Of a DNA stretch of 64,000 nucleotides, positions 1-64,000 are shown piece after piece (position 1 is the stretch's first letter; every line of letters starts with the position of its first letter). The position numbers and the translations under genes were made by a program. A model generated the notes under the pieces. That model had not been told where the DNA came from. It did no database searches and was given only the letters and a program-made list of their open reading frames with translations. Location: positions 62,001 through 126,000 of the forward strand of contig JAJPES010000056.1 of NCBI GenBank assembly GCA_021166725.1, written 5' to 3'. Source of the stretch: Burkholderiaceae bacterium (lineage in GTDB: Bacteria > Pseudomonadota > Gammaproteobacteria > Burkholderiales > Burkholderiaceae_E).

Positions 1-1093
1 CTCTGGTCGACGGATAGAGCCGCAAGGATCCGTCGCTCCGAATGCGGTTCGCGCGTTCCGTGCTGATCGTATGCGGGCCGACGAGCAGAACGAGGTCCGC
101 TACCTCCAGCGCGGCACGAGCGGCTTTCGCGTAGCGACGTGCCGGTTCGTTGGGCGTGTCGGAGATCGTTCCGATTACCGCCACTTTTCTTCGCGCGTGC
201 GCTTCGCGCAGGAAGTCCAGCGGCGCCTGTAGCGACCACTGCGGTGCCTTGAAGTCGTCGCGTACGAAAGTGACGCCGTCTTCGAGCGTTTCAACCTGCA
301 TCCTGCCGGGGCTGTTCGTTGCCCCGCCGAGAGCCTCGAGTGCATCGTCGATTCGAACGTCCGCAGCCAACCCGACCCCAAGCGCGCACAGCAGCGAGGT
401 AACGAGTTGCATCCCGTGCAAGCGCGTTATTAACTCGTAGCGCTTGCCTTCGAACTCCACGACCAGCGTCAACGGCGCCGGCCAGGCCGATTGCGCGTCG
501 ATCAGGCGAACCGTCGCGCCCTCGTCTCTGCCGACCCATATCGTCGGGCCGGCGCGACTCTCCCCGATCGCGCGCACCTGTGGATCGTCGCGGTTAAGCA
601 CGGCAACCCCACCCGGTGGAAGGGCGTCGATCAGCTTGCGCTTCTCCGCCGCGATCGCATCGATGCTTCGAAATGCGGAGAAGTGCTCCAACGCGACTAC
701 TGTAAGCACGGCGATACGGGGTCGTACCACTCGGATCGATCGATTCAGATAGTCGGGTTCCGACGCGCTCATCTCGACCACGCAGAACCGATGCTCGCGT
801 CGAGTCGACAGGACCGTCTCCTCGACGCGACTATGCTCGTTTCCCGATCGATCGCTGCACTGGCACTCGCCGAGAGTGGATAGAACCCGTGTCGCGAAGT
901 CCTTCGTCGAGGTCTTGCCGGCACTGCCGGTGATCCCGACGAAGAGCACATTCGACAGATGCTTTCGATGAAGGAACGCGTGAAAGTGCCGCTTGCGATC
1001 GTTCAAGGCCCAGTGCAGGCCCCGCCCGAGCCTAGCCGCGGAGGCCCCCAACGCTTGCGCGTATGCGACAGGGTCCACGTCGTTGCCTCCCAT
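1..1093 (-). CDS. Mur-ligase-like protein (MurF-type fold), C-terminus beyond window edge
   Basis: About 364 residues are visible; the gene continues past base 1. Start ATG at 1093-1091 follows a strong ribosome site (GGAGGAG on the minus strand, about 1106-1100). Residues 53-61 read GITGSAGKT, the ATP-binding loop of Mur ligases. LNRDDP and a GRMQVE segment also fit the central ligase domain. Where MurF has the DDSYNANP motif, this protein has VRDDFKAPQWSLQAP. The same variant (DDWKAP) occurs in the Mur-PTH fusion at 39022-40872, so the two are paralogues of one subfamily. Known for the family: ATP-dependent amide bond formation between a carboxylate and an amino acid or peptide. Inferred: it attaches an amino acid or peptide to a sugar carboxylate in exopolysaccharide synthesis, since it diverges from the XrtA hydrolase gene. 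Whether it also carries a hydrolase domain cannot be seen here. Confidence 0.85.
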   Translation of the reverse strand, partial: MGGNDVDPVAYAQALGASAARLGRGLHWALNDRKRHFHAFLHRKHLSNVLFVGITGSAGKTSTKDFATRVLSTLGECQCSDRSGNEHSRVEETVLSTRREHRFCVVEMSASEPDYLNRSIRVVRPRIAVLTVVALEHFSAFRSIDAIAAEKRKLIDALPPGGVAVLNRDDPQVRAIGESRAGPTIWVGRDEGATVRLIDAQSAWPAPLTLVVEFEGKRYELITRLHGMQLVTSLLCALGVGLAADVRIDDALEALGGATNSPGRMQVETLEDGVTFVRDDFKAPQWSLQAPLDFLREAHARRKVAVIGTISDTPNEPARRYAKAARAALEVADLVLLVGPHTISTERANRIRSDGSLRLYPSTR

Positions 1094-1193
1094 TGTCGAT
1101 TCATCTCCTCCACAGTGTGCAGAGCGGATCGAAAAGATGCGATGATTTTTTGCTGATTCCCTCGATTCGATTCGCACACCTGCTAAGCCTGTC

Positions 1194-2066
1194 TTGTCCC
1201 AGATCGACCCGTCGCCCTCCTTCTTCGATGAAACGTTGCTCACCGTTCCCGGCGCCGGGCGCGAGTTGTTGGGCGTTCTCGCGTGTCCCGCTCGGAATGC
1301 GCCGCAGCACGCGACCGGCGTCGTCATCGTCGTCGGCGGACCGCAAACGCGTGTTGGCTCGCATCGCCAGTTCGTCCTTCTCGCCCGCGCACTGGCGGGC
1401 GCGGGTTATCCGTGCCTGCGCTTCGACTACACCGGAATGGGCGACAGCTGCGGTCCGAAACCCGACTTCGAAGCCGCCGGAGACGACATCCGGCGCGCCT
1501 GCGACGCGCTGCTGGCTGCCGCTCCCGGGTGCCGGCGCATCGTGTTGTGGGGCCTGTGCGATGGCGCGACGGCCGCCGTGTTCCACGCCGTTACCGACGA
1601 GCGCGTGACGCGCGTGATCGCGGCGAATCCGTGGGCACGCGGAGACTCGACGCGATCCGCGGCGCTCGTGAAAACGCACTACCGCTCGCGACTGCGCTCC
1701 GCGGAGTTCTGGAAGAAGCTGGCCAGCGGCGGCATCGACGTGGTCGCCACGGTGAAAGAGCTGATCGGACACGTCGCGCGTGCGCGAAGCGGGCGGCGCG
1801 AAGGCGACGCGGCCAGCAGCGAGCAACCGAACCTGCCGCAGCGCTTCGCAACGGCGCTTCGACAGATCCGGACGCGGGTCCACCTGCAATTGAGCGGCAA
1901 CGATCTCACGGCGGCCGAGTTCGAAGTGGCGATGAAGACCGCCGGGCTTGCCGATGAGCTGGCGGCATCCGAATTGCGCCTCCCCGAGGCGGATCACACG
2001 TTTTCGGACCCGCATGCATGGGCGATGGTGATCGACGACACGCTCGCGGTGCTCCGACAGGAGTAA
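1194..2066 (+). CDS. Exosortase A system-associated hydrolase 1 (alpha/beta hydrolase)
   Basis: 290 residues with an alpha/beta-hydrolase fold. GPQTRVGSHRQF lies near residues 49-60, RFDYTGMGD at 76-84, the nucleophile elbow GLCDG at 120-124 and a late histidine in EADHTF. The elbow carries Cys122 where most hydrolases have Ser. I associate a Cys elbow with the TIGR03100 family (XrtA hydrolase 1), to which length and motifs fit. The family's substrate is not established. Start is TTG 1194; no ATG fits better and the ribosome site is weak, so the exact start is uncertain. The usual partner, hydrolase 2, is not in the window. It diverges from the Mur-ligase-like gene across a 100-base gap. Confidence 0.85.
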   Translation: MSQIDPSPSFFDETLLTVPGAGRELLGVLACPARNAPQHATGVVIVVGGPQTRVGSHRQFVLLARALAGAGYPCLRFDYTGMGDSCGPKPDFEAAGDDIRRACDALLAAAPGCRRIVLWGLCDGATAAVFHAVTDERVTRVIAANPWARGDSTRSAALVKTHYRSRLRSAEFWKKLASGGIDVVATVKELIGHVARARSGRREGDAASSEQPNLPQRFATALRQIRTRVHLQLSGNDLTAAEFEVAMKTAGLADELAASELRLPEADHTFSDPHAWAMVIDDTLAVLRQE

Positions 2067-2201
2067 TCCGCTGCGCTGACGCATCCTGTGCGACAACCCT
2101 TCGATCAGTCCGGACGAGCCACGAAACGGCGATTGTGCGAAAGCTGACGTAGGGTCTTCCGTCCTGCGGCTACACTCGGCGCCAACTCTCGCCACCCTTC
2201 C

Positions 2202-4127
2202 ATGTGCGGCATCTACGGCGTATTCCGATTCGACGCGCAAGCGGTCGATCCCGAGCTCCTGTCTCGGATGGGCGAGGCGATCGCGCATCGCGGTCCGGAC
2301 GACCAGGGACGCCACGTCGACGGCGCCTGCGGCATCGGGATGCGGCGCCTGTCGGTGATCGACCCGGGGGGCGGGCACCAGCCGATCTCGAGTGCCGGCG
2401 GCGGCAACTGGCTCGTCTGCAACGGCGAAATCTACAACTTCCGCGAGTTGCGGGCGGAACTGCAGGCCGAAGGCCGGTGCTTCAAGACCGCGTCCGACGT
2501 GGAAGTCGCCCTGCACCTGTACGAGAAGCACGGCGACGCTTTCGTCGACCGCCTGCGCGGAATGTTCGCCTTCGCACTGTGGGATTCGAAGCGCCGCCGT
2601 CTGGTCATCGGTCGTGACCGACTCGGCATCAAGCCGCTGTACGTGTATCGCACGCCGCGGATGATCGCTTTCGCCAGCGAGGCGAAGGCGTTGCTGCCGC
2701 TGCTCGACCAGGGGGTCGAGATCGATCGAAGCGCGCTCGTCGACTACCTGCATCTGGGCTACGTCGCCGCACCGAAGTCGCTGTTCGCGGGTATCGCCAA
2801 GCTGCCGCCGGCCACGATGCTCTCGGTCGAGGATATGCGGGTCGACGAACGGCGCTACTGGCGCCTGCCGCACGCGGTGGACGCATCGCTCTCCGAGGGC
2901 GACTGGGTGGAGCGGATCCGCGCTTCGATCGAGAGTTGCGTGCACCGGCAGATGGTCAGCGACGTGCCGATCGGCGCGTTCCTGTCGGGCGGAATCGACT
3001 CGAGCGCCGTCGTCGCCTTCATGGCGCGCCACAGCGATCGGCCGATCCGCACCTACTCGATCGGCTTCGAGGGCGGCAAGGCCGAAGCGCTCTACAACGA
3101 ACTGCCGTACGCGCGCCAGGTGGCGAAGCGCTTCGGCACCGAGCACCGCGAGATCGTCGTGCGTCCCGACGTCGTCGAACTGATGCCGAAGCTCGCCTGG
3201 CAGATGGACGAGCCGGTGGCTGACTCGGCTGCGGTCACGACGTATCTCGTCTCGCGGTTTGCCCGCGAGGATGTCAAGGTGATCCTGTCGGGCGTAGGCG
3301 GCGACGAGCTCTTCGGCGGCTATCGTCGCTACCTCGGCGTGCACTACCTCGGTCTGCTCGGGCGCGTGCCCTCGCCGCTGGTGCGCGCGGCGACCGGCGT
3401 GGCCCGGCGCTTGCCGAGCGACCGGCACGGGCGGTTGAGCAACCTGTCGCGCCTGGCCCGCCAGTTCCTCGAAAGCGCGCAGCTCACCCCCGACGAGCGC
3501 TACCGCAGCTACGTGCGCGTGCTCGATCGCGAACGCGTTCGCAGCCTGCTTCGCGCACCGGTCGACGACGGATTCGACGCGCTCGCGGCCGCCTTCGCCG
3601 ATGCACGGTCGGCTGATCCGGTGAATCGACTGTTCGAGGTCGACGCCGCCACCCAGTTGCCCGACGACCTGCTGATGCTCACCGACCGCATGAGCATGGC
3701 GGTGTCGCTCGAATGCCGGGTGCCGCTGCTCGACGAGGAGCTCGTCGAGCTCGCCACGGCAGTTCCCGCGTCGCTGAAGATCAAGGGCGGCCGGCAGAAG
3801 CACCTGATGAAGGAGGCGCTGAAGGGAGTGCTGCCGCACGACATCCTGCATCGCGAGAAGCGCGGCTTCGGCACGCCGATGGGCGCCTGGCTCAAGGGAA
3901 CGCTGGCCGCCTCCCTCGATTCGCTGTTGTCGCCCGCGAGCATCGAGCGGCGCGGCCTGCTCGAGCCGCAGGCAGTGGCGACGCTCGTTGCCGACCATCG
4001 AGCCAGCCGCATCGACGGCACCGATGCGCTGCTCGCCTTGATGAACCTCGAACTGTGGTGTCGCGTCTTTCTCGATCGGCGCAGCCACGACGACGTCGCC
4101 GACGAATTCCTCGAGACGGCCGCGTGA
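2202..4127 (+). CDS. Asparagine-synthase-type amidotransferase of the XrtA locus
   Basis: 641 residues with the full class II amidotransferase layout. MCGIYG gives the N-terminal nucleophile Cys2, CNGEIYNF the glutamine-binding part, and SGGIDSS (262-268) the pyrophosphate loop of the synthetase domain; VGGDELFGGY and RVPLLDEELVE follow. The family moves ammonia from glutamine onto a carboxylate activated by AMP. In surface-polysaccharide loci such enzymes (for example WbpS) make uronamides, so the uronic-acid enzymes encoded in this window offer likely substrates (inference). The stop overlaps the GTG start of the next glycosyltransferase (GTGA), so the two are probably translationally coupled. 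It is the first gene after a 135-base gap. Confidence 0.9.
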   Translation: MCGIYGVFRFDAQAVDPELLSRMGEAIAHRGPDDQGRHVDGACGIGMRRLSVIDPGGGHQPISSAGGGNWLVCNGEIYNFRELRAELQAEGRCFKTASDVEVALHLYEKHGDAFVDRLRGMFAFALWDSKRRRLVIGRDRLGIKPLYVYRTPRMIAFASEAKALLPLLDQGVEIDRSALVDYLHLGYVAAPKSLFAGIAKLPPATMLSVEDMRVDERRYWRLPHAVDASLSEGDWVERIRASIESCVHRQMVSDVPIGAFLSGGIDSSAVVAFMARHSDRPIRTYSIGFEGGKAEALYNELPYARQVAKRFGTEHREIVVRPDVVELMPKLAWQMDEPVADSAAVTTYLVSRFAREDVKVILSGVGGDELFGGYRRYLGVHYLGLLGRVPSPLVRAATGVARRLPSDRHGRLSNLSRLARQFLESAQLTPDERYRSYVRVLDRERVRSLLRAPVDDGFDALAAAFADARSADPVNRLFEVDAATQLPDDLLMLTDRMSMAVSLECRVPLLDEELVELATAVPASLKIKGGRQKHLMKEALKGVLPHDILHREKRGFGTPMGAWLKGTLAASLDSLLSPASIERRGLLEPQAVATLVADHRASRIDGTDALLALMNLELWCRVFLDRRSHDDVADEFLETAA

Positions 4128-5353
4128 AGATCCTGTTCGTCTGCCACCGCCTTCCGTTTCCGCCGAAACGAGGCGGCAAGATCCGGCCGTTCAACATCAT
4201 CCGCCACCTGAGCGAGCGGCACGACGTCACCGTCTGCTCGATCGCGCGATCGCGCGAAGAAGAAGAGGAAGGCAGGGGCCTGTCGGCGCACTGCGCGCGG
4301 GTATTCGTGGGGCGCGTATCGAACGGCGTGCAGGCCGCGCGCATGCTCGCCCGGCTGCCCACGCGCGAGCCGTCGTCGATGGGCTGGTTTCATTCGGGGG
4401 TGCTGGCCCGGCGAGTGGGTGAACTGCTTCGCAACGAGCGCTTCGACCTGGTCTTCGTTCACTGCTCGTCGGTGGCGCACTACGTAGCGGGCGCGCGCGA
4501 CACGCCGCGGATACTCGACTTCGGCGACATGGATTCGCAGAAGTGGCTCGAGTATTTCCACTACCGTCGGATGCCGATGAAATACGGCTATTGGCTCGAG
4601 GGCCGCAAGCTCGAGGCCGAGGAACGGCGACTGGCGCGTGAGTTCGGGTTCTGCACGGCGACAACGCGCGCCGAATGGGAGACGCTGAACGGCTACGGCA
4701 CCGGCGCCGACACGGACTGGTTCCCGAACGGGGTCGACGCCGCGCTCTTCACTCCCGATGACGGCGCCGGCGGCTACGACCCCGACCAGGTCTGTTTCGT
4801 CGGGCGCATGGACTACTACCCGAACCAGGAGTGCATGGACGATTTCTGCCGCAACGCCTGGCCGTCGGTGCTCGCGAAGCGGCCGTCGATGAAGCTCGCG
4901 ATCGTGGGCGCCGATCCGTCGCCGGCCGTTCGCAGGCTCGGCGAGTTGCCGAACGTCACTGTCACCGGCTCGGTTCCCGACGTGCGGCCTTACGTCCGGC
5001 GATCGGCCGCGATGATCGCCCCGTTGAACATCGCGCGCGGAACGCAGAACAAGATCCTGGAAGGCATGGCGATGGGAGTGCCGGTGGTCACGAGCTCGGT
5101 GGCGGCTGGAGGTGTAGATGCGGTGCCGGGCGAGCACCTGTGGGTGGCCGATCGGGCGCAAGACGTGGCCGACGCGCTGGTTGCGCTCGCTTCCGACCCG
5201 GCACGCCGCAACGCGCTCGGGCGGGCAGGGCGCGAGCGCGTGCTGTCGCACCACGCGTGGACGAGCTCGATGCAAAGGCTCGACGCGATCATCGAACGAC
5301 GTCTCGCGCTGTGGGCCCGGGATGCAGGAACGGCTGAAGGAACGAAGCGATGA
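4124..5353 (+). CDS. TIGR03087-type PEP-CTERM/XrtA glycosyltransferase (GT4-like)
   Basis: 409 residues from GTG 4124, the start overlapping the upstream stop. The N-terminus FVCHRLPFPPKRGGKIRPFN is characteristic of the XrtA-associated glycosyltransferase family TIGR03087. The C-terminal half has the GT-B nucleotide-sugar region (VCFVGRMDYYPN, VTGSVPDVRPYV, RGTQNKILEGMAMGVPVV). No membrane segment is evident, so it is a cytoplasmic or peripheral enzyme adding a sugar to the lipid-linked repeat; the donor cannot be told. The stop overlaps the algD start (ATGA), placing it in one operon with the amidotransferase and algD. Confidence 0.9.
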   Translation: MKILFVCHRLPFPPKRGGKIRPFNIIRHLSERHDVTVCSIARSREEEEEGRGLSAHCARVFVGRVSNGVQAARMLARLPTREPSSMGWFHSGVLARRVGELLRNERFDLVFVHCSSVAHYVAGARDTPRILDFGDMDSQKWLEYFHYRRMPMKYGYWLEGRKLEAEERRLAREFGFCTATTRAEWETLNGYGTGADTDWFPNGVDAALFTPDDGAGGYDPDQVCFVGRMDYYPNQECMDDFCRNAWPSVLAKRPSMKLAIVGADPSPAVRRLGELPNVTVTGSVPDVRPYVRRSAAMIAPLNIARGTQNKILEGMAMGVPVVTSSVAAGGVDAVPGEHLWVADRAQDVADALVALASDPARRNALGRAGRERVLSHHAWTSSMQRLDAIIERRLALWARDAGTAEGTKR

Positions 5354-6666
5354 AGATCAGCATATTCGGACTCGGCTACGTGGGCGCGGTGTCGCTCGCC
5401 TGCCTGGCCCGCGACGGCCACCAGGTGATCGGCGTCGACGTCGACGCATCCAAGCTCGCGATGCTGCGCGGCGGCACCACGCCGGTCGTCGAGGAGGGCA
5501 TGGTCGACCTCGTTCGCGACGTGGTCGCCTCGGGCAGGGTCAGCGTCACCGACGACGTGAGCACGGCGATCCGCGACAGCGAGATCTCGCTGATCTGCGT
5601 GGGCACCCCGTCGGCACCCAACGGCAGCCAGGACCAGAGCGCAGTGTTGCGCCTGTCGGCTGACATCGGCCGCGCGCTGGCGCACAAGACCGAGCCGCAC
5701 GTGCTCGTCTTCCGCTCGACTCTGGCACCCGGCACCGTCGAGAACGTCGTCAAGCCGATCATCGAGCGCGAGTCGGACAAGCCCGAGGGCAAGGGCTTTC
5801 ACCTGTGCTTCCAGCCCGAGTTCCTGCGCGAAGGCACGTCGATCCGCGACTACGACAGGCCGCCCTTCACCATCGTCGGCGCCGCCGACCCGTACCCGAT
5901 CGAGAAACTGCGACAACTCTTCGGCCACCTGCCGTGCGAGTTCATCGAGACGACGATCGGCACGGCCGAGATGATGAAGTATTGCTGCAACAACTTCCAC
6001 GCGCTGAAGATCACCTTCGCGAACGAAACCGCGCGGCTGTGCGAAGCGCTCGGTGTCGATCCGTTCGAGGTTATGCGGCTCGTGTGCCAGGACCGGCAGC
6101 TGAACATCTCGCCGGCGTACCTCAAGCCCGGCTTCGCCTTCGGCGGATCGTGCCTGCCGAAAGACCTGCGCGCGACCAACTACCTCGCGCGCACGCACGA
6201 CGTCGACTTGCCGATGCTGGGCGCGATCCTGGAGTCGAACCGCCGGCACCTGCAACACGCGATCGACAAGGTGCTTGCCACTGGCGCGCGACGCGTCGCC
6301 ATGGTCGGATTGTCGTTCAAGACGGGCACCGACGACCTGCGCGAGAGCCCGCTGGTGATGCTCGCCGAGGCGCTGATCGGCAAGGGCGTGAAGCTGTCGA
6401 TCTTCGACCCGGACGTGAGCCTGTCGCGGCTGCTCGGGTCGAACAAGCGATACATCGAGTCGCTCGTGCCGCACATCGGCGAGTTGATCGCCGACGACCT
6501 CGCGCAGGCGCTGTCCGGCGCGGAGTTGGTGATCGTGGGCACGACAAGCGCGCCCGTGCTCGATGTGCTGGCTGGCAGCGTGCAGCCGGAGCAGAAGTTG
6601 CTCGACCTGGTGAACATGCCGAACGGTCGCTTCGACGGCATGCAGCGTGAGGGCCTCTGCTGGTAG
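5350..6666 (+). CDS. algD: GDP-mannose 6-dehydrogenase
   Basis: 438 residues. The N-terminal NAD-binding motif is GLGYVG (7-12). CVGTPS, the FANE segment and active-site Cys268 in GGSCLPKD follow. The ending EGLCW matches the AlgD ending EGICW, which separates it from UDP-glucose dehydrogenases. AlgD oxidises GDP-mannose twice to GDP-mannuronate, using two NAD+. In this locus it would supply a mannuronic-acid residue (or a precursor later amidated) to the exopolysaccharide. It overlaps the upstream glycosyltransferase gene by four bases, with a ribosome site GAAGGA about eight bases before ATG. Confidence 0.9.
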   Translation: MKISIFGLGYVGAVSLACLARDGHQVIGVDVDASKLAMLRGGTTPVVEEGMVDLVRDVVASGRVSVTDDVSTAIRDSEISLICVGTPSAPNGSQDQSAVLRLSADIGRALAHKTEPHVLVFRSTLAPGTVENVVKPIIERESDKPEGKGFHLCFQPEFLREGTSIRDYDRPPFTIVGAADPYPIEKLRQLFGHLPCEFIETTIGTAEMMKYCCNNFHALKITFANETARLCEALGVDPFEVMRLVCQDRQLNISPAYLKPGFAFGGSCLPKDLRATNYLARTHDVDLPMLGAILESNRRHLQHAIDKVLATGARRVAMVGLSFKTGTDDLRESPLVMLAEALIGKGVKLSIFDPDVSLSRLLGSNKRYIESLVPHIGELIADDLAQALSGAELVIVGTTSAPVLDVLAGSVQPEQKLLDLVNMPNGRFDGMQREGLCW

Positions 6667-6671
6667 ATGCG

Positions 6672-7715
6672 ATGCCCGAATTGACGACGCGAAGCAGCCG
6701 CGTGCGAACATGGAGGGCCACCTTCTGGCTCTCCACGCTGCTCGCGCTGCTGCTGGTCGCATCGCTCACGCCGTACCTCACGAGTTCCACCGAACTCGTG
6801 AGGATGCGTAACGCCCTGCTGTACGAGGACATGCCGGCCCACACCGACTGGACACCGACGGCGCTGCCGGCCGGCTGGCTCGCCGAGCGCGCGCCGCCGA
6901 CGCCGATGTTCGCGAGGATCGTTGCCGAGAACCGGCTGGTCGCGCCGGGAGACGATTGGGAAACCGCATTGCGGATCGGCCGACACCTGCTGTCGGGCGT
7001 CGTTGCGCACCGCGGCAATGGCGGGGCGGTTCAGTTGGGGCTTTCCGACACCTGGAAGGAGATCATCGGCAAGGGGCGAGGCTACTGCGGCGATTACGTG
7101 GACGTCTTCACGGCGCTGGCCAATACGTCGGGAATCTTCTCGCGTTCATGGGCATTTTCCTTTGACGGCTTCGATGGGCACGGTCACATCTTCAACGAGA
7201 TCTGGGACCGCAAGAGCGCAAGCTGGCGAATGATCGACGTCTTCAACAACTACTACGTGGTCGACGAGAACGAGCGACCGTTATCCGCGCTCGAATTTCG
7301 CGAGGTGCTCCTCGTCGGCGCCCCGGTTCGCTGGCGCGCGGTGGAGCCGGTGGCGCGGCCCGGCTACAAGTATCCGGAGAAGGCCGTCGACTACTACCGG
7401 CGCGGTGCGCGCGAGTGGTATCTCTGGTGGGGAAACAATGTTTTCGAGTACGACAGCCAACCGGTCGTGTCACTGCTGAGTACGCCGTCGCGCTCGCTGG
7501 GACAATTGTCGGCAATCGTCCTTGGTGTCTATCCGCCGATCCGGGTGCTGCAGACGAGCGAGAATGAGGAGCAGCGTGCGGCACTCGAGCGCTTGCGTTT
7601 TCATCTGTTCGTGGTAGTCGCGCTTCTCTTGCCCGCACTGCTGGCGATTGCGATCAGCGCGGTGCGGATGGTCGTGCTGAACCGGGGTGCCGAGATTCCG
7701 CAGGTGGCTTCGTGA
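6672..7715 (+). CDS. Membrane-anchored transglutaminase-like protein
   Basis: 347 residues. One membrane helix lies at about 16-36 and another at about 308-330, so the central domain probably faces the periplasm. That domain shows a papain/transglutaminase-like triad: Cys139 in GRGYCGDYVDVF, His172 in GHIFNE and Asp189 in WRMIDV. Such domains are either thiol peptidases or acyl transferases acting on glutamine-type amides. I do not recognise a named family. It starts five bases after algD and its stop overlaps the O-ligase start (GTGA), so it is part of the operon. Given amide-forming enzymes elsewhere in the window, it could cut or cross-link peptide-bearing polymer (inference). Confidence 0.65.
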   Translation: MPELTTRSSRVRTWRATFWLSTLLALLLVASLTPYLTSSTELVRMRNALLYEDMPAHTDWTPTALPAGWLAERAPPTPMFARIVAENRLVAPGDDWETALRIGRHLLSGVVAHRGNGGAVQLGLSDTWKEIIGKGRGYCGDYVDVFTALANTSGIFSRSWAFSFDGFDGHGHIFNEIWDRKSASWRMIDVFNNYYVVDENERPLSALEFREVLLVGAPVRWRAVEPVARPGYKYPEKAVDYYRRGAREWYLWWGNNVFEYDSQPVVSLLSTPSRSLGQLSAIVLGVYPPIRVLQTSENEEQRAALERLRFHLFVVVALLLPALLAIAISAVRMVVLNRGAEIPQVAS

Positions 7716-9082
7716 GCATTCGGGACGTACTCGTCACGCTGATCGTCGTCGGCATACTGCCGATGGCCTTGCAGCACCCGTCGATCGGCGTCCTGCTGTG
7801 GACGTGGATCAGTGTGATGAATCCGCACAAGCTCGCGTGGGGCTTTGCGATGAACATGCCGTTCGCTGCCGTCGCGGCAGGCGTGACGCTCATCGGTCTG
7901 TTCGTCACTCGCGACAAGATTGTCGTGCCGAAGGACCGGGTGGCGATCGTGTTGGTCGCCTTCGTGGCTTTCACGGCGCTGACGACGCTCACCGCGATCG
8001 ACCGAGCCGATTCGCTGACTCAGCTCAACAAGGTCTTCAAGATCCAGCTGATGACCCTGGTTGCGATGGCGGTCTTGAACGACCGTCGACATCTCCAGGC
8101 GTTCGTCTGGATCAACGTCCTCTCGCTCGGGTTCTACGGAATCAAGGGCGGGTTGTTCACCTTGCGCAGCGGAGGATCCGAGCGCGTCTGGGGTCCTCCT
8201 GGAGGATTCATCGAGGGAAACAACGAACTCGCTCTGGCGCTCGTGATGGTGATTCCGCTGATGTACTTTCTTCGGCTGGTGTCGCCGAATCGATGGGTTC
8301 GACACGGATTGCTGGGCGCGATGCTTCTCAGCGCGGTATCGGCCCTCGGTACGCATTCGCGCGGGGCGCTTCTCGCGATTCTTGCGATGAGTATCGTCCT
8401 TTGGTGGCGATCGCCACGCAAGAGCCTTACTCTGATCCCGATGGTCGCCGTAGGCGCTGCGATCTTCGCATTCATGCCCGAGAACTGGCTCCTGCGGATG
8501 GAGACCATCCAGACCTACGACCAGGACGGTTCGGCCATGGGGCGCATCAACGCCTGGTGGACAATGTTCCATCTGGCGAACGACCGTTTGCTGGGAGGCG
8601 GATTCTCGGTCTACTCGATTCCCGTCTTTGCCGCTTATTCGCCAGATCCGTCCAAGGTTCGCGCGGCGCACAGCATCTATTTCCAGGTTCTCGGCGAGCA
8701 CGGCTGGATCGGCTTCGCGTTGTTCGTCTCGATCTGGTTCCTGGGTTGGAGGCTGGCGAACCGGATTCGACGCAGCACCAGAGGCGAGACTGGCGATCTC
8801 CAGTCTCTGGGCTTGCTGGCGGCGATGTGCCAGGTGTCGCTCGTCGGCTATGCGGTCGGCGGCGCCTTTCTCAGCCTCGCGTACTTCGATCTGCCGTACA
8901 ACATTCTTGTCATGCTCGTGGTGGCCAACCGCCTCCTCGCCGCTTCGAGCCCGGATACGGTGACGTCCCGTCAGGCGCCGCTGGGGAACTTCGGCGCACG
9001 GACGGCCAGGATTTCGGGCGCCCCGCTGCCGGGCAGAGGATCGGCCGTCACGCGGCAGCGTTCAATAACCAGCGGGAGTTGA
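7712..9082 (+). CDS. Exosortase A-associated O-antigen-ligase-like protein (TIGR03097 type)
   Basis: 456 residues, strongly hydrophobic, with about ten membrane helices and a large periplasmic loop near residues 270-330 (RMETIQTYDQDGSAMGR, GGGFSVYS, AAHSIYFQVLGEHGW). These motifs and MNPHKLAWGFA match the putative O-glycosylation ligase or polymerase found in XrtA loci (Wzy/WaaL superfamily). The likely role is polymerising repeat units or transferring glycan to an acceptor at the periplasmic face of the inner membrane; the family does not settle which. GTG 7712 overlaps the upstream stop. The C-terminal 50 residues are polar and cytoplasmic in character. Confidence 0.85.
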   Translation: MSIRDVLVTLIVVGILPMALQHPSIGVLLWTWISVMNPHKLAWGFAMNMPFAAVAAGVTLIGLFVTRDKIVVPKDRVAIVLVAFVAFTALTTLTAIDRADSLTQLNKVFKIQLMTLVAMAVLNDRRHLQAFVWINVLSLGFYGIKGGLFTLRSGGSERVWGPPGGFIEGNNELALALVMVIPLMYFLRLVSPNRWVRHGLLGAMLLSAVSALGTHSRGALLAILAMSIVLWWRSPRKSLTLIPMVAVGAAIFAFMPENWLLRMETIQTYDQDGSAMGRINAWWTMFHLANDRLLGGGFSVYSIPVFAAYSPDPSKVRAAHSIYFQVLGEHGWIGFALFVSIWFLGWRLANRIRRSTRGETGDLQSLGLLAAMCQVSLVGYAVGGAFLSLAYFDLPYNILVMLVVANRLLAASSPDTVTSRQAPLGNFGARTARISGAPLPGRGSAVTRQRSITSGS

Positions 9083-9083
9083 A

Positions 9084-11057
9084 ATGCTGCGCCGTCGCTT
9101 CATTCAGGTGATTCCTGCGGCCTGGGTTGCCGTCCGTACCCGCATAGCGAGCCTGGCGGCCGTGGCGGTCGCGACCAGAGGAGGCCAGGCGCTGGCCCAG
9201 GCGCGCGGGAACAGTGCTTCCGCCAACGGCACCAACGCCGCGGCCGAGGCCGACTGGCTCAAGCGTTCCACTGGGCCCGGAGTGCTCTGGGCGCACGATT
9301 TTCGTCACGACGAGGAGTTCCGCAACTTCCATCGCGCCGCGCCCACTCCCTACGAGAAGACGCGAACGGCGCCGCCGCCGATGCCGTACCACGCGTCCCT
9401 CGTCGCAACGCCCTTTGGCGCGAGCAGGGCGATCAAGTCCGCAGCGCGTGGAACACATCTCGTCCGCGACGTTCCTGCGGCAAAAGAAGGTGCAGTGCAA
9501 ATCTGGCATGTCGCCGACATCACGGCGATCGAGGAGCCCTGGGACGGTGAATATCGGCTGCTCGTCGCTGCGAAGGAGCACGTCTGGGTGCAATCGCGGA
9601 ATGTTGCCGACAGTTCGATCACGGTCCGGCGCACTTTGTCGCGTGCGTACAAGGCGCTGCAGACGACGATCGGCAGCGGGCCGCAAGGGCGCTGGATTCG
9701 TCCGACAGCATGCTTCCCTGCAGGGGAGAACGGGAAACCGGTCCCCGACGAGGGGCTGCGAAACGGTACGGCACGGAAGCAGCGCCGCTGGAACGCGGAT
9801 GATCCGCACATGCACACGGGATTCCGCGAGGGTTACTTCGGCCACCGCAGTTATTGGGATCCCGCCCACGGTGACGCCCGTTTCAAGGATTGGACACCGA
9901 GGACTGGAACACGCAACGAGACGCGTGTCGATGCCTGGGAGGGGGACGAGTTCTACCTGCAGTTTCGCGCGAAGATCAGCGCGAGTCGGTTCGACGAGCG
10001 CTCTCCGACGGCGAAGATGATCTACATCCAGAACTGCACGACCAGCGGACAGGCTCAGTTGTTCTGGACCGTAGGACCGAAATCGAAGTTCACCCAAGTT
10101 CCCCGTGATTGGGCTCACGGGCCTCACGGAAACATGCTCCTGGCTAGCACTGCGTATGGAGATCGAACCGCCATCTTTGGCGCGACTCTTACGATGCCCC
10201 CTGGGGGCGGTGTCACCACCGAAACCAAGCAATGGGCTGACGGACAAGAGGAAACAATCTGGCTTCAGGCGCCGGATTCCTTTCCGAATGCCCGGGTTCG
10301 ATCCGCGGCGCCGTCCCGGATCGAGGGGTGGCATTTTCCCGCCGAGAAGTGGGTTACCTATCTGCTGCATATCAAGCCGGGGCGCGATTCGGTGATCCAG
10401 TACGCGAACGGCAAGCTCGCCAGGCCGGCGGCGGAATTGACCTATTCGGAAAAACCTCTCGAAACGCTCCACCTGGAAGACGTGTCCGGTTTCCCGGACG
10501 TAGAGGGCCCGGGGAACTACCCGTATTACGTCCACAGCGCGAAGTCCAGCAACCCCATACTCCACGAGCACATGCGAGTCGTCGCGATCGACCGCACGGC
10601 CCAGACGCTCACCGTTGAGCGAAACGCGGCGCGCGACGTCGTCAGCCACGTCAACAAGACCCGGATCGGTTGGGATGCGGGGGCAACCATCGCCTACGGT
10701 CCGTACCAGGGATTTCCGGACAAGCCGAAAGACCGGGTCGCCTGGCCATACGGCGTCTCGCGCGACCGGCGGTTGCAGTACGACGAGACGACCGTGGAGA
10801 TCTTCGTTGCGGTGGAGGGCGAAACGCGATACACGAAGATTCTCGGCTACGACCGGTATCCTTGGCTGTTCGGCGACATGAAAGCCGAGTACCTGAACTA
10901 CGAATACAACCCGCCGGGACTCAATTCGATCGAGTTGTCGCAATACCTGAACGACTACGTGGGCTCGGGCGCCGTTGCGCCGCCATCGGGCGAACACGAC
11001 GTTCAGTACACACAGGCAATTCTGTCGCGAAATTTCATTCCCGTACCGCTCGTTTGA
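9084..11057 (+). CDS. Secreted protein of unknown function with Tat-type signal and jelly-roll features
   Basis: 657 residues. The N-terminus has RRRFI followed by a hydrophobic stretch and QALAQA, a plausible twin-arginine export signal. The mature part has alternating beta-like segments such as FYLQFRAKIS, KMIYIQN and WVTYLLHIKPG followed by a YANGKL loop, which resemble concanavalin/jelly-roll polysaccharide lyase or LamG folds. No catalytic motif can be assigned with confidence. The 382-residue protein at 17002-18150 shares the FFVQFRQRIS-type strand, so the two may be distant relatives. A good ribosome site (GGGAG) precedes ATG 9084, one base after the O-ligase stop. A matrix-associated glycan-binding or glycan-cleaving role is inference. 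Confidence 0.6.
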   Translation: MLRRRFIQVIPAAWVAVRTRIASLAAVAVATRGGQALAQARGNSASANGTNAAAEADWLKRSTGPGVLWAHDFRHDEEFRNFHRAAPTPYEKTRTAPPPMPYHASLVATPFGASRAIKSAARGTHLVRDVPAAKEGAVQIWHVADITAIEEPWDGEYRLLVAAKEHVWVQSRNVADSSITVRRTLSRAYKALQTTIGSGPQGRWIRPTACFPAGENGKPVPDEGLRNGTARKQRRWNADDPHMHTGFREGYFGHRSYWDPAHGDARFKDWTPRTGTRNETRVDAWEGDEFYLQFRAKISASRFDERSPTAKMIYIQNCTTSGQAQLFWTVGPKSKFTQVPRDWAHGPHGNMLLASTAYGDRTAIFGATLTMPPGGGVTTETKQWADGQEETIWLQAPDSFPNARVRSAAPSRIEGWHFPAEKWVTYLLHIKPGRDSVIQYANGKLARPAAELTYSEKPLETLHLEDVSGFPDVEGPGNYPYYVHSAKSSNPILHEHMRVVAIDRTAQTLTVERNAARDVVSHVNKTRIGWDAGATIAYGPYQGFPDKPKDRVAWPYGVSRDRRLQYDETTVEIFVAVEGETRYTKILGYDRYPWLFGDMKAEYLNYEYNPPGLNSIELSQYLNDYVGSGAVAPPSGEHDVQYTQAILSRNFIPVPLV

Positions 11058-11072
11058 GTCCAGGATGAAAAC

Positions 11073-12530
11073 TTGAGCATCAAGCGTGGCGTTGCCATCA
11101 GTTTCGGCAGGACGGGTGCCGGATTCCTGATCTCCTTCGCATCGAATGTCGTTCTTGCGCGGCTCCTGCTGCCGTCCGAGATCGGCATTTTCTCCACTGC
11201 ACTTGCAGTACTGGCCATCCTGCATGCCATCCGGGATTTCGGACTGGGCCGGTATCTGCTGAAGGAGCCGATTCTCACCGACGACAAGATTCGCACGGTT
11301 TTCGGCGTTGCGATCCTGATCAGCTGGTCGCTCGGCGGCCTCATCTTTCTCTTTCGCGACCAGGCGGCGGTGTTTTATCGCGAGCCGCAGGTTGCGGAGA
11401 TACTGGCATGGCTCTCGGTGAATTTCGTTTTCCTTCCGTTCGGGCAGCCGGCACTCGCGCTGATGCGGCGCGAGCGGAGGTACGGCAGGCTCTCGATGAT
11501 TGCGGTCGCGTCTTCGCTCGCAGGCGCTGTCGTCGCGATCGTGGCGGCCGTGCACGGCAGCGGGCCGCTTGCGCTTGCATTCGGTGCGATGGCGAATACC
11601 GGCACAACCGTGGCTCTGTGCCTTGCATCGCGCCCCGATCATCTGTTCATGCTGCCCTCGTTCAAGGAGTGGCGCGGCGTCCTCCAATTCGGAAGCGTCG
11701 GGTCGGGCACCACGTTGATCAACCAGTTCGGCGCGCAGGCGCCGGAGTTGCTCCTGGGACGACTGCTCGGCTTCTCGGCGGTCGGACTGTACAGTCGAGC
11801 ACTCGGCATTTCCGCAATCATCCAGCGGGTCTTCGCACAGGCGGTGGCATGGGTGATGGGAGCCGAGTTCGCTGCCGTCTTTCGATCGGGAAGGGCACCG
11901 ACCGCCTCGGTGCTGCTGGCGACTGATTACCTGATCGCTGTCGGTTGGCCGGCGCTCGTCTTTCTTGCGTTCAAGGCCGACGCAATCATCCTGTTCCTGT
12001 ACGGAGAGAATTGGCTACCGGCGGCGCCGTTGGTTCCTGCCTTGTGCGTCTACCAGGCGATTCACCTCGTGACTTCCCAATCGGCGGCGCTGTACGAAGG
12101 CAGCGGTGACGTAAGGCTGCAACTGCGAAATGCGCTCATCCTGCAGTTCGTTTCGATCGCGCTGCTCGTCGCCGGAAGCATGCATTCGCTGCTCGCCGTC
12201 GCCTGGCTGCGCGCAATGCACGGTGTGGTCGAGTTGATTGTCCAGACAAGCGTATACCGCCGGCACGTCGACATCGGTTTGCGCGTGCTTCTCGTTGCCT
12301 GCCGTCGGTCTCTCGTCGTCACCGGGGGAGTCGCCGCTGTGCTGGCCGTGGCGATCATGCTCGAGCCGCATTACGGTGGCGGGGCGCCGGGCGCGCTCGC
12401 GATCGAGGCAGCGATCGTCGCCGTTTCCTACGTGGCGTTGCTCTATCTGGTAGGGCATCCACTTGCCGAACAGATGAGGATCGCCGCAAGGACGGCGCTG
12501 TTCTCGGGACTCGGCGGGAAGAAGGCGTAG
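11073..12530 (+). CDS. Polysaccharide flippase (Wzx/MATE-like, oligosaccharide flippase family)
   Basis: 485 residues with about twelve to fourteen hydrophobic helices. The N-terminus (FGRTGAGFLISFASNVVLARLLLPSEIGIFSTA) is the classic flippase pattern of the polysaccharide biosynthesis protein family, with DFGLGRYLL following. The family moves lipid-linked repeat units across the inner membrane. The start must be TTG 11073, because the nearby ATG at 11065 runs into a stop after three codons. It sits 15 bases after the secreted protein and 11 before the heparinase-like gene. Confidence 0.88.
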   Translation: MSIKRGVAISFGRTGAGFLISFASNVVLARLLLPSEIGIFSTALAVLAILHAIRDFGLGRYLLKEPILTDDKIRTVFGVAILISWSLGGLIFLFRDQAAVFYREPQVAEILAWLSVNFVFLPFGQPALALMRRERRYGRLSMIAVASSLAGAVVAIVAAVHGSGPLALAFGAMANTGTTVALCLASRPDHLFMLPSFKEWRGVLQFGSVGSGTTLINQFGAQAPELLLGRLLGFSAVGLYSRALGISAIIQRVFAQAVAWVMGAEFAAVFRSGRAPTASVLLATDYLIAVGWPALVFLAFKADAIILFLYGENWLPAAPLVPALCVYQAIHLVTSQSAALYEGSGDVRLQLRNALILQFVSIALLVAGSMHSLLAVAWLRAMHGVVELIVQTSVYRRHVDIGLRVLLVACRRSLVVTGGVAAVLAVAIMLEPHYGGGAPGALAIEAAIVAVSYVALLYLVGHPLAEQMRIAARTALFSGLGGKKA

Positions 12531-12541
12531 GGCAGCGGCGC

Positions 12542-14869
12542 GTGACTCGGTACATACACACACGTGTACGTCAGGCGGTTCGGACAGCCGGGAAGGCGCT
12601 TCGCAGCCGCTTGTCGCGCCAGCGTTCGAAACCGCATCGACCACGGTTTGCGCACGACGCGCAGTTGAAGCGCGGGGTGGGCGTGGACGCATACGGCTTC
12701 GGCGAAGGATCTGTCTTCTTCGCCAACCCTGCGCGCCTTGCCGTATTGGCCGGCGCGCTGCGTGCAGCGAAGTCGCCGTGGGTGGCAAGTGCGCTGGCAC
12801 ACGTGGAGCGCGATCGCACCGTCGGGTTGCCCGTTTACGGCCGGACTGCGGGCGTGCTCGACTCGTCTTTTTCGTGGGGCCGGATCGAGACAGGACCCGG
12901 AAACGACGTGTTGTACAGCGTGCGTCCGCATCGCTTTGCGTTCGCGCCCCGCTTCGCGTTGGCGATCCTGTACGAAGCGATTCCTGCCGACATCCTCGCC
13001 GGAATCCTGGAGAGTTGGATCGGTTTCGCAAGGAGCGGGGCGAGCGCGCTCCCTTACCTGAGTTCGTTGGTCGTGATACAGCGATCGCTTGCCCTGAGTT
13101 GGGCTTTCGCCTTCGTTTCCGCCTCGTCGACTTCGAATTCCCAGGCGGGAATACGACTGCGTGCGGCAATCCTGAGGATCGTTCGCGCCGATATCGATTT
13201 TCTTTTTCCCCGGCTGGGTACCGGATATCCCAATAATCATTTGCTGGTCGAGCGTTTCGCTGCCTGGTACCTCGCTGTCGTTTTCCCGCAGCTGGTTCCT
13301 TCGGGAACCAGGATAGAGGAACTCGAACGGCAATACGTCGATGAATTGATGCGGCAGACCTACGAAGACGGCGGCGGCTTCGAGCATTCGCTGCACTATC
13401 ACGAGTTCGCTTGCGAGACGGCTGTCGCCTATCTTCTATTGAGCGCGCGAAGAGGCGCAGCCGTGTCGGGCAGTGTTTCGGAGCGGGTGCGGAGGATGCT
13501 GGAGTTGCAGGTGGAACTCGCCGGCCCGCACTGCCTCACCGTGGCCTATGGAAACGCCACGGAGGATCCGCTGTTTCCCCTGGACGCGGAAGAGGCATGC
13601 GCGACAGCCGGCCTGCGCGAGTTCTATCGTTCGCTCTTTTGTCCGCGGCTGAGTCCGGCCCCGCGGTCTGCCGCCTCGGTCGAGCGCGCTTTCTGGCTCC
13701 TTTCGGGAGACGTCGCGGGAAAGCCGGAAAATCCCGTGGCGTCGACCGGGATTACGTCGTGGCGCGATAGCGGCTTTCACCTTCATTCCGACACGCCGGG
13801 TTCGGGCCGCGTCGTTTTTCGTACCGGACCGGGTCCGTCGTCCCGTTCGATGCCGGGGCACGCGCACGCCGATCTGATGAGCGTATATGCGACAAGCGGT
13901 GCACAGGCGTTCTTCATCGACGCCGGTACCTGGTCGTATCGGTTTCGTGCGGAAGATCCGACGCACGCGCCCGGGCGCGCCTACTTCGCCGGACCGTCGG
14001 CCCACAATACGCTGACGATCGACGGCATCGATCCGCTGGGGGCCTTGCGCGGTGATTTCCGGGATCGTGAACTCGAGGCGCGAGTGCAATGTCGCGGCCT
14101 TGCGACGGGAGATGGCCTCGCGTGGGTCGAATACGAGATGTCGGGGCCAGCATCCTACGACGGCTATCGCCGCGGGATCATTCACGTTGTCGGGGAGTGC
14201 TGGATTCTCTACGATCGCCTGCCGCGCCCCCTGCCGGACAGCGAGGTGCGGCTGAGGTTCCAGGTGGCGCCCGATGTCCGCGCCCACGTGGGCGCGCACG
14301 ATTTCGTCGTGCTCGAGGCCGAGAACGAATCGTTGTGGATTGCCAGGGGAACGGGCCTCGGTCGCCCGACCATCGCCCAGGGTGAAACACATCCCCTTGG
14401 CGGGTGGTTGGCACCGCGGTACGGGGAGCGGGTGCCGGCGCCGCAACTGACCTATGCGCTGGAGCCGGAGATTTGTACAACGGCTCTCGTGTTCGGTTTC
14501 GGTGTCGAGAATGCCTTTCCGGTCGCAGTAGAGGACTTCGGCGGTGGCCTGGCAATCCGGCACCGGCGAGGCATGCGCTCGGAGCTGGTTCTTCTTCGCT
14601 CCGCCGGCGGCGCAATTGAGGTCACTTGCGGGGAAATGCGACACGAAGCAGACGTCGTCTGGTTTCGCCACTCTCAAGGGTCGTGCGAACTACGCATTGC
14701 CGCGCACGATCGGCCGAATTCCGAACCGGCCGAATGGGCCGGCGCGGGCCGGAATTTGTCCGACATTTCCATAAAGCATGGAGGTAAACAATGGCAGTGG
14801 TCCCGTTCCGCGGGGGAGCGATTCGGATGCCGGATGGACGCAGCCGAGCGTCACGCTCGAACAGAATGA
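12542..14869 (+). CDS. Heparinase II/III-type polysaccharide lyase-like protein
   Basis: 775 residues from GTG 12542. The N-terminal half is helical, as in the alpha/alpha toroid of heparinase II and alginate lyases (YPNNHLLVERFAAWYL, EDGGGFEHSLHYHEFACETA). The second half holds the family signature PGHAHADLMSVY (His440/His442), IDAGTWSYR and SAHNTLTIDG, then a beta-rich C-terminus. No signal peptide is visible, which is common for such genes in polysaccharide loci. The family eliminates across uronic-acid linkages, fitting a uronate-containing polymer. Possible roles are clearing misassembled polymer or trimming chains (inference). The last 92 bases overlap possible upstream starts of the methyltransferase-kinase gene and a 36-codon ORF at 14791. 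Confidence 0.85.
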   Translation: MTRYIHTRVRQAVRTAGKALRSRLSRQRSKPHRPRFAHDAQLKRGVGVDAYGFGEGSVFFANPARLAVLAGALRAAKSPWVASALAHVERDRTVGLPVYGRTAGVLDSSFSWGRIETGPGNDVLYSVRPHRFAFAPRFALAILYEAIPADILAGILESWIGFARSGASALPYLSSLVVIQRSLALSWAFAFVSASSTSNSQAGIRLRAAILRIVRADIDFLFPRLGTGYPNNHLLVERFAAWYLAVVFPQLVPSGTRIEELERQYVDELMRQTYEDGGGFEHSLHYHEFACETAVAYLLLSARRGAAVSGSVSERVRRMLELQVELAGPHCLTVAYGNATEDPLFPLDAEEACATAGLREFYRSLFCPRLSPAPRSAASVERAFWLLSGDVAGKPENPVASTGITSWRDSGFHLHSDTPGSGRVVFRTGPGPSSRSMPGHAHADLMSVYATSGAQAFFIDAGTWSYRFRAEDPTHAPGRAYFAGPSAHNTLTIDGIDPLGALRGDFRDRELEARVQCRGLATGDGLAWVEYEMSGPASYDGYRRGIIHVVGECWILYDRLPRPLPDSEVRLRFQVAPDVRAHVGAHDFVVLEAENESLWIARGTGLGRPTIAQGETHPLGGWLAPRYGERVPAPQLTYALEPEICTTALVFGFGVENAFPVAVEDFGGGLAIRHRRGMRSELVLLRSAGGAIEVTCGEMRHEADVVWFRHSQGSCELRIAAHDRPNSEPAEWAGAGRNLSDISIKHGGKQWQWSRSAGERFGCRMDAAERHARTE
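14780..14785 (+). promoter_or_regulatory. Strong ribosome binding site inside the heparinase gene
   Basis: GGAGGT lies five bases before ATG 14791. It is the best ribosome site in this stretch but serves a 36-codon frame, not the two large genes. That frame ends in an ATGA overlap with the methyltransferase-kinase start at 14898, so the site may drive coupled translation of that gene. Confidence 0.5.
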
Positions 14870-14901
14870 CTACGCGGATATCCAGCGAGTACGAGGCATG
14901 A
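14791..14901 (+). CDS. Possible 36-residue small protein or coupling ORF
   Basis: An ORF of 36 codons starting MAVVPFRGGAIRMPDG, arginine- and serine-rich and with no hydrophobic segment. Support is positional: a perfect ribosome site with five-base spacing, and a stop overlapping ATG 14898 of the next gene by ATGA. It overlaps the heparinase gene in another frame for 79 bases. I recognise no relatives. It may be a real small protein, or only a device that delivers ribosomes to the downstream start. Confidence 0.35.
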   Translation: MAVVPFRGGAIRMPDGRSRASRSNRMTTRISSEYEA

Positions 14902-16967
14902 GCCAGGTAATGGTGTCGGAACCGGCGGTCGCGCGGCAGCGTGACGATATTTCCTGTCCCAGGTGTCTGGGCAGACTGAGCGTCTCGACTTCTTCGTCCG
15001 CCTGCGTCGGCTGCGGCGCCGAGTATCGTGTCGACGACTCGATCATCGACCTTCGTACGCACAGGAACGACTACTACTTCAATCCGGTGCCGCGCGACGA
15101 GATGCGGCTGTTGACGAGTTCGGGGCACACCCGGCCGTGGTTCCTGACGATCCGCCGCTTTCTCGAATCCGTCCGACAGAACCCGGATTGGCTCGACAAC
15201 CTGGTTGCCGACGGGCGCTATGCCTGGCAGCTCTTTCTAAAATTGCGACCGGATTCGCGGGTCCTCGATCTCGGGTGCGGGCTCGGTAACCTGACGAAGA
15301 ACGTCGCGCCCAACGTCGCGCACGTCTATGCGCTCGACCTTACCTATGAGCGGCTGCAATTCGCCCGTCTGCGATTCGACAAGGCGGCGATCAGTGAGCG
15401 GGTCACCCTGCTTGCCGGCGGCGATTCGGGGCACCTGCCTTTCCCCGATCAAAGCCTCGACTGTGTCACCCTTTCCGGCGTTCTCGAATGGGTCGCGGAC
15501 GACGAGAATGTGTGGCGGCACGACGGATCCAGGCTCGCCAAAGGCATTGCGGGCGTGAAGTCGTTCTTCGGGAAATCGAATCCGCGAAGAACGCAACTGC
15601 GCTTTCTCGAGGAGATTCGAAGAGTCCTGAAACCGGAGGGCCAACTCTTCATTGCCATCGAGAACCGCCTGAGCTACGCCTACTTCGGAAAGCGTCCGGA
15701 TCATCATTCCGGTTTGTGGTATGGATCCCTGTTGCCACGGTTCGTCGCGAACGTGTATTCGATTCTGGCCAGGCGACAACCGTATCGCACGTACACATAC
15801 TCCTTTCGCGGATACGCGAGACTCTTGAAGGAGGCGGGGTTTCCCGTGCAGGAGTTCATAGGGCTGGACCCGGGCTATTCGCATCTCGCCGAGCTCATTC
15901 CTCTTCGAACAAGCGGCGGTGTTTGGAAGGCAGAACGGCCCTCAGGTCGCGATAAAATCAGGCGCAACCGGAATTTCGTGCCGGCCTTCGGCATAATCTG
16001 TTCACAGAAACAGTCCGATCGCGAGTCGCTGGCTGAACAACTAGCGCGCGAGATCTCACGAACCCTGGAACAAGACGATCGATACTCTGTATTGTCGTCC
16101 TTTCATGTTACCGGAAAGCATAAGGGGATAATCAGGGGTTCGTCCGGAAGCGACGCCTTCGTAGTCAAGATGCCTTTTACGGAGGCGATGAGAGCCGGGT
16201 GCGAGGCGAATTTTGCGTTTCTCGAGGCAGCGAAGTGGGCGCCACAGTTGTCCCGGCTCACCGCCGAACCCCTGATGAAGGGAGAACTCGATCGACTCTC
16301 CTATTATGTAGAGCGGCAACTCAGGGGCAGGCCGCTGCGCGGTGCTCTCACTGCGGCGAACTCGGCGCATTTCTTCGATGCGATATCGACGGTGCTGAAG
16401 GCGGTCAACCCGCGACCGGAGAAACGCGAGGTCGTCTCGGTCGGTGGCGAGTTGTTTCGATTGCAGGTATCGCGGCCGCTGGAGGAGGTTCGGCAGACGC
16501 TCGAAGGCGCGCCGCTGGCCGACCGGATCCAGCGCTACCTCGAGGCGCATCTGGACGGCCTGCCGATTGTCGTCGGCGTCGCGCATGGAGACTTCAGCGT
16601 GAGCAATGTCCTCGTCGAAGGCTCGGAGGTCACCGGGATCGTCGACTGGGACGGAGTCGACCATGGCGGATTGCCCGTCCTGGATGGATTGAGCTACGTC
16701 GACAGCGTGAGAAGGCACCTCGACCCCGGGCGAACGGCGGCATCGAATGTCACCCGCCTTGCCGACTGGGCGCAATTGGACGAAAGCGAGCGAGCGTTCC
16801 TGACCTCGTGTTACGAGCGATCGGAGGTGCCGGTACGACTGCATGCCGCGCTGGTGTGCCTCTATTGGTTGCGGCACGTCGCGCAACAACTTCCTCACGG
16901 GCTCCAGTACGACAGGCCCGCGATCGGACGGCGCATCGAGGACGTTTTCGAGTCACTCATCCAGTGA
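14898..16967 (+). CDS. Bifunctional SAM methyltransferase - APH-type kinase fusion
   Basis: 689 residues from ATG 14898; an in-frame ATG at 14778 is possible but has no ribosome site. First comes a zinc-ribbon-like knuckle (Cys20, 23, 36, 39). A class I methyltransferase domain follows, with motif VLDLGCGLGN at 122-131 and LPFPDQSLDCVTLSGVLEW. The C-terminal third is an aminoglycoside/choline-phosphotransferase-type kinase with HGDFSVSN (His563, Asp565) and DWD at 583-585. Methyltransferase-kinase fusions are known as O-antigen chain terminators (WbdD), although WbdD's kinase is of a different subfamily. Inferred: it caps or modifies a non-reducing sugar, setting chain length. It lies between the heparinase-like gene and a run of exported proteins. 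Confidence 0.8.
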   Translation: MSQVMVSEPAVARQRDDISCPRCLGRLSVSTSSSACVGCGAEYRVDDSIIDLRTHRNDYYFNPVPRDEMRLLTSSGHTRPWFLTIRRFLESVRQNPDWLDNLVADGRYAWQLFLKLRPDSRVLDLGCGLGNLTKNVAPNVAHVYALDLTYERLQFARLRFDKAAISERVTLLAGGDSGHLPFPDQSLDCVTLSGVLEWVADDENVWRHDGSRLAKGIAGVKSFFGKSNPRRTQLRFLEEIRRVLKPEGQLFIAIENRLSYAYFGKRPDHHSGLWYGSLLPRFVANVYSILARRQPYRTYTYSFRGYARLLKEAGFPVQEFIGLDPGYSHLAELIPLRTSGGVWKAERPSGRDKIRRNRNFVPAFGIICSQKQSDRESLAEQLAREISRTLEQDDRYSVLSSFHVTGKHKGIIRGSSGSDAFVVKMPFTEAMRAGCEANFAFLEAAKWAPQLSRLTAEPLMKGELDRLSYYVERQLRGRPLRGALTAANSAHFFDAISTVLKAVNPRPEKREVVSVGGELFRLQVSRPLEEVRQTLEGAPLADRIQRYLEAHLDGLPIVVGVAHGDFSVSNVLVEGSEVTGIVDWDGVDHGGLPVLDGLSYVDSVRRHLDPGRTAASNVTRLADWAQLDESERAFLTSCYERSEVPVRLHAALVCLYWLRHVAQQLPHGLQYDRPAIGRRIEDVFESLIQ

Positions 16968-17001
16968 CGCGATGTAGCCGACCCGCCGGGAGCGTCCAGC
17001 C

Positions 17002-18150
17002 ATGAGATACATCGCCGCAGCGGCGCTATCCCTCGTCAGCCCGATGATCGTGGCGCAAGAGGCGAGTAACGCCACTTCGGACTTCGCGGCCCGATGCAAA
17101 GGCGAAGGGGTGATCCTGTGCCAGGGCTTCGACGATGGCTCTGCGGTGGCCGGGCGCTGGGGTGATTGGATGGGCGTAACGGTCGGGAAGTCGAACAACG
17201 CCGAACAGGGATATCCGGAGTATCCGACCATCGACTACGAGATCAAGGCCAGCGGTGCAGGAAGTCTCAGATTGGACGTACCGCCGCACTCGAGCTCGCA
17301 GCCGTCCGGAAACTGGTTCACCAATTTCTCGAGCGATCGCACGGTGCGCTTCGGCGAGAACAGCAATTTCTTCGTCCAGTTCCGCCAGCGAATCAGCCGG
17401 GACTATCTGGTCGAACCTTCTCACAAGGTCGCGATCATCGCGGAGGGGGATCTGCCGAGCTGCGGCGCGCCCGGAGAGGGCACGCTAACGCGCAAGAGCG
17501 GCGGAGGGTGCGGTGAGGCCTGCAGTCCGAACGAAATCGTGCTGCTGGCTGGAGCCCTGGGCTACCCGGTCATGTACAACGCCTGTTCGAGTTCGCCCAG
17601 CCATGGGCCATATGACGGATTCGAGGCTGATTCGACGACTTCATTCGGCCATTACGTCGGCCGCCACTACTACCTGCCGAATAACGCGATGCCCGCCCCA
17701 TATTGCTACAAGCGGGGGAGGCACCCGGACTATGGCAGTCGTGATGGCGAGAACCTCATGCTTCCTCCGACGGGAAATTGCTGGCCAATCGAAGCCGGGA
17801 AATGGATCACCTGGCAGATCGAAATCAGGACGGGACCGTACAGGGATCATGAGTGGCATGACAGTCATATAAGGCTCTGGGCGGCATACGAGGACGAACC
17901 ATCCCGGCTCGTAATCGACTGGGGACCTTATAACCTGACAGCGGCTTCTGGATCGGGTCGCATCACCGATTTCGGCAAGATATGGTTGATGACGTTTCAA
18001 ACCGGGCGAAGAATCGAAGACAGGTACCCGGCCATGACAACCTGGTACGACGAATTGATCGTTTCCACGCGAATCATCCCCGACCCAGGAACTGGAAAAC
18101 CGCCGCCGGACCCTGAAGGAGTCCGCGCGGCTTCGAGATCCGAAGAGTGA
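17002..18150 (+). CDS. Secreted protein of unknown function, lectin/jelly-roll-like
   Basis: 382 residues starting MRYIAAAALSLVSPMIVAQE, a typical Sec signal peptide with cleavage near residue 18. The mature protein opens with FDDGSAVAGRW and has strands such as FFVQFRQRIS and WITWQIEIRTG, with several cysteines that may form disulfides outside the cell. The pattern resembles concanavalin-like polysaccharide-lyase or glycan-binding folds, but I cannot assign a family or active site. It shares strand motifs with the protein at 9084-11057. It lies 34 bases after the methyltransferase-kinase gene. Confidence 0.6.
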   Translation: MRYIAAAALSLVSPMIVAQEASNATSDFAARCKGEGVILCQGFDDGSAVAGRWGDWMGVTVGKSNNAEQGYPEYPTIDYEIKASGAGSLRLDVPPHSSSQPSGNWFTNFSSDRTVRFGENSNFFVQFRQRISRDYLVEPSHKVAIIAEGDLPSCGAPGEGTLTRKSGGGCGEACSPNEIVLLAGALGYPVMYNACSSSPSHGPYDGFEADSTTSFGHYVGRHYYLPNNAMPAPYCYKRGRHPDYGSRDGENLMLPPTGNCWPIEAGKWITWQIEIRTGPYRDHEWHDSHIRLWAAYEDEPSRLVIDWGPYNLTAASGSGRITDFGKIWLMTFQTGRRIEDRYPAMTTWYDELIVSTRIIPDPGTGKPPPDPEGVRAASRSEE

Positions 18151-18225
18151 GGGGCGTATCCGGTAGCCAGCGCACCGGCGTTTCACCGCGTCCCTGCTTC
18201 TTTCCGGTTCCTTCGACATTGATGC

Positions 18226-18254
18226 TTGGATTGCTTGCGACGCGCCGCTACGAT
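18226..18254 (+). promoter_or_regulatory. Candidate sigma-70 promoter before the large lipoprotein gene
   Basis: TTGGAT and TACGAT are separated by 17 bases within the 176-base gap 18151-18326. Each hexamer matches the consensus at four of six positions. The lipoprotein ATG is about 70 bases downstream. This is a pattern match only. Confidence 0.3.
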
Positions 18255-18326
18255 CGCGGGTATGTCGCCGCACACGACGGATAGCGCGTCAACGGGCGGC
18301 GCGAACAAGGCAATGGGAGGCGGGTG

Positions 18327-21300
18327 ATGACGGATGTGCGATCCAGCGGGTGGTCGGGTGCGAGGGCGCGCCTTCGGCTGGTTGCCATAGCGGCCGCTAT
18401 TTGTACGGTCGCTGCATGCGGGGGTTCGGGTGGCGACGGCGGCTCGCCTGCGTCGCTGGAGAAGTCGACCAACCAGATCCTTCACAACGATGCTCCATCC
18501 GTCGAGCGCAAGGGAACCTTCCACGTCTTCGCGGGCTACCTGTCCGAGAGTCCGACCAGCCTTCGCGCCATGCCAGGCGACGCGGCGAGCGCCCGTTTCG
18601 ACCTTGGAGCGCCGGAGGCGGGGTTCTATGAACTCTTTGCCTGGTGGCCCCAGACCGGCGGTGAAGGGAGCGCCGCGCGGGTGCGGATCGAGCATGCCGA
18701 GGGCGTGCACGCATTTCCGGTTGATCAGAGCTCGTTGGGCGGGCAATGGAACTCTCTCGGGGTGTACCGGCTGGGCCAGGGCCCGAACACGATCACCTTC
18801 GAACAGGTGGACGGAAAGCCGATGCTGCTCGACTCGGTCCGTGCGTTCTATCTCGGGCAGCAACGCCCTGAACTGACGCTGGATCCAGACCAACTCGCAA
18901 TCGCCCAGGTCGATCAGGAGTACGTGGGACAGCTCCTTCCGAGAAACGGCGTTCCTCCGTACATCTTCCGTCTTGCGGATCCCGCATCGTTGCCCCCCGG
19001 GCTCGCTCTGGATCCCGCGACGGGCGCCGTGACCGGCCGTCCGGCCTTTGTTGGAAGCTACGACTTCCCGGTGGAAGTCAGTGATGCCTTCGGCCGGCGC
19101 ACCGCTGCCGATGTCACGATCAAGATCATCGAGGCGTCGGAGCCACCGTCGACGTCCGCGCCCTTCGTGCCCAAGGCCTCGAGCGATCGGTCATCGGCGA
19201 TCGTCGGGAAGAGTGAAACCACGTCGCTCGCCGCCATCGTGGCGGCGATGCCGGAGGGCAGCTGGAAGCAGGTCAATCGGAACGATTATTCGAGCGTCTG
19301 GGTGCCTGGGGAGCTTCGTCCGATGATGGAGAAGACGCTCCCGTCGCCCTCCAGGGTCATCGGCGCGTGGAGTTCATTTGCCTGGGACAGCAACCGCGGA
19401 AACCTGCTGCTCTATGGCGGAGGCCACGCGAACTATCGCGGAAACGAGGTGTATCTGTGGCGTGGTTCAACACAGCTCTGGGAGCGGGCGTCGTTGCCGA
19501 GCGAATCCCGGCAGGACAGTCTCGGCAACTGGAATGCGATCGACGGTGCAGATAACGCACCGGCATCGGCCCACACCTACGACAACACGATCTTCCTGCC
19601 GATTCTCGACCGGATGCTCGTTCTCGGCGGAGCCGCCGACTCCAACGGCGGGCATTATTTACGTGCGAACGATGCAGGGACTGCGAAGCGCATTACCGGT
19701 CCCTACCTCTTCGACCCCAATCTCGCACATCCTGATCGCGTCGGCGGCACCACCGGATCCCATGTCCAGCGCACCGGTCCCCACGCGGAAATCGTGGGCG
19801 GGAACATGTGGGTCAACCGTGAGAACTGGCTCAATGCTTCCCAGCCCAGGACGAAGGTCTTCACGGACGGCTGCACTGCGTATGCGGAGGAGGGCGGAAA
19901 GGACGTCGTCTACATGTACGTGAAGACGTCGGTCCTCTATCGCTACCGGATACAGGAACTAACGAATCGGTCGCTGGACACCTGGGAAGTCGTCGGCCGC
20001 TACTGGGGCGGCCCGGGATCGCAGACCGCGTGCGGCTACGATCCGGTCGGCAAGTCCTTCGTTCGTGTGGCAACGAATACGACACCGTTCGTGTTTTGGG
20101 ACCTGAACAGGGCCGGCGCGAAGAACGACGACATACGACTGGTTCCCGACGACCCGAGCGGCGAATTCGCTGCGTTGTTGGCTTCCAGCGGATTCGAGAT
20201 GCGCGATTGTGGACTCGATTTCGACCTGAAGCGCGGGAAGTACGCGCTGTGGTGTGGCGGCGGAACGGTCTGGATGCTGGAACCGCCCGCGTCGCTGTCC
20301 GCTGCCGGCTGGACAATCCGGAAGACGATGACGCCACAAGGTCCCGTGCCCAATGGCGCGGTCGGCACCGGGATTCTGGGCAAGTGGAAGTACGCGCGCG
20401 ACCTCGATGCCTTCATCGCGTTGCAGGATTCGGTTGCGGGCAACGTCTGGATCTACAAGCCGGTCGGCTGGCAAGGTTCTGGTGGTGGCGATGAGGGCGG
20501 TGGCGACGATGGTGGAGTGCCGGCGAATGTCTCGCCAGGGGTCGCGCTCGTTGCTCCCCATTCCGGAGCCGAGTACCTGGCCGGCGCTCCGATTTCGTTG
20601 AGCGCCTCGGCATCCGATTCGGATGGATACGTTGCAGAGGTCGAGTTCTTCGCGAACGGAGCGAGCCTCGGAAGATCGAACGTGTCGCCTTACTCGATCG
20701 TCTGGGCCACCGCGCCGGTAGGTACGTACGTCCTTGCGGCGGTTGCGACCGACGATCTCGGAGCCCGAACCACTTCGGCAACTGTCACGATAACGGTACG
20801 GGCAACCGCAGGCGACGGCGGCGGTGCGAGTGGCGAGGTCGTGCTGCAAAAAGGGGTGGACGGCTACACGCTCGCGTCCGAAACGTACTTGTCTTCCTGG
20901 CATCCGTCGCTGGCGTTTGGTGCGAGCAATCGACTGCAGGACCAAAAGAGTCAGTACACCAGCCTCATCCGCTTCGCGATCTTCCAGTCGGAAGGCGGTC
21001 CGGTACCGGACGGAGCGACCATCGAGTCGGCCACGTTGTCGCTGTACAAGTACACCGCGTACGACATGACGTATGCCCTTCATCGCGTGCTGAAGCCCTG
21101 GCAGGAGACGACGGCGAACTGGACGCAGACAGGTGCATCCGGTGCATGGGCCGTGGCCGGTGCGAATGGATCGGGTTCGGATTACGACGCCGCGCCAGAT
21201 GCGACTGGTTCAGTCGGTTTCTCGAGCGGTGAATGGCTCGAGTTCGACCTGACCGACGGTATACAGCGTCTCAGCAACGGAGCGGGCAATTTCGGCTGGA

Positions 21301-21407
21301 GGCTCATGCCGGTCAGCGGCTATGTTTCGGCCCTCAAGCGCTTCTATACAAGCGAGTACGACACCGATCCGCGCTTCCGGCCAAAGTTGAGCATCCGCTA
21401 CCGGTAG
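18327..21407 (+). CDS. Large multidomain surface lipoprotein (Ig, beta-propeller, DNRLRE-like)
   Basis: 1026 residues from ATG 18327, with GGGAGG six bases upstream. Lipobox TVAAC places the lipid on Cys31. Domains in order: a beta-sandwich at about 50-155 resembling golvesin C-terminal domains (YELFAWWPQTG); a He_PIG-type Ig domain at about 165-255 (YIFRLADPASLPPGLALDP); a propeller-like region at about 300-710 with GGGHANYRGNEVYLW; a Gly/Asp linker at about 715-735; a bacterial Ig-like domain at about 740-820 (SDSDGYVAEVEFFANG); and a DNRLRE-like domain to the end (SLIRFAIF...ESATLSLYKY). The likely place is the cell surface or matrix, binding glycan. Its propeller motif recurs in the next gene. 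Confidence 0.75.
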   Translation: MTDVRSSGWSGARARLRLVAIAAAICTVAACGGSGGDGGSPASLEKSTNQILHNDAPSVERKGTFHVFAGYLSESPTSLRAMPGDAASARFDLGAPEAGFYELFAWWPQTGGEGSAARVRIEHAEGVHAFPVDQSSLGGQWNSLGVYRLGQGPNTITFEQVDGKPMLLDSVRAFYLGQQRPELTLDPDQLAIAQVDQEYVGQLLPRNGVPPYIFRLADPASLPPGLALDPATGAVTGRPAFVGSYDFPVEVSDAFGRRTAADVTIKIIEASEPPSTSAPFVPKASSDRSSAIVGKSETTSLAAIVAAMPEGSWKQVNRNDYSSVWVPGELRPMMEKTLPSPSRVIGAWSSFAWDSNRGNLLLYGGGHANYRGNEVYLWRGSTQLWERASLPSESRQDSLGNWNAIDGADNAPASAHTYDNTIFLPILDRMLVLGGAADSNGGHYLRANDAGTAKRITGPYLFDPNLAHPDRVGGTTGSHVQRTGPHAEIVGGNMWVNRENWLNASQPRTKVFTDGCTAYAEEGGKDVVYMYVKTSVLYRYRIQELTNRSLDTWEVVGRYWGGPGSQTACGYDPVGKSFVRVATNTTPFVFWDLNRAGAKNDDIRLVPDDPSGEFAALLASSGFEMRDCGLDFDLKRGKYALWCGGGTVWMLEPPASLSAAGWTIRKTMTPQGPVPNGAVGTGILGKWKYARDLDAFIALQDSVAGNVWIYKPVGWQGSGGGDEGGGDDGGVPANVSPGVALVAPHSGAEYLAGAPISLSASASDSDGYVAEVEFFANGASLGRSNVSPYSIVWATAPVGTYVLAAVATDDLGARTTSATVTITVRATAGDGGGASGEVVLQKGVDGYTLASETYLSSWHPSLAFGASNRLQDQKSQYTSLIRFAIFQSEGGPVPDGATIESATLSLYKYTAYDMTYALHRVLKPWQETTANWTQTGASGAWAVAGANGSGSDYDAAPDATGSVGFSSGEWLEFDLTDGIQRLSNGAGNFGWRLMPVSGYVSALKRFYTSEYDTDPRFRPKLSIRYR

Positions 21408-21425
21408 TCCGGGAGTTTCTGTCAA

Positions 21426-22685
21426 ATGCGTACCGATCGTCTTTCCTCCAGGAAGTCGCTCGAAAGCCCGATTGCAAGAACTGCTGGATCGTGCTTCGTG
21501 GCGGTGCTCGCGGTCGGACATCTCTCTGCGGCCACTCCGGCGCAGCCGCCCAACGGAATCGTCGAACCGTACAACGGCAGCGCGTTGGTGGTGGTGCCGA
21601 AAGGGGCGGAAACACGCGTCGAATGGCCGGCTTGGCGTCGGTCCATCAAACCGTTCCACTGGCATAACATTCCGGGGACTTCGCTCGCCGAGGCTCTTCC
21701 AGAAAATCCCGTCCCCGGGAATCCGGGAACACGGATCGGAGCGTGGAACGGAATGGCCGCGGACCGTATTACTAATCGGCTCTACACGGCAGCGAATGGC
21801 GGGCACGCGGATTATTCGGGCAACGAGGTCTGCGAGATCGACCTGTCCAAGGACGAACCCAGGTGGAGGCTCCTGCGCCAGCCGACTGCCGCCGAATATA
21901 TCGTCAAGTCGCTGAGCGGCGACATCCACGACTATTACCTGGACGGTCGACCGGCGTCGACGCACACATATTACGCACTGCAGTTTCTCGCCAGCCGCAA
22001 CGCGGTGTTCAAGTTCGCTGCCGGCTCGTTGTGGGGCAGCGGTGGCCAGGCCAACTGGAAAACCGACGCGTTTTCATTGAAGAATGACGATTGGCATCCT
22101 GCGGGCACCTGGCCCGACGTCGTTCCGGGGTCGCACAAGAGCGTGACGGCGCGGGCAATCTGTCTCGATCCTTCCACTGACCAGGTTTATGTCGCGGCCC
22201 CGAGGGAGCTCCGGCGGTTCGATCCTCGCAGCGGTGAGTACGAGTTGCTGTCGAAGTGGCCGAACAACTCCTATTCGGTCTTTGCGAGGGGATGTGCGGT
22301 CGATATCGATCGAAAGACCGTCGTGTTCTTCGGTGACGCCTACCGTAAACCCGACGGCGGCTTGCTCTACGATATTGGCGCAGACGAACTCCGAGAGATT
22401 CGCTTCAGCGGTCAGGATGCCGCCGAAATCGTGAAGCCGGACTACAACTTCGCCTGGTACGATGTTCCCAGTCGTCGTTTTCTGTTGAAGACGAGAGATG
22501 GCGGCAAGGTGCACGCGATCGACCCCGAGACTTTCGAGGTGAGCATCGTGGAAACGACGGGTGGCGCCAACATACCGGACGCGATCAATGGAGTGCAGAC
22601 GCGCTGGCAATGGCTGCCTGCCCTGGGTGGGTACGCCTTCTACCCCACGTATCGCTCCGGAATCTGGTTTCTTGCTACAGAGTAA
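21426..22685 (+). CDS. Secreted beta-propeller (kelch/galactose-oxidase-like) protein
   Basis: 419 residues with a probable signal peptide ending near residue 37 (LAVGHLSAATPA). Repeated strands fit a beta-propeller: NRLYTAANGGHADYSGNEVCEID, KTVVFFGDAYRKPDG, RRFLLKTRDGGKVHAID. GGHADYSGNEV closely matches GGHANYRGNEV in the propeller of the lipoprotein encoded just upstream, so the two are probably paralogous domains. No enzymatic residues can be named. It starts 18 bases after the lipoprotein stop and its last 11 bases overlap the convergent glycosyltransferase gene. Confidence 0.65.
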   Translation: MRTDRLSSRKSLESPIARTAGSCFVAVLAVGHLSAATPAQPPNGIVEPYNGSALVVVPKGAETRVEWPAWRRSIKPFHWHNIPGTSLAEALPENPVPGNPGTRIGAWNGMAADRITNRLYTAANGGHADYSGNEVCEIDLSKDEPRWRLLRQPTAAEYIVKSLSGDIHDYYLDGRPASTHTYYALQFLASRNAVFKFAAGSLWGSGGQANWKTDAFSLKNDDWHPAGTWPDVVPGSHKSVTARAICLDPSTDQVYVAAPRELRRFDPRSGEYELLSKWPNNSYSVFARGCAVDIDRKTVVFFGDAYRKPDGGLLYDIGADELREIRFSGQDAAEIVKPDYNFAWYDVPSRRFLLKTRDGGKVHAIDPETFEVSIVETTGGANIPDAINGVQTRWQWLPALGGYAFYPTYRSGIWFLATE

Positions 22686-23964
22686 CGGCCTCGCGTCGGT
22701 CGTCGGACCGTGACGGGCGTTTTCGCTGCGTTGAGTGTTCGAGTGTGCTCTCGAGGATCTCGGCGAAGCGTCCCGTGAGGGTGCGACGCGAGTATCGGGC
22801 GACTGCGCTCGAAGATGCGATCGGCAGGCTGCCCTTGCGCAGTGCGTCGAGGAACAGCGGCAGATTCGTCATGATCTGCTCCACCGATTCGAGCTTTGTC
22901 ACGAGCGGATAGCCCAGCGCGGAGAGCGTCATCCCGGTGTCACCGGTCGGGTCGCTCAAAGGCAGTATCGGCCTCTGCGCCCGCAGATATTCGTACAGTT
23001 TTGCAGGTATCTGTTCGTTGCAGTTCGTGCCCTGCATCAGCAGGAGCGCATCGGCCTGGACCATTTCGCGCAACGCTTCCTCGTAAGGGATACGCGGGCA
23101 GATCTCGACGAAGGAACTCACTCCATGCTGCTCCGCGAGCGTTCGCAGGAGCCCCGGATGTATCGGCGCACGAAAGCGCAGCAGGAAGTCGCCCGTCCGG
23201 ATCGAGCCGCTTCGCGCGAGTCGCCCGAGCGCGGTGAACAGCGCCTCCGGGTCTCGCTCCTGTGGATAGACGATGCCGCTGTGCAGCAGCAGCGGCGTCG
23301 GGTTCCGGGGGCGGACGTCGTCGATCACGCGCTCGAAGGCGCCTTCGTCGTAACCATTCTCGAGCAGGAGGAAGTGCTCCGACGGCTTCTCGCGAAAGCG
23401 CTCGCGGTAGAGCCTCTGGGCCGACGGTGTCACGAAGACGAGCCGCGCCGCACGCCTGGCGACCAGCGCCTCGATCCGTTCGAAAGAGCGCTTCTGACGC
23501 GGCTCGGGCGGATAGCCGTCCTGCGCCATGGGGTCGCGGAAGTCGGCGACCCACGGCAAACCGGTGCTGCCTGCGATTTTCGCCGCGATCAGGTGTGCCG
23601 TCGCGACCGGATATGTGCTCCACAGCGCGTCGACCTGGCGTTCGCGTGCCAGGCGCTTTCCGATCGGTACGGCTGCAAGTTGCCAACTGGCCCATCGATC
23701 GGGCAGCGCGAGAAAGCGCGGATAGTGTCCACGAACGGCCAGGTGACGTGCCACGTCGACGCATGGAGCACGCACCACTTCGCATTCGAGCGAAGCTTCG
23801 ACGTCGCGCGGCGCCGTGCGCCTGATCATCGGTGCGCCGATCGTCAGGATAATCGGCTTCCAGCCGAACTCGGGCAGGTACTGCGCGAAACGAAGCGTCC
23901 GCTGCAATCCACTGCTGCCCTCGAGCGGAGGAAAGTGAAACGCGATCAGCAGGACGGTGCGCAC
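22675..23964 (-). CDS. GT4-like glycosyltransferase
   Basis: 429 residues from GTG 23964 (RTVLLIAFHFPPLEGSSGLQ), chosen because the family fold begins there; an upstream extension would overlap the GNAT gene and looks non-coding. The protein has a GT-B layout. The N-terminal half contains DALWSTYPVATAHLIAAKIA and WVADFRDPM; the C-terminal half contains LLHSGIVYPQERDP, ADALLLMQGTN and IPAKLYEYLRAQRPIL, the donor-binding helix of GT4 enzymes. Donor and acceptor are unknown. It is the last gene of a minus-strand set with ACP, TPR protein and GNAT, 13 bases after the GNAT stop. Confidence 0.82.
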   Translation of the reverse strand: MRTVLLIAFHFPPLEGSSGLQRTLRFAQYLPEFGWKPIILTIGAPMIRRTAPRDVEASLECEVVRAPCVDVARHLAVRGHYPRFLALPDRWASWQLAAVPIGKRLARERQVDALWSTYPVATAHLIAAKIAGSTGLPWVADFRDPMAQDGYPPEPRQKRSFERIEALVARRAARLVFVTPSAQRLYRERFREKPSEHFLLLENGYDEGAFERVIDDVRPRNPTPLLLHSGIVYPQERDPEALFTALGRLARSGSIRTGDFLLRFRAPIHPGLLRTLAEQHGVSSFVEICPRIPYEEALREMVQADALLLMQGTNCNEQIPAKLYEYLRAQRPILPLSDPTGDTGMTLSALGYPLVTKLESVEQIMTNLPLFLDALRKGSLPIASSSAVARYSRRTLTGRFAEILESTLEHSTQRKRPSRSDDRREAVTL

Positions 23965-23977
23965 GGGTGGCGAAAGC

Positions 23978-24757
23978 TCATCCGCAGTTGGAACTCGCGG
24001 CCGCGCCGGCGTCGCGGGAGCGGCCGACTCGCGCTTTCGGACCGGGACCCGCGATCGGCGCCCGCACCGGGATGTAGATCCGCCTGCGCGGGCCGGCGAA
24101 ACGCAGGAACGGACGGCTCGATGCAAGTACCGTCTTGAACCCGAAAACGTCGAGCAGGATCAGCGAGCCTGTCTGGATGGCTCCCATTCGTTCGTGCGAT
24201 CGGCGAGAGGCGCGATTCGCGCAATGGATCCAACTGGCCGTGTGTGCGATGCCGCGGTCGCGAAGCACGCGGAATGTCTCGTCCCAAAGGCGTGCAAACG
24301 TCCGCCCGAGTCGGTACTGCGGCGCGATTTCGAGATCGTAGTCCCAGCATGTGCGGCCCGCGGGCAGTCCTTCGAAGTCGCAGGCGAACATCCGTTCCTG
24401 CAAGCGGCCGAAATGCAGCCACAGGGAGCCGGCGAGACCCTTGTCGGTACGCCCGGCGACGCAGATGCTACCCTGCTCGAAGCGGGAATCGATGGCAGCC
24501 TTCGGCCTCTTGAACTCGCTTGCGGAAAGCGCGGCTGCCGAGACGATGCCAACGCGTAGATTCGTCTGCCGCTGGGGCGGCAGCAAGGGCCGGGAAGGAA
24601 CGGGCTGCAGGTACAAGCACAGCACCCAGAGGCGCACGCGGCCCCGCGACGCCTTCGAGAGGAGCCGATCGAGTTTGTAGCCGCACCAACCGGCGACTCC
24701 CATTTCCCGCAGGTTTCGGCGCCATTCCGAGAGCGCAGTTGGGCCGGTGGTTCTCAC
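23978..24757 (-). CDS. GNAT-family N-acyltransferase
   Basis: 259 residues from GTG 24757, overlapping the TPR gene's stop (GTGA). The central part follows the GNAT pattern: SRFEQGSICVAGRTDKGLAGSLWLHFG as the early strands, then DLEIAPQYRLGRTFARLWDETFRVLRDRGI as the acyl-CoA-binding segment, and CANRASRRSHERMGAIQTGS as the late helix and strand. It would acylate an amino group, perhaps on an amino sugar or an ACP-bound intermediate (inference from the ACP two genes upstream). The C-terminal 40 residues are basic and low in complexity. Confidence 0.65.
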   Translation of the reverse strand: MRTTGPTALSEWRRNLREMGVAGWCGYKLDRLLSKASRGRVRLWVLCLYLQPVPSRPLLPPQRQTNLRVGIVSAAALSASEFKRPKAAIDSRFEQGSICVAGRTDKGLAGSLWLHFGRLQERMFACDFEGLPAGRTCWDYDLEIAPQYRLGRTFARLWDETFRVLRDRGIAHTASWIHCANRASRRSHERMGAIQTGSLILLDVFGFKTVLASSRPFLRFAGPRRRIYIPVRAPIAGPGPKARVGRSRDAGAAASSNCG

Positions 24758-25413
24758 TTCCAGACGCCAGCACGGACGAGTTGCTCGCGCAGCGCCGGAA
24801 ACTGCACGCCGCCGGCATAGGCGCGCTTCGCGAACTCGAGCGCCTTTTCGTTCTCGCCGAGACTGACCCAGCCGAGGGCGAGGTTGTATTCGATCTGCGG
24901 ATTCAGCTCGAGCGTTGCGGCCGCATCGAGCTGCTTGCGCGCGTCGTCCTTGCGGCCGATCCGGATGAGGTAATCGGCATACAGCGCGTGTACCTGCGCG
25001 TCGTCCGGCGCGAAGCGTAGCGCTCGATCGAAGTAACATTCGACGGGGTATCTCGCGCCGGGAACCCTGGACACGCCGCCGAGAAGCTGGCTGTACCGCG
25101 TCAGCGCGTAGAGCGCGCGCGGATGATTCGGAAAGGCGCGCAGCGTATAGCCGATGTCGCCACCGAGCTTGGCGGTGCTCTCTCCGCCCGACAACGCCTC
25201 CACTTTGGGCGTGAAATGGAATTGCTCGACGAGAGGCGCCTTTTCCGGATGCTTTCGATAGTCGTACGGCCCGTATTGTCCGGCGCGGCCATTCAAATCG
25301 CCGCAGGTCCCCACCCCGAGAAGCGGCTTCTCCGACAGCGCGTACGCCTGCGGTTGAACTGCAGCTGCGAGGAGCGCAAAAGCGGCAAGGTGGGCGGCGC
25401 GTCGTGCAAACAT
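24754..25413 (-). CDS. Exported TPR-repeat protein of the XrtA locus
   Basis: 219 residues starting MFARRAAHLAAFALLAAAVQ, a signal peptide ending near ALS. The conserved entry segment NGRAGQYGPYDYRKHPEKAPLVEQFHFTP is followed by two or three TPR units (ALRFAPDDAQVHALYADYLIRIGRKDDARKQLD and ALGWVSLGENEKALEFAKRAY). TPRs mediate protein contacts, so a periplasmic scaffold role is likely. It starts 10 bases after the ACP gene, and its stop overlaps the GNAT start. Confidence 0.75.
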   Translation of the reverse strand: MFARRAAHLAAFALLAAAVQPQAYALSEKPLLGVGTCGDLNGRAGQYGPYDYRKHPEKAPLVEQFHFTPKVEALSGGESTAKLGGDIGYTLRAFPNHPRALYALTRYSQLLGGVSRVPGARYPVECYFDRALRFAPDDAQVHALYADYLIRIGRKDDARKQLDAAATLELNPQIEYNLALGWVSLGENEKALEFAKRAYAGGVQFPALREQLVRAGVWK

Positions 25414-25423
25414 CCTCGTTACC

Positions 25424-25681
25424 TCAGCCCGCCGCTTCGATCTGCTCCCGCACGAACGATTCCAGCGCTGCAAATGTGGCGAATGCATCGGCGGATACCT
25501 CATCGTCGGGGATCGAGATGCCGGTTTCGTCTTCGATGGCCGCCAGGATGCCCACCACCGCCATCGAGTCGAGCTCGGGAATTTGCCCGAGCAATGCCGA
25601 GTCGGCTCGGAATGATTCCGGGGGATAGGCAGGCCCCAGCTGTGCGCTGAGGATGCGGGAGATCGTCTGGGAGAGATCCAT
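25424..25681 (-). CDS. Acyl carrier protein of the XrtA locus
   Basis: 85 residues with the phosphopantetheine motif ELDSMAVVG (Ser39) and the acidic helix EDETGISIPDDE typical of carrier proteins. It would be loaded by the acyl/aminoacyl ligase encoded divergently at 25814. It is the first gene of a minus-strand set continuing into the TPR, GNAT and glycosyltransferase genes. This ACP, an AMP-ligase and a PLP decarboxylase recur together in XrtA loci (TIGR03098/TIGR03099); the metabolite they make is not established. Confidence 0.88.
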   Translation of the reverse strand: MDLSQTISRILSAQLGPAYPPESFRADSALLGQIPELDSMAVVGILAAIEDETGISIPDDEVSADAFATFAALESFVREQIEAAG

Positions 25682-25714
25682 GGCAGCGTGGGTTGGAACC
25701 GGTTGGCAGCAGGC

Positions 25715-25723
25715 AGTGTAGCA
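25715..25723 (-). promoter_or_regulatory. Candidate extended -10 promoter for the ACP operon
   Basis: Read on the minus strand, TGCTACACT is an extended -10 element (TGN plus a hexamer matching TATAAT at four of six). It lies about 34 bases upstream of the ACP start in the divergent gap 25682-25813. No good -35 is visible. This is a pattern match only. Confidence 0.25.
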
Positions 25724-25813
25724 AGCCGCTCGCGGCCGCACTGTGCCAAACCTTACGCGGGTGCGAGTTCGATGACGATAGACTCGCGATCTCGAATCGA
25801 GCCGGGAGAATGA

Positions 25814-27415
25814 ATGTCGAACCTCGTGGGAGACCTCGCGTTCGGGGTGCGCGCCGCGCCCGAATCCGCCACTGCGCTGGTCGCCGGCACACGCCGTATC
25901 GACTATGACGGTCTGCGTGCGCAGATCGAGGACTTCGCGCTGGCACTCGCGTCGCTCGGGGTATCGGCCGACGCTCGCGTGGGGATCTGGCTCGAAAAGC
26001 ACGTCGAGACCGTGGTCGCGATCTTCGGCACGGCGCGGGCCGGCCGGGTTTTCGTCCCGGTCAACCCGCTCCTGAAGGCTGCGCAAGCGGCCTACATCGC
26101 GCGCGACTGCAACGTCGAGGTACTCATCACCAGCGCTGCCCGGTGGGCGTCGCTGCGATCGCTCACGTCCGAATGCCCCGATCTTCGGCACGTGATCCTG
26201 GTCGAAAGCGCTCGGGTCGAGCGCGACGAAGGCGCTGTAGTGCAGCTTTCCTGGGGCGAGATGCTCGCGGGTCGCAGCAATGGGGCAACGCTTCGAAAGC
26301 CGATCGACGTCGACATGGCCGCGATCCTCTATACGTCGGGCAGCACCGGCAGGCCGAAGGGCGTCGTCGTCTCGCATCGCAACATCGTCGAGGGCGCACG
26401 CAGCGTCTCGGCGTATCTGGAGAACGATCCGTCGGACCGCATCCTGGCTGTGTTGCCGCTGTCGTTCGACTACGGTTTGTCGCAGTTGACGACGTCGTTT
26501 CTCGTCGGCGCCACAGTGGTGCTGCACAACTACCTGCTGCCGCAGGACGTCGTGCGGATTCTCGAGCGCGAGCAGATCACCGGGTTGGCCGCGGTTCCGC
26601 CGCTGTGGATCCAGTTGGCGACGCTGGAATGGCCGAAGGGCGCCTCTGCGCACCTGCGCTATTTCACCAACTCGGGCGGGGCGATGCCCACCGCCACCCT
26701 GGCCGAATTGCGCAAGCGCGCCCCGAAGGCAAAGCCCTTCCTCATGTACGGCCTCACCGAGGCGTTCCGCTCCACCTACCTGCCGCCGACGGAGGTGGAC
26801 AGGCGGCCGACATCGATGGGGAAGGCGATCCCCAACGCGGAGATCCTCGTCGTGCGCGAGGACGGGAGCGAGTGCGCGCCCGGTGAGCCGGGCGAACTCG
26901 TCCATCGGGGGGCGCTCGTTTCGCTCGGATACTGGAACGATCCGGAGAAGACGGCGGAGCGCTTCCGACCGCTTCCGGGCCAGCGCAGGGAACTCGTCCT
27001 TACGGAACTTGCGGTGTGGTCCGGCGACACCGTCCGAAAAGACGAGGAAGGGTTTCTCTACTTCGTCGGCAGGCGCGACGAGATGATAAAGACCTCCGGC
27101 TACCGGGTGAGTCCCACCGAAATCGAAGAGGTCGTCTACCGCTCGGGTCTTGCCGCCGAGGTCGCCGCCTTCGGCGTCGAACATCCGACCCTGGGGCAGG
27201 CGATCGTGTTGGTGGCAAAACCGGCGCACGGCAGGCAGGCCGACTCGAAGGCGCTGCTCGACGCCTGCAAGGGTGATCTGCCCACCTTCATGCTTCCGCA
27301 GCTCATCGATTGGGTCGATGCCCCACTACCGCGCAACGCCAATGGCAAGATCGATCGAAAGGCGCTTGCGGCGGAGCGCGCCAACCTGTTCACATCGATT
27401 GGCGAACAAGCCTGA
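25814..27415 (+). CDS. Acyl-CoA ligase (AMP-forming), exosortase A system-associated
   Basis: 533 residues of the ANL adenylate-forming family. The ATP loop YTSGSTGRPKG is at 173-183, and MYGLTEAFRSTYLPP, the hinge region FYFVGRRDEMIKTSGYRVSP-like segment and the C-terminal catalytic lysine in NGKIDRK are present. The pattern agrees with TIGR03098, the XrtA-associated ligase. It activates a carboxylic or amino acid as an adenylate and probably passes it to the ACP encoded divergently. The start has a clear ribosome site (GGGAG). It is followed 41 bases later by the PLP decarboxylase. Confidence 0.9.
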   Translation: MSNLVGDLAFGVRAAPESATALVAGTRRIDYDGLRAQIEDFALALASLGVSADARVGIWLEKHVETVVAIFGTARAGRVFVPVNPLLKAAQAAYIARDCNVEVLITSAARWASLRSLTSECPDLRHVILVESARVERDEGAVVQLSWGEMLAGRSNGATLRKPIDVDMAAILYTSGSTGRPKGVVVSHRNIVEGARSVSAYLENDPSDRILAVLPLSFDYGLSQLTTSFLVGATVVLHNYLLPQDVVRILEREQITGLAAVPPLWIQLATLEWPKGASAHLRYFTNSGGAMPTATLAELRKRAPKAKPFLMYGLTEAFRSTYLPPTEVDRRPTSMGKAIPNAEILVVREDGSECAPGEPGELVHRGALVSLGYWNDPEKTAERFRPLPGQRRELVLTELAVWSGDTVRKDEEGFLYFVGRRDEMIKTSGYRVSPTEIEEVVYRSGLAAEVAAFGVEHPTLGQAIVLVAKPAHGRQADSKALLDACKGDLPTFMLPQLIDWVDAPLPRNANGKIDRKALAAERANLFTSIGEQA

Positions 27416-27456
27416 GGTCGTCGCGCCGCGGCTCCCTGCCTCCAGAATCTTCCCAG

Positions 27457-28713
27457 GTGAACGATTTGTCGAAGCAAGTGACCGAAATCGGATTCGCACA
27501 TCACGTTTCGATGAGAGCGTTTCCCGTCATCGATGGCGAGATCGCGCCGGGTGGCGTGAAGATCACGCGGCTCGCCGAATGCGTAGGGCGTACGCCGTTC
27601 TACGTGTACGATCGATCGGCCATTTCGGCGCGTTTGCGTTCGCTGCGCGAAGCGTTGCCGGCGGCGCTGCATCTGCACTACGCCATCAAGGCGAATCCGA
27701 TGCCTGCGGTCGTGCAGCATCTCGCGGCCCTTACCGACGGACTCGACGTGGCCTCCGCGCAGGAGATGATGGTCGCGCTCGACGCCGGCGTGCGGCCCGA
27801 TCGAATCAGCTTCGCGGGCCCGGGAAAGACCGATAGCGAGATTCGTCGAGCCGTTGCGGCCGGCATCACGATGACCGCAGAATCGGAGAGCCAGCTTGAG
27901 GAGGCCGTGCGAGCAGGCGAGCAGTTGGCGATCGCACCGCGGGTCGCATTGCGTATCAACCCAGCTTTCGAATTGAAGGCGTCGGGGATGAAGATGGGTG
28001 GCGGGCCGAAAGCCTTCGGCGTCGACGAAGCGAAGGCGCCCGCGCTGCTCGAACGGATGCGCAGCCTCGGAGTCGATCTCGTCGGCCTGCACATTTTTGG
28101 TGGATCGCAGAATCTCAAGGCCGAGGCGATCGTCGAGGCGCAATCCCGAACCTACGAACTGGGTTTGCGTCTTCTCGGACAGTGGGGTCGCCGGGTGCAG
28201 TGGTTGAACCTGGGCGGAGGGTTCGGTGTCCCCTATTTTCCCGGCGAGATGCCACTCGATCTCGCCCCGATCGCCGAGAACCTTCGCGGCTTGTGCAGCC
28301 GGGCGGAGCGCGACCTCGAGGCGCCGCTCGTGCTGGAGCTGGGGCGCTACCTGGTGGCGGAAGCGGGCCTGTACGTGTGCCGAGTGCTGGAGCGCAAGGA
28401 TTCGTGCGGCCAGACCTTCCTGGTAACCGACGGAGGACTGCACCATCACCTCGCCGCGTCGGGCAATTTCGGGCAGGTGCTGCGAAAGAACTACCCGGTT
28501 GCGGTGGCGAATCGAATGAAGCAGGCGGCCGAAGAGGTGCAGAGTGTGGTGGGGCCGTTGTGCACACCGCTGGATGTCCTCGCCGACCGGATGAAGCTTG
28601 CGCACGCGGAACCGGGCGACCTGATCGCGGTGTTTCAGTCGGGCGCGTACGGGTTGACGGCCAGCCCGACCGCCTTTCTCAGCCATCCGGTCGCCGCGGA
28701 ATTGCTTGTCTAG
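27457..28713 (+). CDS. PLP-dependent decarboxylase, exosortase A system-associated
   Basis: 418 residues from GTG 27457; ATG 27511 is an alternative giving 400 residues, and neither has a strong ribosome site. It has the alanine-racemase/ornithine-decarboxylase barrel of LysA-type enzymes: TPFYVYDRS, HYAIKANP with the PLP lysine Lys78, the FGGSQ segment, LGGGFGVPYF and a C-terminal CTPLDVLADR with the usual cysteine. It matches TIGR03099. It would decarboxylate an amino acid or an amino-acyl carrier-bound intermediate. It ends 10 bases before the convergent ATP-grasp gene. Confidence 0.9.
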   Translation: MNDLSKQVTEIGFAHHVSMRAFPVIDGEIAPGGVKITRLAECVGRTPFYVYDRSAISARLRSLREALPAALHLHYAIKANPMPAVVQHLAALTDGLDVASAQEMMVALDAGVRPDRISFAGPGKTDSEIRRAVAAGITMTAESESQLEEAVRAGEQLAIAPRVALRINPAFELKASGMKMGGGPKAFGVDEAKAPALLERMRSLGVDLVGLHIFGGSQNLKAEAIVEAQSRTYELGLRLLGQWGRRVQWLNLGGGFGVPYFPGEMPLDLAPIAENLRGLCSRAERDLEAPLVLELGRYLVAEAGLYVCRVLERKDSCGQTFLVTDGGLHHHLAASGNFGQVLRKNYPVAVANRMKQAAEEVQSVVGPLCTPLDVLADRMKLAHAEPGDLIAVFQSGAYGLTASPTAFLSHPVAAELLV

Positions 28714-28723
28714 TCTCTCTTGT

Positions 28724-29827
28724 TCACAGAGCCAGGCCTGCAGCCAATTCAGCCTTGAGGCCGCGTCGGTGGGCGACCTGCAAGACCGACATGTCGTAAC
28801 CCGAGTTCGCCTCGATCAGCACGACCCTCGTTTCCGTGGGTGCAATATCCCAACCGACGGACTTGAATCGGGGGACGCTGGCTTGGGCTCGAAGTGCCAG
28901 TTCCGCGATCGAATCCCACAGCGGTAGCCGACTGCCGGTGATCAAATGACCTGTATCGGGATGCGTCTCTCTGGTGACCATGACCGGCCAGTCTTTTCGA
29001 AGCGACCCTCGTGCCGCAGTAAGAATACCGGTTTCTATGTCTACGCCGGCGAGGAGATTCCCGCCGGCGCCGTCCGAAAAATTGTCGCTGATACTCGAGC
29101 CGACCGGAATCTTCAGGCATGCAAAAAGGATGCGTGGGCCGTCCTTTGCGGATACGGTGACCACGCGGACGCTGGGCAACGCGCTCGCCGATGCGAACGG
29201 TTTCATCGTTTCATGCGGTCGCTCCTGCCGCTGCACGATGAACCCTGAATGGTCGTCCAGTTGGTCCTGCAGATAATGGTAGAGACCTTCGAGAGTCTGT
29301 TCTCGTTCGTGCGGGAGGAATTCACAGCGGCCCTCGGCATGAAGTGCGAGGAAAGCTCCTTCTGCATGCGCGCCGTCGATGGGTTTTATAAAGAGCCGCT
29401 CTGGCGCCGATCGAAGGATCGCCTTGAACTGCTCGACCGAGTCGGCGTGGGGAACAACGGTGCCAAGGGGGTCAGGCGATCCGCCCACGCGACAGATTAT
29501 TGCTATGGCAGGAAGACCTTGGCGAAGGCAGTGCTCGAAAAAAAGAACCTTGTTGTATGCCAGTCGATGCATCTCCGGAGGGCTCATTCGTTGCAGGTCG
29601 CGCTTGAAGTCATTGTTGTCGAAAACATAATCAAGCCAACGACCTTCGGGAACCGTGGCAAGTTGCAGAACGGAGAAGGGAATCGGGCCAATTCCATACT
29701 TCAATCGTGCTCGTGCCGCGCGATACGCGATCGGGACGAGTCGATCGAACCGGCCTTCCGCGCCGTAGTAGACCGCCGAACTGTACTGACGAAAGACTCG
29801 CCGGAGGTCGTGTAGTTGCAGGTTCAT
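28724..29827 (-). CDS. Sugar-transfer-associated ATP-grasp protein (copy 1)
   Basis: 367 residues. Segments fit the ATP-grasp fold of the sugar-transfer-associated family: AYNKVLFFEHCLRQGLP, RLFIKPIDGAHAEGAFL (phosphate-binding region), FIVQRQERPHETM, ACLKIPVGSSISDNFSDGAGGNLLAGVD and the metal-binding GWDIAPTETRVVLIEANSG. ATP-grasp enzymes make amide bonds through acyl-phosphates. The family occurs in surface-polysaccharide loci, where an amino-acid or peptide ligase role has been proposed. It diverges from the MurL-like gene across about 100 bases. It and the MurL-like gene are visibly less GC-rich than the core operon. A second copy is at 35164-36258. Confidence 0.8.
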   Translation of the reverse strand: MNLQLHDLRRVFRQYSSAVYYGAEGRFDRLVPIAYRAARARLKYGIGPIPFSVLQLATVPEGRWLDYVFDNNDFKRDLQRMSPPEMHRLAYNKVLFFEHCLRQGLPAIAIICRVGGSPDPLGTVVPHADSVEQFKAILRSAPERLFIKPIDGAHAEGAFLALHAEGRCEFLPHEREQTLEGLYHYLQDQLDDHSGFIVQRQERPHETMKPFASASALPSVRVVTVSAKDGPRILFACLKIPVGSSISDNFSDGAGGNLLAGVDIETGILTAARGSLRKDWPVMVTRETHPDTGHLITGSRLPLWDSIAELALRAQASVPRFKSVGWDIAPTETRVVLIEANSGYDMSVLQVAHRRGLKAELAAGLAL

Positions 29828-29930
29828 GAGGCAGGACGATGGATGTTGCGCAGCACGGATGGCGCGTCTGCCGCGTCTTCGCGGAAGCGAAACTGAGATC
29901 GCTCATCCAAGCCAAGAGAAGGCTGTTCGA

Positions 29931-31352
29931 ATGCTAGTGCGAACCAAGAGAGTGGTAAAGTTTTTTCGCAATGCCGTCAAAGATCCATTACCGCGGCGAC
30001 GGACTCTCGAATTCGTTGCTGCCGACATCGAGTCCAACGCAATCGTGTTTCGATACACGGCCAAGGGTTGCGCTTTCGCGGTTCGGATGACGGTTCCTGA
30101 CCACCTCATGGAGGAGCTGTCGGCACTCCGCGGGCAGTCGTGTCTCGAGCAAGCGCTTCTGGCAATAGGTCTGACATTCGCAGCCCGGTTTTTCAAACTC
30201 TCGAACTTCTCGACCGTTCGTGTCGGATTCGGCTCGCTCGACCCCGAGAGTGTCTACTTCTTCGAGGATTTCTTCGTAGGCGGGCTCGGTGAATTCCGGT
30301 TTCTTCAAGGTCTCGACCCAAGGCGAAAAGTCTCGGTCGTCTCGGCACCGAAGGCGGCTTTCAACATGGCCGAATTTCCGCTGCACGAGCATGCGCTGAT
30401 GCTCAACGGCGGTGGCAAGGACACCATCGTCGCTGCGGAAATGCTGCGCCGTGCCGGACAGCCGCTCACCTGGCTGACCGTCGAACCGAACGAGACCAGG
30501 AGACGAGTGATTCGTTGCGCGGGTGGTGGCGATTCTGCAATCGAGGTCGACTTTCGAATCGAGGGAGATTTCGAGCAGAACCAGGCCTACGACTGGGGAC
30601 ATACGCCATACGCCGCAATCGTCATGGCAATCGGCGCGTTGTTCGCGTTGCTGACTCGCAGTCGATACGTAATATCCGGCAACGAACTTTCAGCCGATTC
30701 CGGGAATGTCGTCTATCGCGGACACTTGGTGAACCACCAGTACAGCAAGTCGTCCGTCCATGAGCTTGGGTTCTGGAAATTCGTCCGGAGAAGAATCCAT
30801 CCATCCATGGAGGTGCTGAGCGTCTTGCGTCCGTTCCATGACGTGCAGTTGGCGATGCTGTTTTCATCGCTGGACAGGTATTTTGGCACGTTCGTAAGCT
30901 GCAATAGCGGTATCGCAGCCGGTCGATGGTGCAAGCAATGTCCGAAATGCGCATTCACTGCGCTTGCGATCGGAGCGTTCACGGGAGTGTCGGGGCTGAG
31001 AAGGATATTCGGCGAAGACGTATTGGGCAGCCCCCGGATTCGACGTCGGATTGGCGAACTTGTCGAGGGAAGAATAAAGCCATGGGAGTGCGTGGGGAGC
31101 AGGGATGAATGTCTTCTCGCTTTGGCGCTCCTGCTGGAAAAGGAGCCAACACTGGACTTCGACGAGAATCCGACGCGAGCCGATTGGGTCCGTATGACGG
31201 CGAACGCGAACCTCGACCTTCTTCGGCACCAGTTGCTCGTGCAGACCTCGGATCGGCATCTGCTCCCGGAGCAACTTCGGGTGCCCTTGGACGAGACCTT
31301 GATGGGTTGGGGCTGGCGCGACCTTCGACTATCCCCGTCGACGCTTCGGTGA
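29931..31352 (+). CDS. MurL-like glutamyl epimerase family protein
   Basis: 473 residues from ATG 29931 (AAGG eight bases upstream); the open frame extends to 29826, but those 35 residues look non-coding. It carries a pyrophosphatase-type ATP loop LNGGGKDT (160-165), GNELSADSGNVVYRGHLVNHQYSKS (to about 274) and WCKQCPKC (333-340), then ECVGSRDECLLAL. These are, from memory, hallmarks of MurL, which uses ATP to turn the terminal L-Glu of UDP-MurNAc-L-Ala-L-Glu into D-Glu. Placement in an exopolysaccharide locus, not a cell-wall cluster, suggests a different glutamyl or carboxylate substrate (inference). It is followed by an asparagine-synthase-like gene and a deacetylase on the same strand. 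Confidence 0.7.
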   Translation: MLVRTKRVVKFFRNAVKDPLPRRRTLEFVAADIESNAIVFRYTAKGCAFAVRMTVPDHLMEELSALRGQSCLEQALLAIGLTFAARFFKLSNFSTVRVGFGSLDPESVYFFEDFFVGGLGEFRFLQGLDPRRKVSVVSAPKAAFNMAEFPLHEHALMLNGGGKDTIVAAEMLRRAGQPLTWLTVEPNETRRRVIRCAGGGDSAIEVDFRIEGDFEQNQAYDWGHTPYAAIVMAIGALFALLTRSRYVISGNELSADSGNVVYRGHLVNHQYSKSSVHELGFWKFVRRRIHPSMEVLSVLRPFHDVQLAMLFSSLDRYFGTFVSCNSGIAAGRWCKQCPKCAFTALAIGAFTGVSGLRRIFGEDVLGSPRIRRRIGELVEGRIKPWECVGSRDECLLALALLLEKEPTLDFDENPTRADWVRMTANANLDLLRHQLLVQTSDRHLLPEQLRVPLDETLMGWGWRDLRLSPSTLR

Positions 31353-31469
31353 GGGTTTCCGGGTTCCCGCTGGCAGACCGGGCGCGTAGCCGGATGCGCA
31401 TCCTCGGCGACGCGCAACCGTGGGCTTCACGGAAGGGCGCGACGTTAACAGGTAGACTGCAGCACGAAC

Positions 31470-33293
31470 ATGGTGGTCTCTTCTCTTCTACCGATTTCCT
31501 TTGGCGGCAGCTTCCTGTCCGCCGATCCTGCGCGGTTGGCTGCGCAGCTCGACGCGGACATTCGAGGGGAAGTCTTTCGCGATTCCGGCTCGGGCTCGTT
31601 CGTCCATGGCCGCATCAGGTTCACGGGTGGCCGAGGCGGCTTCGGTCAGGCTACGGCAGAACACATCTATCGCCGCTGGCGTGAACGGGGCGACGCGGTG
31701 CTCCGCGAGATCGCTGGCGAGTACCTGCTCGTTCTCTGGGATGGCGAGCGCGGCAATGCGCTGCTCGCGACTGACCGCTTCTCGAGCTTGCCCCTCTTCT
31801 GGGCTCGAAACGGCGCTCGCGTAGGTTTTGCGGCCGCTCCGGAGCAGGCGGCGCGGCACGCCGGACTCTCACTCGAGGCCGATTGGCAGGCACTTCACGC
31901 CTACGTCTACTTTCACATGATCCCGGCGCCGATGAGCATCTATCGCGGCGTCCGGCGCCTCGACGTCGGCGAGGCGTTGCGCGTCGAGGCGGGCAGCGCG
32001 GAGGTGTTTCGTTACTGGGTGCCCGAGTTCGACGAGGAGCGGCGTTTCGACTTCGCGCTGGAGCGTGAGGCTTTTCTCGCAGCGCTCCGGGACGGTGTCG
32101 CGGAGTGCATCGATGGCTTCGATCGGGATCGGCTCGGCTGCTTCCTGTCGGGCGGAACCGACAGCTCGACGATCGCTGGTCTCGCCACGCGTCAGTTCGG
32201 TGCGCCGGCACGCACGTTCGCGATCGGCTTCGACGTCGGCGGGTACGATGAAACCCGCTACTCGCGCCTGGCCGCGCGGCACTTCGGCACCGAACACACC
32301 GAATACTTCGTGACGGCCGACGACGTGCACGCAGGAGTGGAAGCGGTGGCCACGCGGTACGAGCAGCCGTTCGGGAACTCGTCTGCGCTGCCGACCTACT
32401 TCTGCGCGCGACTGGCGCGAGACAACGGCATCGAACGGATGCTCGGCGGCGACGGCGGCGACGAGCTCTACGGCGGCAACGAGCGTTATGCCAAGCAGGC
32501 CGTCTTTGCGATGTATGGAAAGGTGCCTTCGATCGCGCGCTCGATCTTCGAGCCCGTGCTTTTCGGGCCTTTCGGCAACATCGAAGCGAAGCTGTTCGCG
32601 AAGGCGCGCAGCTACGTCGAACAGGCGAAGGAGCCGCTGCCGGATCGTATCCAGTCGCGCTATAACCTGCTGAACCACCTCGGGGCGTCGAGCGTGTTCA
32701 CTGACGAGGTCCTAACAGGTATTGCCCTGGACGGCCCGCTACAGCTCGAGCGCGAGGTATGGAACCGCGCGCGCCTGAATGAATCGAACACGGGACCGAT
32801 GTCGCAGATCAATCGCTTCCTGGCGTGGGACTTCAAGTTCACGCTTGCAGACAGCGACCTGCCCAAGGTGACGAGAATGTGCCAGGCGGCGGGCGTCGAA
32901 GCCGCGTTTCCGATGCTCACGCATGCGCTCGTAGAACATTCGCTCCGGCTGCGGCCCGACGAGAAGCTCAAGGGCAGGCGACTGCGACACTTCTTCAAGG
33001 AGTCGCTGCGGGGTTTCCTGCCCGATGAGATCATCGCGAAGCAGAAGCACGGCTTCGGCCTGCCGTTCGGCAGCTGGGTGCTGTCGCACGAGCGCTTGCG
33101 CCACACGGCCGACGACGCGCTTCGATCGCTGTCGTCGCGAGGCGTCGTTCGCTCCGAGTTCCTGGGTCACTTGCGCGAGCAGCTCTCCTCGGGGCATCCG
33201 GGCTACTACGGAACGATGGTCTGGATCCTGATGATCCTCGAACTGTGGCTGCGTGCGTCGCCGCTGGCGGACCTGAAAGCGAGTCGGACGTGA
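31470..33293 (+). CDS. Asparagine-synthase-like protein lacking the Cys2 nucleophile
   Basis: 607 residues. The N-terminal domain keeps the shape of a glutamine amidotransferase (LVLWDGERGNALLATDRFSSLPLFW) but starts MVVSS, with no Cys2, so glutamine hydrolysis should be lost. The synthetase domain is intact: SGGTDSS at 227-233, GGDGGDELYGGNERY and KQKHGFGLPFGSW. The enzyme should still activate a carboxylate with ATP, then use free ammonia or another amine. Cys-less relatives such as beta-lactam synthetase join an internal amine. It follows the MurL-like gene after 117 bases and overlaps the deacetylase start (TGATG). Confidence 0.82.
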   Translation: MVVSSLLPISFGGSFLSADPARLAAQLDADIRGEVFRDSGSGSFVHGRIRFTGGRGGFGQATAEHIYRRWRERGDAVLREIAGEYLLVLWDGERGNALLATDRFSSLPLFWARNGARVGFAAAPEQAARHAGLSLEADWQALHAYVYFHMIPAPMSIYRGVRRLDVGEALRVEAGSAEVFRYWVPEFDEERRFDFALEREAFLAALRDGVAECIDGFDRDRLGCFLSGGTDSSTIAGLATRQFGAPARTFAIGFDVGGYDETRYSRLAARHFGTEHTEYFVTADDVHAGVEAVATRYEQPFGNSSALPTYFCARLARDNGIERMLGGDGGDELYGGNERYAKQAVFAMYGKVPSIARSIFEPVLFGPFGNIEAKLFAKARSYVEQAKEPLPDRIQSRYNLLNHLGASSVFTDEVLTGIALDGPLQLEREVWNRARLNESNTGPMSQINRFLAWDFKFTLADSDLPKVTRMCQAAGVEAAFPMLTHALVEHSLRLRPDEKLKGRRLRHFFKESLRGFLPDEIIAKQKHGFGLPFGSWVLSHERLRHTADDALRSLSSRGVVRSEFLGHLREQLSSGHPGYYGTMVWILMILELWLRASPLADLKASRT

Positions 33294-34309
33294 TGCTCCG
33301 TTCGCTGACCGCGCTCGCCGCGCCCGCGGGCGCGCGATCGAGATTGTCGGTGTTCTATTTCCATCGCGTGCTGGCCGATCCCGATCCGTTGCTTGCGCGC
33401 GAGCCCGACGCGCGGTCGTTCGCGAATATCCTCGACTGGATCGCGGCGCAATTCCGCGTGCTCGACCCGCTGGAGGGATGCGAAGCACTCGTCGACGGTC
33501 GCTTGCCCGCCCGGCCAGCGGTCATCAGCTTCGACGATGGATATCGCGACAATTACGATGTCGCGCTGCCGTTGCTGCGCGAGCGTCGCTTGCCGGCAGT
33601 GTTCTTCGTGGCGACCTCGTTTCTCGACGGTTCGATGATGTTCAACGACCGGGTGATCGAGGCGATACGCGCTGCAAAGACGCCGTCGATCCGGCTTCCG
33701 GCGGTGCAACCCGGTGCGGCGCAGGACGAATTGTCGTTGCGCAGCGATGGCGGGCGCCGCGTCGCAATAGGACGTTTTCTCGCTGCCGTGAAGCGACTCC
33801 CACCCGCAGAGCGCAACGAGCGCGTGCTCGAACTCGAGCGGCAGTGCGACGCACCGCGTCGGCGCGAAGTGATGATGCGGCCGGCACACGTCAAAGCCTT
33901 GCACGATGCCGGCATGCGGATAGGCGGTCACACGAGAACGCATCCCATCCTCTGCGCAACGGGCGACGCCGAGGCCGAGGCCGAGATCGACGGCGGTCTC
34001 GACGATCTTGCATCGATCATCGGCGAGCGACCTGTTCTTTTCGCGTACCCGAACGGCAAGCCGGGGCTGGATTACGATGCGCGTCACGTCGCGATGGCGG
34101 ATCGGGCTGGATGCCGTTTTGCGTTCTCCACGCAGGCCGGGGCCGCGAATCTGACGAGCGCGCCGCTGGAGCTGCCGCGCTTCACACCGTGGGATCGGAC
34201 GCGTCTGCGGTTTTCGCTGCGTGCGTTGCAGAATGTCTGGGCAAGACGCGCCGAAGGGCAAGCCCGTGTACCCGATTTCTCGAGCGCTGCACAACGTCGT
34301 GTCGCCTAG
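33293..34309 (+). CDS. Polysaccharide deacetylase (NodB-type)
   Basis: 338 residues from ATG 33293, overlapping the upstream stop by one base. NodB motif 1 is ISFDDGYRDN (Asp81-Asp82) and motif 2 is GGHTRTHP (His213, His217), completing the Asp-His-His metal site. YPNGKPGLDYD and FSTQAG follow. The family removes N-acetyl or O-acetyl groups from amino sugars. A freed amine could become an acceptor for the amide-forming enzymes nearby (inference). No signal peptide is visible, so it may act on lipid-linked precursors in the cytoplasm. Confidence 0.85.
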   Translation: MLRSLTALAAPAGARSRLSVFYFHRVLADPDPLLAREPDARSFANILDWIAAQFRVLDPLEGCEALVDGRLPARPAVISFDDGYRDNYDVALPLLRERRLPAVFFVATSFLDGSMMFNDRVIEAIRAAKTPSIRLPAVQPGAAQDELSLRSDGGRRVAIGRFLAAVKRLPPAERNERVLELERQCDAPRRREVMMRPAHVKALHDAGMRIGGHTRTHPILCATGDAEAEAEIDGGLDDLASIIGERPVLFAYPNGKPGLDYDARHVAMADRAGCRFAFSTQAGAANLTSAPLELPRFTPWDRTRLRFSLRALQNVWARRAEGQARVPDFSSAAQRRVA

Positions 34310-34337
34310 CAGGACGCTGTGCCCGATGCAGTTGCTG

Positions 34338-35174
34338 CTACCAGTCGGCGCACTGCGCGATCAACTCTTTTCGCGGCCAGATCGCTGCGTACGATTGCGG
34401 GAGATACGCCCCGGATTCGGCCAGGCGGCGGCGCGTCGGGGATCGGATGAACGCATCGCCGCTCGTATCCGCTCCGAGATGGAAGAGGCGAGCGCCCGTC
34501 TGTCGGGAGAGGGCCGAAATATAGGCGAGTCGCGGGCTCGGACTTGCAAGGGCGGGATCGTATAGCCAGCTGCTGCCGAAGACGGCAAGCGTTCCCGGGT
34601 TGGCAACGAGCATCCGAGCGAGTCGCCCGAGTGTGCGGCGCCATCCGGGCTCATCGAATTCGGTCAGGTCGTCGGGATGGACGTGCAACTGAAACACCGG
34701 TCGATTCGATTTCAGCGTTACCAGAAGCGAGAGAAAGCGAAGACGCTGCGCGAAGCCACCCTTCGAAACGATACTCCGCGGGTATCCCATGTGGGGCTGG
34801 ACGATTCTCGCGCCTGCCGGAAACATGATTCCCCGGCACAGCGCCAAGTCTTTCAGATACCGGTCTTCGTAGCGCGAATAGTGCCGATCGATTGGGGTTT
34901 CACAGCGCGCCCGGATTCGGTCGAAGGACCTGGCAAATAGTCGGTCGATCTCGTCAGTGGTCCGGTAGAGAGCCGGAAGAGGGCGGGACCGGATCAACTC
35001 TGCGAGCACTTCGGCCCGCAGCCGCGTCAGCCCTTCTTCGCCGGAGCCGTCGCGTGCTCGCCGCTCGAGTCCGACCACGTCCGCGGGCAACGTATGGTAC
35101 GGAGTGCCCGGCACGATGCCCGCCAGCCTGTCGATGTATAGCGCGGCGAGTTGCCGGGGATTCTCACTGCTCAT
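34338..35174 (-). CDS. Protein of unknown function coupled to ATP-grasp ligase
   Basis: 278 residues from ATG 35174, overlapping the ATP-grasp stop by 11 bases, so probably translated with it. I recognise no family. Visible features are a long polar N-terminal half (AALYIDRLAGIVPG...LYRTTDEIDRLFARSFDRI), then GIMFPAGARIVQPHMGYPRSI, FQLHVHPDDLTEFDEPGWRRTLGRLARML and LFHLGADTSGDAFIRSP. The HVHPDD stretch could bind metal, but this is not diagnostic. There is no signal peptide or membrane helix. It is the last gene of the 15-gene minus-strand run and converges on the deacetylase at 34309. Confidence 0.7.
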   Translation of the reverse strand: MSSENPRQLAALYIDRLAGIVPGTPYHTLPADVVGLERRARDGSGEEGLTRLRAEVLAELIRSRPLPALYRTTDEIDRLFARSFDRIRARCETPIDRHYSRYEDRYLKDLALCRGIMFPAGARIVQPHMGYPRSIVSKGGFAQRLRFLSLLVTLKSNRPVFQLHVHPDDLTEFDEPGWRRTLGRLARMLVANPGTLAVFGSSWLYDPALASPSPRLAYISALSRQTGARLFHLGADTSGDAFIRSPTRRRLAESGAYLPQSYAAIWPRKELIAQCADW

Positions 35175-36258
35175 GCGCGAAGCGGCGCGAGACGTGCAGC
35201 GCGTCTCCACTCGGCATGCCCGTGATGGCCGCGCCGGTTCGGTCAGGCTCCACGTTGAGTTCGACGATCATCGGGCCCGAGCGCGCGAAGGCGACGTCGA
35301 TTCCCGCAAAGCGGATGCCGGGAAATGTGCGAACGGCGCGTTCGGCGACGGCGAGCGCGTCCTGCCAGAAGGGCAGGCGGGTGCCCGCAATCTTCACGCC
35401 GGTGTCGGGGTGCGTCGCGAACTCCTCCCGACTCGGATACCCGTCGAAGGCGTTCGAGACGATGCCCGTACGGGGATCCACCGGTGCGACCAGGCCGCCC
35501 CGGGAACGGTTGTCGACCAAAGAGGCGCCGCGGCCCATCCGCAGGAACGCCAGGGGGAAACGGGCTGGACCCTTCTCGTCGAGCACGACCCACAGGCGAA
35601 CGGTGTTCACGCTGGCCTGGCTCATCTGCCGCAGCGTTTCGTGCTGGTCCAGATATTCCTCGACGAGCAGGCCTGAACCGCTCGACCGAGAGTCTTCGAC
35701 GAGGCGCTCGTACAGGGCCAAAGGCTCGATGTCGCGAGCGTCCGAAAGGGAGCGCAGCCGCACGTCGTGTGTTTCTGCATCGATCTCGAAGGCCTGGAAG
35801 CCCACGCCGCCTGATCCCTCGGCGAGCTTGACGCAGAATCGCCTGGCGTCGCAATTGCGCAGGAAGTCGAGCCACTCGTCGGCAGAAGTCAGCGGGCCGT
35901 TTCGGCTGGTCCGGCCGGCGCGCGGATGGAGGTACGCGAGAAAGCGCGGAGTCGGGATTCCCGTCAGCGTCAGGACCGATTTCTCCGCGAGTTTGTGCTG
36001 CGAAATCTTGAAATACGCGCCGTCGTTCAGCGCGTGCACGGCGTTGCGATACGCGCGCGAGCCGAGGTGTGCGGTCTTGTCTCGCCAGGGAATCGATCGG
36101 CGCGCCATGCCGGCCATGTAGTAGTACCCGGGACCGTTGCCGCCGCGTGCGAGCAGCAGCATGATCTCGAACCACTGGCGCGCTAGCGGGAGTTCGCCGC
36201 TGGCAGCTGCGCGACGCCCATGGGCGACGAAACTGCGCAACCGCTGGGTCAGTTCCAT
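35164..36258 (-). CDS. Sugar-transfer-associated ATP-grasp protein (copy 2)
   Basis: 364 residues. ATP-grasp landmarks: DARRFCVKLAEGSGGVGFQAF (nucleotide loop), LLVEEYLDQHETLRQMSQASVNTVRLWVVLD, LAFLRMGRGASLVDNRSRGGLVAPVD and the metal site FAGIDVAFARSGPMIVELNVEPD. This is the same architecture as copy 1 at 28724-29827, though the two are clearly diverged, so they may join different amino acids. It follows a deacetylase after 13 bases and is coupled to the unknown gene at 34338. Expected chemistry is ATP-dependent amide or peptide bond formation on a sugar or peptidyl-sugar (inference). Confidence 0.82.
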   Translation of the reverse strand: MELTQRLRSFVAHGRRAAASGELPLARQWFEIMLLLARGGNGPGYYYMAGMARRSIPWRDKTAHLGSRAYRNAVHALNDGAYFKISQHKLAEKSVLTLTGIPTPRFLAYLHPRAGRTSRNGPLTSADEWLDFLRNCDARRFCVKLAEGSGGVGFQAFEIDAETHDVRLRSLSDARDIEPLALYERLVEDSRSSGSGLLVEEYLDQHETLRQMSQASVNTVRLWVVLDEKGPARFPLAFLRMGRGASLVDNRSRGGLVAPVDPRTGIVSNAFDGYPSREEFATHPDTGVKIAGTRLPFWQDALAVAERAVRTFPGIRFAGIDVAFARSGPMIVELNVEPDRTGAAITGMPSGDALHVSRRFAHEQ

Positions 36259-36271
36259 GACGGCTCGTACG

Positions 36272-37345
36272 TCATCGCATGTCCGTCTCGGGTGACCGGG
36301 TGCGTCGGACCAGCGATCCTAGTCGGTCGATCCAACGCTGCAGGCCGCTGACGCCGACGAGGAAAGCCTCGTCGGATGTCAACTGGCCGTCGAGTAGACG
36401 CGGTAACGCCAGCGGATCCGACTTCGCGGTCGCGAGATCGAGGTCGCACGTCGTCGCGAGGTCGACTCCGGATGCGCGAAGATGGGCTATCGCCTGCGGC
36501 GTGTAGTCGCCGCTCGGCCAGCAGAAGTGGCGAAACGACTCGGGCGGCCGGTCGAGTATCCGGGACAGGCTCGCGCGGTTGCGGGCGATCTCGGTTGACA
36601 CTGCGTACTCGGAAAAATCGTCGAGGCTGTGTGTGTGGGTGTGCAACGCGATCTCGAAGCCTTTGCGTTGCGCCTCGACGAGATCATTCTCGTTGCAGAG
36701 ATCGAACGGGCCGTTTCTTGCCAGCAACCCGGTGTCGAGCCCGAGCCGCAAGTACAGGTCGCCGAGCAGGGAGCGGTGCTCATCGACCGAGGCGTGAGCC
36801 AGCATCTGCTCGATCACCGCGAATGTCTGCTGGCGCGATTGCGCGTCGCCAAGCGCGGCCGCTTGCGACGCCGCTCGGGCGGGCGCGGGCAGGCCCTCGA
36901 GCGATATTCCGTCGGCTCTGCTGTGCTCGAGTGCGTAGCCCAGCGCCACGTCGGCCACCGGCGCACGGGCTTCGATCCGCTCCGTCTGGATGTAGATCGT
37001 CGCGGGATATCCGTAGCGCTCGAGGGCCGGCAACATGTGCGAGAAGGTCGTGGCCCAGCCGTCGTCGATCGTGATGACGGCGGCTCTCTGTGGAAGTCTG
37101 CGATCGAACAGAGCGCGAATCGCCTCGCGCATGGGGAGAACATTCAGGCCGAGCGACCGGATGAGCGCCAGCCGTGCCTCGAATTTCTCGGCGCTCATGA
37201 AGAGTTTGTTCCCGAAGTGCGGCGCGCCGGCAGCCCAGATGCCGTGATAACACAGAATTCGCAGGCTTCTCGCGCTGCCGCTCAGCGCAAGAGTTCCGAT
37301 GCCGCATCGGTCGATCGCACGATCGAGCAAATCCCGCGCACTCAT
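36272..37345 (-). CDS. Polysaccharide deacetylase-like protein (NodB-type)
   Basis: 357 residues from ATG 37345 (MSARDLLDRAIDRCGIG). The open frame reaches 37483, but that part reads as noise. It has LCYHGIW, ITIDDGWATT (Asp94-Asp95) and ALHTHTHSLDDF as the two NodB motifs, then FCWPSGDYTPQAI. This layout occurs in cytoplasmic deacetylases of surface-glycan loci. It lies 94 bases after the MurF-like gene and 13 before ATP-grasp copy 2. Confidence 0.82.
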   Translation of the reverse strand: MSARDLLDRAIDRCGIGTLALSGSARSLRILCYHGIWAAGAPHFGNKLFMSAEKFEARLALIRSLGLNVLPMREAIRALFDRRLPQRAAVITIDDGWATTFSHMLPALERYGYPATIYIQTERIEARAPVADVALGYALEHSRADGISLEGLPAPARAASQAAALGDAQSRQQTFAVIEQMLAHASVDEHRSLLGDLYLRLGLDTGLLARNGPFDLCNENDLVEAQRKGFEIALHTHTHSLDDFSEYAVSTEIARNRASLSRILDRPPESFRHFCWPSGDYTPQAIAHLRASGVDLATTCDLDLATAKSDPLALPRLLDGQLTSDEAFLVGVSGLQRWIDRLGSLVRRTRSPETDMR

Positions 37346-37439
37346 CGCGGGAACTTGAGATCGAAACAGCCCGTCGCGAGGCCTTCGCGTGGATCGAATG
37401 TGCGAAAGAGCTTGCGCAATATAGCTTTCTTCGCGGTTC

Positions 37440-38954
37440 TCAAAACCAGCGAGTATGCAACAATTTTCCCGCCTGCCAGGCACCCCACCTTCTCATAATC
37501 GCCCATTTCCTTGCCACTCCGCGACTTGATATGTAGACAAAGACCCGAACTTTTCCGAGTTGCGGCACGGGGTCTGAGAAGCGGGAAATCCGACGGAGAT
37601 CCTGTACGAGACGGTATATACCGGTGCCGTGGGAACCCTTGAAGAGAACGACGTCTCCATCCCGGAGTTCTCCAGCGAGGCGTGCAAGTACTTCGTGTTC
37701 CCTTGTAGCAATCGATCCACGAAGCCGATCTGGCAATTTTTCTCTGAGTCGCGACATCATCGCGCCTACAAGGTGTACCTTATCTACCCCGCACTCGATC
37801 AGCGGTTCCGCTAGTTCCTCGTGAAATGCTGCGCTCTGCTCGCCCAGTTCGAGCATGTCACCCAAGACAGCGATGCGACGCCCGTCGCCGGATGGCTTCG
37901 TAGTTGCCAGCGTCGAGAACGATGCCCTCATCGATAGTGGGCTGGCATTGTAAGAGTCATCAATAATGCGTATCGAAGTCCCACATATGTTCAACGTCTC
38001 AAGCAATCCGCGGCCTTCCACCGGCGGAGCGGAGAAGCAGTGGGGCAGCAGCGACTCGACCTCCGCACCTGCTGCATAAGCCGCGGCGAGTACGCCGAGG
38101 CTGTTAAGTGCCATATGTCGTCCGTGCAGGCCGAGTTTGTAGTCGATTTTTTCGTCAAAAACCTGCGCCGTGACGCGGTTCTCCGCTGAAACGTACGTGA
38201 GCAGGCGGAATTCCGATTCCGGATGCTCGCCGTACGTCAGTATTCGCGCCGCAGGACCTTTACTCGCGATTTCACGAGCATACGCGAAATGCGGAATATC
38301 CCGGTTGATTACAGCGACGCCTCCGTCGGCGAGATCGCCAAAGAGGCTCGCCTTCCGGGACGTCAGCTCAACCAGGTCGACTTCGGAAACAGCATGGACC
38401 GGAGATATGTTCGTAAGAAGAACAACATGTGGCCGGAGTATTTTCGTCGCGTCTTGGCCGAGTGCTTGCAGCGAGGCCTCGACGATCAAGTAGTCGATGT
38501 CCACTAGGTTCGCTGCGGCACAAAGAATGCCGTCTGCGTAGTTCGCTTGACCATTTGTGGTCGTGCGGGCTGCTTTTCCGAGAAGATGTTTGAGCAGATA
38601 ACACGAGCTAGTTTTTCCTACGCTACCGGTTACGGCGATGATCTTGCTCGACGTTTCGCCACGAAGATAGTTTGCCAGCGCGCGAAGCGCATCGGAAGTC
38701 GACTCCACGCGAAGAATGGGCATTTCAAGTCGCGGTTCGGCCGCGCGCGCCCCCAGAAGCAGACCTCCGCTAAGCATGCTTTTGTTTATTGAACCATAGC
38801 TCAGGCCATAGCGGGCTCCTGCGTCCTTGGCCAAAATCGTCTGACCGTCTCGGTACTCCTCAGCGCTGTAACAAAGACCTCTGTACCGCCAACCTCTCGG
38901 CGGCGCTGGAGCCCAGTTTCCCCGCAGAATTGCGGCAAGTTCATCGGCATTCAC
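37440..38954 (-). CDS. MurF-family ligase homologue in the exopolysaccharide operon
   Basis: 504 residues with full MurF architecture: an N-terminal substrate domain to about residue 100, the ATP loop VTGSVGKTS (108-116), IVEASLQALGQ, NRDIPHFA, the MurF hallmark IDDSYNASPLSM, and a C-terminal domain with LGDMLELGEQSAAFHEEL and VLFKGSHGTG. MurF normally adds D-Ala-D-Ala to the UDP-MurNAc-tripeptide. Location inside an exopolysaccharide operon, a divergent N-terminal domain and lower GC than neighbours argue against the housekeeping gene. It probably attaches an amino acid or dipeptide to a sugar or peptidyl-sugar (inference). It lies 67 bases after the Mur-PTH fusion. Confidence 0.85.
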   Translation of the reverse strand: MNADELAAILRGNWAPAPPRGWRYRGLCYSAEEYRDGQTILAKDAGARYGLSYGSINKSMLSGGLLLGARAAEPRLEMPILRVESTSDALRALANYLRGETSSKIIAVTGSVGKTSSCYLLKHLLGKAARTTTNGQANYADGILCAAANLVDIDYLIVEASLQALGQDATKILRPHVVLLTNISPVHAVSEVDLVELTSRKASLFGDLADGGVAVINRDIPHFAYAREIASKGPAARILTYGEHPESEFRLLTYVSAENRVTAQVFDEKIDYKLGLHGRHMALNSLGVLAAAYAAGAEVESLLPHCFSAPPVEGRGLLETLNICGTSIRIIDDSYNASPLSMRASFSTLATTKPSGDGRRIAVLGDMLELGEQSAAFHEELAEPLIECGVDKVHLVGAMMSRLREKLPDRLRGSIATREHEVLARLAGELRDGDVVLFKGSHGTGIYRLVQDLRRISRFSDPVPQLGKVRVFVYISSRGVARKWAIMRRWGAWQAGKLLHTRWF

Positions 38955-39021
38955 GTCTGGGCTTCCAGCGCTTTGCCGTGGTCAAGTTCATGCTGTTGAC
39001 CGAAAGGCATTGATCTTGTCC

Positions 39022-40872
39022 TCAACAATCCAGTGCCTGAGCCGTGTCTGTTGCAGGGGTCGTGCGCGCTGTCATGCTGAGAAGTTGCGCTTTTGCGCGA
39101 GAGAGGCCATTCTTCAGGAGAGCTTCGTCGGCTGCCTTAAAATCGGACAAAACAAGATCGAGCGCGCGCTGCGCATCGCCCGATCGTCGCACTCCGATGC
39201 GCACTCGGCGGAAATCGTCGGTACCTAGCGCGGTAATGATCGATCGGACGCCCTTGTGACCGCCGTCGCCGCCTCCGCGCTTGGCCCTGCAGCTACCGAT
39301 CGCAAGATCCATGTCGTCGTGGACGATGATGCAATCCTGAATCGCGCGTCCCGTGCGATGCAGAAACCGTCGAATGACCGGTCCAACGGAGTTAATATCA
39401 GAAGCGGGTTTGAGAAGCGTTATCGCTTCGCCTGCGAGGTCGACCGTGATGATCATCCCGTCGGGGTCGCTCGCCCAGTTGCTTTCGATCGACGCGAGGG
39501 AATCGACAAGACTATAACCTACGTTGTGCGGAGTCCTGCTGTACTTGTCTCCGGGGTTTCCGAGGCCGATCACAATAGATTCGGCCGTTGTAAGAGTTTG
39601 ACTCATCGTCGAAGAGGCAAGGGGTGCGCTCGGCTCGTAGAGCCGGGCGCAGCGGTCACAGTTGTCTGGCATCCCGCAGCTCGCCCGCCAACACTGAACC
39701 GGGTTGCGTCGATCGAACATTAAGCGCGCCAGGTGATCCTGTTTGGCCGTCCCCTTCAAAAGGACGAGATCGCCTGCCCTTAGTTCCGACCGAAGAAATT
39801 CGGCGGCTTCCCTAACGCTCGTGAATGCCTTTGATCGGTTGGCGTCTTCAGGTCCGATCCCTGCCCGGAGGGCTTCGAGAGCACTCGTGCCGACGAGTAG
39901 AACAAGATCGACCGCCTTTAGTGCTTCACGCGCCGCGTGGCGAAAACGTTGCGTCGGCGACTTCGGCGAATCGGAGATCGACCCGATGACGATGATCTTT
40001 CGCGATGCGCGAGCATCACGCATGAAATCGAACGGCGCTTGTAGAGACCATTGCGGAGCCTTCCAGTCGTCCCTGACGAACGTGACTCCATCGATCGTCT
40101 CGACCTGCATCCGCGCCTCGGTCCCTTCTGCCTCGGCAAGCGCAACAGCAGCCTCTGCGACCGTCGCGCCGATGGCGAGTCCAATTCCCACGGCCATTGC
40201 GACGGGAAGCGCGAGATGTGCGCCGTGCAATCGAGTACGAACCTCCGTCGTTTGCCCTGAGTGGCAAAGTTCGAGTGTGAGCGGTTCGGGCCACATGGAC
40301 CGGCAACTCAGCAACCGCAAATCCGCGCGCTGATCCTTGCCTACCCAGATAATCCTCCCGTGGTGACGTTCGCCTATCGCGCGGACGAGGGGGTCATCGA
40401 TGTTCAATATAGCGACTCCGGTGGGCGACAGCGCTGCGACGAGCTTCCTCTTCTCCTCGGCGATCGCTTCGAGCTGCTTGAAGGCGCTGTAGTGTTCGCG
40501 TGCGATAAGCGTTACGGCCGAAATATCCGGTCTGATCACTTGAATCGAACGGTCGAGGTATCCGGGTCGCGTTGCCGACGCCTCCACCACGCAATATCGA
40601 TGAATGCGAGCGGCTGTCGCAACCGTGCGGAAGATATGGTAGTGCTCGTTTGCGGTAATACTGTTCCTGTGACATGGTCCGAAGCGCTCGAGGATCGCAG
40701 CAGCGAGGTCCTTCGTCGTAGTCTTTCCAGCGCTTCCCGTTATTCCTATAAAGGTCGTATGCCTCAACCTCCGCCTGTTCAACAGCGCCCCACAGAAGAA
40801 AATGACGACACGGGACTTCCATCGAATGTCTTTGAGGGTTTCGTTGAGTCTCGAGGCTATCGCGTTGGACAT
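39022..40872 (-). CDS. Mur ligase - peptidyl-tRNA hydrolase fusion
   Basis: 616 residues in one uninterrupted frame. Residues 1-390 are a Mur ligase: GITGSAGKT at 43-51, LNIDDP, and VRDDWKAPQWSLQAP near 266-280 in place of MurF's DDSYNANP. A cysteine knuckle follows (Cys394, 399, 405, 408). Residues 431-600 are a complete peptidyl-tRNA hydrolase domain: GLGNPG (Asn439), TPHNVG (His449), Asn494, HDDMD (Asp519) and GGGDGGHKG. These match E. coli Pth Asn10, His20, Asn68 and Asp93, but the Asn114 position is Lys540. Pth frees peptides from tRNA by ester hydrolysis. Fused to an amide ligase in this operon, it may act on an aminoacyl or peptidyl ester used by the pathway (inference). GC is lower than in neighbouring genes. 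Confidence 0.85.
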   Translation of the reverse strand: MSNAIASRLNETLKDIRWKSRVVIFFCGALLNRRRLRHTTFIGITGSAGKTTTKDLAAAILERFGPCHRNSITANEHYHIFRTVATAARIHRYCVVEASATRPGYLDRSIQVIRPDISAVTLIAREHYSAFKQLEAIAEEKRKLVAALSPTGVAILNIDDPLVRAIGERHHGRIIWVGKDQRADLRLLSCRSMWPEPLTLELCHSGQTTEVRTRLHGAHLALPVAMAVGIGLAIGATVAEAAVALAEAEGTEARMQVETIDGVTFVRDDWKAPQWSLQAPFDFMRDARASRKIIVIGSISDSPKSPTQRFRHAAREALKAVDLVLLVGTSALEALRAGIGPEDANRSKAFTSVREAAEFLRSELRAGDLVLLKGTAKQDHLARLMFDRRNPVQCWRASCGMPDNCDRCARLYEPSAPLASSTMSQTLTTAESIVIGLGNPGDKYSRTPHNVGYSLVDSLASIESNWASDPDGMIITVDLAGEAITLLKPASDINSVGPVIRRFLHRTGRAIQDCIIVHDDMDLAIGSCRAKRGGGDGGHKGVRSIITALGTDDFRRVRIGVRRSGDAQRALDLVLSDFKAADEALLKNGLSRAKAQLLSMTARTTPATDTAQALDC

Positions 40873-40919
40873 CTACTTTCACTCATCTAAATGGGCCGCC
40901 GCTGGTTCCTAATTCGGCC

Positions 40920-42866
40920 TCAGGCGTTCACCGTCGATATTCGATTCGGCTGCGATCTCGAATAATCGTTTGATGCGATTTCTAGGTTTGCAAGAAATCG
41001 ATCGAAAATCAGCAAAGCCCAGATCATCGCGCTTCGATCGCGTTGTCCGCTCAGATGCTCGTCAACGATTCGCACAAGAGCGCGAGCGTCAAACACTTCG
41101 GTGCTCGCGAGTCTCTCGCCGAGCAGCACGCGTTTCACCTCGTTGCGCAGTGGCCCCCGAAACCAGTTCGCCAGCGGAACGGCAAACCCCATCTTCGGTC
41201 GGTAGAGCACATCCTCGGGTAGCAACGGCTCCATCGCTTTCTTCAGCACCAGTTTTCCTTCGCCGCCGGCAAGCTTGAGCGATGCCGGCAGGCGCGCCGC
41301 CCACTCGACCAGTGGATGATCCATCAGCGGCTCCCGCGTCTCGAGCGAGTGCGCCATGCTCGCGCGATCGACCTTCGTGTTGATGTCGCCGGGCAGGTAG
41401 GTGTTGTAGTCGAGGTACTGGATCAACGACAGCGCGTCGTCGGTCTGCGCGCGTGTCGCGTGCTCGTGGAAGACTTCGCGTGCGCGGTAGCCGCCCAGGC
41501 GCCTGCGGAACTCGGGCGAGAACAGGCGCGCCCGATCGTCGTCGCGCACGATCGACACCGAATGGCAGTAGGCGTCGACGGCGTCACGCGCGAGCGCCTG
41601 GAAGGTGGCGCGTGCGCGAAAGATGCGCGGCAGGCGATCGAGTTGCGGATACACGCGACCGAGTGCGCCGAAGAGCGTGTGGCGCACCGATGCCGGAACG
41701 CGATCGCGCAGCGCCTGTTCTCGAACGTGGAACTTGTAGCGCCGGTAGCCGCCGAAGGTCTCGTCGCCGCCGTCACCCGACAGGGCGACGGTCACTCGCG
41801 TGCGCGCGAGTTCGCAGACGCGGTAGGTGGGAATCGCGGAGCTGTCCGCGTAAGGCTCGTCGTAGAGGTCTGCCAGCTTGTCGATCAGCCCGAAGTCGTC
41901 GCTGTGCACGATCCGCGTGAAATGATCGGTCTTGTAGCGAGTCGCGACCTTCTGCGCGAATTCCGATTCGTTGAACGACGCCACGTCGAAGCCGATCGAG
42001 CAGGTCTTCACCGGCTGATCGCTGACCCCCGCCATCATCGCGACGACGGCGCTCGAATCGACGCCCCCCGACAGGAACGCCCCCAGCGGCACTTCCGAGA
42101 TCATCCGAAGCCGTATCGATTCCGCCAGTCGCTCGCGCAGTTCGGCGCATGCGTCGGCGAGCGTGATCCGGCCGTCGGCTTCGAAAGAGACGTCCCAGTA
42201 GCGCCGGATCGTCGGTTCGCGCTGCCCGACCCTCCAGGTGAGCACGTGTGCCGGTGCGAGCTTGTGCGCCTGCGAATAGATCGTTCGCGGGTCGGGGACG
42301 TAGCCGAACGCGAAGTACTCCTCGATAGCCCGATCGTCCAGTGCGCGGTCGAAGCCCGGGTGCACCGTGATCGTCTTCAACTCTGAGCCGAAGAGCACGG
42401 TGCCGTCGGCAAGTTGGGCCCAGTGCAGCGGCTTCACGCCGAGGCGGTCGCGCGCGAGGTAGAGCGTCTTGCGATTCCGATCCCACAGTGCGAAGGCGAA
42501 CATGCCGCGAAAGCGCTGCACGCAGTCTTCGCCCCATTGCTCCCAGCCGTGCACGATGACTTCGGTGTCGCTGCGCGTGCGGAACACGTGCCCGGCCGCT
42601 TCGAGTTCGCCTCGAAGCGCTTCGAAGTTGTAGATCTCGCCGTTCAGCACGACGACCACGGTGCCGTCCTCGTTGAACAGCGGCTGCTGTCCGGTGGCGA
42701 CGTCGATGATCGAAAGCCGGCGATGACCGAGCCCCACGTGCGCCTCGACGTGGATCGATCCTTCGTCCGGGCCTCGATGATGCTGGATGTCGTTCATCCG
42801 GCGCAGAAGTGCCTCGTCGCAGCGCGTCGGCGATCGGGGGTCAAAGATGCCGGTCAGCCCGCACAT
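40920..42866 (-). CDS. asnB: XrtA/PEP-CTERM amidotransferase (TIGR03108-type asparagine synthase)
   Basis: 648 residues. MCGLTGIFDP supplies nucleophile Cys2; NGEIYNF, RDRLGVKPLHWA and SGGVDSS (266-272) follow, with GDGGDETFGGY and DRASMAHSLETREPLMDH. The sequence fits amidotransferase 1 of exosortase A systems closely. In Zoogloea, asnB of the equivalent locus is needed for floc formation. The likely act is glutamine-dependent amidation of a uronic acid. It lies between the GT gene (three bases away) and the Mur-PTH fusion (47 bases) in the long minus-strand run. Confidence 0.92.
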   Translation of the reverse strand: MCGLTGIFDPRSPTRCDEALLRRMNDIQHHRGPDEGSIHVEAHVGLGHRRLSIIDVATGQQPLFNEDGTVVVVLNGEIYNFEALRGELEAAGHVFRTRSDTEVIVHGWEQWGEDCVQRFRGMFAFALWDRNRKTLYLARDRLGVKPLHWAQLADGTVLFGSELKTITVHPGFDRALDDRAIEEYFAFGYVPDPRTIYSQAHKLAPAHVLTWRVGQREPTIRRYWDVSFEADGRITLADACAELRERLAESIRLRMISEVPLGAFLSGGVDSSAVVAMMAGVSDQPVKTCSIGFDVASFNESEFAQKVATRYKTDHFTRIVHSDDFGLIDKLADLYDEPYADSSAIPTYRVCELARTRVTVALSGDGGDETFGGYRRYKFHVREQALRDRVPASVRHTLFGALGRVYPQLDRLPRIFRARATFQALARDAVDAYCHSVSIVRDDDRARLFSPEFRRRLGGYRAREVFHEHATRAQTDDALSLIQYLDYNTYLPGDINTKVDRASMAHSLETREPLMDHPLVEWAARLPASLKLAGGEGKLVLKKAMEPLLPEDVLYRPKMGFAVPLANWFRGPLRNEVKRVLLGERLASTEVFDARALVRIVDEHLSGQRDRSAMIWALLIFDRFLANLEIASNDYSRSQPNRISTVNA

Positions 42867-42869
42867 TTT

Positions 42870-44108
42870 TCAGTTCGTTCCCGATCGCGCCAGTGCGCCC
42901 GCGCGATCCGTAGGGGCTGCAGCCCAGGCCGGCTCCACGACGCGATGGTGCAGCAGCAACCGGGTATACAGGGCCTCGTAGTCGGTGATCATCCGGTCGA
43001 TGCCGAAGCGCTCGACGGCGCGCGTTCTGGCGCACGCACCGTGCGCCTCGCGCAGCCGTTCGTCTCTCGCATAGCGACCGAGCGCTGCGGCCATCGCGTT
43101 CGCGTCGTTCGATGCGACCAGCGTTCCGCTCGTTCCGTCCTCGATCAGTTCGGCGTTGCCTCCGACGGAGGTCGCGACGCAGGGCAGGCCGCTGGCCATT
43201 GCTTCGAGCAGGGTGTTGCTGATGCCCTCTGCGAGCGAGGGCAACGCGTAGATGTCGAGGTCGCGCAGGTATACCGCGATATCGTCGCGCATGCCGATCC
43301 GTTCGATCCGGTCGCGCAGCGGCGATCGCCCGATTCGTTCGTGCAGAGCGCCGGCGAGTGGGCCGTCGCCGATGATCCGCAGTCGCAGGTGCGTTGCAAG
43401 CGCTCGATCGTGGCTCGACGTTTGTGCGTGCAGTTGCTCGAATGCGTCGACGATGAGCAGTGGATTCTTCACGTCCGCCAGGCGGCCGACGTAGCCGACG
43501 ATGATGGCCCTCGGGCCGCCCTCGGCGGTGGTTGCGTGTCTGCGCTCGCTCTGTTCACCGGCCGTGCGCGGACGGAAGCAGTCGGTGTCGACGCCGTTGC
43601 AGATCGAATGCAGCCGGGCGCTGGGCACGCCTACGCGATCGCGCAGATAGGCGAGGGTGGGTGCCGACAGCGCGACCTGGGCGTGCACGAAATGCCGCAG
43701 CAGCCGCCGCGTTCGCAGCAGCGAAGCGTTGCTGCCTACGAGGTCGTGCACTTCCCATCCGTGTTCGCCGTGGATGCGCACGGGAACGCCTGCGAGCAGC
43801 GCGGCGATCTGCACTTCGAGGGTGCCGACGTTGCGCGTGTGCACGATCGACGGTCGCAGCCTGCGAAGCATGCGCCACAGCGTCGGGAGCGCGCGCGCGA
43901 GCGGACCGGGTTGCAGTAGCAGCGGCTCGACGCGAACCTGCGGATTCGTGATGCGCGCTGCGATCCGGCCGGTGTTGGTGAGCGGAACGATCGTGTGCCG
44001 GAAGCGACTCGCCGGGAGCCGGTTAACGAGGTTGACCAGGCCGTTCTCCATCCCTCCGGTGTCGAAGCGGTGGATGACGTGAACCAGATGTGCAGCGCCC
44101 GCCTTCAT
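42870..44108 (-). CDS. TIGR03088-type PEP-CTERM/XrtA sugar transferase (GT4)
   Basis: 412 residues from ATG 44108, overlapping the exosortase stop (ATGA). Family motifs include VHVIHRFDTGGMENGLVNL, HTRNVGTLE, RIHGEHGWEVHDLVGSN and the GT4 donor site GYVGRLADVKNP, YALPSLAEGISNTLLEAMASG. It is a cytoplasmic glycosyltransferase assembling the lipid-linked repeat unit. The position directly after xrtA and before asnB is the usual order in XrtA loci. Confidence 0.92.
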   Translation of the reverse strand: MKAGAAHLVHVIHRFDTGGMENGLVNLVNRLPASRFRHTIVPLTNTGRIAARITNPQVRVEPLLLQPGPLARALPTLWRMLRRLRPSIVHTRNVGTLEVQIAALLAGVPVRIHGEHGWEVHDLVGSNASLLRTRRLLRHFVHAQVALSAPTLAYLRDRVGVPSARLHSICNGVDTDCFRPRTAGEQSERRHATTAEGGPRAIIVGYVGRLADVKNPLLIVDAFEQLHAQTSSHDRALATHLRLRIIGDGPLAGALHERIGRSPLRDRIERIGMRDDIAVYLRDLDIYALPSLAEGISNTLLEAMASGLPCVATSVGGNAELIEDGTSGTLVASNDANAMAAALGRYARDERLREAHGACARTRAVERFGIDRMITDYEALYTRLLLHHRVVEPAWAAAPTDRAGALARSGTN

Positions 44109-45727
44109 CGCGGGGCAGGCGCCTGTACGACGGAGCGGATAGCCGGCTGAAGCGCATCGGCGAGCAGGCGCAGGCGGCGGGCGGCCGCGCGCAGGTGCTC
44201 GGCGGAAGTGGCGCCGCCGCCGGTTTCGATCGGGGTGACCAGCACCAGCGCGAGCGACTCGTCCCCACGCCCGGTGAGCAACGACCATGCGGTTGCCGCC
44301 TTCGCGCGATAGGGGTTGGCCGTTTGCGTGTCGCCGATGGCGTACCACTGCCAGACGAGCAGCAGGCCGGTGCCTGCACGACGGATCCGGTAGGACGCCA
44401 CGCTTCCCCACGCAGCACTGCGAGTCGACTTCGAGAGGATCTGCGACTGGAAGTCGTCGGCGCGAACCACGTAGTTGCTGCCGTGGATCATTTCGCTGGT
44501 CTCGTGCTGCCGTGCGTAGTGGTACGCGTGCAGTTCCACCGGTGTCCCGTCGATCGTGCGCGCGATGCGAAGCGTTCCCGAGGCGCCGGTGTAGTGCGGC
44601 TCGTAGTCGAGTGACTGTGCCGGAGGTAGCCCGTCGATGGCGGCGCGCAGCGGCCCGACGCCATCGAAGGATTCCGACTGATCGAGCAGTTCATTCGACA
44701 GCGGCCGCCACAAGGCGACGATGGCGACGGCGGCGAGTACCAGCGCGATGCGCCGATTGTTCGACGATGATCGCGAGAGCCGATCGGGTTCGTCCATCGG
44801 TATGGCACCGCGCGTCGCAGGTATCGACGTACTCGCCGCCACCGGTTCGCGCCACAGCGAGCCTGCCCAGAAGAGCAGTGCCATTACCAGCCCGAAGAAA
44901 AGCCAGCCGTAGATCAGATGATCGACTCCGGCGGCCAACTTCATGTTCGAGATGTGCCCGAGCATCACGATGCCGTAGGCGCGCACCCAGTTCGCGACGA
45001 TCGGCACGACGATCGCCAACGCCACGAACGCCAGGCGATAGCGCAAGGTGCGGAACTGCAGGTAGGCGTATAGCACGCCGAGCGCGAGCGAGGCGATGAG
45101 ATAGCGCAGTCCGCTGCACGCCTCTACGACCGACCATCTCCCGCTGGGCAGCGAGAAATGCAGACCTTCCCGGAATACGGGGACGCCACTCCAGCGCACG
45201 GCAGCGACGGTCGCATCGGCCGTGTAGTCCATCATGATCGGCGTGAGGAACTCGCCGACCGGAACCGCGAAAAAGAGGAACGCGAGCGGAAACGCGATGG
45301 CGCGGGTGATGGCTGGCCCCACCAGCAGCAGCATCGTTGCAGGAATGATCCCGACGGTGCCGAATTGTTCGAGCGAGGACACTCCGCCCAGTCGGCCGAC
45401 CAGCCAGATCAGGCCGCAGGCGAAGAGCGCGAACGTGGCCGGCCACCAGGGTCGCTGCGGGAGGGCCTGCCAATCGCTGCGGCGCCGCCAGAGCATCCAG
45501 GCTGCGCACGGCAGCGCAGTGAAGCCGTGCGCGAAGGTCTCCGAATGCATCCATACCCGGACCATCGAGGCCCAGACGTCGGGGAAAACGGCGATCGACA
45601 GCAGGCAGGCGAACGCAAAGCTCGCCAGCACCGTGCCGGTCACGCTTTCCAGGCCGAAGGGCCGGCCACGCGTCGGCGAGCCGGCGTCGACCGCCTGCAT
45701 CGGCATTCCCGGAAACTCCGGTTTCAT
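44105..45727 (-). CDS. xrtA: Exosortase A fused to EpsI domain
   Basis: 540 residues from ATG 45727, overlapping the FemAB stop (ATGA). Residues 30-310 form about eight membrane helices with the exosortase triad: Cys204 in VEACSGLRYL, Arg249 in NWVRAYG and His270 in VDHLIYGW. These agree with exosortase A (EpsH). Residues from about 335 to 540 are an EpsI-type periplasmic domain (DYEPHYTGASG, LVWQWYAIGDTQTANPYRAK); epsI is often a fused or adjacent gene in XrtA loci. The enzyme is a membrane transpeptidase that cuts PEP-CTERM sorting signals of exported proteins. No PEP-CTERM protein is encoded in the window, so its substrates lie elsewhere. Confidence 0.95.
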   Translation of the reverse strand: MKPEFPGMPMQAVDAGSPTRGRPFGLESVTGTVLASFAFACLLSIAVFPDVWASMVRVWMHSETFAHGFTALPCAAWMLWRRRSDWQALPQRPWWPATFALFACGLIWLVGRLGGVSSLEQFGTVGIIPATMLLLVGPAITRAIAFPLAFLFFAVPVGEFLTPIMMDYTADATVAAVRWSGVPVFREGLHFSLPSGRWSVVEACSGLRYLIASLALGVLYAYLQFRTLRYRLAFVALAIVVPIVANWVRAYGIVMLGHISNMKLAAGVDHLIYGWLFFGLVMALLFWAGSLWREPVAASTSIPATRGAIPMDEPDRLSRSSSNNRRIALVLAAVAIVALWRPLSNELLDQSESFDGVGPLRAAIDGLPPAQSLDYEPHYTGASGTLRIARTIDGTPVELHAYHYARQHETSEMIHGSNYVVRADDFQSQILSKSTRSAAWGSVASYRIRRAGTGLLLVWQWYAIGDTQTANPYRAKAATAWSLLTGRGDESLALVLVTPIETGGGATSAEHLRAAARRLRLLADALQPAIRSVVQAPAPR

Positions 45728-46851
45728 CCGAGCCCCCGCACGATGTACGGCCCGATCGCCCCCACGAGCCACCGCGGAAGCCGTCGCCACGTCGCGATCA
45801 TCAGGCGGTAGCGTGGGTTGAGCGGGTTGTTCTGCGGAATCGCCTGGCCGCGCAGCAGTCGATACTCATAGACGAGCGGTGTCGGCTCGAAGCCCCAATT
45901 CTTCTTGAAATCGAAAGGCCCTGTTCCCCGCTTGCTGCGCCCATAGTCGAACACGCGACAGCCGCGCTCCGCCGCTCGACGCATCAGTTCCCAATACTTG
46001 AAGTCGTTCGCGGCGAGCTCGCGCGCCCGCGGCGCGTCGCCGGCGTGCATCGGCAATACTTCGTCGCGAAAGTACAGGCTCAGCACCGCGCTGACTGGTT
46101 GGCGCTTCGCGTCACGCACGACGAGCACCTCGGCGCGCTCGCCGAAGGCCTGCAGCAACAGCTCGAAGAAGCGCCTGCCGTGCGCAGGTGTTCCGTGTCG
46201 GTGGACGTTGTCGGCGAAAAGCGCGAAGAACGCGTCGAGATCGCCGGTGTCGCTGTGCAGCGCGTTGCGGATGCCCTTGCGCACCATTGCGCGCTGCTTG
46301 CGCGGGATCGCCGCCATGTTGGCTTCCGGCTCGGCGGAAATCGGCTTGCGGAACGTGACGTACAGGTCCTGGCGCGGCCAGTCCCGGTGCGATTCGCCCA
46401 GGCTGCGGTATTCGATGTGGTCGACGCCGAGTTCGCGGCCGATCGCTTCGGCGCGCGCATCGAGCGCGTCGTGTGTTTCGCGGTCTTCGGCGAGCGGTCC
46501 CGCGTAGGGGCAGAAGGGCAGGCTGGCGAGCGAATGCCCGAAGAGCAGCGTCTTGACCTCGACCATCGGCAGCAGGCCGACAAGCTGCGCGCCGCGCCGG
46601 GCAACGAGGTAATGAGGCCGATGGCCGAAGGCTTCGCGCAATACCCCTCGCCAGGCCCAGTCGTGATAGATCGTCGCGTCCGGGCGCGCCTCGAGCCAGC
46701 GCTGCCACGTCTCGCGGTCGGCGTCGCTCGCGACGGAGACCGTGACTTCGCGTTGTCCCGGTGTCGGCGTGGCATGCGTTGCCTGTCGGGGAGTGGCCCC
46801 CGAATGAACGCCGGCCGGCTCCTGCAGCAGGTGCGCATCTTCGCGGTTCAT
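45724..46851 (-). CDS. FemAB-like, XrtA/PEP-CTERM system-associated protein
   Basis: 375 residues from ATG 46851, overlapping the deacetylase stop (ATGA). It has the double GNAT-like fold of FemAB proteins: WQRWLEARPDATIYHDWAWRGVLREAFGH, AMVRKGIRNAL, HGTPAHGRRFFELL, then ELMRRAAERGCRVFDYGRSKRGTGPFDFKKNWGFEP, the family's C-terminal signature (TIGR03019). FemAB/FemX enzymes add amino acids from aminoacyl-tRNA to peptidoglycan precursors. The XrtA-associated branch has no settled substrate, but an aminoacyl-tRNA donor would fit the hydrolase domain on the Mur ligase (inference). Confidence 0.92.
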   Translation of the reverse strand: MNREDAHLLQEPAGVHSGATPRQATHATPTPGQREVTVSVASDADRETWQRWLEARPDATIYHDWAWRGVLREAFGHRPHYLVARRGAQLVGLLPMVEVKTLLFGHSLASLPFCPYAGPLAEDRETHDALDARAEAIGRELGVDHIEYRSLGESHRDWPRQDLYVTFRKPISAEPEANMAAIPRKQRAMVRKGIRNALHSDTGDLDAFFALFADNVHRHGTPAHGRRFFELLLQAFGERAEVLVVRDAKRQPVSAVLSLYFRDEVLPMHAGDAPRARELAANDFKYWELMRRAAERGCRVFDYGRSKRGTGPFDFKKNWGFEPTPLVYEYRLLRGQAIPQNNPLNPRYRLMIATWRRLPRWLVGAIGPYIVRGLG

Positions 46852-47738
46852 TGCACCGGCTCCCTCCGCACGCCGGCGGATTCGAGCTGCGCCGCGAAGA
46901 CCTCGTCCACCCGAGCCCAGCGGAAGTCGCGCAGCAACCGATCGAGCCGGCCCGCCATCCGCTCCAGATTCACGTAGTGGCGAAACTTCGACTTCGCTCC
47001 CGCCTGCCGCATGCGTGGCTGCTCCGGGTCGATCTCCCACGGGTGGAAGTAGAAGATGCACGGCTCGCCGTCGCGTTCGTTGATGCGTCGGATGCTCCAG
47101 CGCGACACCGGGTAGGGCAGCAGCCGGAAATAGCCACCACCGGAAGCCGGCAGGTTGCGCCCGAGCATGCGCAGCGAGCTGGGCGGAATCTCGACGACGC
47201 CCGAAGGTGTGCGCCAGGCGAAGCGCGGTGCCTCGGGCATGCCGTAGTGATCGTGCGCGATCGGGTAGACGCTCGAGCTGTACGCGTGTCCGGTCTCGGC
47301 GATCACGTCGTGCGCCCACAGGTTCGAGGCGCCGATCGAGAAGCTCGGTGCGCGGTATCCGCGCACGGGAACGCTGCCGATGTCCTCGAGCAGCGATTTC
47401 GCGCGTGACAGGTCTTCGCGGAACGCGGCGGGTGTCTGGTCGCTCGCGCGTCGGTGGGCGTAGCCATGGCTTGCCAGTTCGTGGCCGCCGTCGACGAGCT
47501 TGCGGATCAGCGCCGGGTAGCGCTCGGCGATCCAGCCGAGCGTGAAGAACGTGGCGCGCGTTTCGTGCCGCTCGAGAAGCTCGAGGATGACGGCGACGTT
47601 CCTCTCGACGCGGCAAGGCATCGCATCCCAGCGATCGCGCGCGACGTAGGGTGCGAAGGCTGCCACCTGGAAGTAGTCCTCGACGTCGATCGACATCGCG
47701 TTGACGGCGGGTTGCTGCATGCCGCAGTGCCCGCTCAC
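46848..47738 (-). CDS. XrtA system polysaccharide deacetylase (TIGR03006 type)
   Basis: 296 residues from GTG 47738, overlapping the ATPase stop (GTGA); Met7 is an alternative. It opens with the family motif MSIDVEDYFQVAAF (Asp18, Asp21). ELLERHETRATFFTLGWIAERYPALI and HELASHGYAHRR (the metal histidines) follow, then RAPSFSIG and FYFHPWEIDPEQPR. It is the dedicated deacetylase found between the ATPase and FemAB genes in XrtA loci, probably acting on the exopolysaccharide or its precursors. Confidence 0.92.
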   Translation of the reverse strand: MSGHCGMQQPAVNAMSIDVEDYFQVAAFAPYVARDRWDAMPCRVERNVAVILELLERHETRATFFTLGWIAERYPALIRKLVDGGHELASHGYAHRRASDQTPAAFREDLSRAKSLLEDIGSVPVRGYRAPSFSIGASNLWAHDVIAETGHAYSSSVYPIAHDHYGMPEAPRFAWRTPSGVVEIPPSSLRMLGRNLPASGGGYFRLLPYPVSRWSIRRINERDGEPCIFYFHPWEIDPEQPRMRQAGAKSKFRHYVNLERMAGRLDRLLRDFRWARVDEVFAAQLESAGVRREPVQ

Positions 47739-48805
47739 GCCACCGTTCGCTCGCTGTCCGAGGCGCGGCTGCGTAGCATCCGAAGGACCTTCTTCAGCGT
47801 GCCGAAGATCATGCCGGTGGTCGATTCCAGCAGTGCGACGCGATCCTCGAGCGCGGCGAGCGACGCTGCGCGTCCGCCGTCGGCGGTATCGGCCTCGTCG
47901 GTGTCGGCCAGCCCGGCTTCGGCTACGCTTCCGCCGTTGGTGCGGACCGCGCTGGGCGGCGCCACCGCGCCGACGAGATTGCGTCGCGGGCCCAGTTCCA
48001 TCTTCAGCTCGGCTGCGACGTCGACGACGTCGCTTTCGGCGAGCGCGTGCTTCTCGCCGAGATAGCCCGCGAGCAACAGTCGATCGACGAGTGTGTTGAT
48101 CCGGCGCGGAATGCCGTGCGTGAGCGCGAAGATCCGGTCGAAGGCGGGCGCGTCGAAGGAAGGATCTCCCTTCCAGCCGACGTGCGCGAGTCGGTACTCG
48201 ACGTATTGCTGCGTCTCGGCCCGATCGAGCGGACCGAGGTGGTAGGCGGCGATGATGCGCTGCTTCAGTTGCCGCATCTCCGGCCGCTGCATCAGGTCGC
48301 GCAGCTCCGGCTGTCCGAGCAGGAAGCTCTGCAGCGTGGCCTTCGTGCCGAGCTGGAAGTTCGACAGCATGCGCAGCTCCTCGATGGCGCGCGCACCGAG
48401 ATTCTGCGCCTCGTCGACGATGAGCAGCGCGCGCTTGCCCTGTCCCTGCAACTCGCGCAAATGCGCTTCGAGCCGGATGAGCAGCGTCGACTTGTCGTTC
48501 GTGTCGTCGGTGGGAAGCCCGAAGGAGCTGGCGACGATGCGCACGAGGTCTTCGGCCTCGAGTTGCGTGGTGACGATCTGCACCGGCACGACGTTGTTCG
48601 CCGGCAGGCGGCGCAGCAACTGCTGCACCAGTGTCGTCTTTCCGGCGCCCACCTCCCCCGTGACCACGATGAACCCTTCGGCCTGGTGCAGCCCGTACTC
48701 CAGGTACGCCATCGCGCGCCGATGGCCGCGGCTGCCGAAGAAGAACTCCGGATCCGGGCTCAGCTGGAACGGCTTGCCGGAAAGCCGGTAGAACGACTCG
48801 TACAT
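47735..48805 (-). CDS. XrtA-associated ATPase (TIGR03015, ExeA-like)
   Basis: 356 residues from ATG 48805, overlapping the outer-membrane gene's stop by one base. It starts MYESFYRLSGKPFQLSPDPEFFF, the ExeA/general-secretion ATPase opening. Walker A is TGEVGAGKT (50-58) and Walker B is LLIVDEAQNL, with RRINTLVDRLLLAGYL as sensor. The acidic C-terminus (after about 275) ends in a predicted coiled coil (LAALEDRVALLESTTGMIF). It probably powers or gates assembly of the export machinery at the inner membrane. Confidence 0.92.
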   Translation of the reverse strand: MYESFYRLSGKPFQLSPDPEFFFGSRGHRRAMAYLEYGLHQAEGFIVVTGEVGAGKTTLVQQLLRRLPANNVVPVQIVTTQLEAEDLVRIVASSFGLPTDDTNDKSTLLIRLEAHLRELQGQGKRALLIVDEAQNLGARAIEELRMLSNFQLGTKATLQSFLLGQPELRDLMQRPEMRQLKQRIIAAYHLGPLDRAETQQYVEYRLAHVGWKGDPSFDAPAFDRIFALTHGIPRRINTLVDRLLLAGYLGEKHALAESDVVDVAAELKMELGPRRNLVGAVAPPSAVRTNGGSVAEAGLADTDEADTADGGRAASLAALEDRVALLESTTGMIFGTLKKVLRMLRSRASDSERTVA

Positions 48806-50433
48806 CAGTAGAACCTCATGTCGACGCCGGCGTAGATCGAGTTTTCGTCGTACGAAGCGCTGCGCCCGTGACCGGACTGGACGCGTCGGCGCACGCCGGC
48901 GAAGCCCGCCATGTCGCTCGTGATCCACGTGCGGTAGCCGACACGAAACGAGGTGTACTGCGTCTCGAAGAACGCGGTGGGGGACTCGATGCGGCGTCGA
49001 TCTGCGACGACGTCGATCGCCGATCTGCCGTCGAGCCGATGCGAGTACGACGCGATGAGACCGCGTTCGCGAATCTCGCCGACGAAGATACCGCCGAAAA
49101 TGGCACTGCCGCGGATTCCGGTGAGTTGCGTGCTCGACTGCAGTTCGGTGGTCGATTCGCGGTTCGAGAAGAAGCCGGTGAAGGTGAGAGAGTTGCGCGC
49201 TCCGCGCAACCCCCAGAACGCAGTCAGTTGCCGGGCCATCATCGCCGCGTCGGTGAACATGCCCTGCGTGAGCACGGTTCCCGGCGGCAGCACGATACCG
49301 GCCGAGAGCAGGCTCGTGATGACCGGGTTTGCCTGTCCGACGCCGGCGCCGAATCCTGAGGTGAGCGATGCCGGGTTGAACATCAGCAGCGACGCGTCGG
49401 CGCTGGTGAGCACCGATCGTGACCAGCGCAGTCCCATCGTCGTGCGCTGTGTCGAGTGCGCGAGGCTGAGGTTGCCGACAGTGCCGTAGTAGCGCTTCGA
49501 GACCGATCCGCTGACGCTGGTGCGCTGGAACGGCGTCCAGTCGAAACCGGCGCCGGGACCGTAGCCCTCGGTGTCGCCGTCCTCGTTGCGCAGGCCGTCG
49601 ATCTGCTCGTAGTCGATCGTTCCGTACACGCGCAGCGTGGGGTAGATGTTGTAGAAGAGCACGCCGCCCGAGTGCTGCCGATCGCGCGTGAAGCCGCTGT
49701 TGAATTCACGCCGCTGGATCGAGCCGTACCAGCGCCAGTTCCACTTCGATGCACCCTGGATGCCGTCGACCTGGGCGGACGCCGTCTGGCTGAGCTTCGC
49801 TGTCGCGAAGCCGCTGCTTCCGCCGCTGTGCGCGGCCGTATAACGCAACTGGTAGGTGGCGAGCCGCCCCAGTACGTCGCGATACCACGGCGAGATGCTG
49901 AAGTGGCGCACGTTCGCGGTGTTGCTGAACGACGACCCGGGATCGGTCGTGATTGGCCCCATCGCCGACGCGCCGATCGTTCCCATGTACCCCGTGAGAT
50001 CCACGCCGAAGCGGTCGTCGATCAGCGCGAAGCTGCCCCGCGCATTCAGCGCCTGGCGAAAGAAGTTCGTCTCGCCTTCGCTCACGCGCAGGAAGTTGCG
50101 GACCTGGTAAAAAAGCCGGTAGTTGGCGCGCGGTGCGTTCGACTGGGCGATGACGTACGGGGAGACCTCGAGAATGATGTCGCTGTCGCCGCCGCCGGAG
50201 CTATGCCGGACGTTGTCGGACCACGTGGACGTGGCGCGAACGCCCGCCTGCAGGCTCGGTTTCTCGAGTGGATAGCCGAGGCCGAAGAGCCCTTGAGCGG
50301 CAGCGCCCGTCGACAGCGCGAGCGCTGCCGCGCCCAGCAGGGCGCGCGGCGCGGTGCGCGGTGCGTTACGACGAACCCGCCGCGCCGTAGCCGTAGCCGT
50401 ATCCGTAGCCCTGGTAGTAGCCGTTGCTCTCAA
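48805..50433 (-). CDS. PEP-CTERM system outer-membrane beta-barrel protein (TIGR03016 type)
   Basis: 542 residues if the TTG at 50433 is used. A signal peptide ends in ALSTGAAAQ. The rest consists of amphipathic beta strands with aromatic girdles and ends in VDMRFY, a C-terminal aromatic suited to barrel insertion. The family occurs downstream of the XrtA tyrosine kinase and may form the outer-membrane secretion channel. The start lies inside the kinase's Tyr-rich tail in another frame (68-base overlap), giving a repetitive N-terminus rich in Ala, Thr and Arg. No ATG or GTG lies closer to the signal peptide, so the true start is uncertain. Confidence 0.85.
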   Translation of the reverse strand: MRATATTRATDTATATARRVRRNAPRTAPRALLGAAALALSTGAAAQGLFGLGYPLEKPSLQAGVRATSTWSDNVRHSSGGGDSDIILEVSPYVIAQSNAPRANYRLFYQVRNFLRVSEGETNFFRQALNARGSFALIDDRFGVDLTGYMGTIGASAMGPITTDPGSSFSNTANVRHFSISPWYRDVLGRLATYQLRYTAAHSGGSSGFATAKLSQTASAQVDGIQGASKWNWRWYGSIQRREFNSGFTRDRQHSGGVLFYNIYPTLRVYGTIDYEQIDGLRNEDGDTEGYGPGAGFDWTPFQRTSVSGSVSKRYYGTVGNLSLAHSTQRTTMGLRWSRSVLTSADASLLMFNPASLTSGFGAGVGQANPVITSLLSAGIVLPPGTVLTQGMFTDAAMMARQLTAFWGLRGARNSLTFTGFFSNRESTTELQSSTQLTGIRGSAIFGGIFVGEIRERGLIASYSHRLDGRSAIDVVADRRRIESPTAFFETQYTSFRVGYRTWITSDMAGFAGVRRRVQSGHGRSASYDENSIYAGVDMRFY

Positions 50434-51370
50434 TGTTGCGCGCCTTGTTCAGCACGAGACCGACGATCTCGTTCGACTCGATGGTGGACAGCGCCTGCGT
50501 GACCGCTTCCTGGGGCGTGCGCCCCGACTCCACGACCATGACGATCTGCCCCATGTACGACGCGAGCACGCGGGCCTCGGTCGTCACGAGCAACGGGGGC
50601 GAGTCGAAGATCAGCACGCAATCGGGATATCGCTTGCTAAGCTCGTCGAGCAGACGTCCCATGGCTTCGCTGGCAAGCCATTCGGTGGCGTGCTGGTCGT
50701 GGCGTCCGGCCGGCAGCAGTGACAGCGTCTCTACGTTCGTCGGCAGCACCAGTTGCGAGAGATCGGGGCCGCCGTCGATCAGCCAGTCCATCAAGCCGAC
50801 GTCGGCGTGGATGCCCAACTCGCGGGGAATCGTGGGACGCGCCACGTCGGCGTCGATGAGCAGCACCCCGTGATCGCGCTCGGCGGCGATGCTCATTGCC
50901 AGGTTCACCGACGTGAAGCTCTTGCCTTCGCCGGGGAACGCGCTGGTGACCATGATGCGCTTGCCGTTCCTGACCGGCGCCTGTCCGTGACGACCGAAGG
51001 CGTTGCCGAGCAGGGGGCGCTTGATGACGCGGAACTCGTGTGCACTCTGCGTGGCCGGGCCGTTGGGCACCACCATGCCGCGTGCGCGCAGTCCCTCGAG
51101 GTGGATGCGCACCGGCTCGCGTTCGACCGGCCTCGCCGCGTTCGGCGCGACGGGCGGCGCGGTGCCGCGCATCACTGCCTCGCGTTCGCGCGGTTCGTCG
51201 TCGGCCAGCGCAACTTCGTCTGACGCACCAGCGTCGAGCCGATCGGCGAAGGCTTCGATCGAAGTGCGCCGCTCCGCGCCCGGCCCTGCCGTAGGCGCGG
51301 GCGGCGAAGAGACGTCCGCAGCGGCTCTTTCCTCGTTCAGACGCGCGACGGCTCGTTCGATCAGGCTCAT
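50366..51370 (-). CDS. XrtA-associated tyrosine autokinase (BY-kinase)
   Basis: 334 residues. The N-terminus MSLIERAVARLNEE matches the TIGR03018 family. Walker A is SAFPGEGKS (143-151), Walker A' LLIDAD (170-175), and Walker B VLIFDSPP. The C-terminal tail (316-334) is NGYYQGYGYGYGYGAAGSS, with six tyrosines for autophosphorylation. BY-kinases of this kind cycle phosphorylation with the chain-length protein encoded just upstream (eight-base gap) to control polymer length and export. Confidence 0.93.
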   Translation of the reverse strand: MSLIERAVARLNEERAAADVSSPPAPTAGPGAERRTSIEAFADRLDAGASDEVALADDEPREREAVMRGTAPPVAPNAARPVEREPVRIHLEGLRARGMVVPNGPATQSAHEFRVIKRPLLGNAFGRHGQAPVRNGKRIMVTSAFPGEGKSFTSVNLAMSIAAERDHGVLLIDADVARPTIPRELGIHADVGLMDWLIDGGPDLSQLVLPTNVETLSLLPAGRHDQHATEWLASEAMGRLLDELSKRYPDCVLIFDSPPLLVTTEARVLASYMGQIVMVVESGRTPQEAVTQALSTIESNEIVGLVLNKARNIESNGYYQGYGYGYGYGAAGSS

Positions 51371-51378
51371 GGGCGTCC

Positions 51379-52947
51379 TTATTGCGGTGCGCCTTTCAGC
51401 GCGTAATAGGCGATGGTGAGCCCGAACAAGGCAACGTATCCGACGGTGCTCCCGGCGAATGCGAAGGTGGCGAAGCGGGCACGCGCGCGCTCGGCGGCCG
51501 TGGAGATGTACGAGACGCCGCCGAGCAGTGGCAGGCCGGTTTCGCGCGCGAGCGAGCGCAGGTCCAGGAAGGTCGGACGCAACTGGTCGCGCAGGAACGC
51601 TACCGCAATGCCGCCGCCGAGCGATGCGAACAGCGCGATTCCGAGCAGCGCGGGGCGGTTCGGGCCGACCGGCTTCGGATCGACGCGAGGCGGATCGATC
51701 ACGCGGAATTCGCCGATTCCGGCCGATGCGTCGAGCTCGCCCGACATCTGCGCGGACTCGCGTCGACTGAGCAGCTTCTCGTAGTTGGCCTTGTTGACGT
51801 CGTAGTCGCGATTCAGCTGCTTGTATTCGGCTTCGATGCGCGGCACGGCCTGTGCTAGTTCGCGTGCCTCGGCCAGGCGGTTCTCGAAGTCGGCAGCGCG
51901 CGTTCGCAACGAAGCGACGTGCGCCTCGGAATCGGCGAGCGCGATGCGCAGCTCCCGGAAGATCGGGTTGGCGACCGTGCCCCCGTCGGGCGCTGCCGCT
52001 GCCGCTTGCGCGGCTTTCTTGCGCGCCGCATCGCGCTGTGCCTCGAGCTCCTTCAGCACGCGTTCGGTCGCGACGACGTCGGGGTGCGCGCCGGTAAAGC
52101 GAAGCTTGAGCTCGTCCAGTCGTTGGCGCTGCGCTTCGATGCGCCCATCGAACTCGGTGGGTTGGGACGAGACCGCGCTCGCCACCGGGATCTCGGGTGG
52201 TCCGAGGACCAGCGGGGCCGAGCCCGTCATCTGCTTGCGCAGCTCGTCGCGTGCAGTCTCGGCCTGGCGCACCTCCAGTCGCGCTTCGCGCAGTTGCGAT
52301 TCCAGGGCGGCGACCTGTGCGAGGTAATCGGGGGCGAGTCCCGGCATCAGCCGCATGTTGCGCAGTTTGAAGTCCTTCAGTGCATTTTCGGCCGCAACCA
52401 GCTTCTGCTCGTAGCCCGCAATCTGCTCGTCGATGAATTTCTGGGCCTGCGCGGTGTCGCGGCGCTTGGCGCCCATGCTCGACTCGACGAAGATGTTCAG
52501 CAGCGACTGCACGACATTGCGCGCCGTGCCCGGATCGGTACTCTCATAGCTGATGCCGTAGAGATTGTTGCCGCGCGATACGGCGGTCAACCGGATGCTT
52601 CGCATCAGTCGATCGATGATCGCGTCACGCTCGGCCTGCGTATTCGCCTTCAGGTCGAGATCGGCCGCGCGCACGACGCGCTCGGCGTTGGGCCGGCTCA
52701 CCAGCGTGCGCGCCATCATCTCGACGACCTGGTTGACGTTCGGTTCCACCGCCAGCCCGCTTAGCAAAGGCTTGAGGATCGTCTGCGTGTCGACGTAGAC
52801 GCGCGCCGACGCGCTGTAGCGATCGGGCATCTTCCAGACGTAGAACGATCCGGCGACTCCGATGACGACGGCCACCAGCAGCGCCGTCCATCGATAGAAC
52901 CAGATCGCGCGTAGCGTCGACCGGATCAGTGCAAGTGTTTCTGCCAT
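51379..52947 (-). CDS. XrtA system chain-length determinant (Wzz/PCP-type)
   Basis: 522 residues. A membrane helix lies at about 17-38 ([19 protein letters not shown]), a long coiled-coil periplasmic region at about 180-400 ([24 protein letters not shown]), the proline-rich motif [21 protein letters not shown] at the second helix, and a third hydrophobic segment close to the C-terminus. It fits TIGR03007, the XrtA polysaccharide co-polymerase. It partners the tyrosine autokinase encoded next and the export lipoprotein encoded 16 bases upstream. Confidence 0.93.
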
Positions 52948-52963
52948 GCTGCCTTTACCGCTG

Positions 52964-53557
52964 TCAGAACCAGCTTTCGGGAATGATGATCACGTCGCCC
53001 GGAAGCACCTGGATGTTCGCGTCGACGTCGCCGCGCTTGATGAGATCGGCAAGACGAAGGTTGTACGCCTTCTTCTCGGCTCCACGGAAGAGTACGGCGC
53101 GGTTGCCCGAGGCGAAGTCGGTGAGACCGCCCACGGCGATCATCACGTCGAGCAGCGTCATGTTCTGCCGATAGGGCAGGGTGGCCGGCTTCACCGCCTG
53201 TCCGAGCACGCGGATCTGCTCGTCGTTGCCGCCGCCGAATCCGGTGACGACGACGGTGACGACCGGATCCTGCAGGTATTTCTTCAGCGCGGTCTCGATC
53301 TCGCGCGCAAGGTCGGTGGGGTTCTTGCCCTGCGCAACGAGATCCTCGACGAGCGGGGTGGTGATGCGACCGTCGGGACGGACGGGCACCGAGGTGGACA
53401 ACTCCGGGTTGCGCCAGACGACGATGTTCAGCGTATCGCCGGGGCCGATGATGTAGCGATAGTCCGGCTCGGCCGCCTGCTGCGGCGCCGAGGGCAGGGT
53501 GGACGCGCAGCCCGCCACCAGCACGGCGGCCAGAAATGCGACGAAGGATCGAAGCAT
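52964..53557 (-). CDS. XrtA system polysaccharide export lipoprotein (Wza-like)
   Basis: 197 residues from ATG 53557, with GAGGAG seven bases upstream. Signal and lipobox VAGCAS place the lipid on Cys17. The poly-export domain follows: [37 protein letters not shown], then a SLBB-type region [31 protein letters not shown]. It forms the outer-membrane export pore or its periplasmic part. It is the first gene of the long minus-strand run down to 34338, so the promoter should lie in 53558-53725. Confidence 0.93.
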
Positions 53558-53698
53558 CGAGAGACTCCTCGTTGTACGGGTTCCGGACCCGGTGTTGTTC
53601 CCCACCCCGGCTCGACCGCTTCCGGAGCATCTGACAGTTTGTTCCCGATCCGGCCTTGCAGGCGAAGCCCTTTGGGCGGCGCCGGCAAAGATGCCACG

Positions 53699-53718
53699 CC
53701 GGGCGAAGAAGCGCCCGG
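53699..53718 (-). terminator. GC hairpin downstream of the lytic transglycosylase gene
   Basis: CCGGGCG and CGCCCGG form a perfect seven-base stem around an AAGAAG loop, seven bases past the transglycosylase stop. No run of T follows on the minus strand, so it is at best a weak intrinsic terminator or a leader hairpin for the export operon that begins at 53557. Confidence 0.35.
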
Positions 53719-53725
53719 AACTACA

Positions 53726-54667
53726 TCACCGGGATCGGGTTGTTCGCTGCACCTCGAGTGCCGCCTGGCGGGCCTGCTTCTGCAGCCACGGCGACGGGTC
53801 GGTCACGCGGGCGTCGAAAGGATGGTGGTCGTGCGGGTAGAGCGCTCGGATGCGCTGCACGTAGGCGAGGGTCTCCGGATAGGGGGGGACGCCACGCGCG
53901 CGGTCGACGGCGCCTTCGCCGGCGTTGTATCCCGCCAACGCGAGGACGACGTCGCCTTTGAAGTACGACAGCAGCCAACGCAGGTAGCGCATGCCGCCGC
54001 GCAGGTTCTCCAAAGGATCGAAGGCGTTGCGGACGGCAAAGCGTTCCGCGGTTTCGGGAATGAGTTGCATCAGCCCCTGCGCGTTCTTCGACGAACGGGC
54101 AAGCGGATCGTAGTTGGACTCGGTGCGCAATACCGCGAACACGAGCCGCGGGTCGAGCTGGAACTCGCCGGCGAGCTTGACGACCAGCCGTCCGAGAGCC
54201 AGCCGCGCGCCGGTCGGCATGTTGCCGAACTCTGCGGGGCCGTCCACGACCGGCGTGAGGCCGTCGTCGCTTGACGCGGAGGAGGCGCGCTGGGTGAGGC
54301 AGCCGGGAAGCTTGTCCTGCTTCTGTTCGGCGCGAACCATCTGCGCGAGTCGGCCGGCGGTTTCGTTGCCGAGTGACGCCGCGCGGCGAAACAGCGTGTT
54401 GGCGATCTGGTCGTCGCGCGTCTGGCCGCGCGCGTTGGCGTACATCCAGCCCATGCGAAGGAAGGCATCGGCGTCGTTCATCCGCGCCGCCGCGCAGTAC
54501 AACTCGAGCGCCTTTTCGTAGTCGCGCGGGACGCCTTCGGCATTCTCGTAGCGGATGCCGTCGCGCACGAGGTCGTGCGCGTTCGACGCCGCTTGCGCCG
54601 GGGCGGGCGCGGCAAGGAAGGATGCGAAAAGCATCGAAGCGGCGAATGAACCGGATGCGCGGATCAT
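53726..54667 (-). CDS. Lytic transglycosylase (SLT family) with Sel1-like repeats
   Basis: 313 residues from ATG 54667. The signal peptide ends near APAQAAS. Residues 30-105 form two Sel1-like helical repeats (YENAEGVPRDYEKALELYCAAA, NARGQTRDDQIANTLFRRAASLG). The C-terminal half is a goose-type SLT domain: LRTESNYDP with catalytic Glu183, AQGLMQLIPETA and LALAGYNAGEGAVDRARGVPPYPETLAYVQRI. It cleaves peptidoglycan in the periplasm and probably opens the wall for the export complex; such a gene is common near XrtA export genes. It is transcribed toward the export operon. Confidence 0.9.
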   Translation of the reverse strand: MIRASGSFAASMLFASFLAAPAPAQAASNAHDLVRDGIRYENAEGVPRDYEKALELYCAAARMNDADAFLRMGWMYANARGQTRDDQIANTLFRRAASLGNETAGRLAQMVRAEQKQDKLPGCLTQRASSASSDDGLTPVVDGPAEFGNMPTGARLALGRLVVKLAGEFQLDPRLVFAVLRTESNYDPLARSSKNAQGLMQLIPETAERFAVRNAFDPLENLRGGMRYLRWLLSYFKGDVVLALAGYNAGEGAVDRARGVPPYPETLAYVQRIRALYPHDHHPFDARVTDPSPWLQKQARQAALEVQRTTRSR

Positions 54668-54811
54668 GTTCTTCGAAGCTGCAGGAGCTCCATTGTAAGA
54701 TCGGCGACCCTGCCGACCCGTGACTTCTTCCTCGTGCCTGCGGCAGCGTCGTCGTAGCATCGCTGCCTGCGAGCGGTCTTTCTAACACACTCGGAATTCC
54801 CGTATCCCATC

Positions 54812-56092
54812 ATGAGCATTGTCGGCGTTGTCGGTCTCGGTTATGTCGGTCTGCCGCTGGCGGTCGAATTCGGCAAGGTGTTCGAGACGATCGGCTACGA
54901 TCTTTCGGCGTCGAAGATCGAGCATTTCCGCCGGCACGAAGACCCTACGGGCGAGGTGGCGGCCGACGATTTCGTTGCGGCGAAGCGCTTGCACGTGACC
55001 AACGATCCGGCCGACCTGGCGCGCGCCGACTTCCTCGTCGTCGCGGTGCCGACGCCGGTCGATATCGGCCACAAACCCGACTTTTCTCCTCTGGTTTCGG
55101 CGAGCCGCACCTGCGGACGCAACATGAAGCGCGGGGCGATCGTCGTGTACGAGTCCACCGTATATCCGGGCGCCACCGAGGAGGTTTGCATTCCTGTTCT
55201 CGAGGAAAGCTCGGGAATGAAATGGCGCACCGACTTCCATGTCGGCTATTCGCCCGAGCGGATCAACCCCGGTGATCGGGAGCACACGCTCTCGCGCATC
55301 GTGAAGGTCGTTTCGGGCGACGACGCCGACACGCTCGAGAAGGTCGCGCATCTGTACTCGGCGGTGGTGCAGGCGGGCGTGCATCGCGCGAGCAGCATCA
55401 AGGTGGCCGAGGCCGCGAAGGTGATCGAGAACACGCAGCGCGACCTGAACATCGCGCTGGTGAACGAGCTGGCGATGATCTTCGATCGGGTGGGGATCGA
55501 CACCCTCGAGGTGCTGAAGGCGGCGGGCACCAAATGGAATTTCCTGCCGTTTCGCCCGGGGCTGGTCGGCGGGCATTGCATCGGCGTCGATCCGTATTAC
55601 CTCACGCACAAGGCCGAGATGCTCGGCTATCACCCGCAGGTGATCCTCGCCGGGCGGCGCATCAACGACGGCATGGGTGCGTTCATCGCGCAGCGCACGG
55701 TGCGCGAGATGGCGACGGCGGGCTTCCCGATCAAGGATTCGCCGGTGGTCGTTCTCGGGCTTACCTTCAAGGAAGACGTGCCCGACCTGCGCAACTCCAA
55801 GGTGATCGACGTCGTGCGCGAGCTGGAGAGCTACGGCGTCGAGGTGCACGTGCACGACGCAGTGGCCGAGCCGGGCGAGGCGATGCACGAATACGGCGTG
55901 AAGCTCGTTGCGTGGGACGAGTTGCCGAAGGCTGCGGCGGTGGTCGCCGCGGTTTCGCACGCGCAGTACCACGAGCTGGGGGTCGAGGCGATCGCTGCGA
56001 AGGCGCAGCCGGGGGCGGTGTTCGTCGATGTGAAGTCGGCCTTCGATCCGCAGCGCATCGAGCGGGCGGGGATGCGTCTGTGGAGGCTGTGA
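54812..56092 (+). CDS. tviB: UDP-N-acetylglucosamine 6-dehydrogenase, Vi-antigen TviB type
   Basis: 426 residues. NAD loop GLGYVG (8-13), VPTPVD, YESTVYPGATEEVC, ERINPGD, IENTQRDLNIALVNELA, then KWNFLPFRPGLVGGHCIGVDPYYLTHKAE with active-site Cys256. These match TviB of the Salmonella Vi capsule nearly word for word. It oxidises UDP-GlcNAc to UDP-GlcNAc-uronate. The next gene supplies the 4-epimerase. Together they would give a GalNAc-uronate residue whose carboxylate is a natural target for amidation. Confidence 0.9.
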   Translation: MSIVGVVGLGYVGLPLAVEFGKVFETIGYDLSASKIEHFRRHEDPTGEVAADDFVAAKRLHVTNDPADLARADFLVVAVPTPVDIGHKPDFSPLVSASRTCGRNMKRGAIVVYESTVYPGATEEVCIPVLEESSGMKWRTDFHVGYSPERINPGDREHTLSRIVKVVSGDDADTLEKVAHLYSAVVQAGVHRASSIKVAEAAKVIENTQRDLNIALVNELAMIFDRVGIDTLEVLKAAGTKWNFLPFRPGLVGGHCIGVDPYYLTHKAEMLGYHPQVILAGRRINDGMGAFIAQRTVREMATAGFPIKDSPVVVLGLTFKEDVPDLRNSKVIDVVRELESYGVEVHVHDAVAEPGEAMHEYGVKLVAWDELPKAAAVVAAVSHAQYHELGVEAIAAKAQPGAVFVDVKSAFDPQRIERAGMRLWRL

Positions 56093-57198
56093 ACGCGGAC
56101 GCGAATCTCGCGCTGCTCGCCGGCGTCGAGCGGCGCTGGCTGGTCACCGGGGCGGCGGGGTTCATCGGATCGAACCTGGTCGAGACGTTGCTGCGCGGCG
56201 GACAGCGGGTGGTCGGGGTGGACAACTTCGCCACCGGGTATAGACGAAATCTGGACGAAGTGCGTACCTCGGTAGGCGAGTCGGCGTGGGAGCGTTTTCG
56301 CTTCATCGACGGCGATCTGTGCGACGAGGGTGTGTGCGCGCAGGCCGTGTGCGGGGCGGCGGCGAGCGGCGACGCCGTCGATGGTGGCGTCGCCGGCGTC
56401 GACGTGGTGTTGCACCAGGCAGCGCTGGGGTCGGTGCCGCGGTCGATCGAGCAGCCGGTTCGTTCGTTCGCGGCGAACGTCGATGCATTCGTCAAGCTGC
56501 TCGATGTCGCGCGACGGGCCGGCGTGCGTCGCTTCGTCTATGCGTCGTCCAGTTCCGTGTACGGAGACCACGAAGCGCTGCCGAAGGTCGAGTCGCGCGT
56601 GGGTCGGGTGCTGTCGCCCTACGCGGCGACCAAGGCGGCCGACGAGTTGTTCGCCGACACGTGGGCGCGAACCTACGGAATGGAGTGCGTCGGCCTGCGC
56701 TACTTCAATGTGTTCGGGCCGCGCCAGGATCCGGAAGGCGCCTATGCGGCGGTGGTGCCGAAGTGGGTGTCGGCGCTGCTTGCCGGCGAGCCGGTCTGGA
56801 TCAACGGTGACGGGCTGACGAGCCGGGATTTCTGCTATGTCGCAAACGCGGTGCAGGCGAACCTGCGCGCGGGGCTGGTCGAGGCGTTGCCGTCTTCGCA
56901 CGAGGTGTTCAACGTAGCAGTCGGGGAGCGCACGACGCTGCTCGAGTTGTTCGAGGCGATCCGGCGCGCGGTCGTGGAAGCGGAGCCTTCGCTGGCTTCG
57001 CGGGTGGGGGCGGCGCAGGCTTCGTTTCGCGAGTTTCGGGCGGGGGATGTGCGGCACTCGCTGGCGGATGTCGGGCGAGCGCGGGAGGTGCTGGGGTATG
57101 CGCCGACGCATGACGTGGCGCGGGGGTTGCGCGAGGCGATCGGGTGGTATCTGGGGGCGGACGATCTTACTTCCGAGGCGGGGATGTCCGACCAATAG
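56089..57198 (+). CDS. tviC: UDP-GlcNAc(A) 4-epimerase, Vi-antigen TviC type
   Basis: 369 residues from GTG 56089, overlapping the tviB stop (GTGA); GTG 56080 is an alternative. It is a short-chain epimerase: GAAGFIGSNLVE, VDNFATGYRRNLDEVRTSVGE, LHQAALGSVPRSIEQP, SSSSVYGDHEALPK, and SPYAATK with Tyr178 and Lys182. GLRYFNVFGPRQDPEGAY and SRDFCYVANAVQANL agree closely with TviC. It interconverts UDP-GlcNAcA and UDP-GalNAcA. An internal loop near residues 80-105 is longer than in TviC. Confidence 0.9.
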   Translation: MNADANLALLAGVERRWLVTGAAGFIGSNLVETLLRGGQRVVGVDNFATGYRRNLDEVRTSVGESAWERFRFIDGDLCDEGVCAQAVCGAAASGDAVDGGVAGVDVVLHQAALGSVPRSIEQPVRSFAANVDAFVKLLDVARRAGVRRFVYASSSSVYGDHEALPKVESRVGRVLSPYAATKAADELFADTWARTYGMECVGLRYFNVFGPRQDPEGAYAAVVPKWVSALLAGEPVWINGDGLTSRDFCYVANAVQANLRAGLVEALPSSHEVFNVAVGERTTLLELFEAIRRAVVEAEPSLASRVGAAQASFREFRAGDVRHSLADVGRAREVLGYAPTHDVARGLREAIGWYLGADDLTSEAGMSDQ

Positions 57199-57236
57199 CG
57201 AAATGCGAGCGCGCTGTGGGATTCGCAGACATCGTT

Positions 57237-57737
57237 TCAATCTGACCGACTCCGCTTGGGCGCGGTACTCGCCAATCCGCCTTCCTTGCGAAAGTTGGTC
57301 GTCAGTGCCGCGAGAGCCCGGTCTGCGGTCCAGTTGCTCAGTCGCAGACGCTCTGTTCGCACGTCGTAGGCGAGCGCTACGTCCTGCCGGAGTGGTGTCA
57401 CAGCACCGAGCTCTGCCAAGCGCTGTGCAGGCGTCCTGCCGCCGAGGGCGCCGTGAGGTCGGCGCCAGTTGTAGTCGAACTGCCACTCCTCCAATCGAGC
57501 TTCAAGATCGGCTTCCGTCGGCTCGTGCTGCGACCAGAACTCAGCTCGATCCGTCGACTGTGATCTCTCGACCTTGCCGTTCAAATGCGGCGATCGAGGT
57601 GGCGTGGGTCGGAACTTGATGAACTCGGACTTCAAGTGACGCTGCACCCGCTCTGCGAAGAACTCCGTTCCGCGATCGGTCTGAACGTGTTGGATTGGGA
57701 AGGGCATCTCCTCGACGACCCGCTCGAGGAATTTCAA
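57237..57737 (-). pseudogene. Truncated transposase (DDE integrase-core, IS3/IS481-like)
   Basis: The visible 166 residues hold only the C-terminal part of a DDE transposase: VQTDRGTEFF (second Asp), SPHLNGKVERSQ (Glu) and YNWRRPHGALGGRTPAQRL. The N-terminal DNA-binding part and the first catalytic Asp are missing. The frame is open back to TTG 57737, only four bases from the prsT stop codon, so the element is cut at that point and cannot be functional. I see no clear inverted repeats at either edge. Confidence 0.8.
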
Positions 57738-57743
57738 CGTGTT

Positions 57744-60521
57744 TCAATCCAGCTTCGTCAACATCGCTCTCGCCGAATCCGCCACCGGCCCCTCCGAGGT
57801 CGTCTTCAGCAGCGTTTCGATCTCGGCTCGCGCCCCCGCCTTGTCGTCGAACTTCGCCAGCGCCTGCGCCAGGTGCAGGCGCAGTTGGGCGCTGGTCGGC
57901 GCGAGCGCGACCGCCTCGCGGATCAGCTCGACCCCCTTGCGGTCGCCCTTCGCGACGAGGATCGTGCCGTACGTGTCGACTATGGCCGCCGACTTCGGCG
58001 CGACCTCGTAGGCGCGCCGGCCGTACTCGACCGCGCGCTCGTCCTTCAGTTCGTGCAGCGCCCAGGCGGCGTTGTTCAGCGCGATCGGGTTCTTCGGCTC
58101 CTTCTCGAGCACCACCGCGTACTGCTCGAAGGCTTCCTTCCAGTGCTTGCGTGCCGTCTGCGACTCGCCGGCGAACATGCGCAGTTGCAGGTTGGCCGGT
58201 TCGGTGCGAATCCAGTCGCGCAGCATGCGGTCGGCTTCGTCCTCCTTCTTCGCGGCGAGCAGCGCGCGGTGCAACTTCGAGCCGATCGGCAGCGCCTTCT
58301 GCGCAACGAAGGCGGCGCGGTATTTCTCGATGGCTTCCGGGAGCTTGTCGCTGGCGGCGTTCAGGTCGCCTTCGAGCATCAGGCCGGGGACTTTCGTCTT
58401 CTCGTTCTCGCGCATGGTCGTGGCGATGCGCATCGCCTCGTCCTTGCGCCCCATCTGCTGCAGCAGCGCTGCGGTCGCGACGCGTGGCTCGATCGCGTCC
58501 GGTGCGATGGTGGTGGCCTTGCGGAAGCTGGCGAGCGCGGCGTTTCGGTTGCCCTCGGCGAGCTGCGTTTCGCCGATGCGGAACTGGGCGAGCGCCGCCT
58601 TCGGGTTCAGCCGAAGCACTTTCTCCCAGTTCGAGATCGCCTGTTCGGACTGGCCGGACTGGCGAAACGCCGTGGCGAGCTGGTCGAGGATGCGCGCATC
58701 GGACGGGTTGCGATTGGCCGCTTCCTGCAACATCGGAATCGCGTCTTTCGGCGCGTTCGTCTCCATCAGGTAGCGGGCGGTGGCGAGGATCGGCAGCACC
58801 GCATCGGGGTTCGCTTCGCGTGTGCGCTTCAGTTGCGCCAGCACCTCGTCGCGCGTGCTGCCGGTGCGCGCCATCAGGATCGCCAGCGAGACGCCGGCCT
58901 GCGTGTTCTTCGGGTCCTTCGTCAGCAGCGTTTCGTAGCGTTGCCGTGCGTCGCCCGGGCGGCCTTCACGCATGTCGAGGGTGGCGAGGTTCGTCGCGGC
59001 CGCGAGGAACTTCGGATCGATCTGCAGCGCCTTCTCGAACGCGGCGCGTGCACCGGGCAGGTCGCCCTTGGCGGCGAGCACGCTGCCGCGCAGGTTCAAC
59101 GGAAGGGCGTCGGTGGGCGCGGCCTTCTTCTGCATGCGGTCCACCGCCTCGAGCGCCTTGTCGAATTCGCGCGAGCGCAGCAGGGCGGTGATCAGCGCGA
59201 CATCGGCCCGCTGATTGCCGGAATCGAGCTCGGTGGCGTGCTCGAGCTCCTCGATGCCGGAGGCCGTGTCGCCGGCAGCGATGCGCGACAGGCCCAGGCC
59301 CGTGCGCGGCTGTGCGGCGTCGGGCGAGAGTTGCGAGGCGCGCTGGAAATAGCCGGCCGCATCCTTCGGCTGGTTCAGCTTCAGCGCGGCTTCCCCCGCG
59401 ATGGCAAGCAGCGGGGCATCGTCGGGGTGTTGCTTCAGTCCGGGCTTGACCGCGTCGAGCGCCTTCTGCGGGTCGTTGCGACGCAGCCACGTGGCGCCCA
59501 GTACGCGATAGCCCACCGGGTTCTGCGGCAGGCGGTCGATCAGCTGGCGCGAATAGCGTTCGGCGTGTTCGAGCGCGTTCGCGCTCAGGCTCAGTCCTGC
59601 CGCCAGGCCCACGGCGGGCAGGTAGTCGGGCGCCAGCCGCAACGCTTCCTCGACCTCCTCGCGCGCTTCCTTCAGCTCGTTCTTGCGGCTGTGGATCAGC
59701 GCGACCAGGTAATGCGTGATCGGCCCCTTCGGCGCGAGCTTGCGCAACTCGGCGAGCTCGCGCTGCGCGCCGTCGAGATCGTTGAGCTCGAGCGACACGG
59801 AAACGAGCCTGGCGCGGCTGGCAGTGTCGTTCGGTCGCGCCTTGGCGATCTTCGCGAGTGATTCGCGCGCTGCCTGGAACTCGCGGTCGGCAATGTCGAG
59901 ATCGGCCTTCAGCGACAGTGCGTCGATCGAATCGGGGTCGTCCCGCAGGATGCGCTCGACCGCGGCGCGCGCGCCTGCGCGATCGGTGTTCGCCTGCAGT
60001 GCGGCGAGTCCTACCTTGGCCGGAGCGTGATCGGCCTTCGCCGACAGCGCCGCCTCGAAGTTCTTGCGTGCCTCGTCGGCCTTGCCCAGCTGAAGGTTCG
60101 CGCGCGCGGCCGCGGTTCGAATCCGCGCGTCGGCGAGCGCGTCGCCGGTGGAGGCATTTTTCGCCTGGTCGACCACCGCCTGCGCCTCGCCGAGCCCGAG
60201 CATCGTTTCGAGCAGCACCGGTGCGACCTGCTTCGGGTCGTAGCCGAGATCCTGCGCGCGACGCAGTTCCTTCTCGGCCGAGCGCAGGTCGTTGCCCTGC
60301 AGGTAGAGCTGGCCGAGCAGGAAGCGCGCCTGCGCGTTCTTTTCGTCCTGCTGGAGCAGGTTCTTCAGATGGATCTCGGCGCTGCGCGGGTCGGAGGCGC
60401 GAATCGATTCCTGTGCCTTGGCGAGCAATGCATCGGGCGTCTCGTTGCCCGAGCAGGCCGAGAACGAGAGCGCGACGAGCGAGGCGCCGACCGTGCGGCG
60501 CAGCGTGGCGGAGAGCTTCAT
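57744..60521 (-). CDS. prsT: XrtA/PEP-CTERM TPR-repeat lipoprotein PrsT
   Basis: 925 residues. The signal ends in a lipobox FSACSG (Cys23), then TPR units fill nearly the whole protein (for example ARFLLGQLYLQGNDLRSAEKELRRA and AVGLAAGLSLSANALEHAERYSRQL). Length and the encoded neighbours PrsR and PrsK fit TIGR02917. A periplasmic or outer-membrane scaffold for polymer export or PEP-CTERM sorting is the usual view. It starts 17 bases after prsR. A transposase fragment abuts its stop codon, but the C-terminus MLTKLD looks intact. Confidence 0.93.
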   Translation of the reverse strand: MKLSATLRRTVGASLVALSFSACSGNETPDALLAKAQESIRASDPRSAEIHLKNLLQQDEKNAQARFLLGQLYLQGNDLRSAEKELRRAQDLGYDPKQVAPVLLETMLGLGEAQAVVDQAKNASTGDALADARIRTAAARANLQLGKADEARKNFEAALSAKADHAPAKVGLAALQANTDRAGARAAVERILRDDPDSIDALSLKADLDIADREFQAARESLAKIAKARPNDTASRARLVSVSLELNDLDGAQRELAELRKLAPKGPITHYLVALIHSRKNELKEAREEVEEALRLAPDYLPAVGLAAGLSLSANALEHAERYSRQLIDRLPQNPVGYRVLGATWLRRNDPQKALDAVKPGLKQHPDDAPLLAIAGEAALKLNQPKDAAGYFQRASQLSPDAAQPRTGLGLSRIAAGDTASGIEELEHATELDSGNQRADVALITALLRSREFDKALEAVDRMQKKAAPTDALPLNLRGSVLAAKGDLPGARAAFEKALQIDPKFLAAATNLATLDMREGRPGDARQRYETLLTKDPKNTQAGVSLAILMARTGSTRDEVLAQLKRTREANPDAVLPILATARYLMETNAPKDAIPMLQEAANRNPSDARILDQLATAFRQSGQSEQAISNWEKVLRLNPKAALAQFRIGETQLAEGNRNAALASFRKATTIAPDAIEPRVATAALLQQMGRKDEAMRIATTMRENEKTKVPGLMLEGDLNAASDKLPEAIEKYRAAFVAQKALPIGSKLHRALLAAKKEDEADRMLRDWIRTEPANLQLRMFAGESQTARKHWKEAFEQYAVVLEKEPKNPIALNNAAWALHELKDERAVEYGRRAYEVAPKSAAIVDTYGTILVAKGDRKGVELIREAVALAPTSAQLRLHLAQALAKFDDKAGARAEIETLLKTTSEGPVADSARAMLTKLD

Positions 60522-60538
60522 GGCGGATTCCCGGGAGG

Positions 60539-61891
60539 TCAGCGCAGGCCGAACCGGTTGAGAAGATCGTACAACGTGGGGCGGCTGATGCCGAGCAGGT
60601 CGGCAGCGCGTGCGATGTTGCCCTCGACGCGCGACATGACCTTCAGCACCGCCTGCCGTTCGGCTTCGTCGCGCGCCGCGCGAAGGTTCATCGGCGGCGC
60701 TTCGTGAGCCGGTTCCAGGCCGAGGTCGTCGGCGGTGATCGACGTGCCGTCGGCCATGATCACCGCGCGCTTGATGCAGTTTTCGAGTTCGCGTACGTTG
60801 CCCGGCCAGTCGTGTCGCTGGATCGCGTCGAGAGCATCCTCGCGCATCACGAGCTTGTCGCGGGCGTTCTGCCGCGCGAAGCGCTGCACGAAGGCATGCG
60901 CGAGCAGTGCTGCGTCGCCCGCGCGCTCGCGCAGCGGCGGGATGGTGACGACGATCTCGCTCAGCCGATAGAACAGGTCTTCGCGGAACGTTCCCTCGGC
61001 AATCAGCTCGCGCAGGTTGCGGTGCGTGGCGCAGACGACGCGCACGTCGACGGAGATTTCATCGCGTCCGCCGATGCGCTCGATCGTGCGCTCCTGCAGG
61101 AAGCGCAGCAACTTGGCCTGCAATGCCTGCGGCAGGTCGCCGATCTCGTCGAGAAACAGCGTCCCGCCGTCGGCCACCTCGATCTTGCCCAGCGTCTGCT
61201 TGATCGCGCCGGTGAAGGCGCCTTTTTCGTGGCCGAACAGCTCCGATTCGAGCAGGTTCTCGGGAATCGCCGCGCAATTGATCGCGACGAAACGCTTGTC
61301 GTGGCGCGAGGACAACTCGTGCAGCGCGCGCGCGAGCACTTCCTTGCCGGTGCCCGACTCGCCGAGCAGGAGCACGGTGGCGGTGGTAGGGGCCACACGC
61401 TCGACCAGACGGCAGACCTTCAGCATGCCGGGGTCGCGGGTGAGAAGGCCGTCGAGCGGCGTTTCGCTCGCCTGCCTGGCGAGCAGCTGACGATTCTCGC
61501 GCTCGAGATCGGACAGGCGGAACGCGCGATCGACGACGATACCGAGCAGATCGGCCTCGAAAGGCTTGGCGAAGAAGTCGGCAGCACCCAGGCCGACTGC
61601 CTTCAGCGCATTGCCGCGGTCGTTCTGGCCGGTGAGCACGATCACTTTCGTCGCCGGCGCGAGCGTGAGGATCTCCTGCAGCGTGGCGAAGCCCTCGCGG
61701 GTACCGTCGGCGTCGGGCGGCAGCCCGAGGTCGAGCGTGACCACGGCAGGTTCGTGCCGGCGCAGCAGGGCGATCGCGGTCTCGCGGTTGCTGGCGAACA
61801 GCAGGTTGTACCGGTCGAACGACCAGCGCATCTGCTTCTGCAGACCGATGTCGTCTTCGACCACCATCAGCATCGGACGTTCGTCCGCCAT
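60539..61891 (-). CDS. prsR: PEP-CTERM-box response regulator PrsR (sigma-54 activator)
   Basis: 450 residues. The receiver domain has phospho-acceptor Asp54 (TLDLGLPP). The AAA+ domain has GESGTGKE (177-184), the sigma-54 contact loop GAFTGA (224-229) and [11 protein letters not shown] Fis-type helix-turn-helix lies at the C-terminus ([25 protein letters not shown]). With PrsK it activates sigma-54 promoters of PEP-CTERM and exopolysaccharide genes in related bacteria. The start codon directly follows the prsK stop (TGA then ATG), so the pair is one unit. Confidence 0.95.
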
Positions 61892-63997
61892 TCAGACTCC
61901 TGCTGCTACGGGTCCTGCCGGCGCCGCTCCCGACAGGGTCGGATCGGACGCGAGCGGCAGCCGGATCCGGAAGGTGGTACCGGAACCCTCGTGGCTGTCG
62001 ACTTCGATCGAGCCGCCCAGTTCGCGTACATACTCGCGGCTCTCGAACGTGCCGATCCCCATGCCGTGCGCCTTCGTCGACGAGAACGGTCGGAACAGCC
62101 GGGTACGCACGAATTCCTCGCTCATTCCCTTTCCGTTGTCCTCGACCTCGATGCGCGCCTCGCCGTCTTCGGCACGCGCGCGAACCCGGATGATGCCCGA
62201 AGCGGCGCAGGCATCTGCCGCGTTCTGCAGCAGGTGCCCGAGCACCCGCTCGAGCCGATCGGCATGCGCGAGCACCGATCGTTTGGCAACCGACGCGTCG
62301 ATCTCGAGCGACGGCTCGGGCTGCAGGCCATGCCGTCCGGCGACCGCGCGGCCGAGTGCGTCGGCGATGCGAACCGGCGCCGGCTGCTCGACCGGACGTG
62401 CTCCCACCCTCAATTGCAGCAGCAACCCCTGCATGCGGTCGATGACGTTTTCCACGGTCGACAGCATGTCCGCCTGGAACTCGGGGTTGTCACGGTGACG
62501 CTGCGCATTGCGCAACATCAGCGAAAGCTGCGCGACCAGGTTCTTCAGGTCGTGAACGACGAAGGCGGACATGCGGTTGAACGACTCGAACTGCTGCGCC
62601 TGCACGAGTTGCTCCACGGCGCGCTGCACGCCGAGGTAGCTCGCCGCCTGGCGGGCGGCGGCTTTCACCAGGTCTCGCACTTCCCAGTCGATCGCCAATG
62701 GTGCGAGCGGCCGCTCGAGCAGCACGAGGCCGAGCAACTCGCGCTCGAGCAGCAGCGGTACGAGGAGCCAGCCTGACGTGTAGCTTTCGAAGCCGTCGGG
62801 CAGCGCAAGACCGTCGTAGCGATCGCGGTGATTGCGCCATTCGTCGAGCTCGATGACCCATTCGCGTTCGGCCAGGAAGGCGACGAGCGGATCGGCGAGC
62901 GGCAGCGCTTCACGGGGTCCGCGGTAGCTCTGGCGTGCCACGCAGTGCAGTGCGTCGCCGTTGCGCAGCCACAGGGCGCCGCCGCGGCTCTCGACGGTGT
63001 GCGCCAGTGCGCGCAGTGCGCGATGCGGCAGGTCGTCCGCCTGCGCGTCATCGCGCTGTTGGGACAGGGCATCGGTCAGGCGCAGCCACTGCTCGCGGTA
63101 GTCGAAACGATACGAGAAGAAGTGCTTGGACAGGAACACGCGCAGCCGCGCGCGCGCGGTGCCCGACATCAGCACGACGAGCAGGCCGATCGCGCCGCCG
63201 AAGAGCACCAGCGTCTGAGCGGCGGCGCCCCATTCGCCGCCGAAGAAGCGGATGTAGTAGCCGACGCCGGCGAACAGCAGCAGGTAGGCGCCCGACGCGA
63301 ACAAGGCCGCCGAGTGGAAGACGACCGAGCGCGAAACCGAGATGTCGAGCTTCCACTGCGGGTTGCGCGCAGCGGCGAGGGCGATCAACGGAACGAGCAG
63401 TGCGTTGGCGAAGCCGCGCGCGATCCACCACGAAGGGTCCAGCTGCGAGAACAGCATCGCGTCGCTGTAGAGCAGCAGATCGAACGAGAACAGGCCGGCG
63501 AGCGCGATCGCCAGGTATTTCAGGCTCCATCGGTGTGCAGGGTCGGTGTTGCGGTAGACCTGCTCCAGGCAGACGAGGCCGGTGACGGCGAGTAGCGTGC
63601 GCACCGTGAACGCCAGCGTCGCCTGCGGATCGAGGAAATCGATGGCGAGCGATGCGGCGCCGAGCGCGGCGACGAGCGCCAGCGCGCGTCGTCGCGTTCG
63701 GTCGAGCGGGTCGTCGTCGGCGGGCACGGGCCGCGCGTTGCCGAGCAGTTGCAGCAGCAGCACGATCCACACGAGACTGCGTACCGCCTCGAGCGCCCTG
63801 CCGAGGACGAAGGCCGGCGGCCACGGGACGAGCATCAGCGTGAGCGTGCCGGCCCACAGCACCTGTACGCCTACCGCGGCGAGCAGGAGATTGCCGGTGC
63901 GGTTGCCGCTGCGCCGTACGGCGAGCAGCGCGGCCAGCAGCAGCCACGCGACCGTGGCCGCCCCGAAGCTCGCAAGCCCCAGCGAGCGCAGGTCCAT
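61892..63997 (-). CDS. prsK: PEP-CTERM system histidine kinase PrsK
   Basis: 701 residues. The N-terminal 290 residues hold about eight membrane helices. A GAF-like region lies at about 300-440 (LAHTVESRGGALWLRNGDALHCVARQSY, LLVPLLLERELLGLVLLERPL). The H-box is FVVHDLKNLVAQLSLML with His482. The ATPase domain has LLQNAADAC, IEVEDNGKGM, then FRPFSSTKAHGMGIGTF. It matches TIGR02916. It senses an unknown membrane or envelope signal and phosphorylates PrsR. Start ATG 63997 is three bases from the window edge, so its promoter is not visible. Confidence 0.95.
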   Translation of the reverse strand: MDLRSLGLASFGAATVAWLLLAALLAVRRSGNRTGNLLLAAVGVQVLWAGTLTLMLVPWPPAFVLGRALEAVRSLVWIVLLLQLLGNARPVPADDDPLDRTRRRALALVAALGAASLAIDFLDPQATLAFTVRTLLAVTGLVCLEQVYRNTDPAHRWSLKYLAIALAGLFSFDLLLYSDAMLFSQLDPSWWIARGFANALLVPLIALAAARNPQWKLDISVSRSVVFHSAALFASGAYLLLFAGVGYYIRFFGGEWGAAAQTLVLFGGAIGLLVVLMSGTARARLRVFLSKHFFSYRFDYREQWLRLTDALSQQRDDAQADDLPHRALRALAHTVESRGGALWLRNGDALHCVARQSYRGPREALPLADPLVAFLAEREWVIELDEWRNHRDRYDGLALPDGFESYTSGWLLVPLLLERELLGLVLLERPLAPLAIDWEVRDLVKAAARQAASYLGVQRAVEQLVQAQQFESFNRMSAFVVHDLKNLVAQLSLMLRNAQRHRDNPEFQADMLSTVENVIDRMQGLLLQLRVGARPVEQPAPVRIADALGRAVAGRHGLQPEPSLEIDASVAKRSVLAHADRLERVLGHLLQNAADACAASGIIRVRARAEDGEARIEVEDNGKGMSEEFVRTRLFRPFSSTKAHGMGIGTFESREYVRELGGSIEVDSHEGSGTTFRIRLPLASDPTLSGAAPAGPVAAGV

Positions 63998-64000
63998 GGA

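Follow-up and report, generated by a model that had tools for sequence, protein, structure and literature searches.

The exosortase A (XrtA) exopolysaccharide locus analyzed here, in a 64,000-nucleotide stretch of a Burkholderiales genome (the window), carries Mur, ATP-grasp, AsnB-like and deacetylase genes, which raises the question of what such enzymes contribute to it. Exosortase A goes with matrix and floc polymers, and to our knowledge the products of amide-forming enzymes at exosortase A loci are mostly unknown. An earlier note on this DNA had proposed a dedicated pathway that attaches amino acids or short peptides, perhaps with D-Glu, to an exopolysaccharide or its nucleotide-sugar precursor, and each gene that it listed within 12 kb was recovered in its place by profile searches and motifs. 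The features discussed below are as follows.

2..1327 (-), second Mur::Pth fusion, N-terminal part; the window edge cuts the gene, with 821 further bases upstream of the window
5350..6666 (+), nucleotide-sugar dehydrogenase, possible uronate supply (TIGR03026, 361 bits)
28724..29827 (-), sugar-transfer ATP-grasp A, ATPgA (PF14397, 132.7 bits, above the cut-off of 31.4)
29826..31352 (+), MurL-like ATP-dependent epimerase homologue, start codon not fixed (NF041275, 182.8 bits, below the cut-off of 700)
31470..33293 (+), AsnB-like protein without Cys2; SGGTDS of the synthetase domain kept, starts MVVSS
33245..34309 (+), polysaccharide deacetylase 1, Deac1 (DD and HxxxH motifs)
34338..35210 (-), protein without family match, in the same gene run; 43% counterpart in the Pseudothauera XrtA locus
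35164..36258 (-), sugar-transfer ATP-grasp B, ATPgB (PF14397, 146.1 bits, above the cut-off of 31.4)
36272..37483 (-), polysaccharide deacetylase 2, Deac2 (DD and HxxxH motifs)
37440..38954 (-), MurF-like ligase (TIGR01143, 234.0 bits, below the cut-off of 288.6; YNAS motif)
39022..40872 (-), Mur::Pth fusion, 616 aa (PF08245, PF02875, PF01195; alignments; AlphaFold model and Foldseek)
40920..42866 (-), XrtA-system amidotransferase with Cys2 (TIGR03108, 1021 bits); 47-base gap to the Mur::Pth gene
44105..45790 (-), exosortase A (xrtA) frame (TIGR03109, 332.7 bits, cut-off 208; domain from residue 58)
45724..47616 (-), frame with XrtA-associated FemAB-family protein (TIGR03019, 449 bits; domain residues 303-630)
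54812..56092 (+), TviB-like nucleotide-sugar dehydrogenase (463.8 bits, equivalog cut-off 592)
56122..57198 (+), TviC-like epimerase, start codon not fixed (374.1 bits, equivalog cut-off 760)

The identity of the locus is clear, with 15 of 17 XrtA-system model matches over cut-off, stp2 short by 0.2 bits and the amidotransferase at 2202-4127 below. From the XrtA genes a run on one strand continues through Mur::Pth, the MurF-like ligase, Deac2 and ATPgB to the protein without family match, with gaps of at most 67 bases or overlaps. The FemAB-like transferase noted earlier at 45724 is indeed encoded there, but it is of the ordinary XrtA-associated type (TIGR03019 cut-off 260.35) and lies in an over-long frame. 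Likewise, the genes taken for the uronic-acid enzymes AlgD, TviB and TviC are present, but the names claim too much, as only the general NDP-sugar dehydrogenase model was passed for 5350-6666 and the TviB-like and TviC-like proteins both fall under their equivalog cut-offs. Host MurC, D, E and F are all over their model cut-offs on another contig, so that the counter-explanation named in the earlier note, a host lacking murC-F elsewhere, does not apply; since this housekeeping set is complete, the Mur genes of the locus appear to have an accessory role.

The most unusual of these genes encodes the Mur::Pth fusion, in which a Mur ligase (residues ~40-375) is followed by a four-Cys motif (394-408) and a peptidyl-tRNA hydrolase (Pth) domain (433-602). 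The single open frame and the recurrence of the fusion, including its Pth part, in Pseudothauera, Haliea and a third genome (G002) indicate that it is more than chance. The Mur-ligase paralogue reported earlier at the left edge of the window is also there, though not as a lone ligase: it belongs to a whole second fusion of 715 aa (L048:180-2327(-)) with 47% identity to the first. Both the best sequence match and the best fold match of the Mur part are to MurF (4qdi), with target TM values up to 0.73 among the Foldseek matches listed, and the P-loop, active-site Lys and His are kept. In contrast to MurF, the fusion has no N-terminal UDP-sugar-binding domain (the P-loop lies near residue 45 and the PDB match starts at MurF residue 108), has gained the four-Cys motif and the Pth domain, and stays below the TIGR01143 murF cut-off (167.4 bits, and 151.5 bits for the window part of the left-edge copy). 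The Mur proteins of the XrtA set read DD[WF]KAP where host MurF reads DDTYNAN. Membrane anchoring of Mur::Pth through an N-terminal helix was considered and set aside, the helix being not consistently hydrophobic among the members read, 11 of the 13.

The fused enzyme defines a separate Mur subfamily, here called Mur-C4, which is characterized by the missing UDP-binding N-domain, the four-Cys motif and the fusion of Pth at opposite ends in two branches. The four-Cys motif is found in 15/15 Mur-C4 members read versus 0/15 ordinary MurF proteins. In the tree 13 Mur-C4 rows cluster with moderate support (89/87), and the set associated with XrtA and the sugar-transfer ATP-grasp family (ATPgrasp_ST) forms a sub-clade of seven rows with support of 99/98. 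Residues T45-S47 and K50, H127 and K141 (P-loop, His and active-site Lys) are invariant in 13/13 members, as in the Mur superfamily, and K141 corresponds in the alignment to the Lys of AK.RLF in host MurE, which we take to be the carboxylated Lys of the Mur active site. Judged from their families, Mur-C4 ligases would form amide bonds in an ATP-dependent manner. The fused Pth domain, for its part, exceeds the TIGR00447 cut-off of 100 bits (136.7 bits), its AlphaFold model has the fold of Mycobacterium tuberculosis Pth 2z2i (Foldseek, target TM 0.88), and it keeps the HN and DD positions, whose roles in the active site we assume to be those of ordinary Pth. Unlike ordinary Pth, however, it is joined to a ligase, and at the Asn of GGHNG, presumably Asn114 of E. 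coli Pth, 7/7 fused domains carry Lys, Leu or Arg, while Asn is present in 28/28 ordinary Pths of relatives.

Across XrtA-positive genomes, xrtA has an ATPgrasp_ST gene no more than 50 kb away in 6/7 of those with Mur-C4 versus 1/70 of those without. These counts are not corrected for kinship; the Mur-C4 genomes are few and were found via the Mur gene, several control assemblies are fragmented, and "without Mur-C4" means that up to four initial candidates per genome, among the best matches listed, were scored. The 50-kb limit was fixed ahead of the control analysis, though with the distances in the Mur-C4 genomes (8-31 kb) already seen. When the window and its congener are left out the linkage is 4/5 versus 1/70 (Fisher p = 2e-5), and when low-scoring ATPgrasp_ST matches (<200 bits) at any position are counted in the controls (4/70: G272, G371, G384 and G509) the difference from 4/5 persists at about 3e-4, worked by hand. 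The Mur-C4 gene itself is within ~20 kb of xrtA in four of the six linked genomes. The two exceptions are G457, with xrtA and two Mur-C4 genes and no ATPgrasp_ST, and G272, with ATPgrasp_ST near xrtA and no Mur-C4. Of 369 genomes sampled from the host's class, 73 had exosortase A over cut-off, the base rate beside which the XrtA count of 5/7 stands; this count omits Solirubrobacter, which gave no match and lies outside that class, and becomes 5/8 with it. The co-occurrence at xrtA of Mur-C4, the DD[FW]KAP-type Mur of the earlier note, and ATPgrasp_ST thus does not look random, whereas the MurL-like gene, which that note had expected in the same company, was found in 0/32 other genomes searched and in no other compared locus.

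The recurring set is therefore narrower than first proposed. No separate MurF-like counterpart was found in the other compared loci; the window protein retains an N-terminal part, with ~107 residues ahead of the Mur middle domain. Counterparts of Deac2 and ATPgB occur together in Haliea and Pseudothauera, ATPgA has a 36% counterpart in Pseudothauera, and Deac1 has counterparts in G002, Haliea, Pseudothauera, G470 and G272, while a search of the class sample with ATPgB gave weak matches only (<=89 bits, in 2/368 other genomes). Four of the five AsnB-like proteins compared, the window's included, have no Met-Cys start that would supply the catalytic Cys2 (other start codons not being fixed), and that of G470 begins MAGLCGW. 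The protein at 34338-35210 had neither a family nor a PDB match, and its single-sequence model (pLDDT 41) was not used.

With slightly better than even confidence, we suggest that an accessory amide-ligase module decorates the XrtA glycan with amide-linked amino acids or short peptides; the substrates, step order and product given here are guesswork. Uronic acids would be made by the locus and amines exposed by deacetylases 1 and 2, while the activation of a carboxylate as acyl phosphate and its coupling to an amino acid or short peptide would fall to the ATPgrasp_ST and Mur::Pth enzymes. Since the UDP-sugar domain is absent, the acceptor of Mur::Pth would be a lipid-linked saccharide, an amino acid or a peptide and probably not a UDP-sugar, and attachment to a nucleotide-sugar precursor, as once envisaged, fits the fused enzymes poorly. 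The Cys2-less AsnB-like enzyme may use an amine source other than the ammonia of glutamine, and the MurL-like protein might, in this genome, additionally epimerize one residue. Mur::Pth might even be a tRNA-dependent amide ligase, although we regard this as improbable. In that case the Mur part would join the free amine of an aminoacyl-tRNA to a carboxylate on a glycan or peptide. The Pth part, whose usual substrate is N-blocked aminoacyl-tRNA, would cut the resulting N-acyl-aminoacyl-tRNA ester and free the amino-acylated glycan, and the four-Cys motif would bind tRNA or zinc. Such a mechanism would explain why Pth was joined twice, at opposite ends, to one ligase subfamily; however, Pth-less relatives exist, the GGHNG Asn is changed, and we know of no Mur ligase that uses charged tRNA.

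Glycan decoration has to be weighed against products of other kinds. Mur-C4 could make a small peptide or soluble metabolite that has no connection with the exopolysaccharide, in which case coincidence or shared regulation would account for its proximity to xrtA in some genomes. This is rather unlikely in our view, but agrees with the separation of Mur::Pth and xrtA on different contigs in Pseudothauera and G470, where no glycan genes were recognized around Mur::Pth, and with lone Mur-C4 genes, devoid of Pth and of a recognized glycan locus, in four genomes that belong to a single genus from another part of the phylum (two neighborhoods read) and in Solirubrobacter. It is at odds with the linkage of ATPgrasp_ST to xrtA in Mur-C4 genomes, with the closeness of the Mur gene to xrtA in four of the six linked genomes and with the separate sub-clade formed by the linked Mur-C4 rows. 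On a plasmid of Gemmobacter the Mur-C4 gene sits among glycosyltransferases. It is quite improbable, too, that the product is a peptide or peptide-tailed glycolipid distinct from the polysaccharide, made much as poly-gamma-glutamate or cyanophycin is and stored or secreted along with the matrix. The Mur-type parts of the synthetases of these two polymers are, like Mur-C4, without a UDP-sugar domain, and cyanophycin synthetase is also among the Foldseek matches listed; yet Mur::Pth scores 32.2 bits against the cyanophycin synthetase model TIGR02068 (cut-off 850), a cyanophycin-synthetase-like Mur domain is encoded separately by the host on contig C80, and the cassette is placed among glycan genes.

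A role of the MurL-like and Mur-like genes in peptidoglycan, with the MurL-like protein giving D-Glu to a host that has no glutamate racemase, appears very unlikely. MurL biochemistry is reviewed in PMC8788868. The host assembly, 89% complete, indeed has no match to TIGR00067, and the MurL-like protein is 33% identical over 305 residues to MurL of Xanthomonas sacchari, with GGGKD, NHQ.SK and WC..CPKC common to both. Its score below the NF041275 cut-off, however, marks it as homologous but not equivalog, and X. sacchari murL adjoins murD, whereas the MurL-like gene is flanked by ATP-grasp and AsnB-like genes in a glycan locus and the host's MurC to F set is complete elsewhere. Moreover, none of the 17 congeners searched had either a racemase over cut-off (G011 gave a match of 28.6 bits) or a MurL-like gene, so that the genus seems to produce D-Glu by some other route and the MurL-like protein is unlikely to be the host's source. 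Given its absence from the 32 other genomes, D-Glu is likewise not established as a part of the shared pathway, contrary to the earlier proposal. MurL-like matches on plasmids came from four records, three of them Pseudonocardia; the one Pseudonocardia neighborhood read contained no glycan genes.

TupA-like proteins belong to the ATP-grasp enzymes and are close to ATPgrasp_ST. The teichuronopeptide of Bacillus halodurans (TupA), in which poly-gamma-L-glutamate occurs with polyglucuronate (PMC8153356), is a precedent for an acidic glycan-peptide polymer; it differs in being part of a Gram-positive cell wall, and the passages concerned in PMC8153356 mention no Mur::Pth enzyme. With the PEP-CTERM/exosortase A loci of Haft (2006; PMC1569441) the locus shares the XrtA-system models, and the amide-ligase cassette is extra; the main text of Haft (2006) uses neither "ligase" nor "amidotransferase" nor "FemAB". 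The matches listed from open-licence titles, abstract openings and passages of PMC4431377 contained no mention of a Mur ligase at an exosortase locus. Among the open-licence papers searched we found no report of a Mur ligase-peptidyl-tRNA hydrolase fusion and no paper containing all four ATPgrasp_ST terms. The 2009 amidoligase survey by Iyer and colleagues reportedly names the sugar-transfer ATP-grasp group and may predict such systems. That Mur and Pth are joined in both orders suggests a connection, as yet unexplained, between Mur chemistry and a hydrolase that acts on N-blocked aminoacyl esters, and the recurring ligase set provides named genes and strains (Haliea salexigens, Pseudothauera rhizosphaerae and Kineobactrum sediminis) in which to ask whether XrtA polymers are peptide-bearing glycans.

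Model scans found the window filled by landmark genes of an exosortase A (XrtA) exopolysaccharide locus, encoding XrtA, a FemAB-type protein, a deacetylase, an ATPase, an outer-membrane protein, a tyrosine kinase, a chain-length protein, glycosyltransferases, amidotransferases, an acyl-CoA ligase, a PLP decarboxylase, PrsT and a response regulator (bases 62001-126000 of contig C5 in the host assembly, which totals 3.57 Mb and is 89% complete). Every one of the Mur, ATP-grasp, AsnB-like and deacetylase genes named by the earlier note is present, as is the Mur paralogue that it placed at the left edge, although the latter proved to be a second fusion of a Mur ligase to a peptidyl-tRNA hydrolase (Pth), at the opposite end of the locus. 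The genes considered here are:

29826-31352 (+), MurL-like
31470-33293 (+), AsnB-like, without Cys2
33245-34309 (+), first deacetylase, Deac1
34338-35210 (-), unknown gene
35164-36258 (-), ATPgrasp_ST (PF14397), ATPgB
36272-37483 (-), second deacetylase, Deac2
37440-38954 (-), MurF-like
39022-40872 (-), Mur-Pth fusion
L048:180-2327 (-), left-edge Mur-Pth fusion, whole frame

From the XrtA genes to position 34338 all genes lie on a single strand with gaps of at most 67 bases or overlaps, some of the latter due to over-long frames, and because of this arrangement the Mur-Pth fusion, MurF-like, Deac2, ATPgB and unknown genes are probably co-transcribed with the XrtA genes.

The Mur genes of this locus are not housekeeping genes. 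The earlier note had allowed that they might serve cell-wall synthesis if the host lacked murC to murF elsewhere, which is not the case: among the nine Mur_ligase_M matches in the host genome, contig C27 holds MurE (453.6 bits), MurF (404.4), MurC (548.7) and MurD (372.1), each above its model cut-off, and the XrtA locus accounts for three. The matches on contigs C31 and C80, scanned over their middle domains only, resemble Mpl and cyanophycin synthetase, the latter (C80:6755-7390) scoring 285.7 bits against PRK14016 over the middle domain.

The fused Mur ligase belongs to a subfamily, here Mur-C4, with a four-cysteine motif. A pattern scan with its Mur part across genome_contigs (84,980 species) returned 13 loci, five of them close relatives at 36-56% identity, including the congener G002. 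When 369 genomes of the class were searched with a profile, at most four candidates being scored per genome, four genomes besides the host exceeded 300 bits (G470, G229, G434 and G457, the last with two copies), and the next score was 195 bits, where ordinary MurF-like matches begin. The two G457 genes stand in tandem (L086:16024-18698), both without Pth. A profile search of 398 phylum genomes added four, all of one genus, and a Gemmobacter plasmid carries one further gene. The motif (C-x4-C-x5-C-x2-C) is invariant in the 13-row alignment, together with T45-S47, K50, H127 and K141, and was present in 15/15 members read, namely the 13 rows and two of the four phylum-search genomes; all 15 MurF-type frames that were followed through to the stop codon lack it, as do the host MurF, host MurE and the MurF-like protein. 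In the tree the 13 rows joined with moderate support (89/87) and the seven-row XrtA set at 99/98. Mur-C4 proteins lack the UDP-binding N-domain, their alignment to solved MurF starting at MurF residue 108, and the predicted model of the window fusion (mean pLDDT 76.3) has a single helix ahead of the Mur domain. Because pLDDT falls below 50 in the cysteine region, its fold is left without a prediction.

In six proteins Mur precedes Pth; the host has two of them, and G002, Pseudothauera, Haliea and G470 have a single one apiece. The G434 protein (L088:12152-14065), in another tree branch, is one 637-residue frame of the opposite order, Pth (residues 10-194) standing ahead of Mur (261-597); judged from translations only, apparent lipid A/Kdo-type genes surround it. 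The Kineobactrum, Solirubrobacter, G229, G457 and Gemmobacter frames (393 to 456 residues) are too short for a Pth part. The asparagine of the GGHNG motif, kept in 28/28 ordinary Pths of relatives, is replaced in the fused domains by Lys (both host copies, G002, Pseudothauera, G470), Leu (Haliea) or Arg (G434).

XrtA scored over cut-off in 73 of the 369 class genomes, host counted, and in seven of ten Mur-C4 genomes tested (all except Gemmobacter and the four phylum-search genomes), namely the host, G002, G470, G457, Pseudothauera, Haliea and Kineobactrum; the G229 exosortase fell below it (188.5 vs 208 bits), and G434 and Solirubrobacter gave no match. Outside the host genus, 5/7 proteobacterial Mur-C4 genomes have XrtA over cut-off against a 20% base rate (p = 0.004, uncorrected for kinship). 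Six of the seven XrtA-positive Mur-C4 genomes, G457 being the exception, have ATPgrasp_ST at most 50 kb from xrtA on the same contig, compared with 1/70 of the other XrtA-positive class genomes (Fisher p = 2e-7; 2e-5 with the window and G002 omitted); 20 of these 70 have any ATPgrasp_ST match, mostly one high-scoring gene on a different contig from xrtA. The one positive among these 70 control genomes, G272, carries two such genes about 41 kb from xrtA (L114-L116), and Mur-C4 was absent among its matches listed from the class search. In the window, G002, Haliea and Kineobactrum the Mur gene is no more than about 20 kb away from xrtA; in Pseudothauera and G470 the two are on separate contigs. 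The co-occurrence near xrtA anticipated by the earlier note was borne out for Mur-C4 with ATPgrasp_ST but not for the MurL-like gene, found in 0/32 other genomes searched, including congeners and Mur-C4 genomes.

Among the six XrtA loci having both Mur-C4 and ATPgrasp_ST, ATPgB and Deac2 occur together in three (window, Pseudothauera, Haliea), the unknown protein in two (window, Pseudothauera), and the AsnB-like protein with Deac1 in five, all except Kineobactrum; the count of five includes G470, in which a Cys stands close to the start of the AsnB-like protein. Since Deac1 also occurs in G272, for which no Mur-C4 match was listed, it is non-specific. A second deacetylase-like type occurs in G002 (under the Pfam cut-off), Pseudothauera and Kineobactrum, and a second FemAB/GNAT-type protein in G002 and Kineobactrum. 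The other five loci gave no MurL-like counterpart and no separate MurF-like one, the MurF-like search there matching Mur-C4 proteins. The MurL-like protein and X. sacchari MurL are 33% identical across 305 residues and have the GGGKD, NHQ.SK and WC..CPKC motifs in common, which makes ATP-dependent epimerase activity plausible; glutamate racemase (TIGR00067) was over cut-off in none of 18 genomes of the host genus (the host and 17 congeners, some incomplete). A mobilizable Pseudonocardia plasmid has a MurL-like gene annotated as hypothetical (L118:7911-9305), and the annotated genes around it, out to 8 kb, include no Mur ligase.

The analysis demonstrates which genes and domains make up the cassette and how they are linked, and its enzyme families are each already known. 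Amide formation is the known chemistry of the Mur, ATP-grasp and AsnB-type families, and the gene set provisionally suggests amino-acid decoration of surface glycans, a known kind of modification. Among the open-licence papers listed by our searches, nothing appeared on Mur-C4, on Pth joining in both orders or on ATPgrasp_ST linkage at xrtA. Next to the Mur-C4 gene of genome G559 no TupA-like ATP-grasp-type protein was seen; about 5 kb from the lone Mur-C4 gene of G579 lies a protein (L126:7466-8506) that we take to resemble TupA-like ATP-grasp enzymes.
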